The notes below the pieces were generated by a model that was given only the letters and a program-made list of their open reading frames with translations, was not told the DNA's origin and did no database searches. Source: Sporopachydermia quercuum (lineage: Eukaryota; Ascomycota; Sporopachydermiomycetes; Sporopachydermiales; Sporopachydermiaceae). From it: a stretch of 64,000 bases of DNA. The stretch is taken from positions 1,837,148-1,901,147 of the forward strand of contig BCGN01000003.1 in assembly GCA_001599295.1 (NCBI GenBank). Reading direction: 5' to 3'. Both the position numbers and the translations under genes were made by a program. Shown one piece after another: positions 1-64,000 of the stretch. Numbering within the stretch: the first letter of the stretch is position 1; every line of letters begins with the position of its first letter.

Positions 1-207
1 CCTTTAAACTTTCCTGTTTTAGGCCTAACTTTCAACTCTATTTCCTGTCATTACATAATCATAAATTCATCTTTTCTTTCACCTTCTACGCGATTGGAAC
101 TTTCTCTGCAAACAAATCAATTCTTTCTACTTAACTAGCAGTTTAATCAATCATCAAATGTATCAAAAGATAGCTTGTCGGAACAAGCCAAATTAACCAG
201 AATTCTC

Positions 208-217
208 TATATAAATA
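208..217 (+). promoter_or_regulatory. TATA box candidate for VPS75
   Basis: The string TATATAAATA lies 87 bases upstream of the VPS75 start codon at 304. Nothing else in bases 1-303 looks like a gene. Spacing and sequence fit a yeast TATA element, but this is a pattern match only. Confidence 0.4.
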
Positions 218-303
218 GACCTCTTTTTATTCCTGCAGAGTCCCTGACTATTTCCGTTGATTTCACCCAGTTTTCTCTTGCCCATCACACGCTATACAAC
301 ATA

Positions 304-1326
304 ATGTTCGAGGAAGGAGGTTTAACTAAGCAGGAGTATGTATCATTGAAATAATACTACTATACAATCTATTTATCATTTTCTTGATCTATCTTTCATT
401 GGAATCCTATATAAGTACTAACATTTTACTAGAAAGCAAATGCAGAAAGGACTGCAAGCCTTGGCAGAAGTCGAACGGAAAATGATCAAAGCTGAAAACG
501 CTGTGAGTATGTAAGAGTACCTTTTTCCAACAGTATAAAATTTATACAATGCATCCAAATACGGAGACTCTAACGGAGTATAGCCGCTTTTCATATAAGT
601 CGAATGCAACCTATTTTTGAAGAGAGAAGAGAATCATTGAAGAATATTCCTGGTTTTTGGTCGACTGTTTTAGCCCAATCTGAAGACTTCCAAGAATTCC
701 AGTTAGGTATCGATGATAATGATATATTTGACGTTATTACTGAAATATATGTAGTTAAAGGCATCGATGAAAAAGAAGAGTCAAACAATGGTATAAATTC
801 AATAGAATTTACTTTTGAGTTCAAAGATTCTGATGTTTTGCAAGATCAAACTGTAGTTAAGAAGTTCTGGACAGAAAGTGTCAATGTTGAAAACGACGAT
901 AGAGAGAATGAAGCCACGAGTAAGAAATCAGTCTGGGTCTCGGAACCTGTTGAAGTGAAATTCAAGTCTGAAGCTTTAAGGGATAAAAAGAAAGTGAGAT
1001 CTTATAAAAAGGGTTTTTTGAAATGGTTTGAGTATTCAGGGAAATCTCATGGCGAATTCAAAGGTGGTGACGATTTGGCTGTGCTTATAGCGGAGGATAT
1101 ATTCCCAGGAGCTGCTACTTATTTCACTGAGTCACTAGCTGATTTAGAGGATGATGAAGATGAGGAGCTTGATTTGAGTGAAGAAGATGATGAGGATAAT
1201 GAAGATGAGAAAGATAATGGCAATGGCAATGGCAATGGTGAGAATGATAGTGATCGTACTTCTGGTAAGAGAAAAGCAGATGAAGAGAATGATGATGATG
1301 AATCAAATAAGAAAGTGAGAAATTAA
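304..1326 (+). CDS. VPS75: NAP-family histone chaperone Vps75, three exons
   Basis: Vps75 binds H3-H4 and partners the acetyltransferase Rtt109 in the nucleus. I assemble exons 304-335, 433-506 and 584-1326 (282 aa). Intron 1 has a GTATGT donor, a TACTAAC branch site (about 416-422) and a TAG acceptor. Intron 2 starts GTATGT at 507 and ends TAG at 583. Both junctions keep frame, and the joined N-terminus (LQALAEVERK, then a stretch into HISRMQPIFEER) matches the dimerisation helix of S. cerevisiae Vps75 from memory. The NAP fold follows (FWSTVL, FLKWFEYSGKSHGEF, LAVLIAEDIFPGAATYF). The last 60 residues are strongly acidic with a small basic patch (GKRKAD) that could be a nuclear signal. The ATG at 604 alone would lose the helix, so the spliced start is preferred. 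Confidence 0.9.
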
Positions 1327-2811
1327 AAGGATAGGATTTATATAGCCAAGATATTTGATAAGGTTTGAACAAGTTTTACTGGTATTTTACATCTTGGTGA
1401 AGTAAAGTGTGAATTGTAGATATAAGTTGTGTTAATTACTACTGAAAGTTGGTGAATCGCCAAGTCACCACGAAGTTTCTATAAGTACTTAATAAACTAG
1501 ATTCTGCAGTTATTCTATAATGGAAGCGGCCATTCATATGCTAACTTCTTCGCACTTTGTATAGACGAATGTATAATCACCACTAGGATCATTACCTCAA
1601 TGCTCACCGACAGAAAGCTTCACTGAGATAGCAAGATAAAATCCAACCTATTGTTAGAATCAACTGTGAAAAGGTGTCAAAATGATTGATCCTTTCATGA
1701 GAAGTAATGTTAGTGACATGTTAGACAACAAGCAGATGATTAAATATAGGCACCAGCAACGCCAGTATGACCAAATCTACATATAATTCATACGTATAAG
1801 TTCTAGATCAATCAATATGTCTTGCATTGAGCTCTCATTTTGCTTATGATGGTTATATTCCTTGTTTGTGAGATAACACGAAATGATCATAACTCAATAT
1901 TGTAATCTTCAAAAGCAAATCACCGAAGAGGAAATAGCCAATTGAACTGTTTGAGCGTTCCGGGCTTCTTTTTGGAACTTGCATCATAGGATTGATGGAT
2001 TTCCTTGAAATAACCCATTGCTTTCTACTGGTGATAACGAAGGATGTGCTAGTGTTTAGTGTGGTCTTCTTATTGAGTTCATCTGAATGTGATTCTGAGA
2101 AAATAGCCATTTTTTTAGTTTATTCTCTATTTATTGATCTTAAATAATTCAACTGGATTCTATTCATTTTATTGTAAATAAAATATTACTACTTACTGGA
2201 AAACTAAGAGAAACACTAAGCAGGCAGAAAAGCTCTTTCTCTCTTTCCAATGGTGGAAAACAGGATTTGAGTGAACCAATGGAGAATGAAAAAAAGAAAG
2301 AATACAATTACAAGCAAGGAAGTATTGATTTTATTCCTGTTCCAACGACTTCATTAAAGCAGACACTTCAAAAGTCTTGAGGTGTGTTTCCTACAATAGC
2401 TGAATAAATTTCAACTGGGTGCCTCCTAGTTAATTGAAGTTTATGACGTCAAAAGATAGTCTCTCTGTTTTGATGTCGTTTATATCCAGTATATACGGCA
2501 TATATTAGATTTCATGATATATTGTTATCAATCATGTTGATCTTATACCATTTGAACAGGACAATCACATTTACTATTGGGACCGTATATGCTGGTAATG
2601 ACATATTGTAGGAATAATAGGAAAGAAGATTAAGAGCGTTCCTATTCATCATTGGCATATACAGCTTGTTGTAAAAGACCATACCAATACTATATTATAC
2701 GCATAAGCTCAGTTTATATACACTTTAGCTTAAAGCTATTAAAAGACATATTTAATACATCAAGCATTATTTAATTCCTTCTCTTTCTCATTTCCCATTC
2801 CTTTGGCATAC
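1327..2811. other. Intergenic region between VPS75 and VPS10
   Basis: Two genes converge here. The 1.5 kb is AT-rich and I find no homology to a known gene. An 85-codon ATG-started frame on the minus strand (1853-2110) is the only candidate of any size and has no recognisable family. Confidence 0.5.
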
Positions 2812-5800
2812 TCATAACTCTTCATTCTCTTCCTCACTCTCAGTGTCGTTATCAACCCCAAATAATTCTCCTTCCTCAGCGTCAACTGGAACATATGCAC
2901 TTCTAACTGGCATCGTTTCTCTGCCCATTAACTTCAAAATCTTGAACTTGAAGAAGTTATAAATGCCCCTGTTGAATTGAACAACAAACACAAATCCAGT
3001 ATAAACAGCAGTAGCTACTACCCCAACATATCTCTTAATACCAGTTTCATGAGCAAAAGGATCTTCATCACCTAGTCTGATTTGACCGAATTTACCAACA
3101 TATTGATGATATACAAAGTAGGAGGTGATAACAACTAATATAATTGGTNAGACAATAACTGCAGCCAAACCAAATCCTCTTAGTCGTCCGTGTTTCTCGA
3201 AAAACTGTTCTTCTTTACCAGGACACGCAGTTGGCAGTCCCTTGTCGAATTCTTGTCCTCCTTCACAAGTACTTATAGGTATTCTTCTATAACCAGTTGG
3301 TTCATAATATTCAAATACATTTGAACCTGTTTTACATATATCTGAAGTATCTGGTGGTGTATATCCTCGAACCAATTTACAGGTTCCATCGCTATCTCTA
3401 ACATAGTTGAAATCACATTCATAATCTTGTCTTGAACATGGACAGTTCTTGATTGTCTTGTATGGTTCAAGATTGAGATCACCAATATAGCAATTCTTGG
3501 AAGGAATCTTTCGTAGATACTGAGTTTCGTGACCGAATAAGCAGTTACCAGCTTGATAAGGATGAGAAGGAGTCCATAATTCGAAATCATCATGTTCAGG
3601 ATCTTTAAGATTCAAGATACACTTTCTTGGGTATAAATCAGTGAAATCCAATTGAATAGCAATTGATTTTTCACCTTGAGATAAAGGAGCTTTGCAGAAT
3701 AGAATGAATTTTCTTGAGTTATCAGTTGGAACCGTTGCAATATCATCAACACGTAATAATTCTTCATTAAACTTGAACTCCTTCCAATTATCACCTTCAT
3801 CAGTTGTATAGTATACAACATTGGTACTATCTTTATTATTAACAATAACAACAATTGATCCTTGATCACCATATTCCCATTGGTAAACTCCTTTCTTGAT
3901 TTCTTTCCAGGTGATACCACCATCTTTAGTGAAGAAAGTATCCCCATCATATAATGGAGATAAGGTCTCACCGACATTTCCAACACCGATCATCATACCA
4001 ACAGCTGATTGCGAAGAAAATGTATCTCTGTAGTCAGCTCTTTCAGTGAACCCATGCAAATTCAACGAACATCTATCTAATCCTTGTCTTGAACAGGAAT
4101 ACTTTTCACCTTTGGAATCCACAGCTGGAGGTGTGATATAATTCCATTCGCCACCATCATTATGAGTGATCATGGATTTCAATTGTTTACGAGATCCTTG
4201 TTTCACGTCTCTGGAATTAGAAACTACATTAACAAGGGCTACACCTTCTAAGCCAAAAAGTTCTTCAAAATCAACATATCCTTTAGAATCACGGTTGACT
4301 CCTGTTAATGAAGTAACGTAGAAAGTACCATTGGAATTGGATTTCAGGATACTACCATACTCTGAACCAGGTCTGTTGCTAACAGTGACATGCAGTTTGA
4401 TGGCTTGAGTTTTGGCGCTGAGAACAGTGTATGCTTGTTGCTTATCTACTTGGAAGTCTTCAGGGAAGAAAGCCTCAGCCCATATGATACCATCAACAGA
4501 AACATATGGTTTCAATGATACACCATCTTTATCAATGCTAGCAGCAATAAGGTAATCATCCATTTGAACAAAGCCAATGACTTCTTCTAAGACTAAATGT
4601 TGGGACTTGAAAAAGTCAGTAGAATAAATCAATTTTTTCTCATAATCATCAAAATCATCAGAATACTGTTCACAGTAGATCAGCTGTTTGTCAGTTTTAA
4701 CTTTCAACCCTCCAACCCAATCACATTTTCCTGCTCTTTCAATTAGTGGTCTCCATCTTGTACCTCTAGTAGTAGAATAGTATGTTGTAGTTCTGCACTG
4801 CTTCGATTGTTTACCCTTTTCGCATCCTTCTTGACCTGTCCAGATGAGATTTTTAGACAGTTTCTTATGGAAATTAAGAATACTCAATCCATCAGTATTA
4901 GCAGGGGCAGGTGTTCTGAATTGGGACCAATCTTTTGCTCTATTTGTAGAATAAAGAACCACTTCCCTTGAACAAACCAAATAAACATGGTCTGCCCGAT
5001 AAGGATTAGGATAAATATATAAAACATCTTCATTGGTCTCAACCAGCTCCCAAGAGGTTCCTTGATCATGTGTCACATAAGCCTTCAGTTGATCAGTTCT
5101 TAAAATTATAGTTTCGTCGTTATTAGAGTTTGGATCGTCGCTTCTGCCGAGGTAAAAATACTCTGCCACGTGACCAGGGTAAGTGAACGTGAAAGATTTA
5201 ACACTGCCATCAGATTCTTCAGAATCTGAGAGTTTTTTATCGCCATTGCCGATGGAATGATCACCNTTATCAGAATCATCATCAGAACTGTTGTTATCGT
5301 CAGGGATCATTTGGTCGTCTTCACAGCGGTAAATCTTAGGTTGATCGAGTACAAGGCCGTTCTTAGAACTACAGCTATTACCAGGAATTTTCCTGTATCC
5401 AGAAGGAATTTCATATTGGAAAATGCCTGTTTTACAGACATCCTTTGGATCAACGGTTTCATCAGCAGGAATACAATCACCAGCATTATTTCTAACGAAG
5501 TTGAAATCGCATTCATAATCAATTTCAGTGCAAGGACAGCTTTCAATTTCAGCGATAGGCTCATTGTATAAATCACCAACATAACAATTAGCAGTAGCCT
5601 TTCTACGAATATACTTTTGTTTTCTACCCATAGTACAAGCTGAGTCTGCGTTTTCATTGTATTTGGTGTACCAATCTTCAAAATCGTTCTTTTCACATTT
5701 CTTAGGAAAAACTCCTTTGAAATCAATAGAAAATGTATTGTAAGCGCCATCTTTGTTATTACCCACTAAGAAAAACTTCATAGACGTAGAATCAAACGTT

Positions 5801-7362
5801 GTAGTAAGTAATGTTGGTTCAACTTTAGCTGGTAACGAAGCCTTGATCCAGTTTTTACCTCTATCTTTAGTATAATAGAATTCGTCTACGTAATCACCAT
5901 CTTTAATTGCCACGATCAAATTACCTTGATCACCAACCTCATATAAATGAGGACCAGCTAAAGCTTTCTTCCAAAAGGCACCAGCATCATCACTGATGTA
6001 TAAATCGCATTCTTCATAGGGCTTAAGATCATCACCAGTGTTGCCAACACCAAGAAGAATACCTGGAGCAGGACTTGAGAATACTTTACCTACATTGACA
6101 TTATCGGTTACGGAGTGCAAATTCAACCCGCATTTTTCATCACCCCCACAAGATGTAGATCCAACAATCTTTAGATAAGACCAAGTTCTACCATCATTGA
6201 AAGAAATTTGAGACCTGACTTGCTTGGTCTTAGATTTGCCACCAGTAACATCATCAGCATTCGCCACGATATTGGATAAAGCTACACCGTCAATACCAGT
6301 GACCTGTTCATAATCAACAGCACCATTGACATTACGATTTGTATCATCAAGAATTCTGGTGAAGTATGAACCATTGGAATTAGAAGCAAATGCTTGGCCA
6401 ATTGGATTCTCCTCAGTTCCTTCCAATAGAATATCAACTTGAAGTGAACTAGACGATGATTGTAAAATCGTATAAGATTGCTCTCTGAAAGAGCTCTCAT
6501 GAGGGAACTCCACCAAATCCCAATTGAATCCATTCTTTGAAACAAACATACATAATCCTTCTTCTTGGCCAAATCGTTTACCGTCAACAACTAAAAATGA
6601 CGCAGCTGCTGAAATATCAATAGGATTTGATATCAAGCCACCAGCAGCTGACATATAATGTGTACTTTGGAAGAAATCATTGGATCCAACGACCACTCTG
6701 TTCGTAATATCATTGTCACCTTCATTCTCAGGAGAATTTTGAATACAAACAATGCTATCCAGATGTTTTGGTTCAAAAGAAGGATGTGATTTAGCAAAGA
6801 TACATTTATGGGCAGCTATGAGCTTTCTAGGTAAATTGGACCTGAAGTTATCAACTGTATAATAGAAAGTGTGCTGGCAAGATAAATCATCAGTTTTACA
6901 ATCGTTACCAGCAATCATGACATAATCTGGTTTAGCAGCATGGAAATAAAGCGGAGTAATACCTTTGGTAACCGGCTTTGGAGTGGTGAATTGTCTCCAA
7001 GAAGCACCTTTATCGTCGGATCTCCAGTGTTGAATCTTATTGCTTAAGGCATATACAACATCTGGATTGTAAGGATGAGGGATTAAATAATGAATACCAA
7101 CGGTAGCAAAAGCTGTTACTTTATCAAAAGTAGCACCATCATCAGTACTACGGAATAAAAGCCCAGTATCTTTTTCATGATAAATTATAACAGGAGAATC
7201 TTCAAAATATATCATATCTTTGATGATGTTGTCTCTAGTANCTATTGAGATCTTTGGTGTGAATTCACCGTTGACAGGAGATATGACAGGTAGAAGAGTT
7301 AATGACAAGATCAGAAAGGCAAAGGCCAGTCTGCCTGCCAAAGATGGCCATCTCATTTTCAA
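2812..7362 (-). CDS. VPS10: Vacuolar protein sorting receptor Vps10 (sortilin family)
   Basis: Type I membrane receptor that carries carboxypeptidase Y from late Golgi to endosome and is recycled by retromer. At 1516 aa it is close to S. cerevisiae Vps10 (about 1580). It has an N-terminal signal peptide (hydrophobic run at about residues 10-30) and two tandem Vps10 beta-propeller domains with Asp-box repeats (for example SDDKGASW). Each domain ends in a cysteine-rich 10CC module (about residues 620-700 and 1290-1370). A transmembrane segment lies near residues 1398-1420. A second hydrophobic patch (about 1446-1465) and an acidic tail follow. Ambiguous bases at 3149, 5266 and 7241 leave three undefined residues; the frame is otherwise open. 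The start is the ATG just before the signal peptide. Confidence 0.96.
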   Translation of the reverse strand: MKMRWPSLAGRLAFAFLILSLTLLPVISPVNGEFTPKISIXTRDNIIKDMIYFEDSPVIIYHEKDTGLLFRSTDDGATFDKVTAFATVGIHYLIPHPYNPDVVYALSNKIQHWRSDDKGASWRQFTTPKPVTKGITPLYFHAAKPDYVMIAGNDCKTDDLSCQHTFYYTVDNFRSNLPRKLIAAHKCIFAKSHPSFEPKHLDSIVCIQNSPENEGDNDITNRVVVGSNDFFQSTHYMSAAGGLISNPIDISAAASFLVVDGKRFGQEEGLCMFVSKNGFNWDLVEFPHESSFREQSYTILQSSSSSLQVDILLEGTEENPIGQAFASNSNGSYFTRILDDTNRNVNGAVDYEQVTGIDGVALSNIVANADDVTGGKSKTKQVRSQISFNDGRTWSYLKIVGSTSCGGDEKCGLNLHSVTDNVNVGKVFSSPAPGILLGVGNTGDDLKPYEECDLYISDDAGAFWKKALAGPHLYEVGDQGNLIVAIKDGDYVDEFYYTKDRGKNWIKASLPAKVEPTLLTTTFDSTSMKFFLVGNNKDGAYNTFSIDFKGVFPKKCEKNDFEDWYTKYNENADSACTMGRKQKYIRRKATANCYVGDLYNEPIAEIESCPCTEIDYECDFNFVRNNAGDCIPADETVDPKDVCKTGIFQYEIPSGYRKIPGNSCSSKNGLVLDQPKIYRCEDDQMIPDDNNSSDDDSDXGDHSIGNGDKKLSDSEESDGSVKSFTFTYPGHVAEYFYLGRSDDPNSNNDETIILRTDQLKAYVTHDQGTSWELVETNEDVLYIYPNPYRADHVYLVCSREVVLYSTNRAKDWSQFRTPAPANTDGLSILNFHKKLSKNLIWTGQEGCEKGKQSKQCRTTTYYSTTRGTRWRPLIERAGKCDWVGGLKVKTDKQLIYCEQYSDDFDDYEKKLIYSTDFFKSQHLVLEEVIGFVQMDDYLIAASIDKDGVSLKPYVSVDGIIWAEAFFPEDFQVDKQQAYTVLSAKTQAIKLHVTVSNRPGSEYGSILKSNSNGTFYVTSLTGVNRDSKGYVDFEELFGLEGVALVNVVSNSRDVKQGSRKQLKSMITHNDGGEWNYITPPAVDSKGEKYSCSRQGLDRCSLNLHGFTERADYRDTFSSQSAVGMMIGVGNVGETLSPLYDGDTFFTKDGGITWKEIKKGVYQWEYGDQGSIVVIVNNKDSTNVVYYTTDEGDNWKEFKFNEELLRVDDIATVPTDNSRKFILFCKAPLSQGEKSIAIQLDFTDLYPRKCILNLKDPEHDDFELWTPSHPYQAGNCLFGHETQYLRKIPSKNCYIGDLNLEPYKTIKNCPCSRQDYECDFNYVRDSDGTCKLVRGYTPPDTSDICKTGSNVFEYYEPTGYRRIPISTCEGGQEFDKGLPTACPGKEEQFFEKHGRLRGFGLAAVIVXPIILVVITSYFVYHQYVGKFGQIRLGDEDPFAHETGIKRYVGVVATAVYTGFVFVVQFNRGIYNFFKFKILKLMGRETMPVRSAYVPVDAEEGELFGVDNDTESEEENEEL

Positions 7363-9198
7363 AATGTTTTTCTGCTAATCACCTGCTAATAGGTTCAAAG
7401 AGCCTTAGAAATAATATTGATGAACTGTTTGTCCAAATTATTTTCGACTAGATAGATTAGCTGGCTAAGTAGAATAGAGATGATATGAAAGGGGAGCCTG
7501 TTGATCCCTATACTGAACTAATCAATGAAAATACAAATGATGATCTTTACTTTTTACCACTATTACAAGCACGAAAGACTTGAGTCAATATTTGGAGAAT
7601 GAAAACGTTTTCCGGAAGGCATAAAGAAGAAAAGGAATAACAGGTCGTGAAAAGAGTTAGAGATAAAAGATGAAAAGTTTCATTGAATGAGAAAAATTAA
7701 AATACCTGAGAACAGGGATTAGAGTTAAGGTTTAGAAAGGAATAGGGAGACTCGATTACCTGATTTGGTTATTAGTACAGCACTATGCATTATATATGCA
7801 TAGTACAGGATTGAGCATTAGCGAGATGGTTTTTCAATAAATGGACTAGGATGAAATAGAGAGATCAAAGAATACCTACAGTCATACCCATTGAACTCTT
7901 TTAATGGGTTTAACTGTAGGCATTTGAAGGTGAACGTGAAGGTGAATGTGAAGCATTGTTAGGGGAAGCTTAACGAGAAAGGAAACTGATAGTTTCAAAT
8001 GGAGTTCAGCTATTGGTAGTGATGGAAAAGATAAGACGAGGACTACAAGTTTGATAAGATAAAAGCTTTAGTGACTTTTTTCACTAATCTTCAGAAGAAT
8101 TTTTCTATGAAAACATAATAAATCGAGCTGTTTATATTGGTTTAAACCTCTACTTGATCTTCTTTTTTTTCTTTTTTTTTTTTTTTTGATTAGAGAACTG
8201 CTTAGAATTAAAGCATTTCTAAGCATTGTTCATCATCAGCTATGCAATAATATGCGATGTTCTGCACAATTGAGGAAGATAAGAAAGTCCGATTGTCCTT
8301 TTTGAAACTTTAGTTATTTTTAAGTATTCACTCATATCTCATTCTTCTCCAGTTACATCTTCGACTAATACCTAGATGATTCTTGATCAAATAACTAATT
8401 TTTATGAATGTCTGATCAATAAACCACTTTTTAGGCCTCTTTTTACCCAAAAAAAGATTCTTTTCTCTTGCATTCTATGTTCATTTATATTCCTTTGTTG
8501 TAATTGCCAAGTATTTCAGGGGTAAAAACCTTTTAGTAAATAAAGTTCTACTAACGAACAACCTTTTCCACAGTAAAGTTTTGCGGAGCCCAACTATTGG
8601 TTAAGAGGCAGATTCAAATGACAATCAGATTTTGGTCAAGGAAAATACAACACATTTTCGTATAATTGGCCCACATTTTATTTGCATTTTCATTAGAGTC
8701 TGATTTATGTTTCCCCACTATACATTAGCCTTGAATTCCACTGAGTATCCCTTCTTGTTTTACAATAAAGTTTTTGAACAGGCTCTAATCAGGACTGCAC
8801 AAAAGAACCACTTGCATGCTCAGGCATACAATTACTAAAGTAAGTCTCGGAGACCGATTGCCCATAACACCGGTTTCGGATTAATTGGTAGATCTTTATT
8901 CTTTATTTTAGTCGTCATAGTATTCTTCTTTTGGGTAAAAAGATTAGGATATGCAAATATGTTGGAAACATATGGAATATATCACGTGAACTCCAATTAC
9001 TGGTTACTAGTAACATAAAGGAACCACTGATATTTCGACCTCATAGCGAGTCACATCGGAAGAAAGATTTGACTCATGCGAACCTTCAACTCGTTATTAA
9101 ATGCCCATACAGGAAGGAAGTCATTTGTTTTCACTGGTCAACAATATGATAGTTTTTGCTTCATTATCATCATTGTTGCTATCACACATCACTTATTT
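7363..9198. other. Intergenic region upstream of VPS10
   Basis: This 1.8 kb separates the VPS10 start from the 3' end of CWC25. It holds a T-rich tract at about 8163-8187 and two small hairpins: 7783-7803 (8-bp arms, TATAT loop) and 7875-7920 (18-nt arms, 16 matched). The hairpins lie about 420 and 510 bases upstream of the VPS10 start. I see no convincing gene. Confidence 0.5.
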
Positions 9199-10311
9199 TT
9201 AATCTAATATTGATTGCCCAATATTCATTAGGACTCCACTTCTTCCATCAAACTTTTTATAGGTCTCAGTTCTCAGTTTCTCGTCCTTGAACTTTTCCTG
9301 CTCGTCCAGAAGCTTTTGATTAGTTAATTCATTTTCCCGTTTTACTATTCGAGACTCAGCAAAGCGTTTCATTTCCTTCAGTTTTGCTTCCCGTTCTTCG
9401 TGAGATAATGCATTGGTTGTTCCAATAGTATTGCTTTTTGAGCGAATATTCGACGGACGCTCAAGTCTGGGCTGGTAGTGTCTACTTTTGGGGTATATCT
9501 CGTTATTATATGATCTTTCGTATTTCCTATCTCTTTTGTAGTATTCTTTGATTCTGGGTATATCTTCATTGTGATCATCGTATGGGGCGTCCTCCCGTTT
9601 CACTCTTCTGAAGCTTTTATCGCCATCTCTACAGGAATCAGTTGTTCGGTCATTTCCTGTAGATCTTGCGTCATAATATTCATAATCTCTTTGATCTTTA
9701 TAATGGTCTCTTTCTCTGTAACTATCTCTGTCTCTGTCGCCATTTTCATCTCTGCTTCTCTCTCTTTTCTTTCTGTGCTTATTGTGCCTCCTACTATCGT
9801 TTTCATTACTTGAAGTCCTCTTTTTAGATTCTAGTTTCTTTTTTGCTGCCAAAGTCATCATCTCAACCTGCCGCTGTTTTATCATGAACATAGGATCATC
9901 TTTGACCTTCTTCGCCATCTCTTTAGCGCTCAGAGCAGCTAGTCCTGATTCTCCTATTGATGAGACATTTTCAAGGGTTTCCATTTTGTCTTTTCTTTCT
10001 GATTTTTCGGTATCGTCCTTTTTCAATATCAGATCATCAAACCTTTTCTTCCCTAACAAATAATCATCTGCCTGTTGCGATGAAAACGATTTCTCTCCCT
10101 CATCATACATCCAGTCGACCTTATCTTTCCTTTTCTTTCCTTGTAACGCCAGAAGTTGCATCCGCTCTCGGTCAGCTTCAATTTCCTTCTCACGTTCCTT
10201 GATTTTTTTCAACTCCGCCAGTGCTTCCTGTTCTCGTATCCACACTTTTTCCCGGTTTTTCATCAAACCGGGATGCCAGGATTTTTTCATATTCAGATCG
10301 CCAGGCGCCAT
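9199..10311 (-). CDS. CWC25: Pre-mRNA-splicing factor Cwc25
   Basis: Cwc25 joins the activated spliceosome after Prp2 and promotes the first transesterification. The 370-aa product starts MAPGDLNMKKSWHPG. It carries the N-terminal CIR-type domain of this family (KKSWHPGLMKNREKVW, then a charged helix with QEALAELKKIKEREKEI). The family's LLGKKRFDDLI segment is near residues 84-94. The middle is rich in Arg, Lys, Asp and Tyr, as in many splicing factors. The C-terminal stretch KRFAESRIVKREN, followed by a coiled coil, also fits. Single exon. It neighbours SUI1, an arrangement seen next to MAT in methylotrophic yeasts as I recall it. Confidence 0.92.
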   Translation of the reverse strand: MAPGDLNMKKSWHPGLMKNREKVWIREQEALAELKKIKEREKEIEADRERMQLLALQGKKRKDKVDWMYDEGEKSFSSQQADDYLLGKKRFDDLILKKDDTEKSERKDKMETLENVSSIGESGLAALSAKEMAKKVKDDPMFMIKQRQVEMMTLAAKKKLESKKRTSSNENDSRRHNKHRKKRERSRDENGDRDRDSYRERDHYKDQRDYEYYDARSTGNDRTTDSCRDGDKSFRRVKREDAPYDDHNEDIPRIKEYYKRDRKYERSYNNEIYPKSRHYQPRLERPSNIRSKSNTIGTTNALSHEEREAKLKEMKRFAESRIVKRENELTNQKLLDEQEKFKDEKLRTETYKKFDGRSGVLMNIGQSILD

Positions 10312-11745
10312 TTTGAGTACTGATTGAAAGAACTTTAGGTAAACAGTAAATGACTTGTGGTAGAAAATGTGATATGTGTTAGGTTATTAAATGAAGTATT
10401 GTGATAGTGTGTAGTATTGTTGAGATAGCACAATGTGACAGTTATACTGAATGTTGCTTTTGAGCAGAAAAATTGTAAACAGCTACTCGTAGCCAAACAA
10501 TAAATAATCTTGCAGTTTGCCTTAGTTTGTTGGTGCAATTATTGGGATTTAGTTCGTTAAATGAAAGCTTGAACAAATGAATCGATAAGCAGAAGAAATA
10601 ATAGCTGTGGTGCAAAATGGCAATCTTTCTTTTCATGAGATACAAGAGGGATTTTTTTATTTGATTATGTGATATATAAATATATTTGGACGAAGTGCAA
10701 ATGGTGCATATAGCTTGCATGATAAATATGGCAAACAGATTGGAACTGCTAATAAAGAGTTGTTTCAATGGAAAATCTGTGAGCTAAGAATGTTAAGAAA
10801 TGACTATCTATTATTTGTTGTGAGTTAATTGAAAAGTAACTCATTTAACTACGAGCATTATTAGAGAGTGTGTACATATAGTGTCGAAATTGCAAACGGT
10901 GAGAACTTATCAGAAAGCAGGAAGATGCAAGCTTATGCGTAATGACATTTTTCTGCGTACATTCAACATATTGACCATCATCAAATAAAGAAAAGTTAGC
11001 AAAAACTCTTACTAAGAAACTTGGTTCATTCAATAAAACTTCTTTAACTTGGATCAAATATTCATTCAACCCTGTATTAAGTACTATAAGAGTACTAATC
11101 TACTGCTTCTAGTTTCGCTTTTCGCCTGATATTTAACCTCCGCATCAATCGAATTAACATATGCAAGCAGGTTTTCCATTTTCAGTGAGATCTTGCTATA
11201 TATGTACATGTATCAAAGATACGTGATTTATCCAAACCTGCATATTACTGCATGAGAAACACATGGAACGATTTTCATGGATACTTTGAAACATCCAAAT
11301 AGCAACAAACGAATCAAGGCCCTATTTACTGATTGCACAACACTCATGATTTCTCACGGTTAAGCATGTGAATCACCAAGTACAACTATACTCTACGCAG
11401 GGATTTGGTAAACAGTTCATGTTATTAGAGTACCTGCAATCGTACACCGCCGATTGCAATGATCCGAATTATATAAATAATTGGCTTCCATACTCATCAA
11501 TCAACAAATACCAACATAAAAGATTAGTGAATTAACGTGTTAAAACAATTACTAGATGTTATAATTAAGCCAATAAAAGCACTTGACAATAAAGCTGAAA
11601 TTTCTTGCCAGTTGAGTGAACTTGAGTCAATGACTGGTATCCTTTGAAATGACACTCGAATCGAATCAGAATAAAAGAGGTTCCATGTAAAATACAAGTA
11701 GATTGACCCAATTAATTTGAGAATATATAAATCAACAAACAACGT
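10312..11745. other. Intergenic region between SUI1 and CWC25
   Basis: About 1.4 kb of AT-rich sequence between two minus-strand genes; it contains the CWC25 promoter. The short frames inside it have no recognisable homology and unlikely composition. Confidence 0.5.
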
Positions 11746-12514
11746 TTAGAAACCGTGGATTTTAATGTTCTTCTTCATTAAATTCAACTGAGAAGTTAAA
11801 AACTCCATAACCTTGACTCTTTGATCACCTTGAAGTTGAATGACTTCTCCTAATTCTTCGTCCTTCACAATGTTACCGTTACAAGCGAAATCCTTCTTTA
11901 AGACACGAAGGATACGTTTCAAATCGTATTCACTTGGTAAACCTTGAACTGTAGTTAATGTCTTACGACCATTACGTTGTTGAATACGTATATCTGTATT
12001 TACTAGTTAGTATTCTGGGAAATACGGAAACGAGCGAACAAGAGAAATATTCTAGAGTGCTCTTTCTAAAATCCAATCAATCACACATACGAATATAGTT
12101 TGTAGGTTGGGTATCGTCGTCACCAGTATCGGCGAAAGGATCTAAAGTAAAGTGTTAGCACTTGTAATCTTGCCAAATATTCACCTCAGTGAGCATTTCA
12201 ACAGACTCTTTGGGAAAGAACAGAAAGAACAGTATGTATAAACCTTGATCCTAGTAATTGTAGTCTTCCAATCCTCTGTTTGATTCAAGAGTATCTTCTG
12301 ATTTAGTATACTGCAGGATATTGATGTAAATAAACAATAGGGTATCCGTCAAACTGATAACATTTTTATCCCTGCCAGTGACATCAAAATAGCACTCGCT
12401 CGTAGATCCTACTAGATGACCTCTGATATGCACACAGTCTGTTCATTCCCAATAATCCATCACCATGCAAGCAATACACGTACCAAAAGATTTGAGATTT
12501 TCAATAGAAGACAT
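11746..12514 (-). CDS. SUI1: Translation initiation factor eIF1 (Sui1), three exons
   Basis: eIF1 binds the 40S P-site region and enforces AUG selection. Exons on the minus strand are 12514-12484, 12141-12091 and 11993-11746, giving 109 aa (S. cerevisiae 108). The product begins MSSIENLKSFDPFADTG. It contains the core IRIQQRNGRKTLTTVQG and the segment LKKDFACNGNIVKD, and ends KKNIKIHGF. Intron 1 (342 nt) has a GTACGT donor and a CTAAC branch site close to its TTTAG acceptor. Intron 2 (97 nt) has a GTATGT donor and a TACTAAC branch site. All junctions keep frame. No single exon is long enough to be obvious on its own. Confidence 0.98.
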
Positions 12515-13837
12515 AAAACAAAATTTGTGAGGGTAAACAGGTAAGTACCAAGTAATGAAAGCAAATAAAACACCAAAGGCCTTAAATCGACACACAGAAT
12601 TATTACTATTTGAATATAACGGTATAATTTCCAAATATAATAGCAGAACTAGATATTCTATTCTTTATAACAGTAAAGCAGTAAATAAAATCTTGGTGAG
12701 AATGAAGGCAAAGGAAAAGGCTTGCACAAAGGAAAAGATAAGACGACGTAATTTGAGGGTGAGACATAAAAAACAGTACCCTGTTATGGGATAGGATAGA
12801 CCCTCACAAAGAAGAAATTTTCTTAAGAGAAGGTTTTGAGAGCGTGAGAAAGATTAATTGGATTTTCATTTCTTGGGACATAATCGGGACAAAATTTCTA
12901 TTGTCAAACATAGGATATGGGGGCGAGTGTTGAGGTTGAGATTATGGTATGTCAGAGACCCATTTAAGCTTTCAATTGTGGGACGGGAATATAAGACACC
13001 AGTACACCTATACCTCAGGAGAGGAGCTTATTTTCATTTTTACTCATTTTTCTGTTTACTACATAATTGAAGCGTGTTTTTGATCAGTAAACGAAAAAAT
13101 TATTGTTATAAATAGAACGATGTATAACATTTTTTTTCTTTTATCTACAATTCATACGTGATCAAACAAAACAAAAGAACCATCTTTTCAGGTGTTAAGG
13201 TGTATATATGTCCAAGACCCTCTCTGAATTTATTCTTTTGTAACTATTCTGATTAGATAATCATAAACAAAAACTGTTCATGTTCTTAAACGTAAACTCT
13301 ATACGGAAAGTCTATTAGGATAAATCTCAACGTTACCATTTATTTATGGCTGTGCCAGACCATTATACATTATACGAGTTTCAACTGAAATATACTGAAA
13401 GATTATTTTGTCTGTATTTTATCTTATCACAGTAATCAGCCAAAAACTAATTCGTTTCCTTGTGCCTTTTAGAATTGAAGGTTGGGGCAACAGAAATAAG
13501 CTATGACGCCTCAACGTCATCAATCTCAAACACTAAGATCATAGCGTAGTGTCATTAAATAAAGGTATCCGTACAATGTTACCGAACAGCATTTCCAATT
13601 CAAACCAATTGATAGTATGGGCTGATCATACAAGGAGTTCTTGAATGACACCTTGCCTGAAGTTACTTTTTAAATAGGGTGAATGCACGACTTCTAAGAA
13701 TAACTTTTCAGAAACTCGTTAGCAGTTGTCAGGTTCTTGACTGATCTATGAGGTACAACAAGTTGACGGAGAAAGAACATCATAGAGCAAGGTACCAGGA
13801 CAGAAGAACCAAACTTGATATACGAAACAGATAAGAA
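12515..13837. other. Intergenic region between SUI1 and the UPF0145 gene
   Basis: The two genes diverge here, so this 1.3 kb should hold both promoters. Frames of 60-80 codons occur but are AT-driven and unlike any family I know. Confidence 0.5.
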
Positions 13838-14306
13838 ATGTTTAAGAAATGTGAGTCTGAATCCAGAGCGAGAGAACCATTTACTCAAGATATGCATACT
13901 AATAAATCATCAAATAGCTAATAGGCCTTCACCTGAGGATGAATTCGAAGGAGTGAGTGCTTTCCCTACCCAGGCTATTGAAATCTCAACTGCTGATACA
14001 ATTCCTGGTCGACATGTTCTTAGAACTCATGGAATTGTCACAGGAACATCCGTAAGAATTCGTAACACGTTTGTTAATCTAGGAGCAAGTTTCAAATCAC
14101 TTGCTGGTGGAGAATTAAAGTCAGTCACTAAAAATATCAATAGCTCACGCACTGAAGCTATGGAAAGGATGATTGAAGCTGCCAAAGAATTGGGAGCCAA
14201 TGGTATTATTGCTTTCAGATTTGATACAGCTACAGGAAGTTTTGGTGGTAATTCTGATAGTTATACTTCCATTTGCTGTTATGGTACTGCTGTGACTATT
14301 CAATGA
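13838..14306 (+). CDS. YbjQ/UPF0145-family protein, two exons
   Basis: The 133-aa product belongs to the YbjQ/UPF0145 family, common in bacteria and sporadic in fungi; its biochemical role is not established. Exon 1 is 13838-13850 (MFKK plus one base) and exon 2 is 13918-14306. The large frame has no in-frame ATG before residue 82 of the product, so an upstream exon is required. The donor GTGAGT at 13851, a TACTAATA branch-like site near 13898 and the TAG acceptor at 13917 supply one and restore frame exactly. Family features visible are THGIVTG near the start of the domain, the helix EAMERMIEAAKELGANGI, and the closing CCYGTAV. The gene sits between SUI1 and SLA2. A eukaryotic intron shows it is not bacterial contamination. 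Confidence 0.85.
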
Positions 14307-15642
14307 GCAAGCTCTTGATACATCGTGAGTCGACAGTAGTAATAGCCTGTATCTATGGAACTCTGGGTGTATTCTGGTAGTTTACGTCTAATCGGACAAA
14401 CATGCGACAATTATAAAAAGAATGCCACTTTCATCAACTGCAAAGCTGACTCGTTTCCATATCTTTACCAAGCTCTCAACAATTTCTACTACGAAACAGG
14501 TTACTCATCGCTTGGCCCATTTGTAATTGGTCATCATTGAACTCCTACCAAAGGTATGCGCTTGTCCACCATAACCTATGACGATAGACTGCAAGTCTTT
14601 CATAATTAATCAGAGTGTATTTTTAACCATTATTGAGAAAATAAAGGAATAATTTATCAACAGGTTCCATTTAATCATTCTTTGCTCATCTCCTAAGCTA
14701 TCTCATATTTCCCCACAAAGAGCTTATCACGTGTCCTTATTTCCCACACAAATAAGGTTTAAGACAATTCCGACAATTCTGCCTCCAAATGTCATTATTT
14801 CATCACATGATCTCCAGTAAACCCCCACCATAGTGCGCTGCCAATTGTATCATTTGCTGCAGCCTATTTTCTATACACACTAGATGCTATTGCAGGAATA
14901 CAAGAACACTCTAAATAACTAAAAATATACCTTCACATCCGCCTTTTCGATATACCTTTCAACATTATCATTTTGAAAACCATGAACACTGCCTTCACAT
15001 TGGATTCATCAAATCAACCTGACATTTTCTACAGCCCCAATATTGTCCTTCGTCCTACGTCCTCCCCCTATGTCCTATCATCACCCTATGTCCTCCATGA
15101 CATTCCTCCGACTTCCACCATTGGATCTACATACCTCACAGCATTACCACTCCTTTTCCTATGTTTAACTCCAATGTCTACCTCATTTCTATCGCCAATC
15201 CATCAATAGAGAAAAAGTAATGAATGGCCTTTCTACCACTCCGGTATCCTTTTTGTCACATCTGAAAATAGGTCTACATAGCAAAATCTACTCTTCTGTT
15301 CACTGCGTACTAGCTACCTTCTATTTGTCATTCCTTGCACTAAGACATAAACCCCGAACTCCGATCAGGGAACACTGTACAGGATTTTATCATTTAGAAA
15401 CTCCGTTTCTTCAACAACAGCAGCAATAAAAAGGTCAGGAAAGGTCAATCCATCAATATTTTTGGCTGAGTTGTTGTTGAAAATCTGCTAGGAACATTTG
15501 ATTCAATATTCAGGCGATTGTCACGAGGATAACATAGTGTTGTCAGTGCGCCTGTGGGATTTCTACTTACTGTCGCGTACAAAGTACATCAAACAGGTCA
15601 TCACAATCACCAGCACTACAAGAACTATTACCACAAATACCA
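14307..15642. other. Intergenic region upstream of SLA2
   Basis: About 1.3 kb containing the SLA2 promoter. A pyrimidine-rich stretch near 15030-15110 has imperfect repeats of CCTATGTCCT and CCTACGTCCT. I see no gene. Confidence 0.5.
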
Positions 15643-18600
15643 ATGGCTACTCGTGCTGAAAGCGCCTTGGCCGTCAACATCAAAAAGGCCACTAACTCTG
15701 ACGAAACTTCTCCTAAACGTAAACATGTCAGAGCCTGTATTGTCTACACTTGGGACTATCAGTCGTCAAGAGCTTTCTGGAATGGCCTGAAACTCCAACC
15801 CCTGCATGACGATCAAGTCCAAGTGTTTAAAGCGTTAATCACCATCCATAAAGTTCTTCAAGAAGGCCATCCGAAGACTCTGATTGAAGCTCAAAGCAAC
15901 GTTGGGTTTATCCAATCTCTCGGTAAATCCACCATCACGGCTGGTGGTGGGAACACTGAAGGTCGCAAAGGTTATGGCCGTTTAATCAGAGAATACGTCG
16001 ATTTTCTCATGCGGAAGCTTGCATTCCATAAATCGCATCCTGAATTCAACGGTACGTTTGAATACGAAGAATATGTCAGTTTGAAGAGCATTAGTGACCC
16101 CAATGAAGGCTATGAGACAATTTTGGATCTCATGACGTTGCAGGACAGCATCGATGACTTCCAGAAGCTTATTTTTGCTTCTATTTCTAACTACGGCAAA
16201 AACGAATGCAAAGTTTCCTCTTTGGTGCCAATGGTAGCTGAAAGCTACGGTATATATAGATTCGTCACGTCTATGCTTAGAGCTATGCACCACGCAACTG
16301 GGTCTGACGAAGCCCTGGAACCACTAAGACAAAGATATGATTCGCAGCATATGCGGTTACGGGATTTCTATGCTGACTGTTCTACGGTTAAGTATCTTAC
16401 GTCTTTAATCACTGTACCCAAGCTGCGGATTGAGCCTCCTAATCTGTTCAAGGACGACGAGGACAGCGATGAGTTTGCACCTTCAGTTCCCGCACGACCT
16501 CGAAAGGAAGCGAAACCCGAACGTGAACGTACCGAATCGCCAATCAGCGTCCAGACTACTTCCGCCACCGGAACCCCCGAGCCCGTGACCGATTTCTGGT
16601 CCCAGCAACAGGCCCAACAGGCTCAGCTCGCACAGCAGCAGTACGAAGAAGAACAACGGCGTCTGCAGCAGGAACAGCAGCTTGCCTTGCGGCAGCAGCA
16701 GGAACAGGCCTTAGAACAGCAGCGCCAGTTCGAGGACATGCAGCGCCAGCAACTCGAGGCCCAGAAACTCGCCCAGCAGCGCCTCATCCAGGACCAGCTC
16801 GCCCAGCAAACGCAAGGCAGAGTCGCTGAGCTCGAACGCGACCTCCTCAACTACAAAGGGCAGTATGACCAAGACCAGCTGTTGCTCCAACAGTATGACC
16901 AACGGGTTAAAACCTTGGAAACAGAACTGCAGCAGTTGAATTTGGCTTCCAGCCAGCAGTTCCAGTCGAAAGACGAGTTGATTGCTACTCTTCAGGAGAA
17001 AATTAACCAATGGCAGAAGAAATACGAAGCGTTAGCAAAGCTCTATTCCCAATTACGTAAAGAGCACATTGAGCTTCTCAACAAGCTGAAGACTTTCCAA
17101 CAGAAAGCTGCCAGTGCCCAGGAAGCTATTGAAAAGAAGGAAAAGATGGAACGGGACATGAAGGCCAAGAACATTGAGCTGGCCGACTTGATCCGGGAAC
17201 GGGACCGCGCGCGGTACGAGCTAGACAAGCTCCGAGGCGGCCAAAAGGACGAAATCGAGAAACTCGAGCGGGAAATCTCGTTGCTGAAAGACCAATTGTC
17301 CAAAAGCGAGAAAAGCTCCAGTTCTAACGTTATGCTGCTGTTGAATCAACACCAGAAGGAAGTAGAAGATCTCCAACGGCAATTGGCTGAACGGGAGGAA
17401 GAAATCGCCGATTTGAAGAAGAGCAAGGCTTCCGCTTCAGCTTCCGACGGCGAGCTCCATGAACAATTGAGAGAAAAAGAGGAAGAACTAGAAATCATGC
17501 AAGCTACAATGGACAACGCCTTGAAGGAGCTCGCCGACCAGCAAAAGGCCAACGAAGACGCTCTAGACGAACAGATTGACCAGGTTTTACTTGAACAGCT
17601 CGCTAAACTGTCGCATATCATCGATTCTGTATTATTAAACGGGGCAAAACGCGTCCAGGACTCAATCTACGAATTGGATTCTCCTATGCAAGCAGGAAAT
17701 CTCAATGCTTCTCCTTCTTATTTGCTTTCAGTGATTGAAAAAGCTTCTAATTCTGCTACTGATTTTGCTACTGCGTTCAACAATTTCATAGCCGATGGTC
17801 CCAACGGTGACCATTCAGCAATCATTGAAAACGTAACTGTGTTTTCCTCTGCTATCTCTGATTTAGTACTGGATTCCAAGGGAGTCACTCGGTTGGCCAA
17901 GAACGACGATGAGAGTGAAATGATAGTTGCATTGGCCAGAAATGTTGCTTTATCAGCCGAGCATTTCTTCACCAGCTTGACGTCAGAGAAATTGGCCAAA
18001 TTGTCTGATGAGGATAAGACCGAGAAGGTGATTTTGAGTAATATGGAAGTGCAAGAGAACCTGCAGAGTCTGTCGCATTTGGCTGAAAGAATGGTGCCCA
18101 AGTCGTTGCTGAATGACACCAGCACCAAAGATTTGGGTCAATTGGTTGATAGTGAAATGGAGAAAGCAGCATTGGCTATTCAGAAGGCCAGTGAACGGTT
18201 AACTGAACTGTTAGCTAAGCCCAAGGATCCAAGTCTTTCGTCTATTGATCTACAAGTGAACCAGGCTATATTGGCAGCAGCTATTGCTGTTACCAATGCA
18301 ATTGCTATGTTGATGAAGGCAGCTACAGACTGTCAAATGGAAATTGTAGCTCAGGGTAAAGGAACTGATTCTAAGGCAGCATTTTATAGGAAACATAATA
18401 GATGGACCGAAGGATTGATTTCCGCTGCGAAAGCAGTTGCAGGATCTACAAATATCTTGATAGAGACTGCCGACGGTNTTTTGAGCTCTGCAAATACGCC
18501 AGAACAGCTGATTGTTGCGTCCAACGAAGTCGCAGCATCAACGGCTCAATTAGTGGCAGCATCGAGAGTTAAAGCTACGTTTATGAGCAAGACCCAAGAT

Positions 18601-18855
18601 AAATTAGAGTACGCATCTAAAGCTGTTACATCAGCATGCCGGTCTTTGGTCAATCAAGTAAAGGAGATATTGGCGAAGAAACAAGAGGAGGAAGCTGTGG
18701 TTGATTATTCGAAGTTGACACCTCATGAGTTTAAGACTACGGAGATGGAGCAGCAGGTGGAGATTTTGAAATTGGAGAACTCTTTGAACGCGGCAAGGAA
18801 AAGACTAGGCGAAATTAGAAAATTCAGCTATCAAGATGATAGCGATGAAGAATAG
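15643..18855 (+). CDS. SLA2: Endocytic actin adaptor Sla2 (HIP1R family)
   Basis: Sla2 links clathrin-coated pits to actin at the plasma membrane. The 1070-aa protein opens with an ANTH lipid-binding domain (about residues 6-275; KRKHVRACIVYTWD, HKVLQEGHP, NGTFEYEEYVSL and FYADCSTVKYLT match yeast Sla2 closely). A Pro-rich linker follows, then a Gln-rich central coiled coil (about 320-650). A C-terminal talin-like I/LWEQ (THATCH) actin-binding domain begins near residue 800 and ends close to the C-terminus. The start at ATRAESALAVNIKKA aligns with the S. cerevisiae N-terminus. An ambiguous base at 18478 hides one residue. SLA2 flanks MAT in many yeasts; here its stop lies 57 bases from the end of a1, tail to tail. 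Confidence 0.98.
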   Translation: MATRAESALAVNIKKATNSDETSPKRKHVRACIVYTWDYQSSRAFWNGLKLQPLHDDQVQVFKALITIHKVLQEGHPKTLIEAQSNVGFIQSLGKSTITAGGGNTEGRKGYGRLIREYVDFLMRKLAFHKSHPEFNGTFEYEEYVSLKSISDPNEGYETILDLMTLQDSIDDFQKLIFASISNYGKNECKVSSLVPMVAESYGIYRFVTSMLRAMHHATGSDEALEPLRQRYDSQHMRLRDFYADCSTVKYLTSLITVPKLRIEPPNLFKDDEDSDEFAPSVPARPRKEAKPERERTESPISVQTTSATGTPEPVTDFWSQQQAQQAQLAQQQYEEEQRRLQQEQQLALRQQQEQALEQQRQFEDMQRQQLEAQKLAQQRLIQDQLAQQTQGRVAELERDLLNYKGQYDQDQLLLQQYDQRVKTLETELQQLNLASSQQFQSKDELIATLQEKINQWQKKYEALAKLYSQLRKEHIELLNKLKTFQQKAASAQEAIEKKEKMERDMKAKNIELADLIRERDRARYELDKLRGGQKDEIEKLEREISLLKDQLSKSEKSSSSNVMLLLNQHQKEVEDLQRQLAEREEEIADLKKSKASASASDGELHEQLREKEEELEIMQATMDNALKELADQQKANEDALDEQIDQVLLEQLAKLSHIIDSVLLNGAKRVQDSIYELDSPMQAGNLNASPSYLLSVIEKASNSATDFATAFNNFIADGPNGDHSAIIENVTVFSSAISDLVLDSKGVTRLAKNDDESEMIVALARNVALSAEHFFTSLTSEKLAKLSDEDKTEKVILSNMEVQENLQSLSHLAERMVPKSLLNDTSTKDLGQLVDSEMEKAALAIQKASERLTELLAKPKDPSLSSIDLQVNQAILAAAIAVTNAIAMLMKAATDCQMEIVAQGKGTDSKAAFYRKHNRWTEGLISAAKAVAGSTNILIETADGXLSSANTPEQLIVASNEVAASTAQLVAASRVKATFMSKTQDKLEYASKAVTSACRSLVNQVKEILAKKQEEEAVVDYSKLTPHEFKTTEMEQQVEILKLENSLNAARKRLGEIRKFSYQDDSDEE

Positions 18856-18912
18856 AGGTAGAGAATAGTTTGTACATGTTCACATAAATCCATTTTCCTA
18901 TTTATATTGTAA

Positions 18913-19666
18913 TTAATTATTCCTCTTATAGCTAGCTTTAGATCTCATCCGTTTATTTGAGAACTACGAAAATGGTTAGGATTTGGTGAGGTGCAGGAAG
19001 TCCAGGAACACGTAAATCTATACTTACCCATATGCGTACTTGCGTCGGTGTCATATTACACTTCTGAGCTATTAATTGCCTTTCTTTACTATTTGGAGAT
19101 CTCATAATGTCGAACACTGCTTCCAGAAACTCTTTAACATGACTTGGTATGATAGTTCTTGTTCTCCTAGAATTATTTTTGTCGATAGAAAAAGACTCTC
19201 CGGCTGAAATGGGCGAACCTTTAGAATCCGAGCCAATGGATGAGTTATACGACATCGAGCAAAGTTTAGAACATGCATTTGAGAAAGATTTACAGTAGGA
19301 TTCTATCAACGGCCCAACAAGTTTTCCAAATGAAGGATCATTGGGAAAGTCCTTACCAAATTAGTTAGTTTTTATTATTTTCAAAGGATGCTTTGAAAAG
19401 AAACCCCAAAACAATTCACTTAATTCACTTACTTTCAAAAGATTTCTCAACGAATCTTGGTACAATAGACTTAAATCTTCGATTGACTTGCATTGACTTT
19501 CTGTTAGTGAAGGGAAATGGTCAATTGCAAACATTTTGGAGTAATCAACTTTTGATTCGTATTCATGTTGGGATTCCAAAAAGTTACTGTATGTACTTTC
19601 AGTAGATTCTGTCAGCTTAACAATACTGTCAATAGAATCGAGTAATGAAGAAACTTCTTGATTCAT
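18913..19666 (-). CDS. MATA1: Mating-type homeodomain protein a1, three exons
   Basis: a1 pairs with alpha2 in diploids to repress haploid genes. Minus-strand exons are 19666-19433, 19351-19028 and 18963-18913, giving 202 aa. Intron 1 has a GTAAGT donor, an AACTAAC branch site and ends GGTAAG. Intron 2 has a GTAAGT donor, a TCCTAAC branch site and a TTTCGTAG acceptor. All junctions are phase 0. The homeodomain spans about residues 139-197 (RRTRTIIPSHVKEFLEAVF, then NMTPTQVRIWFSNKRMRSK). Intron 2 cuts recognition helix 3 exactly between the invariant W and F. The N-terminal 130 residues are not recognisable. The homeodomain is complete and I see no break. Confidence 0.9.
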
Positions 19667-20830
19667 TTTGTAATTACCAGTATCCTGGTATTGGAAGCAG
19701 ATGATTTGAGAAATTATAAACAAACCAAATAAATAATATTATCAACTTCGATTCGAAGTAAGAAATAATAAAAAATAGAAAAGGAAAACAAGGTACTTTT
19801 TATATGGTTTACTTAGGTCATTCTATAATGAGTTTATCCAGCTAGCATTTATTATTGAAATTAGCTCAAGCAACTAATTCTCAATAAGTTGTCATAGATC
19901 CATCGATGTTTGAAAGCAGATCGAGTTTCTGATCTGTTTCGTCAAAATGTTCCTTACCATAGATTTTCCTTTATATATAAATTCATCTATTTGTTTGTTC
20001 TGTTGTTATATGTCTGTACACTTTGCTTTTTCTGTTTTGCGAGAATATCATTTATTGGGGAAAATTCCGATGGCAGAGCGTCAAATTGACTTGTTTCTTA
20101 CCCATTAATTAACTTTATCCAAATTTAGAGTTCGACAGTACTCCTACCTCTCAAGAATATAACTAGCTTGAAACAATTAGGAACTCGTTAATTTTGCTCC
20201 ATTCTATTTGATATTAATGATTACACCGATGATGACTAAAACCCTCCAATTAGTTGGGATTCAAACTGAGGCAATAACCATTGGATGATCACACCCATAT
20301 TCCCATGAGGCATTCAACCTGAATTTGCACACATATAGGCAAACTTTGAAATCCCTTTTGTTTTTGTTTGCTAACAGATAAAATACAATATTCTTATCTA
20401 TTTTGTGCAAGTACTTCTCCTAAACTGTAGAAAGACACCTTTTCTTTTACTTCAACCTTCAAGATTGAGTTGTATCCCAAAGAGGAAACTATCAGAATAA
20501 TTTTAATGAACTCCTCTTAAAATTGTTCTTGTAATACTTGTTTCAGAATCACCATTGCCAAACATTTTTATCATTAACGCAAAACAAATAACTAAGTTTG
20601 AAGCTGAAACGGCTAAGGAAGCATCAATCAACCATATAGAACGTAGGTGATAGTATTGATAAATGACTATAAATAAGACCTGATCGCAAGACAGACGTGA
20701 TGCAAAAGTTAACATGATGAGACTATTTAAATATTAGAATCTCTGAACATAACTTCCATAAGACATTAAGTAGACTCAGAAACTTAGTTCCATTACAGCT
20801 ATATAAAATTCTAATTGACTGCTTGCTAAA
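19667..20830. promoter_or_regulatory. Shared divergent promoter region of a1 and a2
   Basis: a1 and a2 are transcribed away from each other from this 1.2 kb, so their regulatory sites should lie here. I looked for classical alpha2-Mcm1 or a1-alpha2 operators and found no clear match. A 70-codon minus-strand frame (20503-20715) has no homology I recognise. Confidence 0.45.
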
Positions 20831-21901
20831 ATGAGTTCTCAAGATGAGCGGCAGAGAAGCTCTACCTTCTCAACTTCAGCTGCAGCTCAGTTCTTCACTT
20901 CTTGCATTATTCCTCGGATTCGAACAAAGTCTCCACCCACAGTAGTGACACTGGAACAAAAACTACAGCTGAACATACAATTAACAGAAAATAAGTCACC
21001 AAGAACCAGACAAGACCTGTCAAGTACCTCATGTCCATCTTCATACTCATCCTTATACCCATCTTCTCATCATTGTTCTTTATATCTGCTTGATGATGGA
21101 ACCACAAACAATAAAGATCTGGTATGCAAAGCATCTTGTATCTTTCAACTCAAACTAAAACTGCAGAATAGTAAACTAGAGGACAAGGATAACCTTCCCA
21201 TATATTCCACAACTGAAGCGCCAATGAACAAAAATGAAGTGAATTACAGATTTGTTGACTATGGCCAACACGAGTTTACTCCATTTTCCGAAGACATTAT
21301 GAAACAAGACCATAAGGTCAGAGGACTGAAAGGTAAAAATGGATCGATCCCCAGGCCAAAGAACAGTTTTATGATAGCAAGATTTCTGCTGAATCCTTGT
21401 ATTAGAAAGTATATCACAGATGATTTACCACAAATTTCAAGAACTATGTCAGTTGTAAGTTTGGAAGACTTGAGGATTGTTTTTTATTTTTTATTTTTCT
21501 TTTCTTTAATAATTAATTGCAAATCTGACCGTATAAATTTCTTATAGTTCTGGAGCAATGTTAAGTCTTCTCCAATAATGCTTGCCTATTATATGTACTT
21601 GGCTCAGTCTGAGCAGGCATGGCACTCAACTGTTTATCGCACATACAAGTACAAGCCAGATAAAGGAAAAAGGCCAAAGCAAAAAATCTCTGACGAACAA
21701 ATAGGGTCTGATAAACCGCACCTAACACAAAAAGATTTTGAGCATTTACCCAAATTTGTGGCCGCTAATAAGAAGCCATACAAGAGAATTAAATATGTGG
21801 TTGAACAGAGAGTATCGAAAGCGAAACAGAAACCCTCAATAAGTACTACGCAGAATGTTCAACGACTTGATAGGATGAGAATTGAAGTTCTCCTAAACTG
21901 A
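20831..21901 (+). CDS. MATA2: Mating-type HMG-box protein a2, two exons
   Basis: In yeasts that keep it, a2 is an HMG-box activator of a-specific genes. Exons 20831-21454 and 21548-21901 give 325 aa. The donor GTAAGT at 21455 and the acceptor TATAG at 21547 join in phase 0. The HMG box (about residues 174-248) reads RPKNSFMIARF, then SRTMSVFWSN across the junction, then MYLAQSEQAWHSTVYRTYKY. Placement of an intron inside the HMG box is common in MATA_HMG genes. The N-terminal 170 residues are Ser/Thr-rich and unrecognised, with a PRTRQDLSSTS patch. The C-terminus is basic. The box appears intact. It diverges from a1, the usual layout of an a idiomorph. Confidence 0.9.
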
Positions 21902-22056
21902 GGTTATTTAGTTTAGGAGGACATCCAACAAGTCAAAAGGGCCTTCAGCGATCACCATGATTTAGCATCACATCCTAGTTGTTCTACAATGGAACAAAAA
22001 ATATCACTCATGGTACCATTTGACATGAGACCTAGTAGAGGAATCTTTTTCAATTT

Positions 22057-22121
22057 AGCCTTGCGCCCTTTATAGGACACTTCCCTTCACATATATATAG
22101 AAAAGTCAAAAAAATATGGGG
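22057..22121 (+). repeat. Direct repeat copy 1, left of alpha genes
   Basis: This 65-bp stretch aligns in the same orientation with 27504-27569. The shared core is TTATAGGACACTTC, preceded by AGCCTT and followed by an A/T-rich run and a GAAAA...AAAAATA-GGG block. The non-low-complexity parts match at roughly 80 percent by eye. Copy 1 lies 155 bases after the end of a2. Confidence 0.6.
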
Positions 22122-24246
22122 AATTTCGTAGTTAAGACAAAGTAGTCCGTACAGAAACAAGTCTTTAATTCAAGGTATATATATGCAAGAACCATGCACT
22201 CACCAAGTGTACTATTAATGGATGCATATATGCTTAACTACCTGGTACATCAAATTCATTCCAGGACTGGCTGCATTTATTATTTCTTTGAGACGTAATT
22301 ATATTCTGAAAAAGTCCTAGTAAATTATCCATTCTCTTTCATTTTGTACTAATTTCGTTACATACACTACGCTACTGAGTCTGGGTACAAATACAAACAT
22401 AACTGTCAATACTGACAAGAGTATACAATTGCTTTTCTCAGAATAAAATTCTAATAGACTTGTAACTTAAATAAAAAATCGCCTACCATTCTTGTCCAAA
22501 AGGTGGCACGTAGTTGCGTATACGATTAGTTTCGGTTAGCACTTGTTCACATAATATAATTAGGTTTGTAGCAAAGGGGTGGTTCCAAAACTTCAAAGTG
22601 CCCAACGATGTTCTACCTGCCCTAGCAAGGAGGCAATTCAACTGTTGACTCTACTACAATCAAAACTATGACAAATCTACAAATTTAAATAAAGTGAACC
22701 CAGAAATAATTTTAAAAATAACTCAAAAATTTGACTTTAGTTACAGACAATTGAATAAAGGCAAATATAAAAGCAACATTTCTTAGAACGTCAACCATTC
22801 ACTCATTCTATTCGTCCAGATAACATTCAGAAAGTTCCTATTAAAGATTTTGATGTGACGTGACATACATTATCAATATCTTCGGAAATAACTCTGACAA
22901 CTCTTTTCACCCGTGTAAGAAAGGGTATGGATGACTGATATTGCTTTTAGAATAGCTCTTTCTTCCACTGCACACTATACAAAGTTCCCATTGTCCTCAC
23001 ATTGGAATAAAATAACTTCGTTACCAGTAGCAATATAAACATGGTCATAAATGAACCGATTGCATTTCTCTTTCCTTCCAACTTATATATCCTTCGACCC
23101 TTGATGATGGTCACAGTCTGATGTTGCCTTTGATATAAGCGAACGGCTACATCCCTACAATTTTTAAAACCGCTTTTGGGGTAATTCCAAAGTAGAAGGC
23201 AATATTGCATTTTTTCATGAATTATTATATAAACCAAAACATATGTTTCCGGTAGCTATGGAAGTTTGCGTTTCTTTTTCACTCTTTCAATTCCAATTAG
23301 TAACCATTATTGACATCTAAGTAGTTACTATATAGTAATGGAACTGGAGAATCGTTTCTACACACAGCCTATGCAGGCTCTTCACGAGCAGCGATATAGC
23401 ATAAGAGTTTCTATATTGAAACTCATTAGCCTTAGCATAGCCTTAGTCCATGGGTAGGCTTCTGCTTTTGTCAAATTCCTTTCCATGATACATGAGGGAT
23501 TGTAATCATTCTGCCAAAACAATCCTGACCTGCAATGTTTAAGCTACATCCTGTTCAAAAGTTCCATAAGGACGATCCATACGAACCAATGATGCTGAAT
23601 AATCATTCTTATCATATATTAAGGTAAAAATAGACTAAAAGTTCCATCTTTCTCCTTAGTGATATCTAGTAGGTAACTTCTCTTAAACTACTCACCAAAT
23701 AGTTCAAAGGAACAGTTTTTCGTGATTTCTTCGCAAGTTCTATGTCGCACGACTCAGATATCCCTAGGCATTAGCTGGATGAACAGTACGTGCTTTATTG
23801 CACAGTCTTCAGGGAACAAGACTCAGTCAATTTTCACTAGCCTAAATTGGTTCAAAACAGTAGTGAGTGCTCTTAAACTTTGTCTTTAAATGATCTGTGA
23901 GAGCAGGGTGGTATTGCTATGCTCTTTACTTACGCATTCTATAGTAAAAGTAAAATTGGACCTGGCTATTCCATATTTCGGTATTCCATACTTATCGCAA
24001 CTCCTTTGAATTATGAGCAAAGCCTTCATTGTTTGGTTTACTCGCTTTTATTATTTCTATATGCGTACCCCAACGTACCAGCCAGTTTTCAGTATCAGTT
24101 TATACAATTTTCGCCTTTCCTTTGCATAAATTTAGATTCCCATCCAATCAGTCACATATAATAGAGGTCCCAACATATTCACACGCCAATGACGAGGTAG
24201 AGACTCCCCACGTGTCATCATAAAATGGTTTAATCTTCAAACTAAA

Positions 24247-24323
24247 AGCTGGGTAGTGTAGTGGTAATATGAGACGCCTGCACCGGAATTCACGAAGTCG
24301 GGGTTCGAACCCCTCCTGAGCTA
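24247..24323 (+). tRNA. tRNA-like sequence, probably degenerate
   Basis: Both internal Pol III promoter boxes are present: an A-box-like TAGTGTAGTGG and a canonical B box, GGTTCGAACCC. Acceptor arms AGCTGGG and CTGAGCT pair with one mismatch, followed by A. The T arm pairs at four of five positions. Between the D and T arms the sequence is about 3-5 bases too long and no proper 5-bp anticodon stem forms. The best placement gives loop CCTGCAC with only two paired bases, modelled on tRNA-Glu. No strong T-run terminator follows. It could be a tRNA pseudogene, a tRNA with an unrecognised short intron, or a TFIIIC-binding relic. Confidence 0.45.
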
Positions 24324-24547
24324 AAAATACATACTCGTCTTTGCCATCTATAGAATGTGNGTAACTGAGTGCCTTGAGTAGTCTATACCTCGCTGAAAGA
24401 GAAGATACAACAACCAGAGGTAACCGTTATCATTATCAGCGAGTACTTGTAATGTTTAAATTAGTTACTATAAAGAGAGTGATTAATAGATACTATTCGA
24501 TATATGAAATTCAATAGCAGCATAGCATNTATTTCTGTATAACTATA

Positions 24548-25657
24548 TCACAATCTCCGAAATAAACTTTCAATAATTTGTCCTTCGGCCGTTTTTTCTA
24601 CCGTAGACCAAAATTTTTCATGTCTACTGGCATTAATAAACTCATTGTTGGTTGCTTCTTCCAACCTTAGAGGCTCTGCTAAATCATTATTTGCCAACCA
24701 TTCTCTTACTCTCTCGATACTTGGTGATATATAAGATATATGACTATTATCCAAATTACTCCGCAGGATCTCGTTTTCCAACCATTCAATGAAGCAAAGA
24801 TCAGCATTAGCCTCATTATATTTAGTACTAAAATTTTCCCAGAATGAGTGATATCGATCTGATTGACAAATGTCAGAATCTGGCAAGACAGAAGAACCTT
24901 CGAATTTATCAACATACTGACCTCTGAAGAACTTAAATGTACCAGTATCATCAACCCTTTTAATTTTACGAGATTCCTTTGTATTATCTTTCCTTGGTGC
25001 TTCTGCAATTTTATTGCCTTGGCTCCGATTATCACTTTTTCCTTCAAACCTACGTAGAAAGTTAATTTCATCTATTCCAGCACAAGCTGTTTCATAAGAA
25101 CATGAAACTATCTCCGGACCATTGACTTTATTTTTCCTGATGCTTTCGGAAACGTCTGAATAGGCCTTAAAAGTGTGTTTGCATCCAGCGATTTTATTAT
25201 CTCTATTTGAATCCTTGTCTGAAATACTTTTACTTGGCGTTCTAAAAAGTTTAGGCCCAAACACTTCATTGTCTTGATTACAATTTTCTATCTTGCTGGA
25301 ATCTTCATTCTCATTATTCTCAGTTTCTTCAGTATCATCATCATCAAGGGCATACAGTTCAGTGTCCAAATCAGCTTCTACAATACTTGCAGAATCATTT
25401 CTACCTAAACTGAATGGTAAGTCACTCAACATCAATTTTACATCAACCGCAATAGGTAATCGCGGAGGAGCATAAAAATATGGCTGAGGCCTGAGATCAA
25501 CAATGTTATAATCTATATTCCTTGTGTGTTCCACCCGTTCCATAGTATTGGAGAAGATGTCTTCTTTACCATTACACACTCTCCATTTGATTGCTCCAGA
25601 TGCCCTGAACCTTCCGGTTCCTTTCAACTTCTTTTTTTTGATTCCTCTTTTGTCCAT
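24548..25657 (-). CDS. MATALPHA1: Mating-type alpha-box protein alpha1
   Basis: alpha1 activates alpha-specific genes together with Mcm1. The 369-aa product is about twice as long as S. cerevisiae alpha1 (175). Its N-terminal segment YNIVDLRPQPYFYAPPRLPI resembles the region before the alpha box of yeast alpha1. The alpha box is at about residues 240-297: TFKFFRGQYVDKF, then SFWENFSTKYNEA and FIEWLENEI, aligning with the yeast SFMAFRAYYSQF and WDYFAQQYN...FVEWL elements. Between them lies a spacer of about 150 residues, acidic and low in complexity at first, that yeast alpha1 lacks. The frame is open throughout, so the spacer is not an unspliced intron forced by stops. The first half of the box is diverged. 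Confidence 0.82.
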   Translation of the reverse strand: MDKRGIKKKKLKGTGRFRASGAIKWRVCNGKEDIFSNTMERVEHTRNIDYNIVDLRPQPYFYAPPRLPIAVDVKLMLSDLPFSLGRNDSASIVEADLDTELYALDDDDTEETENNENEDSSKIENCNQDNEVFGPKLFRTPSKSISDKDSNRDNKIAGCKHTFKAYSDVSESIRKNKVNGPEIVSCSYETACAGIDEINFLRRFEGKSDNRSQGNKIAEAPRKDNTKESRKIKRVDDTGTFKFFRGQYVDKFEGSSVLPDSDICQSDRYHSFWENFSTKYNEANADLCFIEWLENEILRSNLDNSHISYISPSIERVREWLANNDLAEPLRLEEATNNEFINASRHEKFWSTVEKTAEGQIIESLFRRL

Positions 25658-26047
25658 TATTGGCGAGTCAACTCACAATTAATTACTGCAATGTTGAACT
25701 TCCCATATAACATTAATGGCACTTCAAGTTGTAGGTTACTCTCGAAATGATTCTATAAGGTGTAAAGATAGGAAGAGATATGATAAAGAATACTTGATGA
25801 GCTTTCTCTTTGTGCATCACATTTCAAAGTTTAAAAGCTTCCTATAGTAAAAGGTTTCGTATTCATGAACTTGAAACTTTCCATCGAACTTTATTTACAG
25901 TAAGTGTACTTTAATTACAGTATAAGCAATACAAAGATATTTGACACAAGGTGCTTTCAATTCGTAAATTTAACAAAAATGTAGTACAAAAAACAACAAA
26001 AGGAACAAAACTGTTTACTGATATTTGTAAATGAAATTATATATAAG
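25658..26047. promoter_or_regulatory. Intergenic region between alpha2 and alpha1
   Basis: This 390-base stretch lies downstream of alpha2 and upstream of alpha1; both genes run on the minus strand. It should contain the alpha1 promoter. No clear Mcm1 box or TATA element was recognised. Confidence 0.35.
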
Positions 26048-26761
26048 TCAGAGTAAACCAACTAATTCATCTGATATGTTCGAATTTCTTTCCTTGCGTC
26101 TTTTATTGGCCAACCAATTTCTCACTTGTATGGGAGTAAGTCCTGTGTCTTTAGTCAGAAGATCCTGGCTTTCTTTGGTTAAATAGGGATTTCTTAGATT
26201 TTCGTTATACCAACCATTTAGAATAGCTGTCTGATGCTTAGCAATTCGTCTCTTAGATATTTTTGTATTTTGTGAGAACATCCCTTGGGTTATAATATCG
26301 AAAACTAAAGTTTGATCCATATCGTAGTCATGATTAGATAAAGACGAGTAGTAAGACGGAGTTTCTAGAATACTTCTAATGACTGGCCTTTGGTTGTCTA
26401 GTTCTAAGTTATATTCGTTTAACTTCCTATATTCTTCAATAATCCTGTAAAGTAGTTTTGCCAAACGGTGGATGGATTTTAATATCATTATTTCTTCATA
26501 TGAGTTATTTCTTGTCTTACTGAATTTTGCTTTGCTGATTTCGCCAACAATCTTTGACATCAACTCCGAGATATTCTCGGAGTCTCGCGACGGATCACGT
26601 ACAAAATCTTCGAGAATGCCAAAAAGAAGATTGTAGGTACTTTGCAAAGTTTTTGTGTTGTCGAGTGGTAAGGAGCTTAGCTTCTCTTGGGCCTGTTGGT
26701 TCGAGTTCTCTTTGTATATAAGTGAGGAAATGGAACATAGTTTTTGAATGCGGTCGCTCAT
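26048..26761 (-). CDS. MATALPHA2: Mating-type homeodomain protein alpha2
   Basis: alpha2 is a TALE-type homeodomain repressor that acts with a1 in diploids. From the ATG at 26761 it has 237 aa. The frame stays open upstream to 26851 but only to a TTG, so the internal ATG (MSDRIQKLCSISSLIYKE) is chosen; it also aligns with the yeast N-terminus. The homeodomain covers about residues 171-229 (RRIAKHQTAILNGWYNENLR, NPYLTKESQ with the TALE three-residue insertion, and QVRNWLANKRRKER). The preceding VFDIITQGM matches the VFNVVTQDM segment of S. cerevisiae alpha2. The C-terminal SDELVGLL matches APELADLL. It looks intact and intron-free. Confidence 0.92.
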   Translation of the reverse strand: MSDRIQKLCSISSLIYKENSNQQAQEKLSSLPLDNTKTLQSTYNLLFGILEDFVRDPSRDSENISELMSKIVGEISKAKFSKTRNNSYEEIMILKSIHRLAKLLYRIIEEYRKLNEYNLELDNQRPVIRSILETPSYYSSLSNHDYDMDQTLVFDIITQGMFSQNTKISKRRIAKHQTAILNGWYNENLRNPYLTKESQDLLTKDTGLTPIQVRNWLANKRRKERNSNISDELVGLL

Positions 26762-27048
26762 TTTGTTCGAATTTACTTGATCCGTTTTATTTTTGTTGTC
26801 ATTTCCATTCACACTTCTATGATTACTCCTAAAAAATTTGTATTGAAGCAATGAGAAAACGAAGCGAATAACTCAGAGAAATTTGGTTCTACATTTACTT
26901 TAAATAGTCTTCAACAAATTACCATCACGATTTCCGAGTTGTTTTGATATGATTTTCTACATGGCTTTTCTGAAGTGATTAATTTGTTGGTCATCAATTT
27001 TAGTGTGTAACAGACTTGTTTCAATGTACAAGCCGATAAGCGACAAAA

Positions 27049-27080
27049 CATATTAGAATCAATTCATATTAGAATCAATT
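27049..27080 (+). repeat. Perfect 16-bp tandem duplication
   Basis: Two adjacent copies of CATATTAGAATCAATT, about 290 bases upstream of the alpha2 start and followed by a T-rich tract. A recent slippage or duplication event would explain it. Confidence 0.85.
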
Positions 27081-27503
27081 CGTTTTTTTTTTGTTTTTTT
27101 TTTAATTATAGAAAACAAAGCTGAATAAATAAAATAGGGTACTATCAAATATTTTCAAGCATCAACCTCCTACCTGATACGAGAAATTTCACTAACTATT
27201 AAGTGTTTTACGAATGACAATGGTTATGAAAAACTCTTAAGCAATTTAGGAAATAGATTAAGCAATATTGCATCTCGGATAAGAAGCTTTCAGTCCTGCA
27301 ACATATCGAAAAGCAACTATAACCATTTAATAACAAAGGAAACATTTCTCTTCTGATTACAACTTCTCTGTATTATTGTCATGTCAACATTTTCGTGCTC
27401 GATGATATATTCCCAACGAGTTATTTGCCAACCATAATTGATTTAGTTTTAGTTTATATAATGCGATGAAGATATACGGAGTGAGCAGAAGAAGCATCTA
27501 TGC

Positions 27504-27569
27504 AGCCTTATGCCTCTTATAGGACACTTCGCTTAAAAAAAAAAAAAGAAAAAGCAGAAAAATAAGGGC
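27504..27569 (+). repeat. Direct repeat copy 2, right of alpha genes
   Basis: Partner of 22057-22121 in the same orientation, with the core TTATAGGACACTTC and similar flanks. Part of the central match is an A run, which inflates the similarity. It lies about 740 bases upstream of the alpha2 start, so the pair brackets alpha1 and alpha2. Confidence 0.6.
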
Positions 27570-28308
27570 AAAGCTTGGTTTGAAAAAACTCTTAGACCTT
27601 TATAAATGACCAACTAGGAAATAAATGTGAAAAGCTTAAGTCTCATTTTTGCATACAAATCATACAAATTCACATAAATACGTAAAATCACAGAGCTTTA
27701 TCCTAATTCATTTGAACCTACTTCTACTAGCTTGTGAATCTTAACTTAAACAGAAAGTTAAATTTATGACACAAAAAAAAAAAACGAAATAGTTTATTTG
27801 CTTGGAGAATAAGGAAATTTGACAGTCATCCTTTTTTTTGTACTGATGTATGTACGTGTATGCAGATATATGCACTGTTGAACTTGATTATCGTATATAT
27901 AAGTAATATTTTAAAATGTTTCATGTTAAGAAGTTTTAATTACTATACTCCGCGATTGAAGAAAAAGAATGGCATAATCTATAAATAATTTGTGCTATTT
28001 ATATGTAGTAGACATGGATCTATATTTCTAATTTATCTGATAAAATCGATGGATTGATTTGTGGTTAGGTCACAATCGTAGAATCAAATCATCTACTTTT
28101 GCTCTGCATTAACTCAATTTTCCAGCTTTTTCACCTGCACCGGCAGCTGCAACACGATATATGATCTGTTGGATTTATGATTTTATACTCTTTAACGTCC
28201 TCTATATCATTCATATATTTGTTTGATTATAGTTATCCTTATTGTTCTTTTCTAATCACAAATTTGTATGTATTCGAGAGTGATTCAGTTGGGTGAAGTT
28301 CTTGAAAC

Positions 28309-28383
28309 CTCAGATAAAATCTCGAAAGTTTAAGAGGAGACTCGACGTGCTTCCGTGTCTCGAGGGCTTGGAACGACGATTCT
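28309..28383 (-). repeat. Inverted repeat copy B
   Basis: Reverse-complementing this segment gives an ungapped 75-base alignment to 28997-29071 with 50 identities. Weaker similarity continues about 60 bases beyond. Within it GAGAC and GTCTC could form a small stem. Confidence 0.6.
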
Positions 28384-28996
28384 GTCCAGAAACAGTGGTG
28401 CAAAAATAGGCAATGATGAAATGATATGATTGAATTTGTCTTATGTTCCTGTCTATATGTATATATATTAGATTTGTAATGAAGTTGATGGATTTTGGAA
28501 TACTTAGTATCGTCGTAGCTTCAAACAGCATACATAGGCCTCTATGAGTAAGTGGAGACTTGAGGTATATGGCCCCTGGTCTTACAGCAGACCCCCTTAA
28601 GTGCCTTAAGAGGTTCGAAGAACTTCACTGCACATGTAACTAGATTCTCAGTAAAATCACTACGAATCTGCGAAGTCTACGTCTTAGGTCAATAGATAGT
28701 GAAACTGATACTAATATAGATTGAACATATTTCATTCAATTGTATCAATGATTGTCAATTTGTCTTTATAGGTTTGATTTATTTTGTAGAGAAAAAATAG
28801 ATAGAAAAACAGTTAATTTGGGTTCTGAATCAACCACAGTAGATGTATTCGATCTACGATTGTGCCACAAAAAAAAGAAATCCAACAATTTTTAATGGAC
28901 AAATCAAAAATATAAATATAAGTACCTCACAATAAAACGGAATCATTTTATATCATCGTTATTATACATTTTTAGTACTAACTACGGTTTATATGT

Positions 28997-29071
28997 GGAA
29001 TGGTCGAACTAGGTTCTCCAGACAGAGAAGCAGTTCGAGTCTTCTCCTACCTCTCCAAGATTCTATGCTAG
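28997..29071 (+). repeat. Inverted repeat copy A
   Basis: Partner of copy B, about 610 bases away. It includes a B-box-like AGTTCGAGTCT and, just upstream near 28977, a TACTAAC string. I do not recognise the element. It could be a decayed small RNA gene or a mobile-element remnant. Confidence 0.6.
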
Positions 29072-30225
29072 TTCCCCATCCGGGAGCCTTAGCCAAAACG
29101 GGCCTGACTCACTCGCGACCATTAATGTATGCAGTCGGCTTTGATAGAAATAAGTATACTGAGGCCATAGAATGCACATTGAATTATATAACCAATCAAT
29201 AATTCTATTGACTATAGGCAGTACTGTAGCTGTAGAAATAGCCTGAAAACGCAAGGTAATTTAGCCGAAACACAGCGCCAAAGTGGATCATTTGAATCTA
29301 CAGTTGTACGATAATAGCCATTTATCCACTATGTTGACGAATGAGCAATAAAGACTTACAATTACTTGTTAATGAAAGTTACATTGTTTTAAATAACAAT
29401 TGCAGATTTTATTTGTCTATGTTTTAGTGCCACTCATCGATGGCTACTTCCGATATCATTTGAAATAGGATTAAAAAAGATTAATGTCTTTTCATTTAAT
29501 TTTTAACGTGCATAGATGTGCATATCTATGTACGTTGTACTCCTTAGGTACATTTTTTTTGACTTTAGGCTTGAGTTTCAGAAAACCTCGCTAAAAGGTC
29601 AAATATCCGACTTCTTCATTCTATTGAACTAAAAAATATATACAGATGAATTCCCGCTTTCTTGCTGAAAAAGAGAAGAGAAAAAAAAAAATTGAAGATT
29701 GAAGTAAAAAAAAAATAGAAATTGGAAGAAAAGAAGCAAAAGGAAGGAAGAAAGTGACGGAAATAAATGGTCAGATCGGGAGTGATCATTGGTACTCGAA
29801 TAGAGGATAGAGAGATTAGTAAGATTTGATATCTGACCTCTGATACGACGGAAAGAAGGTATTGTATTTGATTTCGGATTTCTAGTGGTACTGAAGATTT
29901 GATAGAAAAAGTTTCGAAGACTGTTTTCCGTCAGACAAATAGAAGAAAGATAGCATTAGTAATTACAGCAAGTGAGAAAGAAAGGTTTTATTTGATATAC
30001 TTATTTATATACGATGTATTCAATAAGCCTTTGCTGATTGTAGCTCTGTTAATGAAAGGAAAATCATACTCGATGAACAAGAATAAAGTACAAACCATCA
30101 ATATTTGAACAAAATGAATCGACATAAGAAAACTACACATTATCCGTAAGTTTAGCTATGATGGCACTGTTGCTTAAAGGAGTGTTAGTTAGCACTGGTG
30201 ATGATTCCGATGTACACGACATTTG

Positions 30226-31214
30226 ATGGATTCAACAAGGGATGACTGTGGAAATACTAACTTTGAGAACAGATTCTGGTATGGTGGATTGGCTTCCATG
30301 GTAGCAGCATCATGTACTGTAAGTATAAGAAAAATGTACTTGAGATCAAATTCTGCGCATTATTGCTGCCATCTACCAGTATTACCGACACTAACTCTCC
30401 CATCCAACAGCATCCATTAGATCTAGCAAAAGTTAGACTACAAACAGCTAAAACGCCAGGCCAATCATTAATTAGCACGGTGAAATCAATTATAACAAAT
30501 GAAGGCTTTTTCGCTATCTACAAAGGATTAAGTGCTTCTTTATTACGTCAAGCAACTTACTCAACAACAAGATTTGGATCCTACGAATTTGCAAAGGAAT
30601 CAGTATCATCAACTTATTACGACAACGTGACACCACCAGGATATGTTTTATTACCAATATCAATGATTTCTGGTTGCATTGGTGGTGTTGTTGGAAACCC
30701 TGCTGATGTTGTTAACATTCGGATGCAAAATGATAATACACTGCCATTAGACAAGCGAAGGAACTATAATAATGCTTTTGATGGATTGTATCGAATGACA
30801 AAAAATGAAGGGCCAAAAGCGTTATTTAGAGGATTAGTACCAAATTGTACTAGAGGAGTTCTTATGACATCCTCACAGGTTGTTTCATATGATGAAGTAA
30901 AAAAAGCTCTCGTTTTCACTGGAATGGATCCACTTTCATTAAAGACCCATTTTGCTTCATCATTACTAGCAGGACTTGTAGCAACTACTGTTTGCTCACC
31001 TGTTGATGTTATTAAAACAAGAATCATGAATGCTCATCATCAACCTGGTCATGCAAGAGATTCTGCTATAAGTATCCTAAAATCAGCTTTGCAATCGGAA
31101 GGTGTACGTTTTATGTTCAGAGGATGGCTACCAGCATTTATTAGATTAGGTCCTCAGACTATTCTTACGTTTATCGTTATGGAGAGACTTAAGAAATGGA
31201 AACTTGGTATGTGA
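30226..31214 (+). CDS. DIC1: Mitochondrial dicarboxylate carrier Dic1, two exons
   Basis: Dic1 exchanges dicarboxylates such as malate and succinate for phosphate across the inner mitochondrial membrane. Exons 30226-30318 and 30411-31214 give 298 aa, the usual carrier length. The intron has a GTAAGT donor, a CACTAAC branch site and an AACAG acceptor, in phase 0. Three Solcar repeats carry PLDLAKVR, PADVVNIR and PVDVIKTR, and the protein follows S. cerevisiae Dic1 closely (LRQATYSTTRFGSYE, SLLAGLVATTVCSPVDV, FMFRGWLPAFIRLGP). Exon 1 ends in the first helix, just before HPLDLAK. The ATG at 30226 is the first in frame; a TTG precedes it. DIC1 borders MAT in several yeast lineages, as I recall. 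Confidence 0.95.
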
Positions 31215-32341
31215 CTGTGAGTATTATTGGTTTCTTGCTATCAGAAAAATGAATTTATTGTATATATCTCCATAATCATCCCTATTTACTAAACATATAA
31301 TGCATAAGTCTATCAAGGCTACTACTATTCATAAATTGTTCAAATAGAGGTATCAGTATCTCCACGATGGTGTCAATATAATGTTTCAAAGCTCTGTTTG
31401 TAGTATGAAATCATTCTTGTTACCATAAAATCCATAATATCTTTATCTCCGTTTATTTAACCATATATCCTCTTAATTGGACAGTACCTTCCATCTCCGC
31501 TGCCATTTGATCAGAGAAATACATGAGGTAATGATTTTATTTAGGATTAAAGTTTAACTCAAAAGTAGCATCTCTGGTTTAGGTAAGGGTTTCCTAGTCT
31601 AGAACGATCTCACTAAATTGGGTAATTTTCATGCATCTGTATGTCAAGATTTTCTCTATACATCTAATTGGGGGATTTGGATTAGCGCACGTTCCGGAGA
31701 TGAGTAAGAACGGAAATATCGGATTATTAGTGTAGGAATTGATAGGGAGATAAAGAAGGGTAATTTTCTGCTACTAGGATGATTTGGAAGAGTTTTGAGC
31801 ATTTGCAGGACAGAGGATTTTCGATTGCTTCGATTTGACAGGAATATATGAGGAACGAGAGGAGATGCGAGGCTAAATATCAGTATGTCGCAAGGAGACG
31901 TGGGAGAGTAAACTCCACTCAGCAATAAACAGCCCGATCAATTGCAAATTGAGCAGTACTCAGTGAAATCCAAAGTTCCTTGCTGAAACTTTGGATTAAT
32001 TTAGCCCTAAGTAACAGTGATCATGATGGTAAGAACTTCACCATCAACAAAGCTCCCAATTTCTCATCGCTTATCATCTCATCATCATTCTATCGCTTTT
32101 TCCCTTTCAGACGATCTAAACTTCCAGAACCATACAAAGTTCTAACATTGTGTCTAGCTATACATATATATGCATATTTCAGTACCCCCCGCATACAACC
32201 GCATATATTTCCTGCCGTCATATCTTCCTTCCTTTCTTCCCTTATTATTCCTATCATCATCTACTATTCGTCTAATCCTATAAGGCCATTCCTTAAGACA
32301 GCTCTCATTATATTTAATTACCATCAACACACATATCGACT
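31215..32341. other. Intergenic region between DIC1 and ASA1
   Basis: About 1.1 kb containing the ASA1 promoter. The largest frames (89 and 121 codons) show no recognisable homology. Confidence 0.5.
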
Positions 32342-35056
32342 ATGAAACTTTTCCCTCCACCAAAATTCACACTGAGAGGCCATAGATCTTCCATCAAGTA
32401 TATACTATTCTTCTATATTCCTATCTCTGCATCATCAACATCATCTACGACATATTTTCCTTTACTGATATCGGGTGATAATTCAGGATATGTAATAATA
32501 TGGGACCTTTTGTCAAGGAAAGCAATCAACGTTTGGAGTGCTCATAATGATGGCATTAAATGCTTGTATCAAGTAGGATCTCAATTACTAACGGGAGCAT
32601 CTGATGGTATCAAGCTATGGTCAATACAGCAGGGAGAACAGAATGAACAAAGAACAGAAGATGGAACTCAGAGGACTGGAAACGAAAATGGGCCTTTGCT
32701 TGTGAGCGAAATTGATATCGATATTCCTGGATTTACAGGCATAGGAGTATTTGTAGTTGAGAAGGATGAGCAGAGAACCACCAGGCGGACCGGAACAAGA
32801 ACCATCAAAAGAAACGAATTGAATGAATCAACAGAATTTTTTTTTGACGAGAGGCCTACTCCTAACTACAATGAAAACTTTTTGAAAAGCTCTATTAGTA
32901 AATCGTTGTCTCCTCCTCCTCCACCAACTACATTAATTGCTATTCCGCAAATGGAGACGGTAATCATTCATGCTCTCACAACAACATATAAGAAAGTAGT
33001 TAAATTTCCAAATACTGGCATTGTTACATCAATAAAATTCATATCTAATTCTCTATTAGTTATTGGTTATGAATCTGGTAATATAGCGTTAGTTTCAATT
33101 CATGGCAGTGAAGATGGCAATAGTAATGAGAGTGCTGATAATGAAGATGGGGATGATAGGAGTTTCAGCACATTTGTTGAGAATGATATGAATTCTACTA
33201 CTAAAAGCAATACAGCAAATACCACAGAAAAAAGCATAGAGAGTATAGCTGAGAATGATAGTACAAAGGAAAGCACACTGAATGGGAACGTCAAACAGAC
33301 AGATAATGATGCAACTAATTCTGCAGTTGATTTGACAGATGACAGAAGTATCAAAACATACGACGGAGCAAATATTTCAAATGGTAGCACTGTTGATAAT
33401 ATTGATGATAAAAATAATAGTATCAATACATCTATTCATAAGGATTCTGTTGAAATTAACACTACTGATAATAACAATAATAGCACTAATAGTGCTAATA
33501 ACATGAATTACGATCTTCATTCTGTCGGTAGCACTATTGATGATAATATTGATAAGAACGACACCATCAATACTAAGCGTTCAGCGGATATTCATAGTAT
33601 AAATGCTGATAATACTATCAAGCAATCTGTTGGTAAAACAGTTCACAAGAATTCAAATAGTACAACAAATAATCCTAGCAATGATGACAAAAGCTATCAA
33701 AATTTTGACATTAGCTCAACGAATTCAAAAAACCAACCAAAAGACCAGTCAAAAGAGCAGTCAAAAATCCCAAATATCTCAACAAAGTCAAATTTATCCC
33801 AACTTTTTGCTAACAATAATCGAAACAAATTATCTGACAAAAAATCCAACACAAGTATCAAGACTGCCAGTAAATCTAACAAAACTTTGAAACGACTATT
33901 GAAAGATGAGTTGATTTCCTTACAAGAATCTCCGATTCTTTCAATTGAACACTCAAATTTAACCGGAGAGATTTTCTGCTCAGGAATCTCTTCGATTATT
34001 TCAATAGTCAGATTGCCATTTGATTTGAGAGCTGAGAATACCAGCCAAATGACAGAAACTGCTGATAAAACGACTGATGATGCAAACAGTGCTAAGTTAT
34101 ATGAAAATGAAAGGAACGAAAGATTTGAAATTGAAAGCAGTAAGTGGGATATGGAAAATAATGAGCTTAACAGCTATAACAATAATGATAACAATGTCAT
34201 AAATGACAATAATAGTAACAGCAATAAATATAAAAATAATAGCAATAATGACATTGATTCCGGCAATGGTAATAGTAACGACAAAAACTCCAAACTTAGT
34301 GACATTAACTCTGAAAATGGTATCAATTCTTGTTACAATAAATCTGACAAAAATTACAAACACTCTTTGAATGGAACTACCAACGGTTTCAGAACAATTA
34401 CCTCCCAATTTGATAACAATATCCCACAAGTTTGCCCTCAAATGTTTTCTCCAGTTTCCGTAAATATTCAACATTCGGGAATTGAATCATTGAGCCTGAA
34501 CCACTCATCAAGTTTATTGTCATGCATCACATGGGACGGAAGAGTTCGGTTGTTTGACACTAGAAATGGCAATACTAATGATGGGGTAGCTGGAAACCGC
34601 GGCAAAGATGGCGTGAACTATTCCAATTTAACCCAAATAGCGTCCTTCAAAACCGGGGATAATAACAGTATAGATAAAAGACCTGCAGGTACAGCTATCA
34701 AATCAATGAACGATCCAAAATCCAGATTTCAAGAATTTGGTGATTCCGATAAACCTACATGTGTTGTATTTAGTAAGCGGGATATTTCGGAACAGAATAA
34801 ATTCAATGCGGGACACCTGCAATCTCATCCGAAGGCAACAAGCGAGACAACAAGAAGGACTCTGACTAATACAACTACCAGTAGTAATAACAATACGGGA
34901 AATAGTGACGGATTAAAAGCGGAAATAACTGCTGCTAAGTCTTCCGGTTTATCTTTACGCGATTTTCGTTTGATTAAGAAACGGATTGAATTGTCTGGCA
35001 AACAAATGCTTGCAGTCGGGAAAAAGAACGGACGAATAAGCATTTATGAGCTGTGA
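32342..35056 (+). CDS. ASA1: WD40 protein, probable ASTRA-associated Asa1
   Basis: Asa1 is a WD40 partner of the ASTRA/TTT complex that supports PIKK kinases such as Mec1 and Tor. The N-terminus has the family's first repeats: KFTLRGHRSSIKYI, LLISGDNSGYVIIWDL, AHNDGIKCLYQVGSQ and LLTGASDGIKLW. Later WD-like segments are SLLSCITWDGRVRLFD and the C-terminal MLAVGKKNGRISIYEL, the usual Asa1 ending. The 904-aa length is about twice S. cerevisiae Asa1 (443). The extra length is Asn/Ser/Asp/Thr-rich, mainly about residues 250-520 and 580-680, inserted between propeller blades. The frame is open, so these are translated inserts. Identification rests on the two ends; another WD40 protein is possible. 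Confidence 0.72.
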   Translation: MKLFPPPKFTLRGHRSSIKYILFFYIPISASSTSSTTYFPLLISGDNSGYVIIWDLLSRKAINVWSAHNDGIKCLYQVGSQLLTGASDGIKLWSIQQGEQNEQRTEDGTQRTGNENGPLLVSEIDIDIPGFTGIGVFVVEKDEQRTTRRTGTRTIKRNELNESTEFFFDERPTPNYNENFLKSSISKSLSPPPPPTTLIAIPQMETVIIHALTTTYKKVVKFPNTGIVTSIKFISNSLLVIGYESGNIALVSIHGSEDGNSNESADNEDGDDRSFSTFVENDMNSTTKSNTANTTEKSIESIAENDSTKESTLNGNVKQTDNDATNSAVDLTDDRSIKTYDGANISNGSTVDNIDDKNNSINTSIHKDSVEINTTDNNNNSTNSANNMNYDLHSVGSTIDDNIDKNDTINTKRSADIHSINADNTIKQSVGKTVHKNSNSTTNNPSNDDKSYQNFDISSTNSKNQPKDQSKEQSKIPNISTKSNLSQLFANNNRNKLSDKKSNTSIKTASKSNKTLKRLLKDELISLQESPILSIEHSNLTGEIFCSGISSIISIVRLPFDLRAENTSQMTETADKTTDDANSAKLYENERNERFEIESSKWDMENNELNSYNNNDNNVINDNNSNSNKYKNNSNNDIDSGNGNSNDKNSKLSDINSENGINSCYNKSDKNYKHSLNGTTNGFRTITSQFDNNIPQVCPQMFSPVSVNIQHSGIESLSLNHSSSLLSCITWDGRVRLFDTRNGNTNDGVAGNRGKDGVNYSNLTQIASFKTGDNNSIDKRPAGTAIKSMNDPKSRFQEFGDSDKPTCVVFSKRDISEQNKFNAGHLQSHPKATSETTRRTLTNTTTSSNNNTGNSDGLKAEITAAKSSGLSLRDFRLIKKRIELSGKQMLAVGKKNGRISIYEL

Positions 35057-35813
35057 TCCAACATAGCAGATACTATATTGAGGTTAACGGAAGGTTATAG
35101 TTAATATCGGAGATTACACATTTTCCTCCTACTTAATCGTCATTCAACATTTACAACGTATTGTAGTATAAATTAGCATTTTAGAGTCAATTTTATTGAT
35201 TAAAACATTGAGCGTTTTATACTGATTATTAATGATTACTTCACTCTATTGAGTTGATTTTTTATAATTTCCGCTTTATGCCGAGATGATCGAACGGTTT
35301 CCGGTTTCTTGTTTGGTACTCCATAGGGCAAGGCAGGAATGTTATCATTTTCGATATGCTGGACGCTTGAGGATATCCGAGATCTGCCATAGAAATGGTG
35401 GTATATTTCGGTGATGATAACGTAAGAGAATGGGGGGGGGGGAAAGAGCTTCTGATTGGGAAATAATGTCCGATTTGGCTTGTATTAGATTATTTGGTTC
35501 TATAACTCAGCCAAAGAGGATTTCAGAGTTTCTGACATTAGTCCTGCTATTGTTTCCGCTATCAGATCTGTTATTGATACCGATATTTCTACCACTTTTT
35601 ATTATTATTAGTAAAAAAGCGGAAACTATTCAGTTCAAGCTGGCACATGAAAAACTATTATTTCTGAATATTGACCGAGTTTTCCGTGATGGAGACAGCT
35701 TAACATGCTACAAATCCCGTTATTATATCCGGTATTGTCGGGTCGAGTACCACCTCATTTCCACTTTCATTGCATATTTTCTTTTATTAGGACTTTTTCT
35801 GTCTACTTTTCTT
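35057..35813. other. Intergenic region between ASA1 and SHE3
   Basis: Two genes converge in this 760-base gap. It holds an 11-base run of G (35432-35442), very unusual here. A 161-codon hydrophobic plus-strand frame starts beside that run and overlaps the SHE3 end; I do not accept it as a gene. Confidence 0.5.
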
Positions 35814-36739
35814 TCATTTCTTTTCAACGTCTCTCCTGTTACTGTTTGCGGTATCTCTTCCAGTTTCTCTTTGGGGTTGCCCCTCTCCCTCAATTTTCTC
35901 TATTGCTTCATCTAAAGTAAGTACAGTTTTCCTACTGACAACCCCTCTTTGAATACTCATTATATCCGTAACTATCTCTTTACCTCGTTTTAGTGTTCCT
36001 ACTATCTCCGCTTTCTCTTCGGCTATTATTTTCCCTTCTTTCTCCTCAATTCTGCCACAAATCTCCTCCAGTATCCCGCATTTCCGTTTGTAATCCCGAG
36101 CTAACCCTTCGTACACTTTCTCTAATTTCTCACTCTTTTCCATTTGAACTTCTAATGTTTTCCGATATTCCTCAACTGTACGAATCTTCTCCGCATTCTC
36201 GGTTTGCTTTTCACGGTACAAACTCCTCAGCTCCGCTATTTCTTTGCTAAATTCTTCTCTTATTTGCTTGATTTCCCCGCTTACAATCTCATAGCTTCGG
36301 CTTAATGTCTCTACTTCTCGTTTCAACCCCTCTTTTTCCTTAGTAATTGAATTTGAGTTTTCTTGATACTCCGCTATTTTCCGCTGCAGCTCTGCTATTT
36401 TCCCGTTCCCCACATTTAGTTCTTGCGTTAACATTTCAATCTTTCGATCCCGTCGGGTTATCAACCCCGAATAAACTTCCTCTTGTGATGCCGCTGTAGC
36501 CACTTTAGCTTGCAGTTCCCCGCACTGAGCTTTCAGAATAAGGTTCGACTTTTTCAGATCGGTGTTTTGTATCTCTTGGGAAATGAGAGATCGTCGAAGA
36601 TCGTCGATGGTGGCTTGCAAGGTTTCAATAACTCTTGTGGTTGGGTTCCGTTTGGAGGGGCTATCGTCCAATCGGATAGTGGGGGTGATATTGAATGTTT
36701 TGTGTTCCGGCGTTGGAATGGAATACAAATTTGGTTTAA
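35814..36739 (-). CDS. SHE3: Probable mRNA-transport adaptor She3 (5' exon missing)
   Basis: She3 ties the RNA-binding protein She2 to the type V myosin Myo4 for mRNA transport to the bud. This exon encodes 307 residues, nearly all coiled coil. The segment DSPSKRNPTTRVIETLQ, then TIDDLRRSL, matches the She3 N-terminal signature (SSPTK, SSRVIESLHDQIDML in S. cerevisiae). The frame lacks an ATG before about residue 100. A TACTAAC at 36757-36763 followed by GTCGTAG places an acceptor at 36740, so a short first exon must lie upstream on the minus strand. I could not locate its donor. The C-terminal half is shorter than yeast She3 (425 aa). Another coiled-coil protein remains possible. Confidence 0.62.
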
Positions 36740-38018
36740 CTACGACAATATTTCAGTTAGTATGAGTCCAAGAGGGGTCAAAAATGAGGGGTAACTCGGA
36801 ATCGGAAGGACTAGGATAGTGCCCAGTGTTAGTAGGAAGATCCAGAATAAGATAGCAGAACGGAGAACGGAAAACGCAGACAATATGAGAAATAAACATA
36901 ACCCGAAACCAATAATATCTCCTGATCATCTCCTCCGCTTTTCCCATTGTCATCTCCACTATTCTAACCATTTATATCCGAACTGAACCAATCAGAGCCT
37001 TTACTAGTTCCCCTTTTCTCAGTCGTTAGTATTGTTTCCGACAGACTCTTAGGTCATTAACAACACAAAATGAGTAAACACATAATATATATCAGCCTAT
37101 TCAGGAAACTTTCACCTAACAAAACTTGGTAACCAGGTTATTATTTCATACTGAAACCGATAATTCAGAACTGCTGATTGGAAAGAATTCTCTCCACGAA
37201 TGAAAGTATCACACAAAAACTACACCCGTGTCAGAAACAGTGATTGATTTGCCATATTCATTGTAGTTTCCCTGTAGTTTCCATGCTGTTTCTATGCTGT
37301 TTCTATGTTGTTTCCATGTTCCATAGAAGAGATAGGCTAAACCAACTGTATCAGAACTCCACTGACATAGACTTCTCCTGCATCTCTCCTGCAGTCGATA
37401 AGTCTGTATTAATCCTTTACATCCAGTGCTTGACCTTAAAAGTGAAAAGCTATCTGATATGAATCAAGAATCTATACTATTGGAAGTATGGGAATGTACT
37501 GCAGCATAAGCAGATACGAAAAAAAGAATCAGATAGCAACTTAGTATAAGAATACCTGAGGTTTTTATGCATAAATCAACCATGAGATAGAGCACAAATG
37601 ATCTTAATCTATAAACGAGCTTTTGCGCTTCTGCGATTTGAACATTTTCTGGTCAATCTCAGGTTATTTTGTTCTTCTATTCGAATCAAATTTTCTGTCA
37701 AAGGGCAGTTTCTAATGGATTGAGCTGATGGTCAGATATATTGCCAGTTCTTTGGAAATACTGAATTTAGTGATAGTCTATTCTGCTTGCAGAATGAAGA
37801 TCCTAGTGAATATTCATACAGGTGATAACTGCTAGCTAACAGTTGCCTGGGGTACTTTAAAAACAATGATACTTTCATGCTCTTGGCGCAATAACGCTCC
37901 GTATTGTTCATCTAGCCAAACTACAGAACACTTTCTATTTTCTGTCACTCTCTTTACTATTTCTTTCTTTTCCTTTCCTTTCCTTCATATTCCTATTCGA
38001 AGCTGGTCATTACAAATG
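36740..38018. other. Intergenic region upstream of SHE3
   Basis: This region should contain the SHE3 first exon and promoter. A second TACTAAC (minus strand) lies near 36830 and a third near 37025. A four-copy 11-bp tandem repeat lies at 37277-37320 (unit GTTTCYATGYT). No other gene is evident. Confidence 0.45.
37277..37320 (+). repeat. 11-bp tandem repeat, four copies
   Basis: Four consecutive units of GTTTCYATGYT with small differences between units. Non-coding location. Confidence 0.85.
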
Positions 38019-38264
38019 CTACATACCTTCCAAACCTGGTCCTAATGATTTACTATTCAGCATCAGTTTACCATTAGGTTTCCCAGAATTACCTTTATTT
38101 TCCTTAGAAATGGCAGTTTCAACAAATCCATTGCCATTGTTGTTCTCATGGCTATTACTGTTATTGCTATTATTACTATTGCTACTAGTATTGCTGCTGC
38201 TATTCAATCTATCAACAAAAGGATTCGTCCTATTATCGGTCGCACTTTCTGTCATTGTTTCCAA
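38019..38264 (-). CDS. Small Asn/Ser-rich protein of unknown function
   Basis: An ATG-started frame of 81 codons: METMTESATDNRTNPFVDRL, then a run of Ser and Asn, then NGFVETAISKENKGN and PNGKLMLNSKSLGPGLEGM. I do not recognise it. The non-repetitive ends, with NPFVDRL and SLGPGLEG, look like selected protein sequence rather than chance. The stop sits inside a GTATGT donor-like string (GAAGGTATGTAG), so the gene may continue through an intron into a downstream exon that I could not identify. Upstream on the genome is the hairpin at 38616 and SRP54, transcribed the same way. Confidence 0.4.
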   Translation of the reverse strand: METMTESATDNRTNPFVDRLNSSSNTSSNSNNSNNSNSHENNNGNGFVETAISKENKGNSGKPNGKLMLNSKSLGPGLEGM

Positions 38265-39105
38265 AGTGCTTTTTATACTTCAATGGTCAATTGAATTGCT
38301 CCTATTAAAAGTAGCAATAATCAATACATCTAGCAAGTAAATAATATGATGAAAATAGGTAAAAAGCGCAGAAAACCACAGTTGATGGAAAGAAAACTCA
38401 CAGAGAACTTTTAGTACTTTCTGTTTTTGTTGGTTGTCCCATTGGGTTTGTGTTCTGTATGAGCTAGGTTACCATAGTATAAAATATACCGCAAAGGATA
38501 AAGATAGTCCTTAATTGGGAAGGTGAAATAGAAACTAGATGAAAACCTAAAAGCGTCGGAAGTGTCCAATAAAAGGGTACTGGTTTATGTTGATACAATA
38601 CTACCTCATTTGGAGTCAACCAAAAAAGGCTTAGATTCATGGGAAATATGGTAAGTCTCTAAATCATATTTCCTATGAATTTAAGCCTTCTGGTTGATTT
38701 TCAATTGAACCACCAGTGATGTTCTTTGATTTAATAAAAATACTCCAAAAAAATGAAGTGAGTTCCCATAATAGAGAGCATTAAAGCAGAGTGCACCTAG
38801 AAAGGTGTGAATCTCACTAATCATACTTTCCAATCTTCAGTTTCTACAGCTGATTATCTTACCAATACATAAGCAGTTAGGACGATATTAGAGCCTCATA
38901 ATTATTTTCTTTCGATACGTATCTACCCAACCTAATAAAACAAGAAACATGGAGAAGTCATTATTCTCTATACACATTAAAATGAATTATAGTCGTTATT
39001 TCACTATCAAAATTGGTATGTGCATGCCTCATCTCCGTTCAGTTTCTCCTATTGATTCCTATTAAGCTTCTTCCTCACATTACACCTAGCAACACCTAAA
39101 ACTTC
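38265..39105. other. Intergenic region between SRP54 and the small gene
   Basis: About 840 bases with a strong hairpin at 38616-38697 and a GGACACTTC-type motif (minus strand) at 38558-38577. No protein gene is apparent. Confidence 0.5.
38616..38697 (+). other. Long stem-loop, possible hairpin RNA or foldback relic
   Basis: Arms 38616-38650 and 38665-38697 are near-perfect reverse complements around a 14-base loop. The left arm has two extra A residues. Of the substitutions, the two in the long uninterrupted stem (GGCTTA.. to ..AAATATG) are G-U pairs if the plus strand is transcribed. No flanking target duplication was noticed. Function is unknown. Confidence 0.7.
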
Positions 39106-40680
39106 CTAACCTAAGCCAAAATTCTTCATCATTTGCTGCATTTGAGGATTCTGCATCATTTGTTGGATTTGTCCCTGTGATGGCATTCCTCTTCCACCTA
39201 ACATTCCTTTCATCATATCTCCCATACCTCCAGCACCAGCACCAGCACCAGCTCCGCCCATCATTTCCATCATTTTACTCATATCAGGCATGCCACCAGG
39301 TAAGCCACCGCCATTTCTCATCTGCTGGGCCATTCTCGCCATTTGAGCCGGTGATTTGCCTTTCATTCCTTTAGCATCCATAAAATTCTTACTAGCACCT
39401 GCCATACTTTCCATCATTCTCTGTTGTAGTAATACAGCTTCAACCTCGGTAACGGATGTCCCACTTCCTCGGGCTACTCGGATCATCCGACTGGGCTCTT
39501 TAATGAATATCTTACCGTCGGAGTCCAATTCCTTGTCTGTCATTGAATCCATAATATATATCATCCGTTTCATTCGACTGGATGCTTCATCTTCACCAAC
39601 TTCATTCATCATAGCACCGATTTGTCCTGGCAACATACTGGCAATCTGGGACAATGGACCCATTTTCATGATATTTCCCATCTGGTCTTTGAAATCTCGA
39701 ATGGTGAATTTGCCCTCTTGGAAATGCTTGATAGTATCCTTTTGATCAAGCTTTAACGATTGAACATGTTCCATTAACCCTTGGATATCGCCAATTCCTA
39801 GCAGTTTGGAAATGAACTGTCTGGGGGAAAACGTTTCTAAATCATGAATATGTTCACCCGTACCAATAAATACTATAGGAGTATTAGTAGCTGCTACGGC
39901 AGAAATAGCACCACCACCTTTAGCATGGCCGTCCATTTTAGTGAGAATAATAGCCCCGAAATCAGCGCTTTCCTTAAAAGCACGAGACTGCATTTCAGCC
40001 GCTTGCCCAATAGAAGCATCAAGCACCATAATAGTTTGATTGGGTTTCACTGCTTCACCAATTTGGATCATTTCATTGAAAAGCTCTTTTTCTTGCTGAT
40101 GACGTCCTGAAGTATCAACAATGATGATGTCAAAATTCTCTCGCTTGAATTTCTCAACACCGTCTTTGGAAACCTTCACGGGATCTGTCTCTGTGTAAGA
40201 TCCATAATAAGGGATCTTTGCTTTAGTAGCGTTTTGCTTCAATTGATCAAAAGCACCAGCTCTGAAAGTATCAGCACATACCAAGCCAACTTTGAAGCCT
40301 CTTCTTTGGTAGTAAACAGCCAGCTTAGTACAAGATGTGGTTTTACCAGCACCTTGAAGACCAACGAACATGATCACATTGCTTTTCCCTTTCTTTGGCT
40401 TATATGGTTCAGTTTTACAGTCAACCAAAGCGCACAGCTCGTCAAACACTGTACTCTGGATCAATTTCTTTTTATTCACACCGGGGGCCTCCTTTAAGTT
40501 GATTTTTGACTTTATGGAGTTTCTCAAGTTGGCGACAAGTTTCACATTTACGTCTGATTCTAACAAAGCGGTTGATATTTCTTTAAGCATGGCATCAATT
40601 GCTTTTTTGTCCACGACGTTTGATTTTGTCAGGTCGGTCACCGCGGCATTGATACGCCTTCCAAGGTCAGCGAGAACCAT
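39106..40680 (-). CDS. SRP54: Signal recognition particle 54-kDa subunit
   Basis: Srp54 is the GTPase of SRP: it binds signal sequences at the ribosome and docks with the SRP receptor at the ER. The 524-aa protein (yeast 541) has the N domain (about 1-85). The G domain follows with GLQGAGKTT (about 107-115), DTSGRHQQE (the yeast form of DTAGR) and [10 protein letters not shown]. The C-terminal M domain (from about 330) is Met-rich, followed by a Gly-Ala and Met-Gln tail. The conserved DELC segment has its leucine encoded by CTG, useful evidence that CTG is not serine in this organism. Single exon, start aligned with the family. Confidence 0.98.
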
Positions 40681-42391
40681 AGTTGGAGAGTATTTTGGCT
40701 ATTAAAAGGAAGTAATTATGGTAGGCAAATTAGTAGAACTGTTGAGCAAAGTAGAGCAGCGGAGGGAGGTAATAGCCGCGACGTGCTTGTGTATGTTGAG
40801 ATTAGAACAGTTGATGAAATGTAGATAAAAAAAAACAAGTGGCGGGTAGGTTGACATTTAGTGTTTTTGTTTTAATAATTGTAGTTTGTGGTGGTGTCTG
40901 AAATACAAAAACTGTTTCAAATCCACGAATTAGAAACTAGTGTTTCAGCTGAATGAATCTGACTTCTGATGTTGAGCTTGAAATATTCATTGTACAACAG
41001 GAAATGAAAAGTGTACAGAATAAGAAAAAAGGTGACTGGGTGTAAGAAGAATTCTGAGATGAAGATATGATGTCGAAAGGGAGAAGCAGAAGATCGCAAG
41101 TGCGAATAAGACACCATAAAAGGACAGACTTTGCATGATTAAATGAGCTTATATGCTTGGAAATTACTAATTAGCATTAATAAATTGTTTTTGGTGTTTG
41201 GAAATGACTAACGTAAAGGATGATCTATTCTACTAACCTGAATATCTAGCAGTTATGAATGTAAAAATTTAAGTATGACGTAATCATTAATGAATTTGAA
41301 CCTAAAAAATATTAAATAATCAATAAACTATGGTTACAACAGTATATCAATCATATCTTTTAGCCAGCCACTTTATGATTCAATAAATGTAATAAGTTAA
41401 AATCAGTCCCTAATTTATTGATCACGTTATCATTTCTAGCAATTTTAATGGTCTTTTCGGTCTTTTCATGCAGGAAGAGAATATGAAATGCCACTGCTCG
41501 TTGAAAACAAAACTAATTAATAATTAAAACTGGATTTTACATCTGATTTACAGATCCTTAATTTAGGTTTGTGTTCGGCCTTAAAACCAAGTTTGAATCT
41601 TCTATTTGAGTGAATCTCTGTTGTTTTAGGACATTCAGATAGCTGTTAACCATATAATTTCCGATATTTTCAGCTCCTAATTTCCGAAATTACGAAATCT
41701 TACCTTGCCTATATTATCTTTTCCGCATTCTGTGTCTGTAGTTGTATTCCTTATCACACAATCATCACACGAACAAATGATTAAACTAACACAGGACCAA
41801 AATCCAAGCAAAAGTTGATTCAAATTGTGCATTGTGTTAATTTTATTCAACATCTCTTAAAAGGATCAATAGAATCCCAAGAATAGCCGTTCAAGCTGCC
41901 GCAGAACTCATCGTTTTTTCCAGTGAATGTTTGTGCCAATTGACTTGGATCAACAGTTTGGAACGGAGCTCGGATAGCCACAAATAAGATTTCGGGTATA
42001 TTTCCTAACCAGGATTAAACAAATCCTCTTTGTGTGAAATTTCAGTTTGAATTTATCCGCTATTATCTCCAATTTCCATCTGACTAGCAGGTTCTCGTTT
42101 CTTACGTGTGGTATTCATTATATTCATTTCGTCTCTCTCCTTCCATCCTCGGCTTGGAATTAAGATCGGATCCGCAAAATCACAATAGCAGGATTTCATT
42201 GGAACATTAATGTCAAATCTGACCTATTTTTCGCTAGCCACAAAAGTACAAAATTAACCAAATTTTCACTCGCAACAGAATCAGAAGAACCTCGGTTTGA
42301 TTCCCTAATTTGGCAACAACTCGAAACTGCATCTACCCGCTCTTTATTCAGTTCGTACCCCTGGGACCCAGCCTGAAATTACCCCTCCAAA
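40681..42391. promoter_or_regulatory. Divergent promoter region of SRP54 and CCZ1
   Basis: SRP54 and CCZ1 are transcribed away from this 1.7 kb. From about 41640 on, TTTCCG words become frequent. Small frames have no recognised homology. Confidence 0.45.
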
Positions 42392-45253
42392 ATGGTCTAT
42401 ATTCCCCCCTTACCTTACTCCCTGACGATATTCAACCCCACTTTCGGTCCGAAAGAATCAGAGATACAAAACCAAATCATTGCATACATTCCTTCCAACT
42501 ACCCCACCAACTCCGCTTATCCCACATCACCCTCGGATCTCTCCGAGTCCATAAAACTGCGGAATATTGGTTTAATTCAAGGCTTACTGCATTTCACCTC
42601 CGACTTTTCGGAGAAAAAACTCCTTCATATGGTACAAACTCGGAAGAAAACTTTACTTATTAAGGAAATTGAACCAAACTTTTGGTTTGCGGTTACTTTA
42701 ACTGTGGGAGTTTTTATTGATGAAGAAGAGGGTTCAGTGGATTATGTCAGCGGGGTCAGCGGGGTCAGCGGAGTGGTTGATATGCTAATAGCGGAGTTAT
42801 TATGGGGTTATCGGATGTATCGGCTCCATTATGGCGAAATGCAGCGTCAAGTTGAGGAAATAGCACAAGTAGAAAAGTATGATTCTTACACAAGCATAGC
42901 GGGACAAAGCGGGGTCAATCTACACAATATTATACAAAATAGCAATGAATTGAACACAACACAAACGCCGCTGCAAAACGACCCTTCCCCCGCTTTATCA
43001 ACCCAGTTTCAGACTCTGCGAAGAACGACCACAATTTGGTTCTCTGATTGGTTCCGCAATTCGTTTTCCCTTTCCGGTAATCCGGATGGTGTATTGTCTC
43101 TTTTTTACGGCTTTAGGAAATCCAACCTTAACCTTGATTATGACGTAGTTCGGGAGCTAAATGAGTTTGTGGGTGATTTGGCGGAAAAGCCAGGGATAGG
43201 CGTGGTACCGAATGCGGGGCTAAAGTGGCAGGAAGGACACAACCGCAATCACAATCACAATCGCAGCAATAGTAGTAATAATAAAACTGGAAATGATAAA
43301 ACCAAAGCGGAAACTATACCGGAACTACACAAACTACAAACCCCACCTGGGCTTACCCCAAGCACCAATTCGGAATCATTTGAACCTAATTTGGAACTAG
43401 ATTCTGAACTCAATTCGGAGCTTATCGACGTGCTTATCTACAAAACAGGCAATGAAATGAAAGAAAACGGAATTTGCTATTCGGGGTCAGGGAATTTAGC
43501 CGTCGATTCGGTGATAGATTTGTGTAAATGGCTAGAAATGGTAATTCAAGAAGAGGGGCAATCTGATTCTGTGAACTCAACCTCAAGTAGCAAGCCTAAT
43601 GCTAATGCTAATGCTGATAGTACAAGCAAGGAGGGGAATTCTCCGCAATTGTCCCTCCAAACCCAATTTATCCTTTCGAATGGGGTCCGCAAATCACCTC
43701 GCCAAAACGNTCATTCTTCTAGCTATACCGCTTTCGGTGAAAACTCAGAAGCCGCCGTTGGGGTTTTCGATCCGTTTAGTAAGACAATCTCGGCTATTTC
43801 ATCCGTAACACAAATAATGGATTATATCCCGATGCCGACGTCATGGTGGGGCAATGGTGGGGTAGATGATACAAACAGAGATGCTCATAGTCAAAGCCAA
43901 CTGCAAAATAGTAATGATAGTATTGCATGTAATGGTGAAACCGGAGGTCTTAACGGAAGGTTTATTATCGGCCCGGTTCCCGAACCAGAAGTCGCAAGAA
44001 TTACAAAAACAAAACAAGGAAGTGAAAATGCGGTTGGTGGGGTAAGTATCACCGAACATACAACTAATTCAAAGTCAGCAGCTGCCACGGCCACAGGGAC
44101 AGTCACAAACGTGTTTGCTGCTGCGTCTAATTATAGCGGGATGCTTAGCGGGGTATTTAGTGCGGCCTCCGAACACAATCTCGGATCCAATTCCCACAAT
44201 GGATCGTTGCAATCGAATCTAAACTCCACAAATACTTCGATTTCGACACAAACACCTGCTCCCGAAAGCACAGAACCTCAGATTCTCACTAAATCGCTGA
44301 CCCTACAGCTCCGCACGTCATCATACATGAAAACAAGCCTGGTTCTCATGCAGGTCGAAAACTTCTACCTCCTATTTGTCTACAAGCATAACTTTATTCA
44401 CATGTACAGCCGAACCTTCTATAGCAAACTTTTAAGCCGAGGAATAGAGTTTGTGGAGGATATTTTAGATACATCTTCGGAGCTCGAGAGGAGCTATTTT
44501 AGTTTAGAGACGTTTGTGACGAATAGCACTGCAGGACAAAGCGGAATAAGTGCAACTAGCGGAAACAGCGGAATTATCGGGACAGATTTTACTAAAGGAG
44601 GTAAATTTCATACTCCCGATGACCGATTTTACTTTATTGTATACAATCCAGGCGATTGTACCATTCAGACGTCATTGCCGACGTTATGTGGGGTGGATGG
44701 GACAAAAGAGGGAGACAGTAGTGAGGTAAGTGACTCTTTAGCAAGTTCAGTTGACCCTAAATCGACTGCTCCGCATTTTCCTCACATTCCAATAACCACA
44801 AATCCACTATCAATTTATTGCCCCGCCCAAGCAAAGCATGTTCACGAAGAACTTGCTACTTTGATAGCGAAAACATCGGTAACTTTCCCTGCTTTGCCCC
44901 ACTTTTCTCTACCACAAAGTCTGGTCCCACTTACCGAATCCGGTAATGCAATTGAGGAGCAATTCATCCGTACATGTAAAGGGTGGTGGATTTATTATAA
45001 ACAAGTGCCTCAAAGCGGGAAAATCATAATAATCATTCGGAAATGGCAATCGGAAAAGCAACGGAACAAACTTACCGGAATGGGCAATTCTTTCCGACGG
45101 GACTCATTATCATTTGAATTTGACGATCGGAAAAAAAAGCATGGTATTAGTGGGGCCGATGGGGTTGTCGGAGATAGTGCAAATATCAGCGGGGCATTAG
45201 GGAGAGATGTTAAAGCATGGATTGATGAGTTTCTGCTGACAGGAAGAGTTTAA
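42392..45253 (+). CDS. CCZ1: Vacuolar fusion protein Ccz1
   Basis: Ccz1 with Mon1 is the exchange factor that activates the Rab7 homologue Ypt7 on late endosomes and vacuoles. The N-terminus PYSLTIFNPTFGPKESEIQN, then QIIAYIPSNY, is the characteristic first longin start of Ccz1. FWFAVTLTVGV continues the same domain. The later YMKTSLVLMQVENFYLLFVY segment and the C-terminal GKIIIIIRKWQ fit the remaining Ccz1 regions. At 953 aa it exceeds S. cerevisiae Ccz1 (704), through Ser/Asn-rich spacers at about residues 180-220, 280-345, 380-440 and 500-640. An ambiguous base at 43710 leaves one residue undefined. Ccz1 acts in the same trafficking route as Vps10, but the two genes are far apart here. 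Confidence 0.85.
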   Translation: MVYIPPLPYSLTIFNPTFGPKESEIQNQIIAYIPSNYPTNSAYPTSPSDLSESIKLRNIGLIQGLLHFTSDFSEKKLLHMVQTRKKTLLIKEIEPNFWFAVTLTVGVFIDEEEGSVDYVSGVSGVSGVVDMLIAELLWGYRMYRLHYGEMQRQVEEIAQVEKYDSYTSIAGQSGVNLHNIIQNSNELNTTQTPLQNDPSPALSTQFQTLRRTTTIWFSDWFRNSFSLSGNPDGVLSLFYGFRKSNLNLDYDVVRELNEFVGDLAEKPGIGVVPNAGLKWQEGHNRNHNHNRSNSSNNKTGNDKTKAETIPELHKLQTPPGLTPSTNSESFEPNLELDSELNSELIDVLIYKTGNEMKENGICYSGSGNLAVDSVIDLCKWLEMVIQEEGQSDSVNSTSSSKPNANANADSTSKEGNSPQLSLQTQFILSNGVRKSPRQNXHSSSYTAFGENSEAAVGVFDPFSKTISAISSVTQIMDYIPMPTSWWGNGGVDDTNRDAHSQSQLQNSNDSIACNGETGGLNGRFIIGPVPEPEVARITKTKQGSENAVGGVSITEHTTNSKSAAATATGTVTNVFAAASNYSGMLSGVFSAASEHNLGSNSHNGSLQSNLNSTNTSISTQTPAPESTEPQILTKSLTLQLRTSSYMKTSLVLMQVENFYLLFVYKHNFIHMYSRTFYSKLLSRGIEFVEDILDTSSELERSYFSLETFVTNSTAGQSGISATSGNSGIIGTDFTKGGKFHTPDDRFYFIVYNPGDCTIQTSLPTLCGVDGTKEGDSSEVSDSLASSVDPKSTAPHFPHIPITTNPLSIYCPAQAKHVHEELATLIAKTSVTFPALPHFSLPQSLVPLTESGNAIEEQFIRTCKGWWIYYKQVPQSGKIIIIIRKWQSEKQRNKLTGMGNSFRRDSLSFEFDDRKKKHGISGADGVVGDSANISGALGRDVKAWIDEFLLTGRV

Positions 45254-46753
45254 GTGGGGCGGAATTGATTTCCCCGCCGTTGTAACTAGATAGCAGAATA
45301 GGTATAGTCGCTCCGCTTTGTACATATTGGTTGATAGCTGTACATAAATGGCCATTTACCGGCAATTACCATATGGATCTTATGATTTCCGATTTCATGG
45401 AGCTACACAAATAGAAAACTCAGAATCAGAACTCCTCAGACGGGAAGCAATAGCGGAAGTCTTTCCGTCTATATTAGTCAACCAGTATGAGCTATAGAAG
45501 ATAATAATGGAGATAATAACGGAATAAACAATAGAAGCGGATATAAATAGCGGAGATTATCTCGGATACCAGTTTCGTTTTGTGACCAATTAGAAGGCAT
45601 TTTGGTACAGCTGATGGAGATTATTCAAACTTCAGCTTATTTTTCCTGTGCCCAATCATAAATTAAGGTTATATAATCAACCAAAAGAGGTATTAATTAT
45701 TACCTTTTATAGTAAATAAATGAGATATATACCCAAAGTAAAATTCAAAAATATTCAAATACCAGAACAGGGAATTTGACCGAAATTAGACCTAATTGGG
45801 CAACCTTACAAGTAAAAAGATAATTTGATACTAGGTCAAGAATGTTCGCAGGGAAGTCACTTGGGGTATAATATCCGGTTTCTTGCATTCATTTTAATAT
45901 TATTTCTGAAATATTTTACCAAAGGATATCGGAGATAACTGCCAGACCTATCGTCATTATAGGTATATTTATTAGTATGTTTTGAAGAGTAAATATTATT
46001 CCTAAAGTTATAATATATTATTAAAAGGGTCTCCTATATTAATCAGTTTTCTATATATTAGTTTAATTAAATATTTCCTGTAAGCATTGTGCTACATCGT
46101 TTATCTCCAATGTAACTGAATTATTTCCTATATTCAATTATATCGGAGATAATACGTTTATAACGGAAATTATGTTGCAACTCCTGTACCTTATTCTTAA
46201 CTATGGTTTCCGTTTCCATAATAATTCCGGAAACTATCAGTATTCTCCTCATAATCTTCGCTTTGCACGCGCACTAACAAACCTTCTATCGAAACTTCCT
46301 TCTTTCATTGCTACAATCAATATACCTTTATTCCTCATCAATTTACTTCGTTCTCAACCATTTGACGCCCACTGACTGACAGTGTGAAGGCTGAGAATGT
46401 AAGATCCACAGCCACAAATAATAATCTTCGATTATCACATGTTCACGTGCTTTCACAGAATTACGTGTTTGCAATATAAATACTGAATCGTACTTGATAT
46501 TAGTTACAAATTCAATTGTTAATAACTATAACTGCAATCACAATTCACAAACAACTACAACAACATCCACAATATTGTCAGCCTGTCATTGTACCTCTTT
46601 TTGTGCCCTTTTCCTACTATCAAAAGTCCTATTCAAGCCAGCATAAACAGATCATAATAGTATGAAATCTAACTATTATTCGCACACTATTATAAAAAAT
46701 TGCCCGTAAAAGCGCAGAATTTTCCTGCTTTTTTCTTCCTATGCTTATAGACA
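45254..46753. promoter_or_regulatory. Intergenic region and MEC1 promoter
   Basis: This 1.5 kb between two plus-strand genes contains many CGGA and TCCG words and a TATA-like ATATAAATAC near 46474. No gene is supported. Confidence 0.45.
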
Positions 46754-49700
46754 ATGAATGACCCTTGGAACTATGGCAATTCAGTTCCAGCTGCTAAAAG
46801 GATTAAACGAAACCCTCGTACAAGGCATCTACAACAACAACAGCAGCAGCATAGAACGAAAAACATACGAAATTATATCCAGTACTTGACCAAAATTATT
46901 GACAAGGAAACAGAAATCAAATCTGCTTCAATTGTTAAAAATCCAGCTTTAAATAGCCATTTTCAAGTTAATTCTACTCCTAATAACAGTATTGGCAGTA
47001 CCAATACACCAACAGTCAGCAAAGAAGCAGCTATAAAATGTATTGGCCATATTGTGAATATAGGAATAATTCCAATACTTAAAAAGGATAGAAAAGAATG
47101 TTACAATAACAACAATAATAGCAATAACAAAGGAGAAATCAAAGACGAGGAAATACTGAATTTATCATTAGAAGTGCTTAATTTAATATGTGGGAATCAT
47201 TTTGATGTGTTATGGGAATTCGGTGCCTGGTACGAGATCGGTAACGAGGTCACGAGACCTGGTACAGGAATTGGATTGGAAGATGTTCGACGGATCACGT
47301 GGTCTAGCACAGGAAATTATGGTGTGAGTTTGTTTGCGGGAAGTTCCTTGGGGGGTGGTTCTGGAGACGTTTTTATTCCAATTAGTACTGCGGATCAAAA
47401 GCTGAACCCCGCGCGGAACTCCAAATTGGACTCATGCGCAAACATAAGCACAAACTCCGCCTACCCCACTTTCCCAATTTGTACACTCCTCGTTAACATC
47501 TTGTTCCTGTGTCTTGGTGAACCAAACGGCGATACTCTTACCCTAACAAAACGATGTCTAACCACAATCTATTCCGTTTTCCAAATAAAGCTTTTACATG
47601 TTGATTACGGAATCCATAAAGAAATGCGGGGTTTAATAGTGAAGCATCTCCAGAATGTGGAAGAATTCGCGGTTCGAATCACCAGAATAGGAAACAATCG
47701 GTTTAACATGGCACTAAAATCGGAAACCTGTTTTAAACATTTGGCGGGACTATTGCAATCGGGAGTAGGGTTACTGCAATGGTGTTTAAACAGGGCAGGG
47801 AAAGTCCCACAAAACACGGATGAAATTCAACTGAACCCCGCCTTTCCCCTTATCAACCAATACACAATTCATTTGTTCTGTAATCGACTTTACTTCATAA
47901 TCCTACATTGTAAAGAGTATTCTTTACTGAAATACCCCACAATTGATGCTCTCTTATCGGAATTGCTCCGCGCAGTTACAGACTACACCTTTTGTGGGGT
48001 AACTGTTGATATTCAAGGCACAGAATTGTTTACTATAGCACTAAACTGGGTGGACAGGTGTTTAACCCCTGGATTTCTCCGGGATATTCCCCTTACGGAA
48101 CAATCCGTTTGCGAGGGATTGTTAAAGTTTGCTCGGATGTATGTAACTTTTGGTTTAGAAAGCGGGATATCGGACTATTTACCCTCTTTTGAGTTAGAAA
48201 GAGAGTTTACTGAGGGACATGAAGTGGAGAAATGTGTCCAAATCCTCCAATTTCTAAGCGAGGTAGCTAGAGGGACATCAAGAAATGTAACGGAAGAGTA
48301 TCGTGCAAAAGCCGGGTCCAATTGCAATGAGATGCAGGGCCAATATTTCCTGGAAAGGCAGTTCACTATTACTACATTGGAAGTTCTCCGCAGTGATATA
48401 CTTAAATGGTACAAACAGATGTATCCCTTCCGGAGGGAAGCTAAAATGGGTACAAATGTCCAACTTAATTCACTTATTCCGACTTCTTCCGCTTCTGCGG
48501 CCGGTTCGGCTTCAAATACTACCTCAAATGCTAGTGAAAATCTTCCGTTTCCACTTACTCTATCGGAATTGCTTAGAAACTCGGCACCAAGCAACCCCGC
48601 ATACCCCGCCATCATTAAGCTACACAAACTCCTCATTGAGAACAAACCCCTTCTGGAAACCCTACAATTTCAGCTCTCCTTTCTTTACTATTTACAAAAA
48701 TGCATCTGTCACTCGAACGGAACTTTAAACCTCGGCACAGGGAAATGTCAAGTTTGTGATAGTTATAGCGGAGTAAATTGCTGGATTTTAAACGTATCGG
48801 AAATGCGACCGGCCCGAGAACTAATAGTACGAACAGTGGAGGAGATTGTGGAAGTATTTCTCGGTTCGGAACTGTTTTTGCAATCAAATGGGACTCAAAT
48901 CATCGTATTAGGTATATTACGCCGAACTCTGATCATGTACCAACCGAATGAAGCAATAAACATAAACATAAACACTCCAAATTGGGAAACCGGGGTATGG
49001 AATTGGGTATTAAGTTTAGCACGGGGCAGCATTCAGTCTTGGGGTAAGTATCCCAGTATGGAAATCATCCAAGCGGCCTCGGCAATACTCCCTTTTTTAG
49101 TAATTGGAACCTATGGCCACGAAAATTTTATCTCCATCTACCGGGTCTTATCCGAATCAGGTAACGCTGCAAATGGCCCGTCGATCTACCCTATTAAGGC
49201 AATCGTTTCTTCATTTGGCAACTTAGCATGTGTACTTACCGGTGATAAGCTTAACCTCATCCTTATCTCACTTATTAATTTATTATCCAACCCCTCTCAA
49301 TTTCGAGTGTCCCTCATCTGTACTGAAATCTCAGCAATTGCAAAGTACAAACGAATATCACCATGGCAACTGATTTATGCCTACATCCCCACTATTTCAA
49401 TTGTGATCATGGACAAAATGGCTGGAAATGGGAATGTTTTGCGAGGAATTTGTCCCCTTTTGGAAATCTCGGAGCGGGATTTCTTTCTCAGGACACAAAA
49501 GTTCATACTCCCCTATTTAATAGTACGGGATAAAGCTCGAGAAATCAATCTAATCGCGGGGTACCTACAAATCGGAGTCAACGATTTAATATTAGACAAT
49601 ATTGTGGTTATAATGGGGAGTTTATTATTAACTGTTTCGGAAGAAGTCCAGAATACCCCGAAGACCCCGCGCGGACTTAAGAAGTATCCTGCCATTGGTA

Positions 49701-52700
49701 AGCAGGTGATGGAACGGATTGCGGGGTATTGTCCAGAACTGAAATCGGTAGGGTTCAAAGGTTTAGTAAGAAATAATTGGTTAGAGTTGGCGTGGGAGGT
49801 AATGAAATGCTATAGCGGGGTAGAAACTGAAAAAGAGAGCGGGGTAAGAGGAGATCATACCGGAACCGATTCCGAAGACAATAGCAGAATCAATATTGGA
49901 ACCAATACCGGAAACGGTGCTGAAACGGCAATTATTATTACCGCGTTATTAACGTTAATTTACACTGAAAATCCGTCGTATTTCACAATCTCCCCCTCCG
50001 GAAATTCCACTCCGCATTTGGAACCCCTCCGGAAGTTCTTCGCCACAGATATACTGGGTTTTGTACACACTTTTTCGGATATCCTCAACGACAAAAGAGG
50101 TAAAACATCCGAAGCCGAAAAACTACAAAACATCAGAGCAATCCGAGTTTTAGCTGAACTTTCGGGAGACTCCTTAGTGTTTGCGGTACCCCGCCTAATC
50201 TCGGGATTACAAATAGCCATAAACACCCCGCAATTTGTTGCCGAGAGTTTACAAACATGGGAAACAATAATCAAGTATCTCCGAGAAGAAGATTTGCAGG
50301 GCATATTGGACATCACAGTGTCAGTTTTGACACAAAAATGGGGCCAGTTTGATAAGAAATTGCGGGGAATAGTGCGGGGTATTTTGGTGGAGTTAGTGGA
50401 AACACGGGGCATTGCGTTTGTGATGCGGATCAAACAGGGTTTAGGCGTCCCGTTGTTTTCCGTCATTAATGAGTTAAAGTTTCTCGATGACTACAGTTAC
50501 GGGATCTATTTCGCCGAAAAGGGCAACGACATTACCGGAAATGGAGCCTCAAACACAGAGTTCACTAAGCACTCTGCATTTTGCGCCACAGTTTACCCCT
50601 CCATTATCCGCCGGTGTTACGATGATAATATATTTGTGGTTCGGCAGGCATTAAATGAAATTATTTATTTGTACGGATTGGAATCACCTGTTTTGGGTTA
50701 CACCCTGCAGAACCATCACTTGAACCCAAATCCTGACCCCGCATTACCCCGCCGCCTAGTCCAAAGCATAATTGCCGCGATAATAAAGTTCCGAGACCTA
50801 AAATCGGATATTCCAGCTTTAGCTGTGCACTGTCTAGGGTTAATTGGGACAGTTGAGGAGCACAAACATAATGATTTCAATGCGGGACTAACAGCGGGAT
50901 TAAATCTCGGCAATAATCCCACTTCTGCTCCAATTATACTTCGCCATTTCGCCGATTCTGAAGAAACAACTTCCTTTTTAGTGCATTTAGTGAACAACTA
51001 CCTTTTAAAGGCATTTTGGTCCGCAAACCCNTCAAATCAACCCCTCCTTGCTTATTGCGTGCAAGAATGCATGAAATTGTTGGGAATTACACCACAGGTT
51101 CTAAGTTTGAACGAAACGGGTGGAAATATGACCGAATTGAGAAACTCAGCTTACTATATTTGGGAATCCTTTCCGCGCGGTAACCAAAGTTTACTTACCC
51201 CCTTTTTAAGTAGTAAATATACATTACAAGGCGGCGGGTCATTGGGCACAGAAACACCCGGTTCCGTTTTCGGGTCCGAGAATGCCGAGAATGCGGGGCT
51301 GGTGGGGTATCCCGTCTATGACTTGTCACAAAGCTATAATACTTGGTTATTTAAGTTCACCAGTGTTGTATTATACAAAATCGCTTGGGTAGCCCAGACC
51401 ACAAACGAGAAACACTCAAGCGGGGTAACCTTAGAACCCAATTCTAAATCAGGGAACTTCCCCGCCATCGGCTCGGCTATTTTCAAGCTCTGTTTCGGTA
51501 TCAAAGACAAAACCATAATGCAATTTATACTGCCATACGCGCTAATTGAATGCGTAAATATGTACCCCGCCGACACGGGAAGCTTAATTCGGTCAATAAC
51601 CGAAACTCTAAACGTCGGAATGGCAGATTTAAGTTCTGAAGAAGCTGACAACCTAAAACAGGGTTTCGAGCTTATTTTCAGTATAATTGATTACTTTAAA
51701 GCCTGGCTGCATAAAAAAGAGAGCAAAAAGAGGGGCAGTAAGTCGCAAAGTGGTTCTGGTCTAGTCTCGGGTAGCGGGGCCGATTTTGTTATTGTGGAAC
51801 AGTTCATAAATAAAGTCCCCGTTGAATTATTAGCCCGAAAATCATTACAATGTGAATCATACGCTCGTTCTGTTTTGTACTATGAGCAATACTACCGAGA
51901 GTATGAGCTGGGTGAGCGGGACAAAACTGGACTCGGATCCGCAACGGAAATCCAATTAGGACATAAATCAACACCAACCACCAATACAACCCCAGGTACT
52001 ATTTCCCAATCGAGTAATAGTAACACTGACAACAACAACCCCACGTCACCCTACATGGAACCTCGCAATAACCGGCTACTCACGTTACAAAATTTATATT
52101 CAAATCTCGACGATCCCGACAGAGTTTCTGGAGTTTTAGCCGTGTATTCAGCCACCTCTTTAGAGACAATTATTGCCGAGTGTAAATTCGGCGAGAATTG
52201 GCAGTTTGCGGTTGAAATGTTGGAGGGGAAAACAGCGGAGGACAATGGAAACTCGGAATCGGATGCGTACATGGAAGCGGATGCGGAAAGGAGGTCAACT
52301 TGGGTAAGCGGGGCAACAGAAACGCAAGCACAACCCCGTGGTTTTGAGCTCAATAATAAGACCAATAAACCAACCACAAAACCAGCACCTTCTACACCTC
52401 AGGACCCTTCTTTATCAGCCTTGTCTGAATGGGCTGTTGCCCCACATTCCCGGCAGTCCCTGCCATCCTCCGAAAACTTAGTCACTGAGCTTCTGTCCAC
52501 ATACAAATCCCATTTCCACTATTCCGATATCCTCAAGAAACTCAAGCAAATCTCTTCCATCTATCCGTCATTCTCCCCCTCTTCCTACCCCGCCTCCTGG
52601 ATAAATGTAGGCTTGGAAGCGGCATGGAACTGCCTAAATGCTTCGGAACTCCGCTTTTGGATCGCCGCTGCCGAGAACAATACCGGATATAATGAAATAC

Positions 52701-55700
52701 TAGTAATGGACAATTATTTATTAGGCAAGTGTCTTTGTGCATTAAAAGCGGGACAGTATGAGGAGTTCAGGAAGTATAGGGCTGCATTCGGGGAGTTAAT
52801 TGCCCGTAATTTAAGTTCCGGATCCGTGGCCGGCTCGGCATTGGCCCGAAAACAGGAAATAGTGAAATTACAGGGCATAAACGATATTTGTGTAGTAACG
52901 ACTCCGCTGGAAATGGGAACAGGAGCAAATGCGGGGTACCCTGGTGAAAGGATGAGGGGCCTTCGAGGTCTGCGGGATAAAAATACCAAGTTTGTAATTG
53001 ATGACTTCAAAGCAAGTACTGAAAACGATAATTCTGCAGCTTTCACCCGAAACCTCGGCACATTCGAAGTCATAAACTACTTTCGCACCCGAAAATCCCG
53101 AATCAATGCCGACTTCAATTCTAAATGGTATATTTCAGCTATTCATCGGGCCGCTTGCTATTTCTCTAACCGGAAGGAGCTTTACCCCGCAATCACGGAT
53201 AGCTGGATCGATTCGATTCGGATCGCCCGAAAAAGCGGGGCAATTGAGTTAGCTCGGAAGTGTATCAGTGAAATAGCAGGGGAGGAGACATCCGAGGTTT
53301 ATATGGAGACAGCCAAGGTCTTTTGGTCTTCTGGGGATGCAGGCACTGCCCTAAGAGTCGCTGCAGAAGCGGTGAAGCGGGCCGAAGTGGAAGCAAAAAC
53401 AAATGAGGAATCAAGAGCTGAAGCAATAGAAAGGAATAAGAATGTCGAATTGAGCATTTCGGTTGATTTACTTGATTTAGAAACTGAAACTGACAATCGG
53501 AACACCACAAACACAGCTCGGACTCTCCGGGGCAGACGGAGCAAAAGCAAAGCTAAGCCTAAAGCGGTTATTGAACTTACGACTGGGCATGAAAATGAGG
53601 AGTCCAATAAAGGGCCAAATGAACAAGAATTATTCAAAACCGGCAATTCTCTTACCAAAGTAAGGAATCATAGTTCCGCTTCAGCCTCGGCACAGTTAAC
53701 TTACGCTAAGTACCTGGAAATTTCCGCATCCACGAACATGAATAATATAGTTACCGAATACAGCAAAGCAATAACATTGAATCCCAATTGGGAACGACCT
53801 TACTACCTTCTAGGAAGATACTATGATAAGGTTTATAACTCTTTACTCAATGAAGAAACTTCGGAAGTGGGGCAAATGACGAGACAAACAGCAACAAATG
53901 CTGCAGCTCCAAAAGCGGGCAATGCAGGGCGAGTGTCACAACTATCAAACTATAAACAATTAATATGTGAGAACTACGTGCGAGCGCTCCAATGTGATAA
54001 TAAACGGATGTATGAGTTAATGCCGAGAGTGGTGACTTTGTGGCTAGACACCCCGCCAAACCAAAATCAAAGCGAGCTAGATCACCCAGAACCCTTCGGA
54101 ACTGGAACCGAAACCACGAGCACATCGTCCCGAAAGACAGCTGCTGTTAACACTAACACTAACCTTAACCTTGTTGCATCCGATAACCCCCGGAACCTCA
54201 CATATTCTGCGTCTCCCGCTCCCGCTTTGGAGCTCCCGACTTACATGTTCTATATAACATTAAACCAAATTCTGTCCCGTTTGGGACAGAAACACAAACA
54301 GATCTTGGCACAAATAAAACCTATAATAGCCGCCGTGTTAGTTCGGTACCCAGAACGGTCTTTGTGGTTTGTATTAGCTCAATTCAACTCTACAGACCCA
54401 ATTCGCAAGAAAAGAGCCGAAACCTTGTTTGCCGCTGCAGCCGCGGTACATGTTCCCCAGATATCATCGGCAAGTTCCGATATTCCGTTCAATGACGGGT
54501 ATTTAATCCCTGGCCAGCGGCTTTTCGCAGGGCTCATCCGCGTTTGTAGCGCCAAACTAAGCGGGGAAAAATCGGTTGTCAATCTGTTTCAGGAATTTGG
54601 ATTCAATCCCGAAGTTGCTCCATGCCGAATGGTCGTTCCGGTTGAATCCGAGCTGGTGGCTTCTCCTGGAACTGCTGGAACGGAGATCTGGGAAGGAACA
54701 ACCAGCGGGACCCGCGGGGAAACTCGAGATTGCTGTGGCTCGTTCCGTGCGTTTGGAACGGCAACCACAATAACTAAATTCACCCCGCGGTGCGAAATCT
54801 TTAAATCTCTGCGTAAACCCCGCAAGATCCAGATTCTCGGCTCAAACGGGAAATTCTATGCTCTGATGTGCAAAAACGATGACCTTCGGAAAGATTCTCG
54901 GCTTATGGACTTCACAGCATCTATAAACCGGCTTCTTCGAAAAAACTCAGACTCTAACAGCCGAGACCTCGGCATTATTACTTATATGGCGGTTCCCCTT
55001 AATGAGAAGTACGGCATGATTGAATTTGTGCAATCAGTTAGACCGTTACGGGAAATATTCACCGAGTTATACCTAAACCGGAATAACCCGTTGAAATTAG
55101 CCGAGCTTAAAACTTTATATGCGGGACCTGGTAATAGCGGAAAGGATAATCCGGCAGCAAATATCGGAAACAATAACCCGCTGCTCCATCAGAAAATCAA
55201 AATCTTTCAAAAAATTTGCAACATGTACCCGCCAATTCTCTATTTATACTTTCTGCAACAATTCCCGGAAGCTAATAATTGGTACTTGGCTCGGAACAAC
55301 TACACCCGATCAACTGCGGTAATGTCAATGGTGGGATACATCCTCGGCCTTGGAGATCGACACAGTGAAAACCTTCTTTTGTCTAAAGCTTCTGGGTCCA
55401 TTTTCCATGTAGATTTTGACTGTCTGTTTGAAATGGGCACGCGGCTGAAAGTTCCAGAAAGGGTTCCGTTCCGGTTGACATGTAATATGGTTGATGCAAT
55501 GGGAATAACTGGGACGGAAGGAAGTTTCCGCAAGTGCAGCGAGATCACGTTACATGTGATTCGGAACAATGAGAATATGCTAATGAATATTTTAGAGCCG
55601 TTTATTCATGATCCGGTTTTGGATTGGACTCGACTTCGGAAGAGCGAGAAGCAGAATTCGGTTGTTGGCGGGGTAAGCGGGGTACAAGCTGGAGCAGGAG

Positions 55701-55882
55701 CAGGAAATGAGGTGTCAATTGCTGGGCTCGAGAACATTAGAGTTCGGAATAAAGTGCGGGGACTAATGGATAGTTCCGGAATGGGAATTAGTGTAGCGGG
55801 TCAAGTACAGAGTTTGATCAGTGCCGCCACAAGTGAGGAGAATCTGTGTCAGATGTATTTTGGCTGGTTGCCGTTTTTGTAG
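46754..55882 (+). CDS. MEC1: DNA-damage checkpoint kinase Mec1 (ATR)
   Basis: Mec1 is the ATR-type PIKK that, with Ddc2, signals single-stranded DNA and stalled forks in the nucleus. The N-terminal two-thirds are HEAT-like helices. The FAT region precedes the kinase. The kinase has IQILGSNGKFYALMCKNDDLR (catalytic lysine near residue 2705), the catalytic loop GLGDRHSENLLL (about 2864-2875), HVDFDCLFE (Asp near 2886) and VPFRLTCNMVDAMGITGTEG. It ends in the FATC motif SEENLCQMYFGWLPFL. This matches ATR/Mec1 (SEDNLSKMYIGWLPFW in yeast) and not Tel1 or Tor. The 3042-aa length is about 670 more than S. cerevisiae Mec1 (2368), mostly from Asn/Ser/Gly-rich inserts. An ambiguous base at 51031 is near residue 1426. 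Single exon. Confidence 0.97.
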   Translation: MNDPWNYGNSVPAAKRIKRNPRTRHLQQQQQQHRTKNIRNYIQYLTKIIDKETEIKSASIVKNPALNSHFQVNSTPNNSIGSTNTPTVSKEAAIKCIGHIVNIGIIPILKKDRKECYNNNNNSNNKGEIKDEEILNLSLEVLNLICGNHFDVLWEFGAWYEIGNEVTRPGTGIGLEDVRRITWSSTGNYGVSLFAGSSLGGGSGDVFIPISTADQKLNPARNSKLDSCANISTNSAYPTFPICTLLVNILFLCLGEPNGDTLTLTKRCLTTIYSVFQIKLLHVDYGIHKEMRGLIVKHLQNVEEFAVRITRIGNNRFNMALKSETCFKHLAGLLQSGVGLLQWCLNRAGKVPQNTDEIQLNPAFPLINQYTIHLFCNRLYFIILHCKEYSLLKYPTIDALLSELLRAVTDYTFCGVTVDIQGTELFTIALNWVDRCLTPGFLRDIPLTEQSVCEGLLKFARMYVTFGLESGISDYLPSFELEREFTEGHEVEKCVQILQFLSEVARGTSRNVTEEYRAKAGSNCNEMQGQYFLERQFTITTLEVLRSDILKWYKQMYPFRREAKMGTNVQLNSLIPTSSASAAGSASNTTSNASENLPFPLTLSELLRNSAPSNPAYPAIIKLHKLLIENKPLLETLQFQLSFLYYLQKCICHSNGTLNLGTGKCQVCDSYSGVNCWILNVSEMRPARELIVRTVEEIVEVFLGSELFLQSNGTQIIVLGILRRTLIMYQPNEAINININTPNWETGVWNWVLSLARGSIQSWGKYPSMEIIQAASAILPFLVIGTYGHENFISIYRVLSESGNAANGPSIYPIKAIVSSFGNLACVLTGDKLNLILISLINLLSNPSQFRVSLICTEISAIAKYKRISPWQLIYAYIPTISIVIMDKMAGNGNVLRGICPLLEISERDFFLRTQKFILPYLIVRDKAREINLIAGYLQIGVNDLILDNIVVIMGSLLLTVSEEVQNTPKTPRGLKKYPAIGKQVMERIAGYCPELKSVGFKGLVRNNWLELAWEVMKCYSGVETEKESGVRGDHTGTDSEDNSRINIGTNTGNGAETAIIITALLTLIYTENPSYFTISPSGNSTPHLEPLRKFFATDILGFVHTFSDILNDKRGKTSEAEKLQNIRAIRVLAELSGDSLVFAVPRLISGLQIAINTPQFVAESLQTWETIIKYLREEDLQGILDITVSVLTQKWGQFDKKLRGIVRGILVELVETRGIAFVMRIKQGLGVPLFSVINELKFLDDYSYGIYFAEKGNDITGNGASNTEFTKHSAFCATVYPSIIRRCYDDNIFVVRQALNEIIYLYGLESPVLGYTLQNHHLNPNPDPALPRRLVQSIIAAIIKFRDLKSDIPALAVHCLGLIGTVEEHKHNDFNAGLTAGLNLGNNPTSAPIILRHFADSEETTSFLVHLVNNYLLKAFWSANXSNQPLLAYCVQECMKLLGITPQVLSLNETGGNMTELRNSAYYIWESFPRGNQSLLTPFLSSKYTLQGGGSLGTETPGSVFGSENAENAGLVGYPVYDLSQSYNTWLFKFTSVVLYKIAWVAQTTNEKHSSGVTLEPNSKSGNFPAIGSAIFKLCFGIKDKTIMQFILPYALIECVNMYPADTGSLIRSITETLNVGMADLSSEEADNLKQGFELIFSIIDYFKAWLHKKESKKRGSKSQSGSGLVSGSGADFVIVEQFINKVPVELLARKSLQCESYARSVLYYEQYYREYELGERDKTGLGSATEIQLGHKSTPTTNTTPGTISQSSNSNTDNNNPTSPYMEPRNNRLLTLQNLYSNLDDPDRVSGVLAVYSATSLETIIAECKFGENWQFAVEMLEGKTAEDNGNSESDAYMEADAERRSTWVSGATETQAQPRGFELNNKTNKPTTKPAPSTPQDPSLSALSEWAVAPHSRQSLPSSENLVTELLSTYKSHFHYSDILKKLKQISSIYPSFSPSSYPASWINVGLEAAWNCLNASELRFWIAAAENNTGYNEILVMDNYLLGKCLCALKAGQYEEFRKYRAAFGELIARNLSSGSVAGSALARKQEIVKLQGINDICVVTTPLEMGTGANAGYPGERMRGLRGLRDKNTKFVIDDFKASTENDNSAAFTRNLGTFEVINYFRTRKSRINADFNSKWYISAIHRAACYFSNRKELYPAITDSWIDSIRIARKSGAIELARKCISEIAGEETSEVYMETAKVFWSSGDAGTALRVAAEAVKRAEVEAKTNEESRAEAIERNKNVELSISVDLLDLETETDNRNTTNTARTLRGRRSKSKAKPKAVIELTTGHENEESNKGPNEQELFKTGNSLTKVRNHSSASASAQLTYAKYLEISASTNMNNIVTEYSKAITLNPNWERPYYLLGRYYDKVYNSLLNEETSEVGQMTRQTATNAAAPKAGNAGRVSQLSNYKQLICENYVRALQCDNKRMYELMPRVVTLWLDTPPNQNQSELDHPEPFGTGTETTSTSSRKTAAVNTNTNLNLVASDNPRNLTYSASPAPALELPTYMFYITLNQILSRLGQKHKQILAQIKPIIAAVLVRYPERSLWFVLAQFNSTDPIRKKRAETLFAAAAAVHVPQISSASSDIPFNDGYLIPGQRLFAGLIRVCSAKLSGEKSVVNLFQEFGFNPEVAPCRMVVPVESELVASPGTAGTEIWEGTTSGTRGETRDCCGSFRAFGTATTITKFTPRCEIFKSLRKPRKIQILGSNGKFYALMCKNDDLRKDSRLMDFTASINRLLRKNSDSNSRDLGIITYMAVPLNEKYGMIEFVQSVRPLREIFTELYLNRNNPLKLAELKTLYAGPGNSGKDNPAANIGNNNPLLHQKIKIFQKICNMYPPILYLYFLQQFPEANNWYLARNNYTRSTAVMSMVGYILGLGDRHSENLLLSKASGSIFHVDFDCLFEMGTRLKVPERVPFRLTCNMVDAMGITGTEGSFRKCSEITLHVIRNNENMLMNILEPFIHDPVLDWTRLRKSEKQNSVVGGVSGVQAGAGAGNEVSIAGLENIRVRNKVRGLMDSSGMGISVAGQVQSLISAATSEENLCQMYFGWLPFL

Positions 55883-56708
55883 CGGAAGAAATAGCACTTT
55901 AATAGGTACTTCGAACCAATAACGGTGAAAAATTGAATATATGGAATTATCTCTTTTGCAACCAGGTATTTTTGCGGAAATATTTATCATCTAAACATAA
56001 CTAGTGGTTTTTAGGCCAGAAATAAAAAAATAACGGAAACTATGGTGGAAAGTAGTTAAATTTGAGCGGAGAAAACCGAAAATCAAGCTCAACTTACCTC
56101 TCATTTGTCCATTGATTTCAGAACTTATAAGAAATTAATTGCCTGACAAAAGGTATTTCATAAATTACATAATTCACTACACGTTTCATTCCTTGGCAGT
56201 ATTGCTGTTATTAATACAATTAATGCCCAGAAATATATGAAAATTAATTAAGTGAAATAAAGCATGCAATAATTGTTTGAATTTTGTCTATTTTTGTTGC
56301 ACATTTTGTCTAAGTAAGTGCTGTCAATTTTACTGTTTTATGCAAATAAATGCGCTTGTTAGTGCTAAGTTTAAGGTTTGGGAATATATGCATGATTTCT
56401 GCGCAAGCTCAAAACTCTGTGTACTCCATCTTCATTTTCAGCAGAACACATTAATTATAGTACACCAATTATAATTGATTAACCAGTATATTAACTAATA
56501 CTAGTATGAAAATATATGATTTCAGCTTGTATTTATGTAGAAATACGAAGTAGAATGCTGGAACTAATGAGCTTTCTGGAGTTATTCTATGCACTTATAT
56601 GCATGATTCTGAATATATGCATGAAATTTGCCTCAGAACTGAAACCTTATTTTGATTTTTCAAGACTAGTGGGAACTATTTGCGATATACTTTCCGGTAT
56701 TTAACACC
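55883..56708. other. Intergenic region between MEC1 and NVJ2
   Basis: Two genes converge in this 0.8 kb. I see only AT-rich sequence and short frames without homology. Confidence 0.5.
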
Positions 56709-59700
56709 TTAGTCTATGCTTTGTATATCATGAGTATCTGTCTGTTGGTTGTCGTGTGATGATTCATTATGATTCGATTCCGTTAATATTTCCATTTTTG
56801 TTCTGACTTCCACCGAGGTTAGACTGACTACAGTTTCCGTTTTGATAGATTTACTTTGGTTATCTATTCCGTTATCTCTCCCGTTGTTCAATAAATCATT
56901 GCTTGAATCGGATATCAATGATCCGCTCTCCCTTCCGCTCTCCCTTCCGCTCTCCCTTCCGCTCTCCCTTCCGCTCTCCCTTCCGCTCTCCCTTCCGCTA
57001 TCGTTTCCGCTATTTGCTTTAGGGATCAGTGCGGAGCTTGTTTCCCAATCTGGAACTACCCTTCCAGCTGCTTGAGGCAGTTCAATTGCCTTTTCAAAAC
57101 CCTCACCCAACTCAGTTCCTCTTCCAGCTAATTTTCCCATTAAACTAGGCGGTTTTTTCCTAATTGGATATTGAACTTTGGGCAATTCATTCTCAGTTGT
57201 ATTAGTATTTCCCAGTCGAGCTTTTGCATTATCAACCATAATTGTGGCAACTTTTCCCAAACCGGAAGGCGGTTTCCTATTGGGGTAATTCAATGCACTC
57301 ATATAGTGCTCATCCAACTGCTTTAGTAACTCTGGCGGGAATTCGTGAGCGTTTGGAGCTTCTCTATGTTGAGGGGTTGGAGGAGAATTGCCTACTTTGG
57401 AGTCAAAACTACCCCATTTGCTTTTATGTGACTTATCCGAGCTACTCGGTTTCCTACTTGAGCGTCGTCGTGATTGAATCATTTCCACTCCCGAAGCAGT
57501 AGAGAAAACCTCCAATTCTGGGGGCTCAGCTCTCTGTTTCTGGTGTTCTTTTAGTGATTTCTGGTGCTGCTTCTGCGTCACGTTTTCCGAACTTGGTAAA
57601 ACCTTATTCCCATTTTGACCCTTTTGGGTTTTAGCATACCAATTACTAACTTTTTTCAAAGTATTCGGAAGCGGAAGCGAATCAGAAACTGGTGAAGAAG
57701 CAGAGCTATCTTCAATTTGGGAGTTTGTAATTTCTGAAGTCGTTCCTAATGAGGAAACTGATGCCGAGGCAGAAGCCTCGATAGAAGCGGAACGTATATC
57801 GTCGGAAGTATTCCTTTCTTTTAAAAGTTCCGTTGTGGAGAATGATTTCCGGAATTCCTGGGCTCCGAGATTATTCTCGGCTTTCTTACCCTTTCCGGAA
57901 ATAACGTTCATGTACAAATTGGAGGCTCCTTTAGTGAATTCCGACGTTGCCACTTTTTTCCGGAGATTATTGAACATCCTACTATTTCCGGTATTTTTCA
58001 TACTGCTAGTACTAATATTTCCGGACTTACTGGACAAGATATCGGCTCGTTTCAGAGACTTTGATACCGTTAAATTTTCCAAACCCGAGCCTAATATTTC
58101 CGAGTCTTCTGTTTGTGGCCAAGCCACTCCCGCCATTTCCTCCGTTCTATCTACATGGTCTCCGCTATCGTCTCGTCTATCGTTTCCGGTTTCCTTACTC
58201 CAAATTCCCCCACGATAAAACTCTTCCGAGGTATCAAAAAAAGTAATATCATCCATATTAGGAAACACAAGAGACTCTTTTAGTGCTTCTCGGAACCTAA
58301 AATCGATAGCATTTGTGATAATCCCGCTTTTCAGCTGCCGAGAGCTCACAATTGGCTCGATTTCCAGATTGAGTTTCGGCATCTCGGCAAAACACCACCA
58401 AATCCTTCCCGAAGGTGGAGGTTTCATTCGGAATAGTAGCGTACCCTGCAAATCTTTGATACTTACCGCTAATACAATTGAAACTTCCCGGGCCTTAAAC
58501 CGAGCTCCGAGGTTAATAGTTACTTTAGTGGCAATAGTAACGGATATATTGCCGGAATAGGAAACATCTGCCTCTACCATAAGGTTACCCTGGGGGGTGA
58601 GATCTCTGAGTTTAAAGTTTGTGAATTGCGGGGCTGCTGTTCCACAAAACACATTCCGAACTTCAAAATCGGTTAGAAATCCCGGCTTTTTGATCCGTTG
58701 CAGCTTACGAATGATCCGGTTCCGAATAGCGGCTTCAAATTTCGGGGTTCGGTTGACGGCCAGAAATAGTCTTCCGATTGTGGCGTTGAGCCACCGGAAG
58801 TTCAATTGGCTGTCGGACGAGTGGATTGTGCTTATTAGGGTTATCATTTCTTCACATTTAAGACCGAGTGGAGTTGCCGCGACTGCGGGGTCTATTGAGG
58901 GGTCCATTGCAGGTACTGCGGGAACTGTGGGGTCGGATTCATGCGGGGTACTTTGTCTCTTTGTGGCCTGAATTAATGCAAAATACCAATCTTCTTTCTC
59001 ACAGTTATTATTGAAATGCAGATTAACTTTGGCTAAACCACTTGCCCCGGTGCCGAAGCCACTGACCCCGCGTTCCCCGCAGTCCTCTTTCCTAATTAGG
59101 CATACAAGAGTCCTTTTTGTAAACAATTGGGCGTCCTGCAAATTCCTTGGCAGAATTGTCACTACGAAGTTTACCAGTACAATCACGTGGTGAATCATGC
59201 GTAGGGTTTCGTCTTTGTACAGAAACAAGTTGCCATCTTTAAGTACTCCAAAAAGCTTAATTTTCTTCCCCGATTTCGCTTTTGTGGAAGCGGGTTGCAA
59301 TTGAGGTTGAAACTGTTGTTTAGCGTGAGGCTTAGCTTGAGGCCGTGTCGGAATCCTGGACGGAGAAACCGAAGAAACCGGAGAAAACAGAGGCGTATCA
59401 CCTGGTTCATTTGAAGTTGCGGCATGAGGTTCCGAATTTCCGATGCCATTGCCCTCGCCGTCGCTGTGTGTGACAACAACATCGTCACTGACATTACTGT
59501 TATAATTATTGCTGTTACCATTAATTGCACTAATTGAGTTGACTGAATTACTGTCATTGCTATTGCTATTCCAATTCTCCTTAATATCATTTATGCTATC
59601 GTCTTCCTGCTGATAATTGCTGTCGTTAACTTCGTTTTCATTATTGCTGCCGAACTCATTAATTCCACTATTGGAATTACTGTCGTTGCTGCTGGAGTCA

Positions 59701-60209
59701 TGAAACTCCTGCGTAATGTAGATCCATCCTTTCATAGAAAGCGGAGTCGGAAGAGGAAGTGGTTTAACCCTGATGGTATTTCCTGATTGAGTATTAACCT
59801 GACTCCTCTTTGTAGGGCCTGATTGAGGCTCCTCCGCTTGCTGTGCCTCTTGCACCTCCTGAGACTCTTGGGGCTCATTTTCCAGTCTAAATTCCCATTC
59901 CCCTTTGGCCTCTATTCCCTGTCCTTCTCCTTCTGTTTTCTCTTGCGCCCCACTTTCGGCATCGTGTTCTCCTTTGGTTCCGACAGGCAGAAACTGTTGG
60001 ACATACAATGGCTTTTCGTCAGCAACATATAGGAAATACCATTTGAATAGGAATAGATAAGAAACGGTAATCAAACAAGGAATGAATGTGATCCCTCCAA
60101 AGAGATAAACAAGGATAAACTGGGTAAACGTCATTGTGTCTTCGTTCTTGATGTTTCCTTCTTTGTTGTTGTTGTTAAGACATGAGAATAGTGAAATACG
60201 AGTAGTCAA
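56709..60209 (-). CDS. NVJ2: Nucleus-vacuole junction lipid-transfer protein Nvj2
   Basis: Nvj2 is an ER membrane protein with an SMP lipid-transfer domain, found at nucleus-vacuole and ER-Golgi contacts. The 1166-aa product has an N-terminal transmembrane segment (about residues 30-58). A PH domain lies at about 310-415, after a long acidic and Asn/Ser-rich spacer. The SMP domain follows at about 450-660: FRWLNATIGRLFL, IIRKLQRIKKPGFL, NFKLRDLTPQGNLMVEAD and FRMKPPPSGRIWWCF. The disordered C-terminus includes six perfect RESG repeats. Domain order TM-PH-SMP matches S. cerevisiae Nvj2 (770 aa); the excess is disordered sequence. It uses the first ATG (MTTRISLFSC). Confidence 0.86.
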   Translation of the reverse strand: MTTRISLFSCLNNNNKEGNIKNEDTMTFTQFILVYLFGGITFIPCLITVSYLFLFKWYFLYVADEKPLYVQQFLPVGTKGEHDAESGAQEKTEGEGQGIEAKGEWEFRLENEPQESQEVQEAQQAEEPQSGPTKRSQVNTQSGNTIRVKPLPLPTPLSMKGWIYITQEFHDSSSNDSNSNSGINEFGSNNENEVNDSNYQQEDDSINDIKENWNSNSNDSNSVNSISAINGNSNNYNSNVSDDVVVTHSDGEGNGIGNSEPHAATSNEPGDTPLFSPVSSVSPSRIPTRPQAKPHAKQQFQPQLQPASTKAKSGKKIKLFGVLKDGNLFLYKDETLRMIHHVIVLVNFVVTILPRNLQDAQLFTKRTLVCLIRKEDCGERGVSGFGTGASGLAKVNLHFNNNCEKEDWYFALIQATKRQSTPHESDPTVPAVPAMDPSIDPAVAATPLGLKCEEMITLISTIHSSDSQLNFRWLNATIGRLFLAVNRTPKFEAAIRNRIIRKLQRIKKPGFLTDFEVRNVFCGTAAPQFTNFKLRDLTPQGNLMVEADVSYSGNISVTIATKVTINLGARFKAREVSIVLAVSIKDLQGTLLFRMKPPPSGRIWWCFAEMPKLNLEIEPIVSSRQLKSGIITNAIDFRFREALKESLVFPNMDDITFFDTSEEFYRGGIWSKETGNDRRDDSGDHVDRTEEMAGVAWPQTEDSEILGSGLENLTVSKSLKRADILSSKSGNISTSSMKNTGNSRMFNNLRKKVATSEFTKGASNLYMNVISGKGKKAENNLGAQEFRKSFSTTELLKERNTSDDIRSASIEASASASVSSLGTTSEITNSQIEDSSASSPVSDSLPLPNTLKKVSNWYAKTQKGQNGNKVLPSSENVTQKQHQKSLKEHQKQRAEPPELEVFSTASGVEMIQSRRRSSRKPSSSDKSHKSKWGSFDSKVGNSPPTPQHREAPNAHEFPPELLKQLDEHYMSALNYPNRKPPSGLGKVATIMVDNAKARLGNTNTTENELPKVQYPIRKKPPSLMGKLAGRGTELGEGFEKAIELPQAAGRVVPDWETSSALIPKANSGNDSGRESGRESGRESGRESGRESGRESGSLISDSSNDLLNNGRDNGIDNQSKSIKTETVVSLTSVEVRTKMEILTESNHNESSHDNQQTDTHDIQSID
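56923..56999 (-). repeat. 12-bp minisatellite inside NVJ2
   Basis: Six identical units of CCGCTCTCCCTT (plus strand) and a partial seventh, encoding Arg-Glu-Ser-Gly repeats in the disordered tail of NVJ2. Identical DNA in every unit suggests recent expansion. Confidence 0.95.
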
Positions 60210-63199
60210 TTTGATGCTTCTTATGGGGCAAATGATAAATATGATTAGGAGAATAAAAATAAGAGACTCCTTTGTAATGAAATAGGCAGCTAAGTGTTGA
60301 GATACTGGGAAATTAGGATACTATGATGCAGTTGATATGAAAAAATGCTGCGACTGATGATAATAATTGTGTGTAGGTGTGCAAGTTGTAGCTCCGCCGT
60401 GCTGTTCTGCACTGCCCTGGACGGATAGAAAGAATGATAACAAGGACAAAGATAAATGCGCCGACCTTGAAATGGCCCTTTCTGTTAGTTTACTGGTATT
60501 TTAGCAATTATAGCTGCTAATAAAAATACATGAATTAAGCAGCAGCAGTGAACACTTCAATCAAACAGTAACTGGCAGCAATGTAGTGACGATTAATAGA
60601 GAGAGCACCAATAATAAAAGCTGGATTGTTTGCTGTACTGATAACGTTACTTCAGTTGCAACCAGCTAGCAGACTTGGTGGTGATTCATAGACAGGTTTA
60701 CTAACAAGCTGGATTGCCGGATTGTCGGGCTCTAACCAACTGGCTCAATGATTTGGTTGTTATCGTTGAAGTACTATGCTGATAAAATGTGGGACTGGTA
60801 GTTTGAGTTCGCTGGTTTGCTTTGCTGGCTGCTTATTTTGCCAGCTCAAAGGAAATAAGAACTGATCAAAATGATCAAAAGATCAGTTCAGACCGCCAAA
60901 TAATGCAATCAGTCCAAGCAGTTTACAATGAATTATAGAGTCTAATTGCTGTTTATCAACAACCAACAATCACCTGAAAATGAACTACTTAAGTAATAAA
61001 TTGAGTAAAGTAACAGGCAATTAGATAAATCGCCAGTCAAACAGCAAATGATTGAATATTGCCAATAACAGTTACACAACTATCAAACAGCAACAACAAT
61101 CAATCAAGGAAACAACTGAACAGAGCAAACACAACAGAACAGTTGAAACAGATATTTTCTTCCCGCAGATGGAATATTTGGTTCAACTGCACGTTAATTC
61201 TTGACTTTCGATTGGTTTTGTTTAATTTATTGTTGGGATGATGCTTAATTATTAATAATAGCTTAATGGATTCAGTTGATTCAGTCCGTTTGGTTTGTTT
61301 GGTCGATGTAGTTAATTTATACTATGCCGAATGGCAGTCTGCAGAAATAAATAGATTGTCTGACTCGCTAAAGCAATCAATGACAAATCAGTAATGGATT
61401 AATGGTGATTTGCTGAGTCTGAATAGTCACTCGCAATATTTCATAAACTATGCATTAATTATTGTATAATTATTGCATAAGAATACATCAATTGTATCAG
61501 AATTGATGTTCTGCTTTTTAGTTGAGTGAAATGCCCTCTTTTGTTGGTTCTGTTAGTATTACACTTATTCTTGTAGCTCTAACAGCTTTTACTATTTCCT
61601 TGAATTGCTTGAGGTGCTAGATCCGCTCAGATTTCTTGAATCTCTAGAATTTCAATTAATTTTATCTATCAGTCAATCAATCAAAGATCCATCAGTACTT
61701 ACAATTTGAATCAATGAACAAGCAATCAGTGCGCGAGCTCGCTCATATATCATTCATGCAAAATGCGCATTTATTCATCTACTAACTCTTTTCTCGCTGG
61801 TTCTTGAATGAATCACTAAATGAGTATCAAACAACAATAATAATACTAGTAATAACAGTTATATAATCCAGAAAGAAAGGAAGAAGGAAAGAGTTTGATG
61901 ATGATGATGTGGTTTTGTGAGATGTGAGGTGCTTTGTGAAATATGAAATGTGAAATGTGAAATGTGAAATGTGATCTGCATTTGCATATGGGATGGAAAT
62001 TGTGGAGAAGTAAGTGTGGCGTAAAAGGAGGCAGACCAAGAATTACTGGAATGGGTGGAATGAGCCATATGTGGCTTTGCATTTAGGGGATGAGGAGGCG
62101 AGGACAATCACTTGCGCATAAAAATATGAAAAATACGTACGCATACGAGGTCGACGTACGACTCAGAACTTAAACAAGCTTGCATAAACTAAAAAGTATA
62201 TATAGATAGGAGCTTCAATCATGCAGAATTCTACATAGGATTGCATAGTGCATGAGATGTCGATTATGTCATCAGCAATGTAGCTCGGGGAGAATTGATA
62301 ACGACGTAATCAGGGTTGGCCCCATATGAGTCATAGTCTCCTGAACCTATTTTGTATGATCATGAATTGGTGGTAATAATAATTTTTATATATTTTTGGA
62401 GGAAAGATCAGGCTGAAAGGGCTCGATTTTGTTTCAGGCCTTCCTTCCAAATGTTGAACAATAGCATGGATTCAAAAGGGACACTGACGTTCATTGAAGG
62501 ATTAGAACTGATACCACCAGTTTTACCTATCAGTCCAACCAGTTGCTCGAAATCCCAGAAAGCACCAAAATTTGTCTCAATACTTCCAAGCAATCATTTC
62601 TGGTAAGAATAAGTATAAATAGCGTTAATTTCATTGGAAATTCATTACTTTGTTCACTCAGTCCGAAAGAATGTAGAAAATCGTCCCATATCAGAGGCAA
62701 AAGTTGGAAACATTTTATAAAAGACAAGAGCATTAACAAATACTACAGATGTCTGCATTATCGCATATTCCCCCACATGAAATTTGCATATCTCTGCATG
62801 TCTTGATTTATATTTTTGACCTGACAAAATCATGACGCAGATGACTGAACCTCGACGGATAGGCGATGACCATATAAATGAGAGTTCCCATAAGAAGCCA
62901 GTTAATTATTGTGGGAATGGATCTCTGTCTCCTAGTTACATAACTCTTTTCTTCTCATTGTCAACAGATTGTAGCTTGCTTCATTTTCTGTTCTCCTTTC
63001 TTTAAAGATTTTATAAGCGTTCCAGCTGATAGTTGATAAACCCATAAAAGTGCTTGATTCCCGCTCTCTATTCATTTATATGGGAGAGGTTTCATAAGGC
63101 TTATTTGATAAGATAAACAAAGCATAGGATTTACAAAATCGGCAGCAATTCTGTTAGTATTGAAAACACTCCGAAATATTCACTCAATAATAAAGCAAG
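60210..63199. other. Gene-poor region between NVJ2 and the SNA-like gene
   Basis: This 3 kb contains the NVJ2 promoter, a 7-bp tandem repeat at 61937 and several short frames. A plus-strand frame (62352-62606) ends near a GTAAG string and could be part of a spliced gene, but its product is unrecognised. Nothing else stands out. Confidence 0.45.
61937..61971 (+). repeat. 7-bp tandem repeat TGAAATG
   Basis: Four perfect units of TGAAATG preceded by one imperfect unit, in non-coding sequence. Confidence 0.85.
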
Positions 63200-63496
63200 A
63201 TGTGTTGTTGCGGTTGTGGATGGGATTTCCTACTGATAATCATTGCAGTGTTCTTCCCTCCTTTACCAGTATGGATAAAAAGAGGATTATGTTCAGCTGA
63301 TGGATTTATCAATATTGCTTTATGTGTGTTAGGCTTCTTTCCAGGTCTAATTCATTCCTGGTATATCATATCCAAATACCCAAGTGGTAGATCAAGGAAT
63401 TATGATCTTGAACGACAAGGCCTTCTTGCCAATGGCAATGGTAATGATAGATGTCACCATCATATAGTGATTCAACAGGAACCACAAGGTCAGTAG
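63200..63496 (+). CDS. PMP3/SNA-family small membrane protein
   Basis: The 98-aa product belongs to the PMP3/UPF0057 family of small stress-responsive membrane proteins, which includes yeast Pmp3 and Sna2-Sna4. It starts MCCCGCGWDF, as Sna-type proteins do (Sna4 begins MCCYCVCCT). Two transmembrane helices are visible (about residues 10-25 and 34-56) with the family's FFPPLPVWIKRG between them and FFPGLIHSWYII at the end of the second. A hydrophilic tail of about 40 residues suggests the SNA subgroup, which reaches the vacuole, rather than Pmp3 itself (55 aa). I cannot say which SNA paralogue it is. Confidence 0.8.
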   Translation: MCCCGCGWDFLLIIIAVFFPPLPVWIKRGLCSADGFINIALCVLGFFPGLIHSWYIISKYPSGRSRNYDLERQGLLANGNGNDRCHHHIVIQQEPQGQ

Positions 63497-64000
63497 GTTG
63501 AGCATTAAAGAGCATCAAATAGAGATCTTATGATAATTGAAGGATTATATTGTTTATAGGCTAATAAATGTTTTCACTACAAAATAAACATGCTCTAAAC
63601 CGAAAAGATACTCGAGAGTGACGATTGTAACTCCGGATAGGTTGGTATCGATAGAAGCAATTGTCATCGCTGATTAAATCTACTTAGTTTGAAATTACAT
63701 ACTTATCCACATATCCTCCCTACTTTCACGAAGTGCGATGAAGCTAATTACGTTCTTTTTATTATACTGCCGGAATACTTAGGTATACAGTAGAGTTCAT
63801 TATTTTCCACTACTAAAATAAAAGTTAGTGAATTGTTTATCATACAATTGAACTGCTCACACGTTTCAATCCAATGTTAATCAAACACTGCTTTTCTTCC
63901 TCAGTCTCATTAAATCAGTAAATTTTTTTTAACAATCATCGAATAACTCTGACAGTGTGAATAAAATTAATTCGTCATAGGAAGCAATGTAACAGGTTTC
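63497..64000. other. Right-end intergenic sequence
   Basis: The final 500 bases are AT-rich with no frame or RNA signature I can support. Confidence 0.5.

Follow-up and report, generated by a model that had tools for sequence, protein, structure and literature searches.

The 64-kb window, i.e. the whole stretch of DNA analysed here, contains the gap-free gene order SLA2-a1-a2-alpha1-alpha2-DIC1, in which all four mating-type (MAT) genes are open according to their reading frames and splice reconstruction. An earlier note on this DNA had placed open (spliced) frames for the four genes between positions 18913 and 26761, and both coordinates and frames were reproduced when derived again. The features are as follows.

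15643-18855, plus strand: SLA2, flanking anchor gene (1070-aa frame; single genome copy)
18913-19666, minus strand: MATa1 homeodomain gene (splice enumeration; Pfam Homeodomain; PDB yeast a1)
20831-21901, plus strand: MATa2, predicted HMG-box gene (intron 21455-21547; matched to an HMG box in the same genome)
21902-24547: 2.65-kb spacer separating the a half from the alpha half (longest ATG frame 87 aa; single genome copy)
22050-22123, plus strand: first copy of an imperfect direct repeat (75 nt), 149 nt past the a2 gene
24247-24323, plus strand: tRNA-like element, possibly decayed (weak Rfam match)
24548-25657, minus strand: putative MATalpha1, whose long N-terminal part precedes a divergent alpha box spanning roughly residues 222-295 (ORF and alignment)
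26048-26761, minus strand: MATalpha2 homeodomain gene (Pfam Homeobox_KN; PDB yeast alpha2)
27497-27571, plus strand: copy 2 of the 75-nt imperfect direct repeat, 736 nt from the alpha2 start, towards DIC1
30312-31214, plus strand: DIC1-like mitochondrial carrier, flanking anchor (Pfam Mito_carr, 5.1e-61)

The SLA2 protein search returned 1813 homologues among 7993 scored sequences, with a top identity of about 60-62%; no protein named as Sporopachydermia appears among the 120 matches listed. The carrier, which we take to be DIC1 from its motifs, probably has a first exon upstream of position 30312, where a further frame is present.

The a1 gene consists of three exons (19666-19433, 19351-19028, and 18963-18913) separated by introns of 81 nt (19432-19352) and 64 nt (19027-18964), and specifies a 202-aa product. 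For the first intron, five possible splicings were enumerated, and one was selected because ACTAAC sits just 5' of its 3' AG. GT and AG are present at all three inferred introns of the MAT genes. The a1 product matches the Pfam Homeodomain model (3.4e-17) and the S. cerevisiae a1 structure in PDB (9.6e-13), and the 237-aa alpha2 product matches Homeobox_KN (7.5e-10) and S. cerevisiae alpha2 (3.3e-15). In the PDB search, the alpha2 alignment extends through the linker and tail, which presumably make the Mcm1 and a1 contacts; this predicted likeness to the yeast protein, linker and tail included, is a small new detail. A genome-wide homeodomain search identified five places: a1, alpha2, and three that share only homeodomain-level likeness with one or the other, the best alignments having 28 identities to alpha2 (residues 163-234) and 44 to a1 (residues 14-191). 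An a1-alpha2 operator consensus has no match in the 64 kb scanned; looser forms have one or two matches each, just one of which lies inside the MAT region.

The remaining two genes are divergent. The a2 gene, with a 93-nt intron (21455-21547), encodes a 325-aa product that has no Pfam match even at an E-value of 10, and its top match in PDB is SOX-30 (E = 0.24). Residues 172-252, however, align with the Pfam-confirmed HMG box of another gene in the same genome with a score of 100, versus a maximum of 56 over 1000 shuffles, and are thus predicted to form a divergent HMG box. A genome search with a2 gave one match other than a2 itself, a different HMG gene. The putative alpha1 gene is a single uninterrupted frame of 369 aa, which exceeds chance, as the longest ATG frame among 60 simulated 11.5-kb sequences was 138 codons. 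Its product has no Pfam match, and none of 1444 candidates in a large protein set matched it. Aligned with S. cerevisiae alpha1, it scored 73, versus 60 or less in 1000 shuffles, and when the yeast protein was compared with 81 frames of the window, the runner-up scored 45. The probable assignment to alpha1, the weakest call made here, depends on this single pairwise comparison. Single-sequence AlphaFold models, with a pLDDT of 32.6 for the whole product and 49.6 for a separate model of the C-terminal 137 residues, were of too low quality for a fold search. The earlier description of four intact domains thus stands firmly for the a1 and alpha2 homeodomains, applies to a divergent HMG box in a2, and is least secure for the alpha box.

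One copy of the 75-nt repeat lies beyond each half (after a2 and alpha2, respectively), in each case on the DIC1 side of that half. The repeat scores 32, versus 22 or less in 200 first-order Markov trials, and ranks second among the off-diagonal direct matches in 264 kb. It is a small new detail and a possible fusion scar; alternatively, it may be a regulatory element common to both halves. Mcm1-box-like motifs occur in both copies and were given no weight because 85 such motifs are present in the 64 kb. The motif TATAGGACACTTC was also sought in the 1500 nt upstream of STE2 and STE3, and was rejected with a best agreement of 9 of 13 letters at each gene. Among inverted matches, an 82-nt pair (74% identity, 28018-28097 and 28838-28917, E = 0.007) lies between alpha2 and DIC1. 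A further weak inverted match of 31 nt was noted, and ungapped inverted pairs do not exceed 27 nt.

The spacer contains no clear relic of the SLA2 side or of DIC1. Its alignment scores against the SLA2 side were 195 and 206 (shuffle maxima 215 and 197, 30 shuffles each), i.e. slightly above the shuffles on one strand, and those against DIC1 were 221 and 214 (shuffle maxima 298 and 285). Against the stretch between alpha2 and DIC1, the score of the spacer under loose gap costs was reached by 8 of 100 shuffles, and extended similarity to that stretch is therefore lacking. The tRNA-like element, a weak small new detail, reaches 20.5 bits against the Rfam tRNA model (cut-off, 29 bits), with an E-value of 2.7 that is no better than those of four other sub-threshold Rfam matches; ARAGORN found none.

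We consider it very probable that this locus corresponds to the ancestral SLA2-MAT-DIC1 site, with both gene pairs in series, and that it belongs to the primary homothallic contiguous (PHC) class; most likely it is the one previously described from Sporopachydermia quercuum. PHC is a published class (Krassowski et al. 2019, PMC6692504), and S. quercuum is described there as PHC, its a and alpha genes lying very near one another with no inverted repeats. The MATa and MATalpha genes identified here lie in series on one contig and are non-allelic by assembly, with SLA2 and the MAT pieces single. The distance from the a2 stop to the end of alpha1 is 2.65 kb, compared with the <20 kb of the class, and neither inverted nor direct repeats were detected at E<=1e-10 in 264 kb. 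Searches of the 16.39-Mb assembly (12 contigs) gave a single copy each of SLA2, alpha1, the DNA of a1-a2, the spacer, and the stretch from alpha2 to DIC1. Gene order and single copies thus support the earlier proposal of a fused, contiguous a and alpha locus with primary homothallism by genome structure. Both pheromone receptors were found in the genome, STE2 as well as STE3, and so was a SPO11-type domain; an alpha-factor model search detected nothing in it or in any of 14 controls.

The fused arrangement is real, and it is not new, being known from self-fertile yeasts. The premise of rarity in the earlier note was too strong, since 19 transitions to primary homothallism were inferred in the 332-genome survey and PHC genomes recur across several families (PMC6692504). 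Ogataea naganishii has a PHC locus of the same order, SLA2-a1-a2-alpha1-alpha2-DIC1, likewise described there as repeat-free and with a noncoding spacer, which measures 7 kb compared with 2.65 kb here (Krassowski et al. 2019, PMC6692504). A second difference from O. naganishii is that, in the SLA2 tree, the window falls outside the only named Pichia-group row (Candida boidinii). In the PHC yeast Lipomyces starkeyi, according to the same text, the four genes adjoin at the ancestral SLA2 site, as here, but APN2/MLH3 occupy the other flank and an extra HMGX gene is present (PMC6692504). Repeats are absent in L. starkeyi, as here, whereas its a and alpha loci are approximately 20 kb apart. The flip/flop yeasts Ogataea polymorpha and Pachysolen tannophilus also have contiguous a and alpha genes on one chromosome, but such switchers have inverted repeats, formed by part of SLA2 or 2 kb long, and invert (PMC6692504). 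No strong inverted repeat was found here in 264 kb. The flip/flop 'S. quercuum' of the survey is Starmera quercuum, a different yeast (PMC6692504).

Among the alternatives, the one that survives best, though improbable, is that one half is a non-functional relic and the species acts as one mating type. Consistent with this, alpha1 and a2 have diverged beyond recognition by Pfam, and frame bias is weak in a1 (0.069 in its own frame, up to 0.074 in any other frame or strand) and a2 (0.090 and up to 0.066, respectively). All four frames are intact, however, with GT/AG at the three inferred introns; frame bias is clear in alpha1 (0.164) and alpha2 (0.112; elsewhere <=0.011); and conservation is good in the homeodomains of a1 and alpha2. 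Slightly less probable still is an a/alpha diploid in which the assembly placed both allelic MAT regions one after the other, a reading that the earlier note had regarded as the main alternative. Single ambiguous letters are scattered over the window (8) and 200 kb of flanks (102), two of them close to the locus midpoint (24360 and 24529), and the survey includes many diploid assemblies of heterothallic species (PMC6692504). An artefact is nevertheless disfavoured because the locus contains no gap and neither SLA2 nor any MAT piece has a second copy. It has no run of N (longest run, 2 in 20 flank stretches), and ambiguous letters are less frequent in the window (0.125 per kb) than in the flanks (0.51 per kb).

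Least likely of all is a flip/flop or cassette-switching locus with missed or collapsed repeats: both gene sets do share one site, as in flip/flop yeasts, and in Kregervanrija fluxuum a repeat absent from one assembly is a large inverted one in another (PMC6692504), but switching is disfavoured because no strong inverted repeat such as would flank MAT in the FF1/FF2 classes was found (E<=1e-10, 264 kb), the genes are single, with none of the extra silent MAT copies of the three-locus (3LOC) class, the contig continues for at least 100 kb on each side, the weak 82-nt pair encloses no MAT gene (both arms being on the DIC1 side of alpha2), and the 75-nt repeat, being direct, has the wrong orientation for inversion.

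Under the PHC reading, two idiomorphs would have been joined in tandem, and every haploid cell would inherit both MAT gene sets, so that any two sister cells could mate without switching. Before cell fusion, some regulation, transcriptional or epigenetic, would set cell behaviour as a or alpha, and after fusion a1-alpha2 would mark the diploid and permit meiosis. The earlier note had proposed that a haploid would express both programmes; the authors of the class favour the speculation that regulation limits each haploid cell to one set, and state that the decision to mate or sporulate in cells with both sets is not understood (Krassowski et al. 2019, PMC6692504). More tentatively, and with the odds against it, the 75-nt repeat may be a scar left by the flank that bordered each ancestral idiomorph towards DIC1, the locus having arisen by tandem fusion of a MATa and a MATalpha chromosome; haploids would then possess a working a1-alpha2 pair, with mating competence timed by regulation rather than genotype. 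If the repeat is such a flank scar, the locus would record its own origin by tandem fusion. Being compact, with all four genes intact and the presumed partner-contact regions of alpha2 retained, the locus would offer a clean test case for the choice between mating and sporulation, for which other published yeasts are equally suited.

Regarding lineage, the window forms a branch of its own in the SLA2 tree, apart from the rows of Candida boidinii, Saccharomycopsis, and Wickerhamomyces. This position, like the reading of CUG as Leu and the PHC state, agrees with S. quercuum. The Saccharomycopsis group reads CUG as Ser. An affinity with Saccharomycopsis was rejected, given its separate position in the tree and the reading of CUG as Leu here, as all four CTG codons of SRP54 fall at aligned leucines.

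As the earlier note had claimed, the a1, a2, alpha1, and alpha2 genes were found together in one locus, and their content, order, and copy number could be established. From left to right, the features of the locus and its surroundings are as follows (window numbering).

15643-18855, +, SLA2
18913-19666, -, a1
20831-21901, +, a2
21902-24547, 2.65-kb spacer
22050-22123, copy 1 of a 75-nt imperfect direct repeat, 149 nt beyond a2 on the DIC1 side of the a half
24247-24323, tRNA-like element in the spacer (Rfam 20.5 bits against a cut-off of 29; E = 2.7)
24548-25657, -, alpha1
26048-26761, -, alpha2
27497-27571, copy 2 of the 75-nt repeat, 736 nt beyond the alpha2 start on the DIC1 side of the alpha half
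30312-31214, +, DIC1-like carrier

The window occupies bases 1,837,148-1,901,147 of a 2,043,343-base contig (BCGN01000003.1) in an assembly of 16,393,282 bases and 12 contigs, and ~179 kb of contig remain beyond the end of the MAT genes. The DIC1-like frame begins within the carrier (30312), and a 5' exon and an intron probably lie upstream.

In whole-assembly searches, alpha1, SLA2, the a1-a2 DNA, the spacer, and the alpha2-DIC1 DNA each proved to be single-copy; the DIC1 copy check covered 264 kb around MAT. The a2 search yielded one extra weak match, i.e. the HMG gene used for the a2 comparison below. Homeodomains were found at five places in the assembly, two of which are a1 and alpha2, and likeness of the other three to either gene is confined to the homeodomain level. 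The assembly might have joined two haplotypes in series, but in that case the flanks should be duplicated or a gap present, whereas SLA2 and the MAT pieces are single-copy, and we regard this explanation as very improbable. Ambiguous letters in the window and flanks are single, with a longest run of two. They are dense in two 10-kb flank stretches of the contig, L029 (1931148-1941147; 17 letters) and L032 (1961148-1971147; 19 letters), compared with 8 in the whole 64-kb window, perhaps reflecting local heterozygosity. No inverted or direct repeats were detected at E<=1e-10 in the 264 kb around MAT. Weak repeats occur at looser E values, including an 82-nt inverted pair (74%; 28018-28097 and 28838-28917; E = 0.007), both arms of which lie between alpha2 and DIC1.

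The a1 frame requires two introns. Five splicings of intron 1 were enumerated, all with the same 5' site, and in the 81-nt option an ACTAAC branch site immediately precedes the 3' AG; intron 2 falls within the homeodomain, and its removal restores WFSNKRMR. In PDB searches, the a1 and alpha2 products matched yeast a1 (9.6e-13) and yeast alpha2 (3.3e-15), respectively. The alpha2 alignments also cover the linker that precedes the homeodomain on its N-terminal side (LVFDIITQGMF versus LVFNVVTQDMI) and the C-terminal tail (to chain residue 73), which we take to be the Mcm1 and a1 contact regions. The a2 gene contains one intron (93 nt) and gave no Pfam match; its residues 172-252 align to the HMG box of another gene in the same genome (score 100; shuffle maximum 56), and that box is Pfam-confirmed (8.8e-19). 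In-frame codon bias is weak in both a1 and a2. The alpha1 product gave no Pfam match, and no hit scored among 1444 candidates from the protein set. Against yeast alpha1 it scored 73, a value reached by 0 of 1000 shuffles, with 45 for the next best of 81 frames, and its in-frame codon bias is clear (0.164 versus <=0.011 elsewhere). The gene is a predicted alpha1, called from this score, its length, codon bias, and position. Its 369-aa product, without detected relatives, has >200 residues preceding the alpha box; S. cerevisiae alpha1 has 175 aa.

In Krassowski et al. 2019 (PMC6692504), primary homothallic contiguous (PHC) loci are defined as having both gene types at non-allelic positions, <20 kb apart and without repeats. 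Here, the genes lie in series on one contig, at apparently non-allelic positions, with 2.65-kb spacing and no strong repeats in 264 kb. The same text classes Sporopachydermia quercuum as PHC (contiguous MAT genes, very close, without inverted repeats), assigns only MATa genes to S. lactativora, and, across 332 genomes, counts 19 inferred transitions to primary homothallism. It also describes a PHC locus in O. naganishii with an identical gene order, but with a spacer of 7 kb rather than 2.65 kb. Because of the agreement with the PHC definition, the shared order, and the 19 transitions, a fused a and alpha locus is already known in kind, most likely in S. quercuum itself. Lipomyces starkeyi is likewise PHC and homothallic, and PMC9292350 describes its MAT gene function as not elucidated.

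The 75-nt repeat may be a new detail; no mention of it was found in the passages of open-licence papers covered by the analysis. With a score of 32, against no more than 22 in 200 first-order Markov trials, the repeat ranks second among off-diagonal direct matches in 264 kb, after one within VPS10. Its BLAST E values are modest (0.009 all-against-all; 5.8e-4 for MAT against 264 kb), and no longer similarity flanks it. The pair may be the remnant of a tandem join of two idiomorphs sharing a DIC1-side flank, or it may be a shared control element, which would equally give such a pair. The tRNA-like element, in which both promoter-box-like parts can be read by eye, may be a decayed tRNA or a chance match.

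The a and alpha sets would be inherited together, and self-mating would therefore be possible without switching. With a1 and alpha2 encoded in every haploid, either their expression would be staged or the a1-alpha2 signal would be rewired. An a1-alpha2 operator consensus had no match in the 64-kb window, but the site itself may have changed, and this absence counts only weakly for or against either option; looser half-site forms gave 2, 2, and 1 matches, one of them in the spacer (22852). STE2, STE3, and a SPO11-type domain are each present once in the genome. An alpha-factor model found no match in the genome, and its controls were equally silent.

The SLA2 tree (midpoint root) comprised the query and 44 rows hand-picked among the 120 matches listed. 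The query branches off alone next to 17 rows that group together (P0002 plus those from Candida boidinii, Saccharomycopsis, and Wickerhamomyces/Cyberlindnera), with support of 96/90 for the 17 rows and 100/99 for the 18 including the query. All four CTG codons of SRP54 sit on leucines shared with the best PDB SRP54 chain, indicating that CUG is read as leucine. An ATR/MEC1-type kinase frame (46754-55882) encodes 3042 aa in a single exon, which would be unusually long, since S. cerevisiae Mec1 has ~2370 aa.
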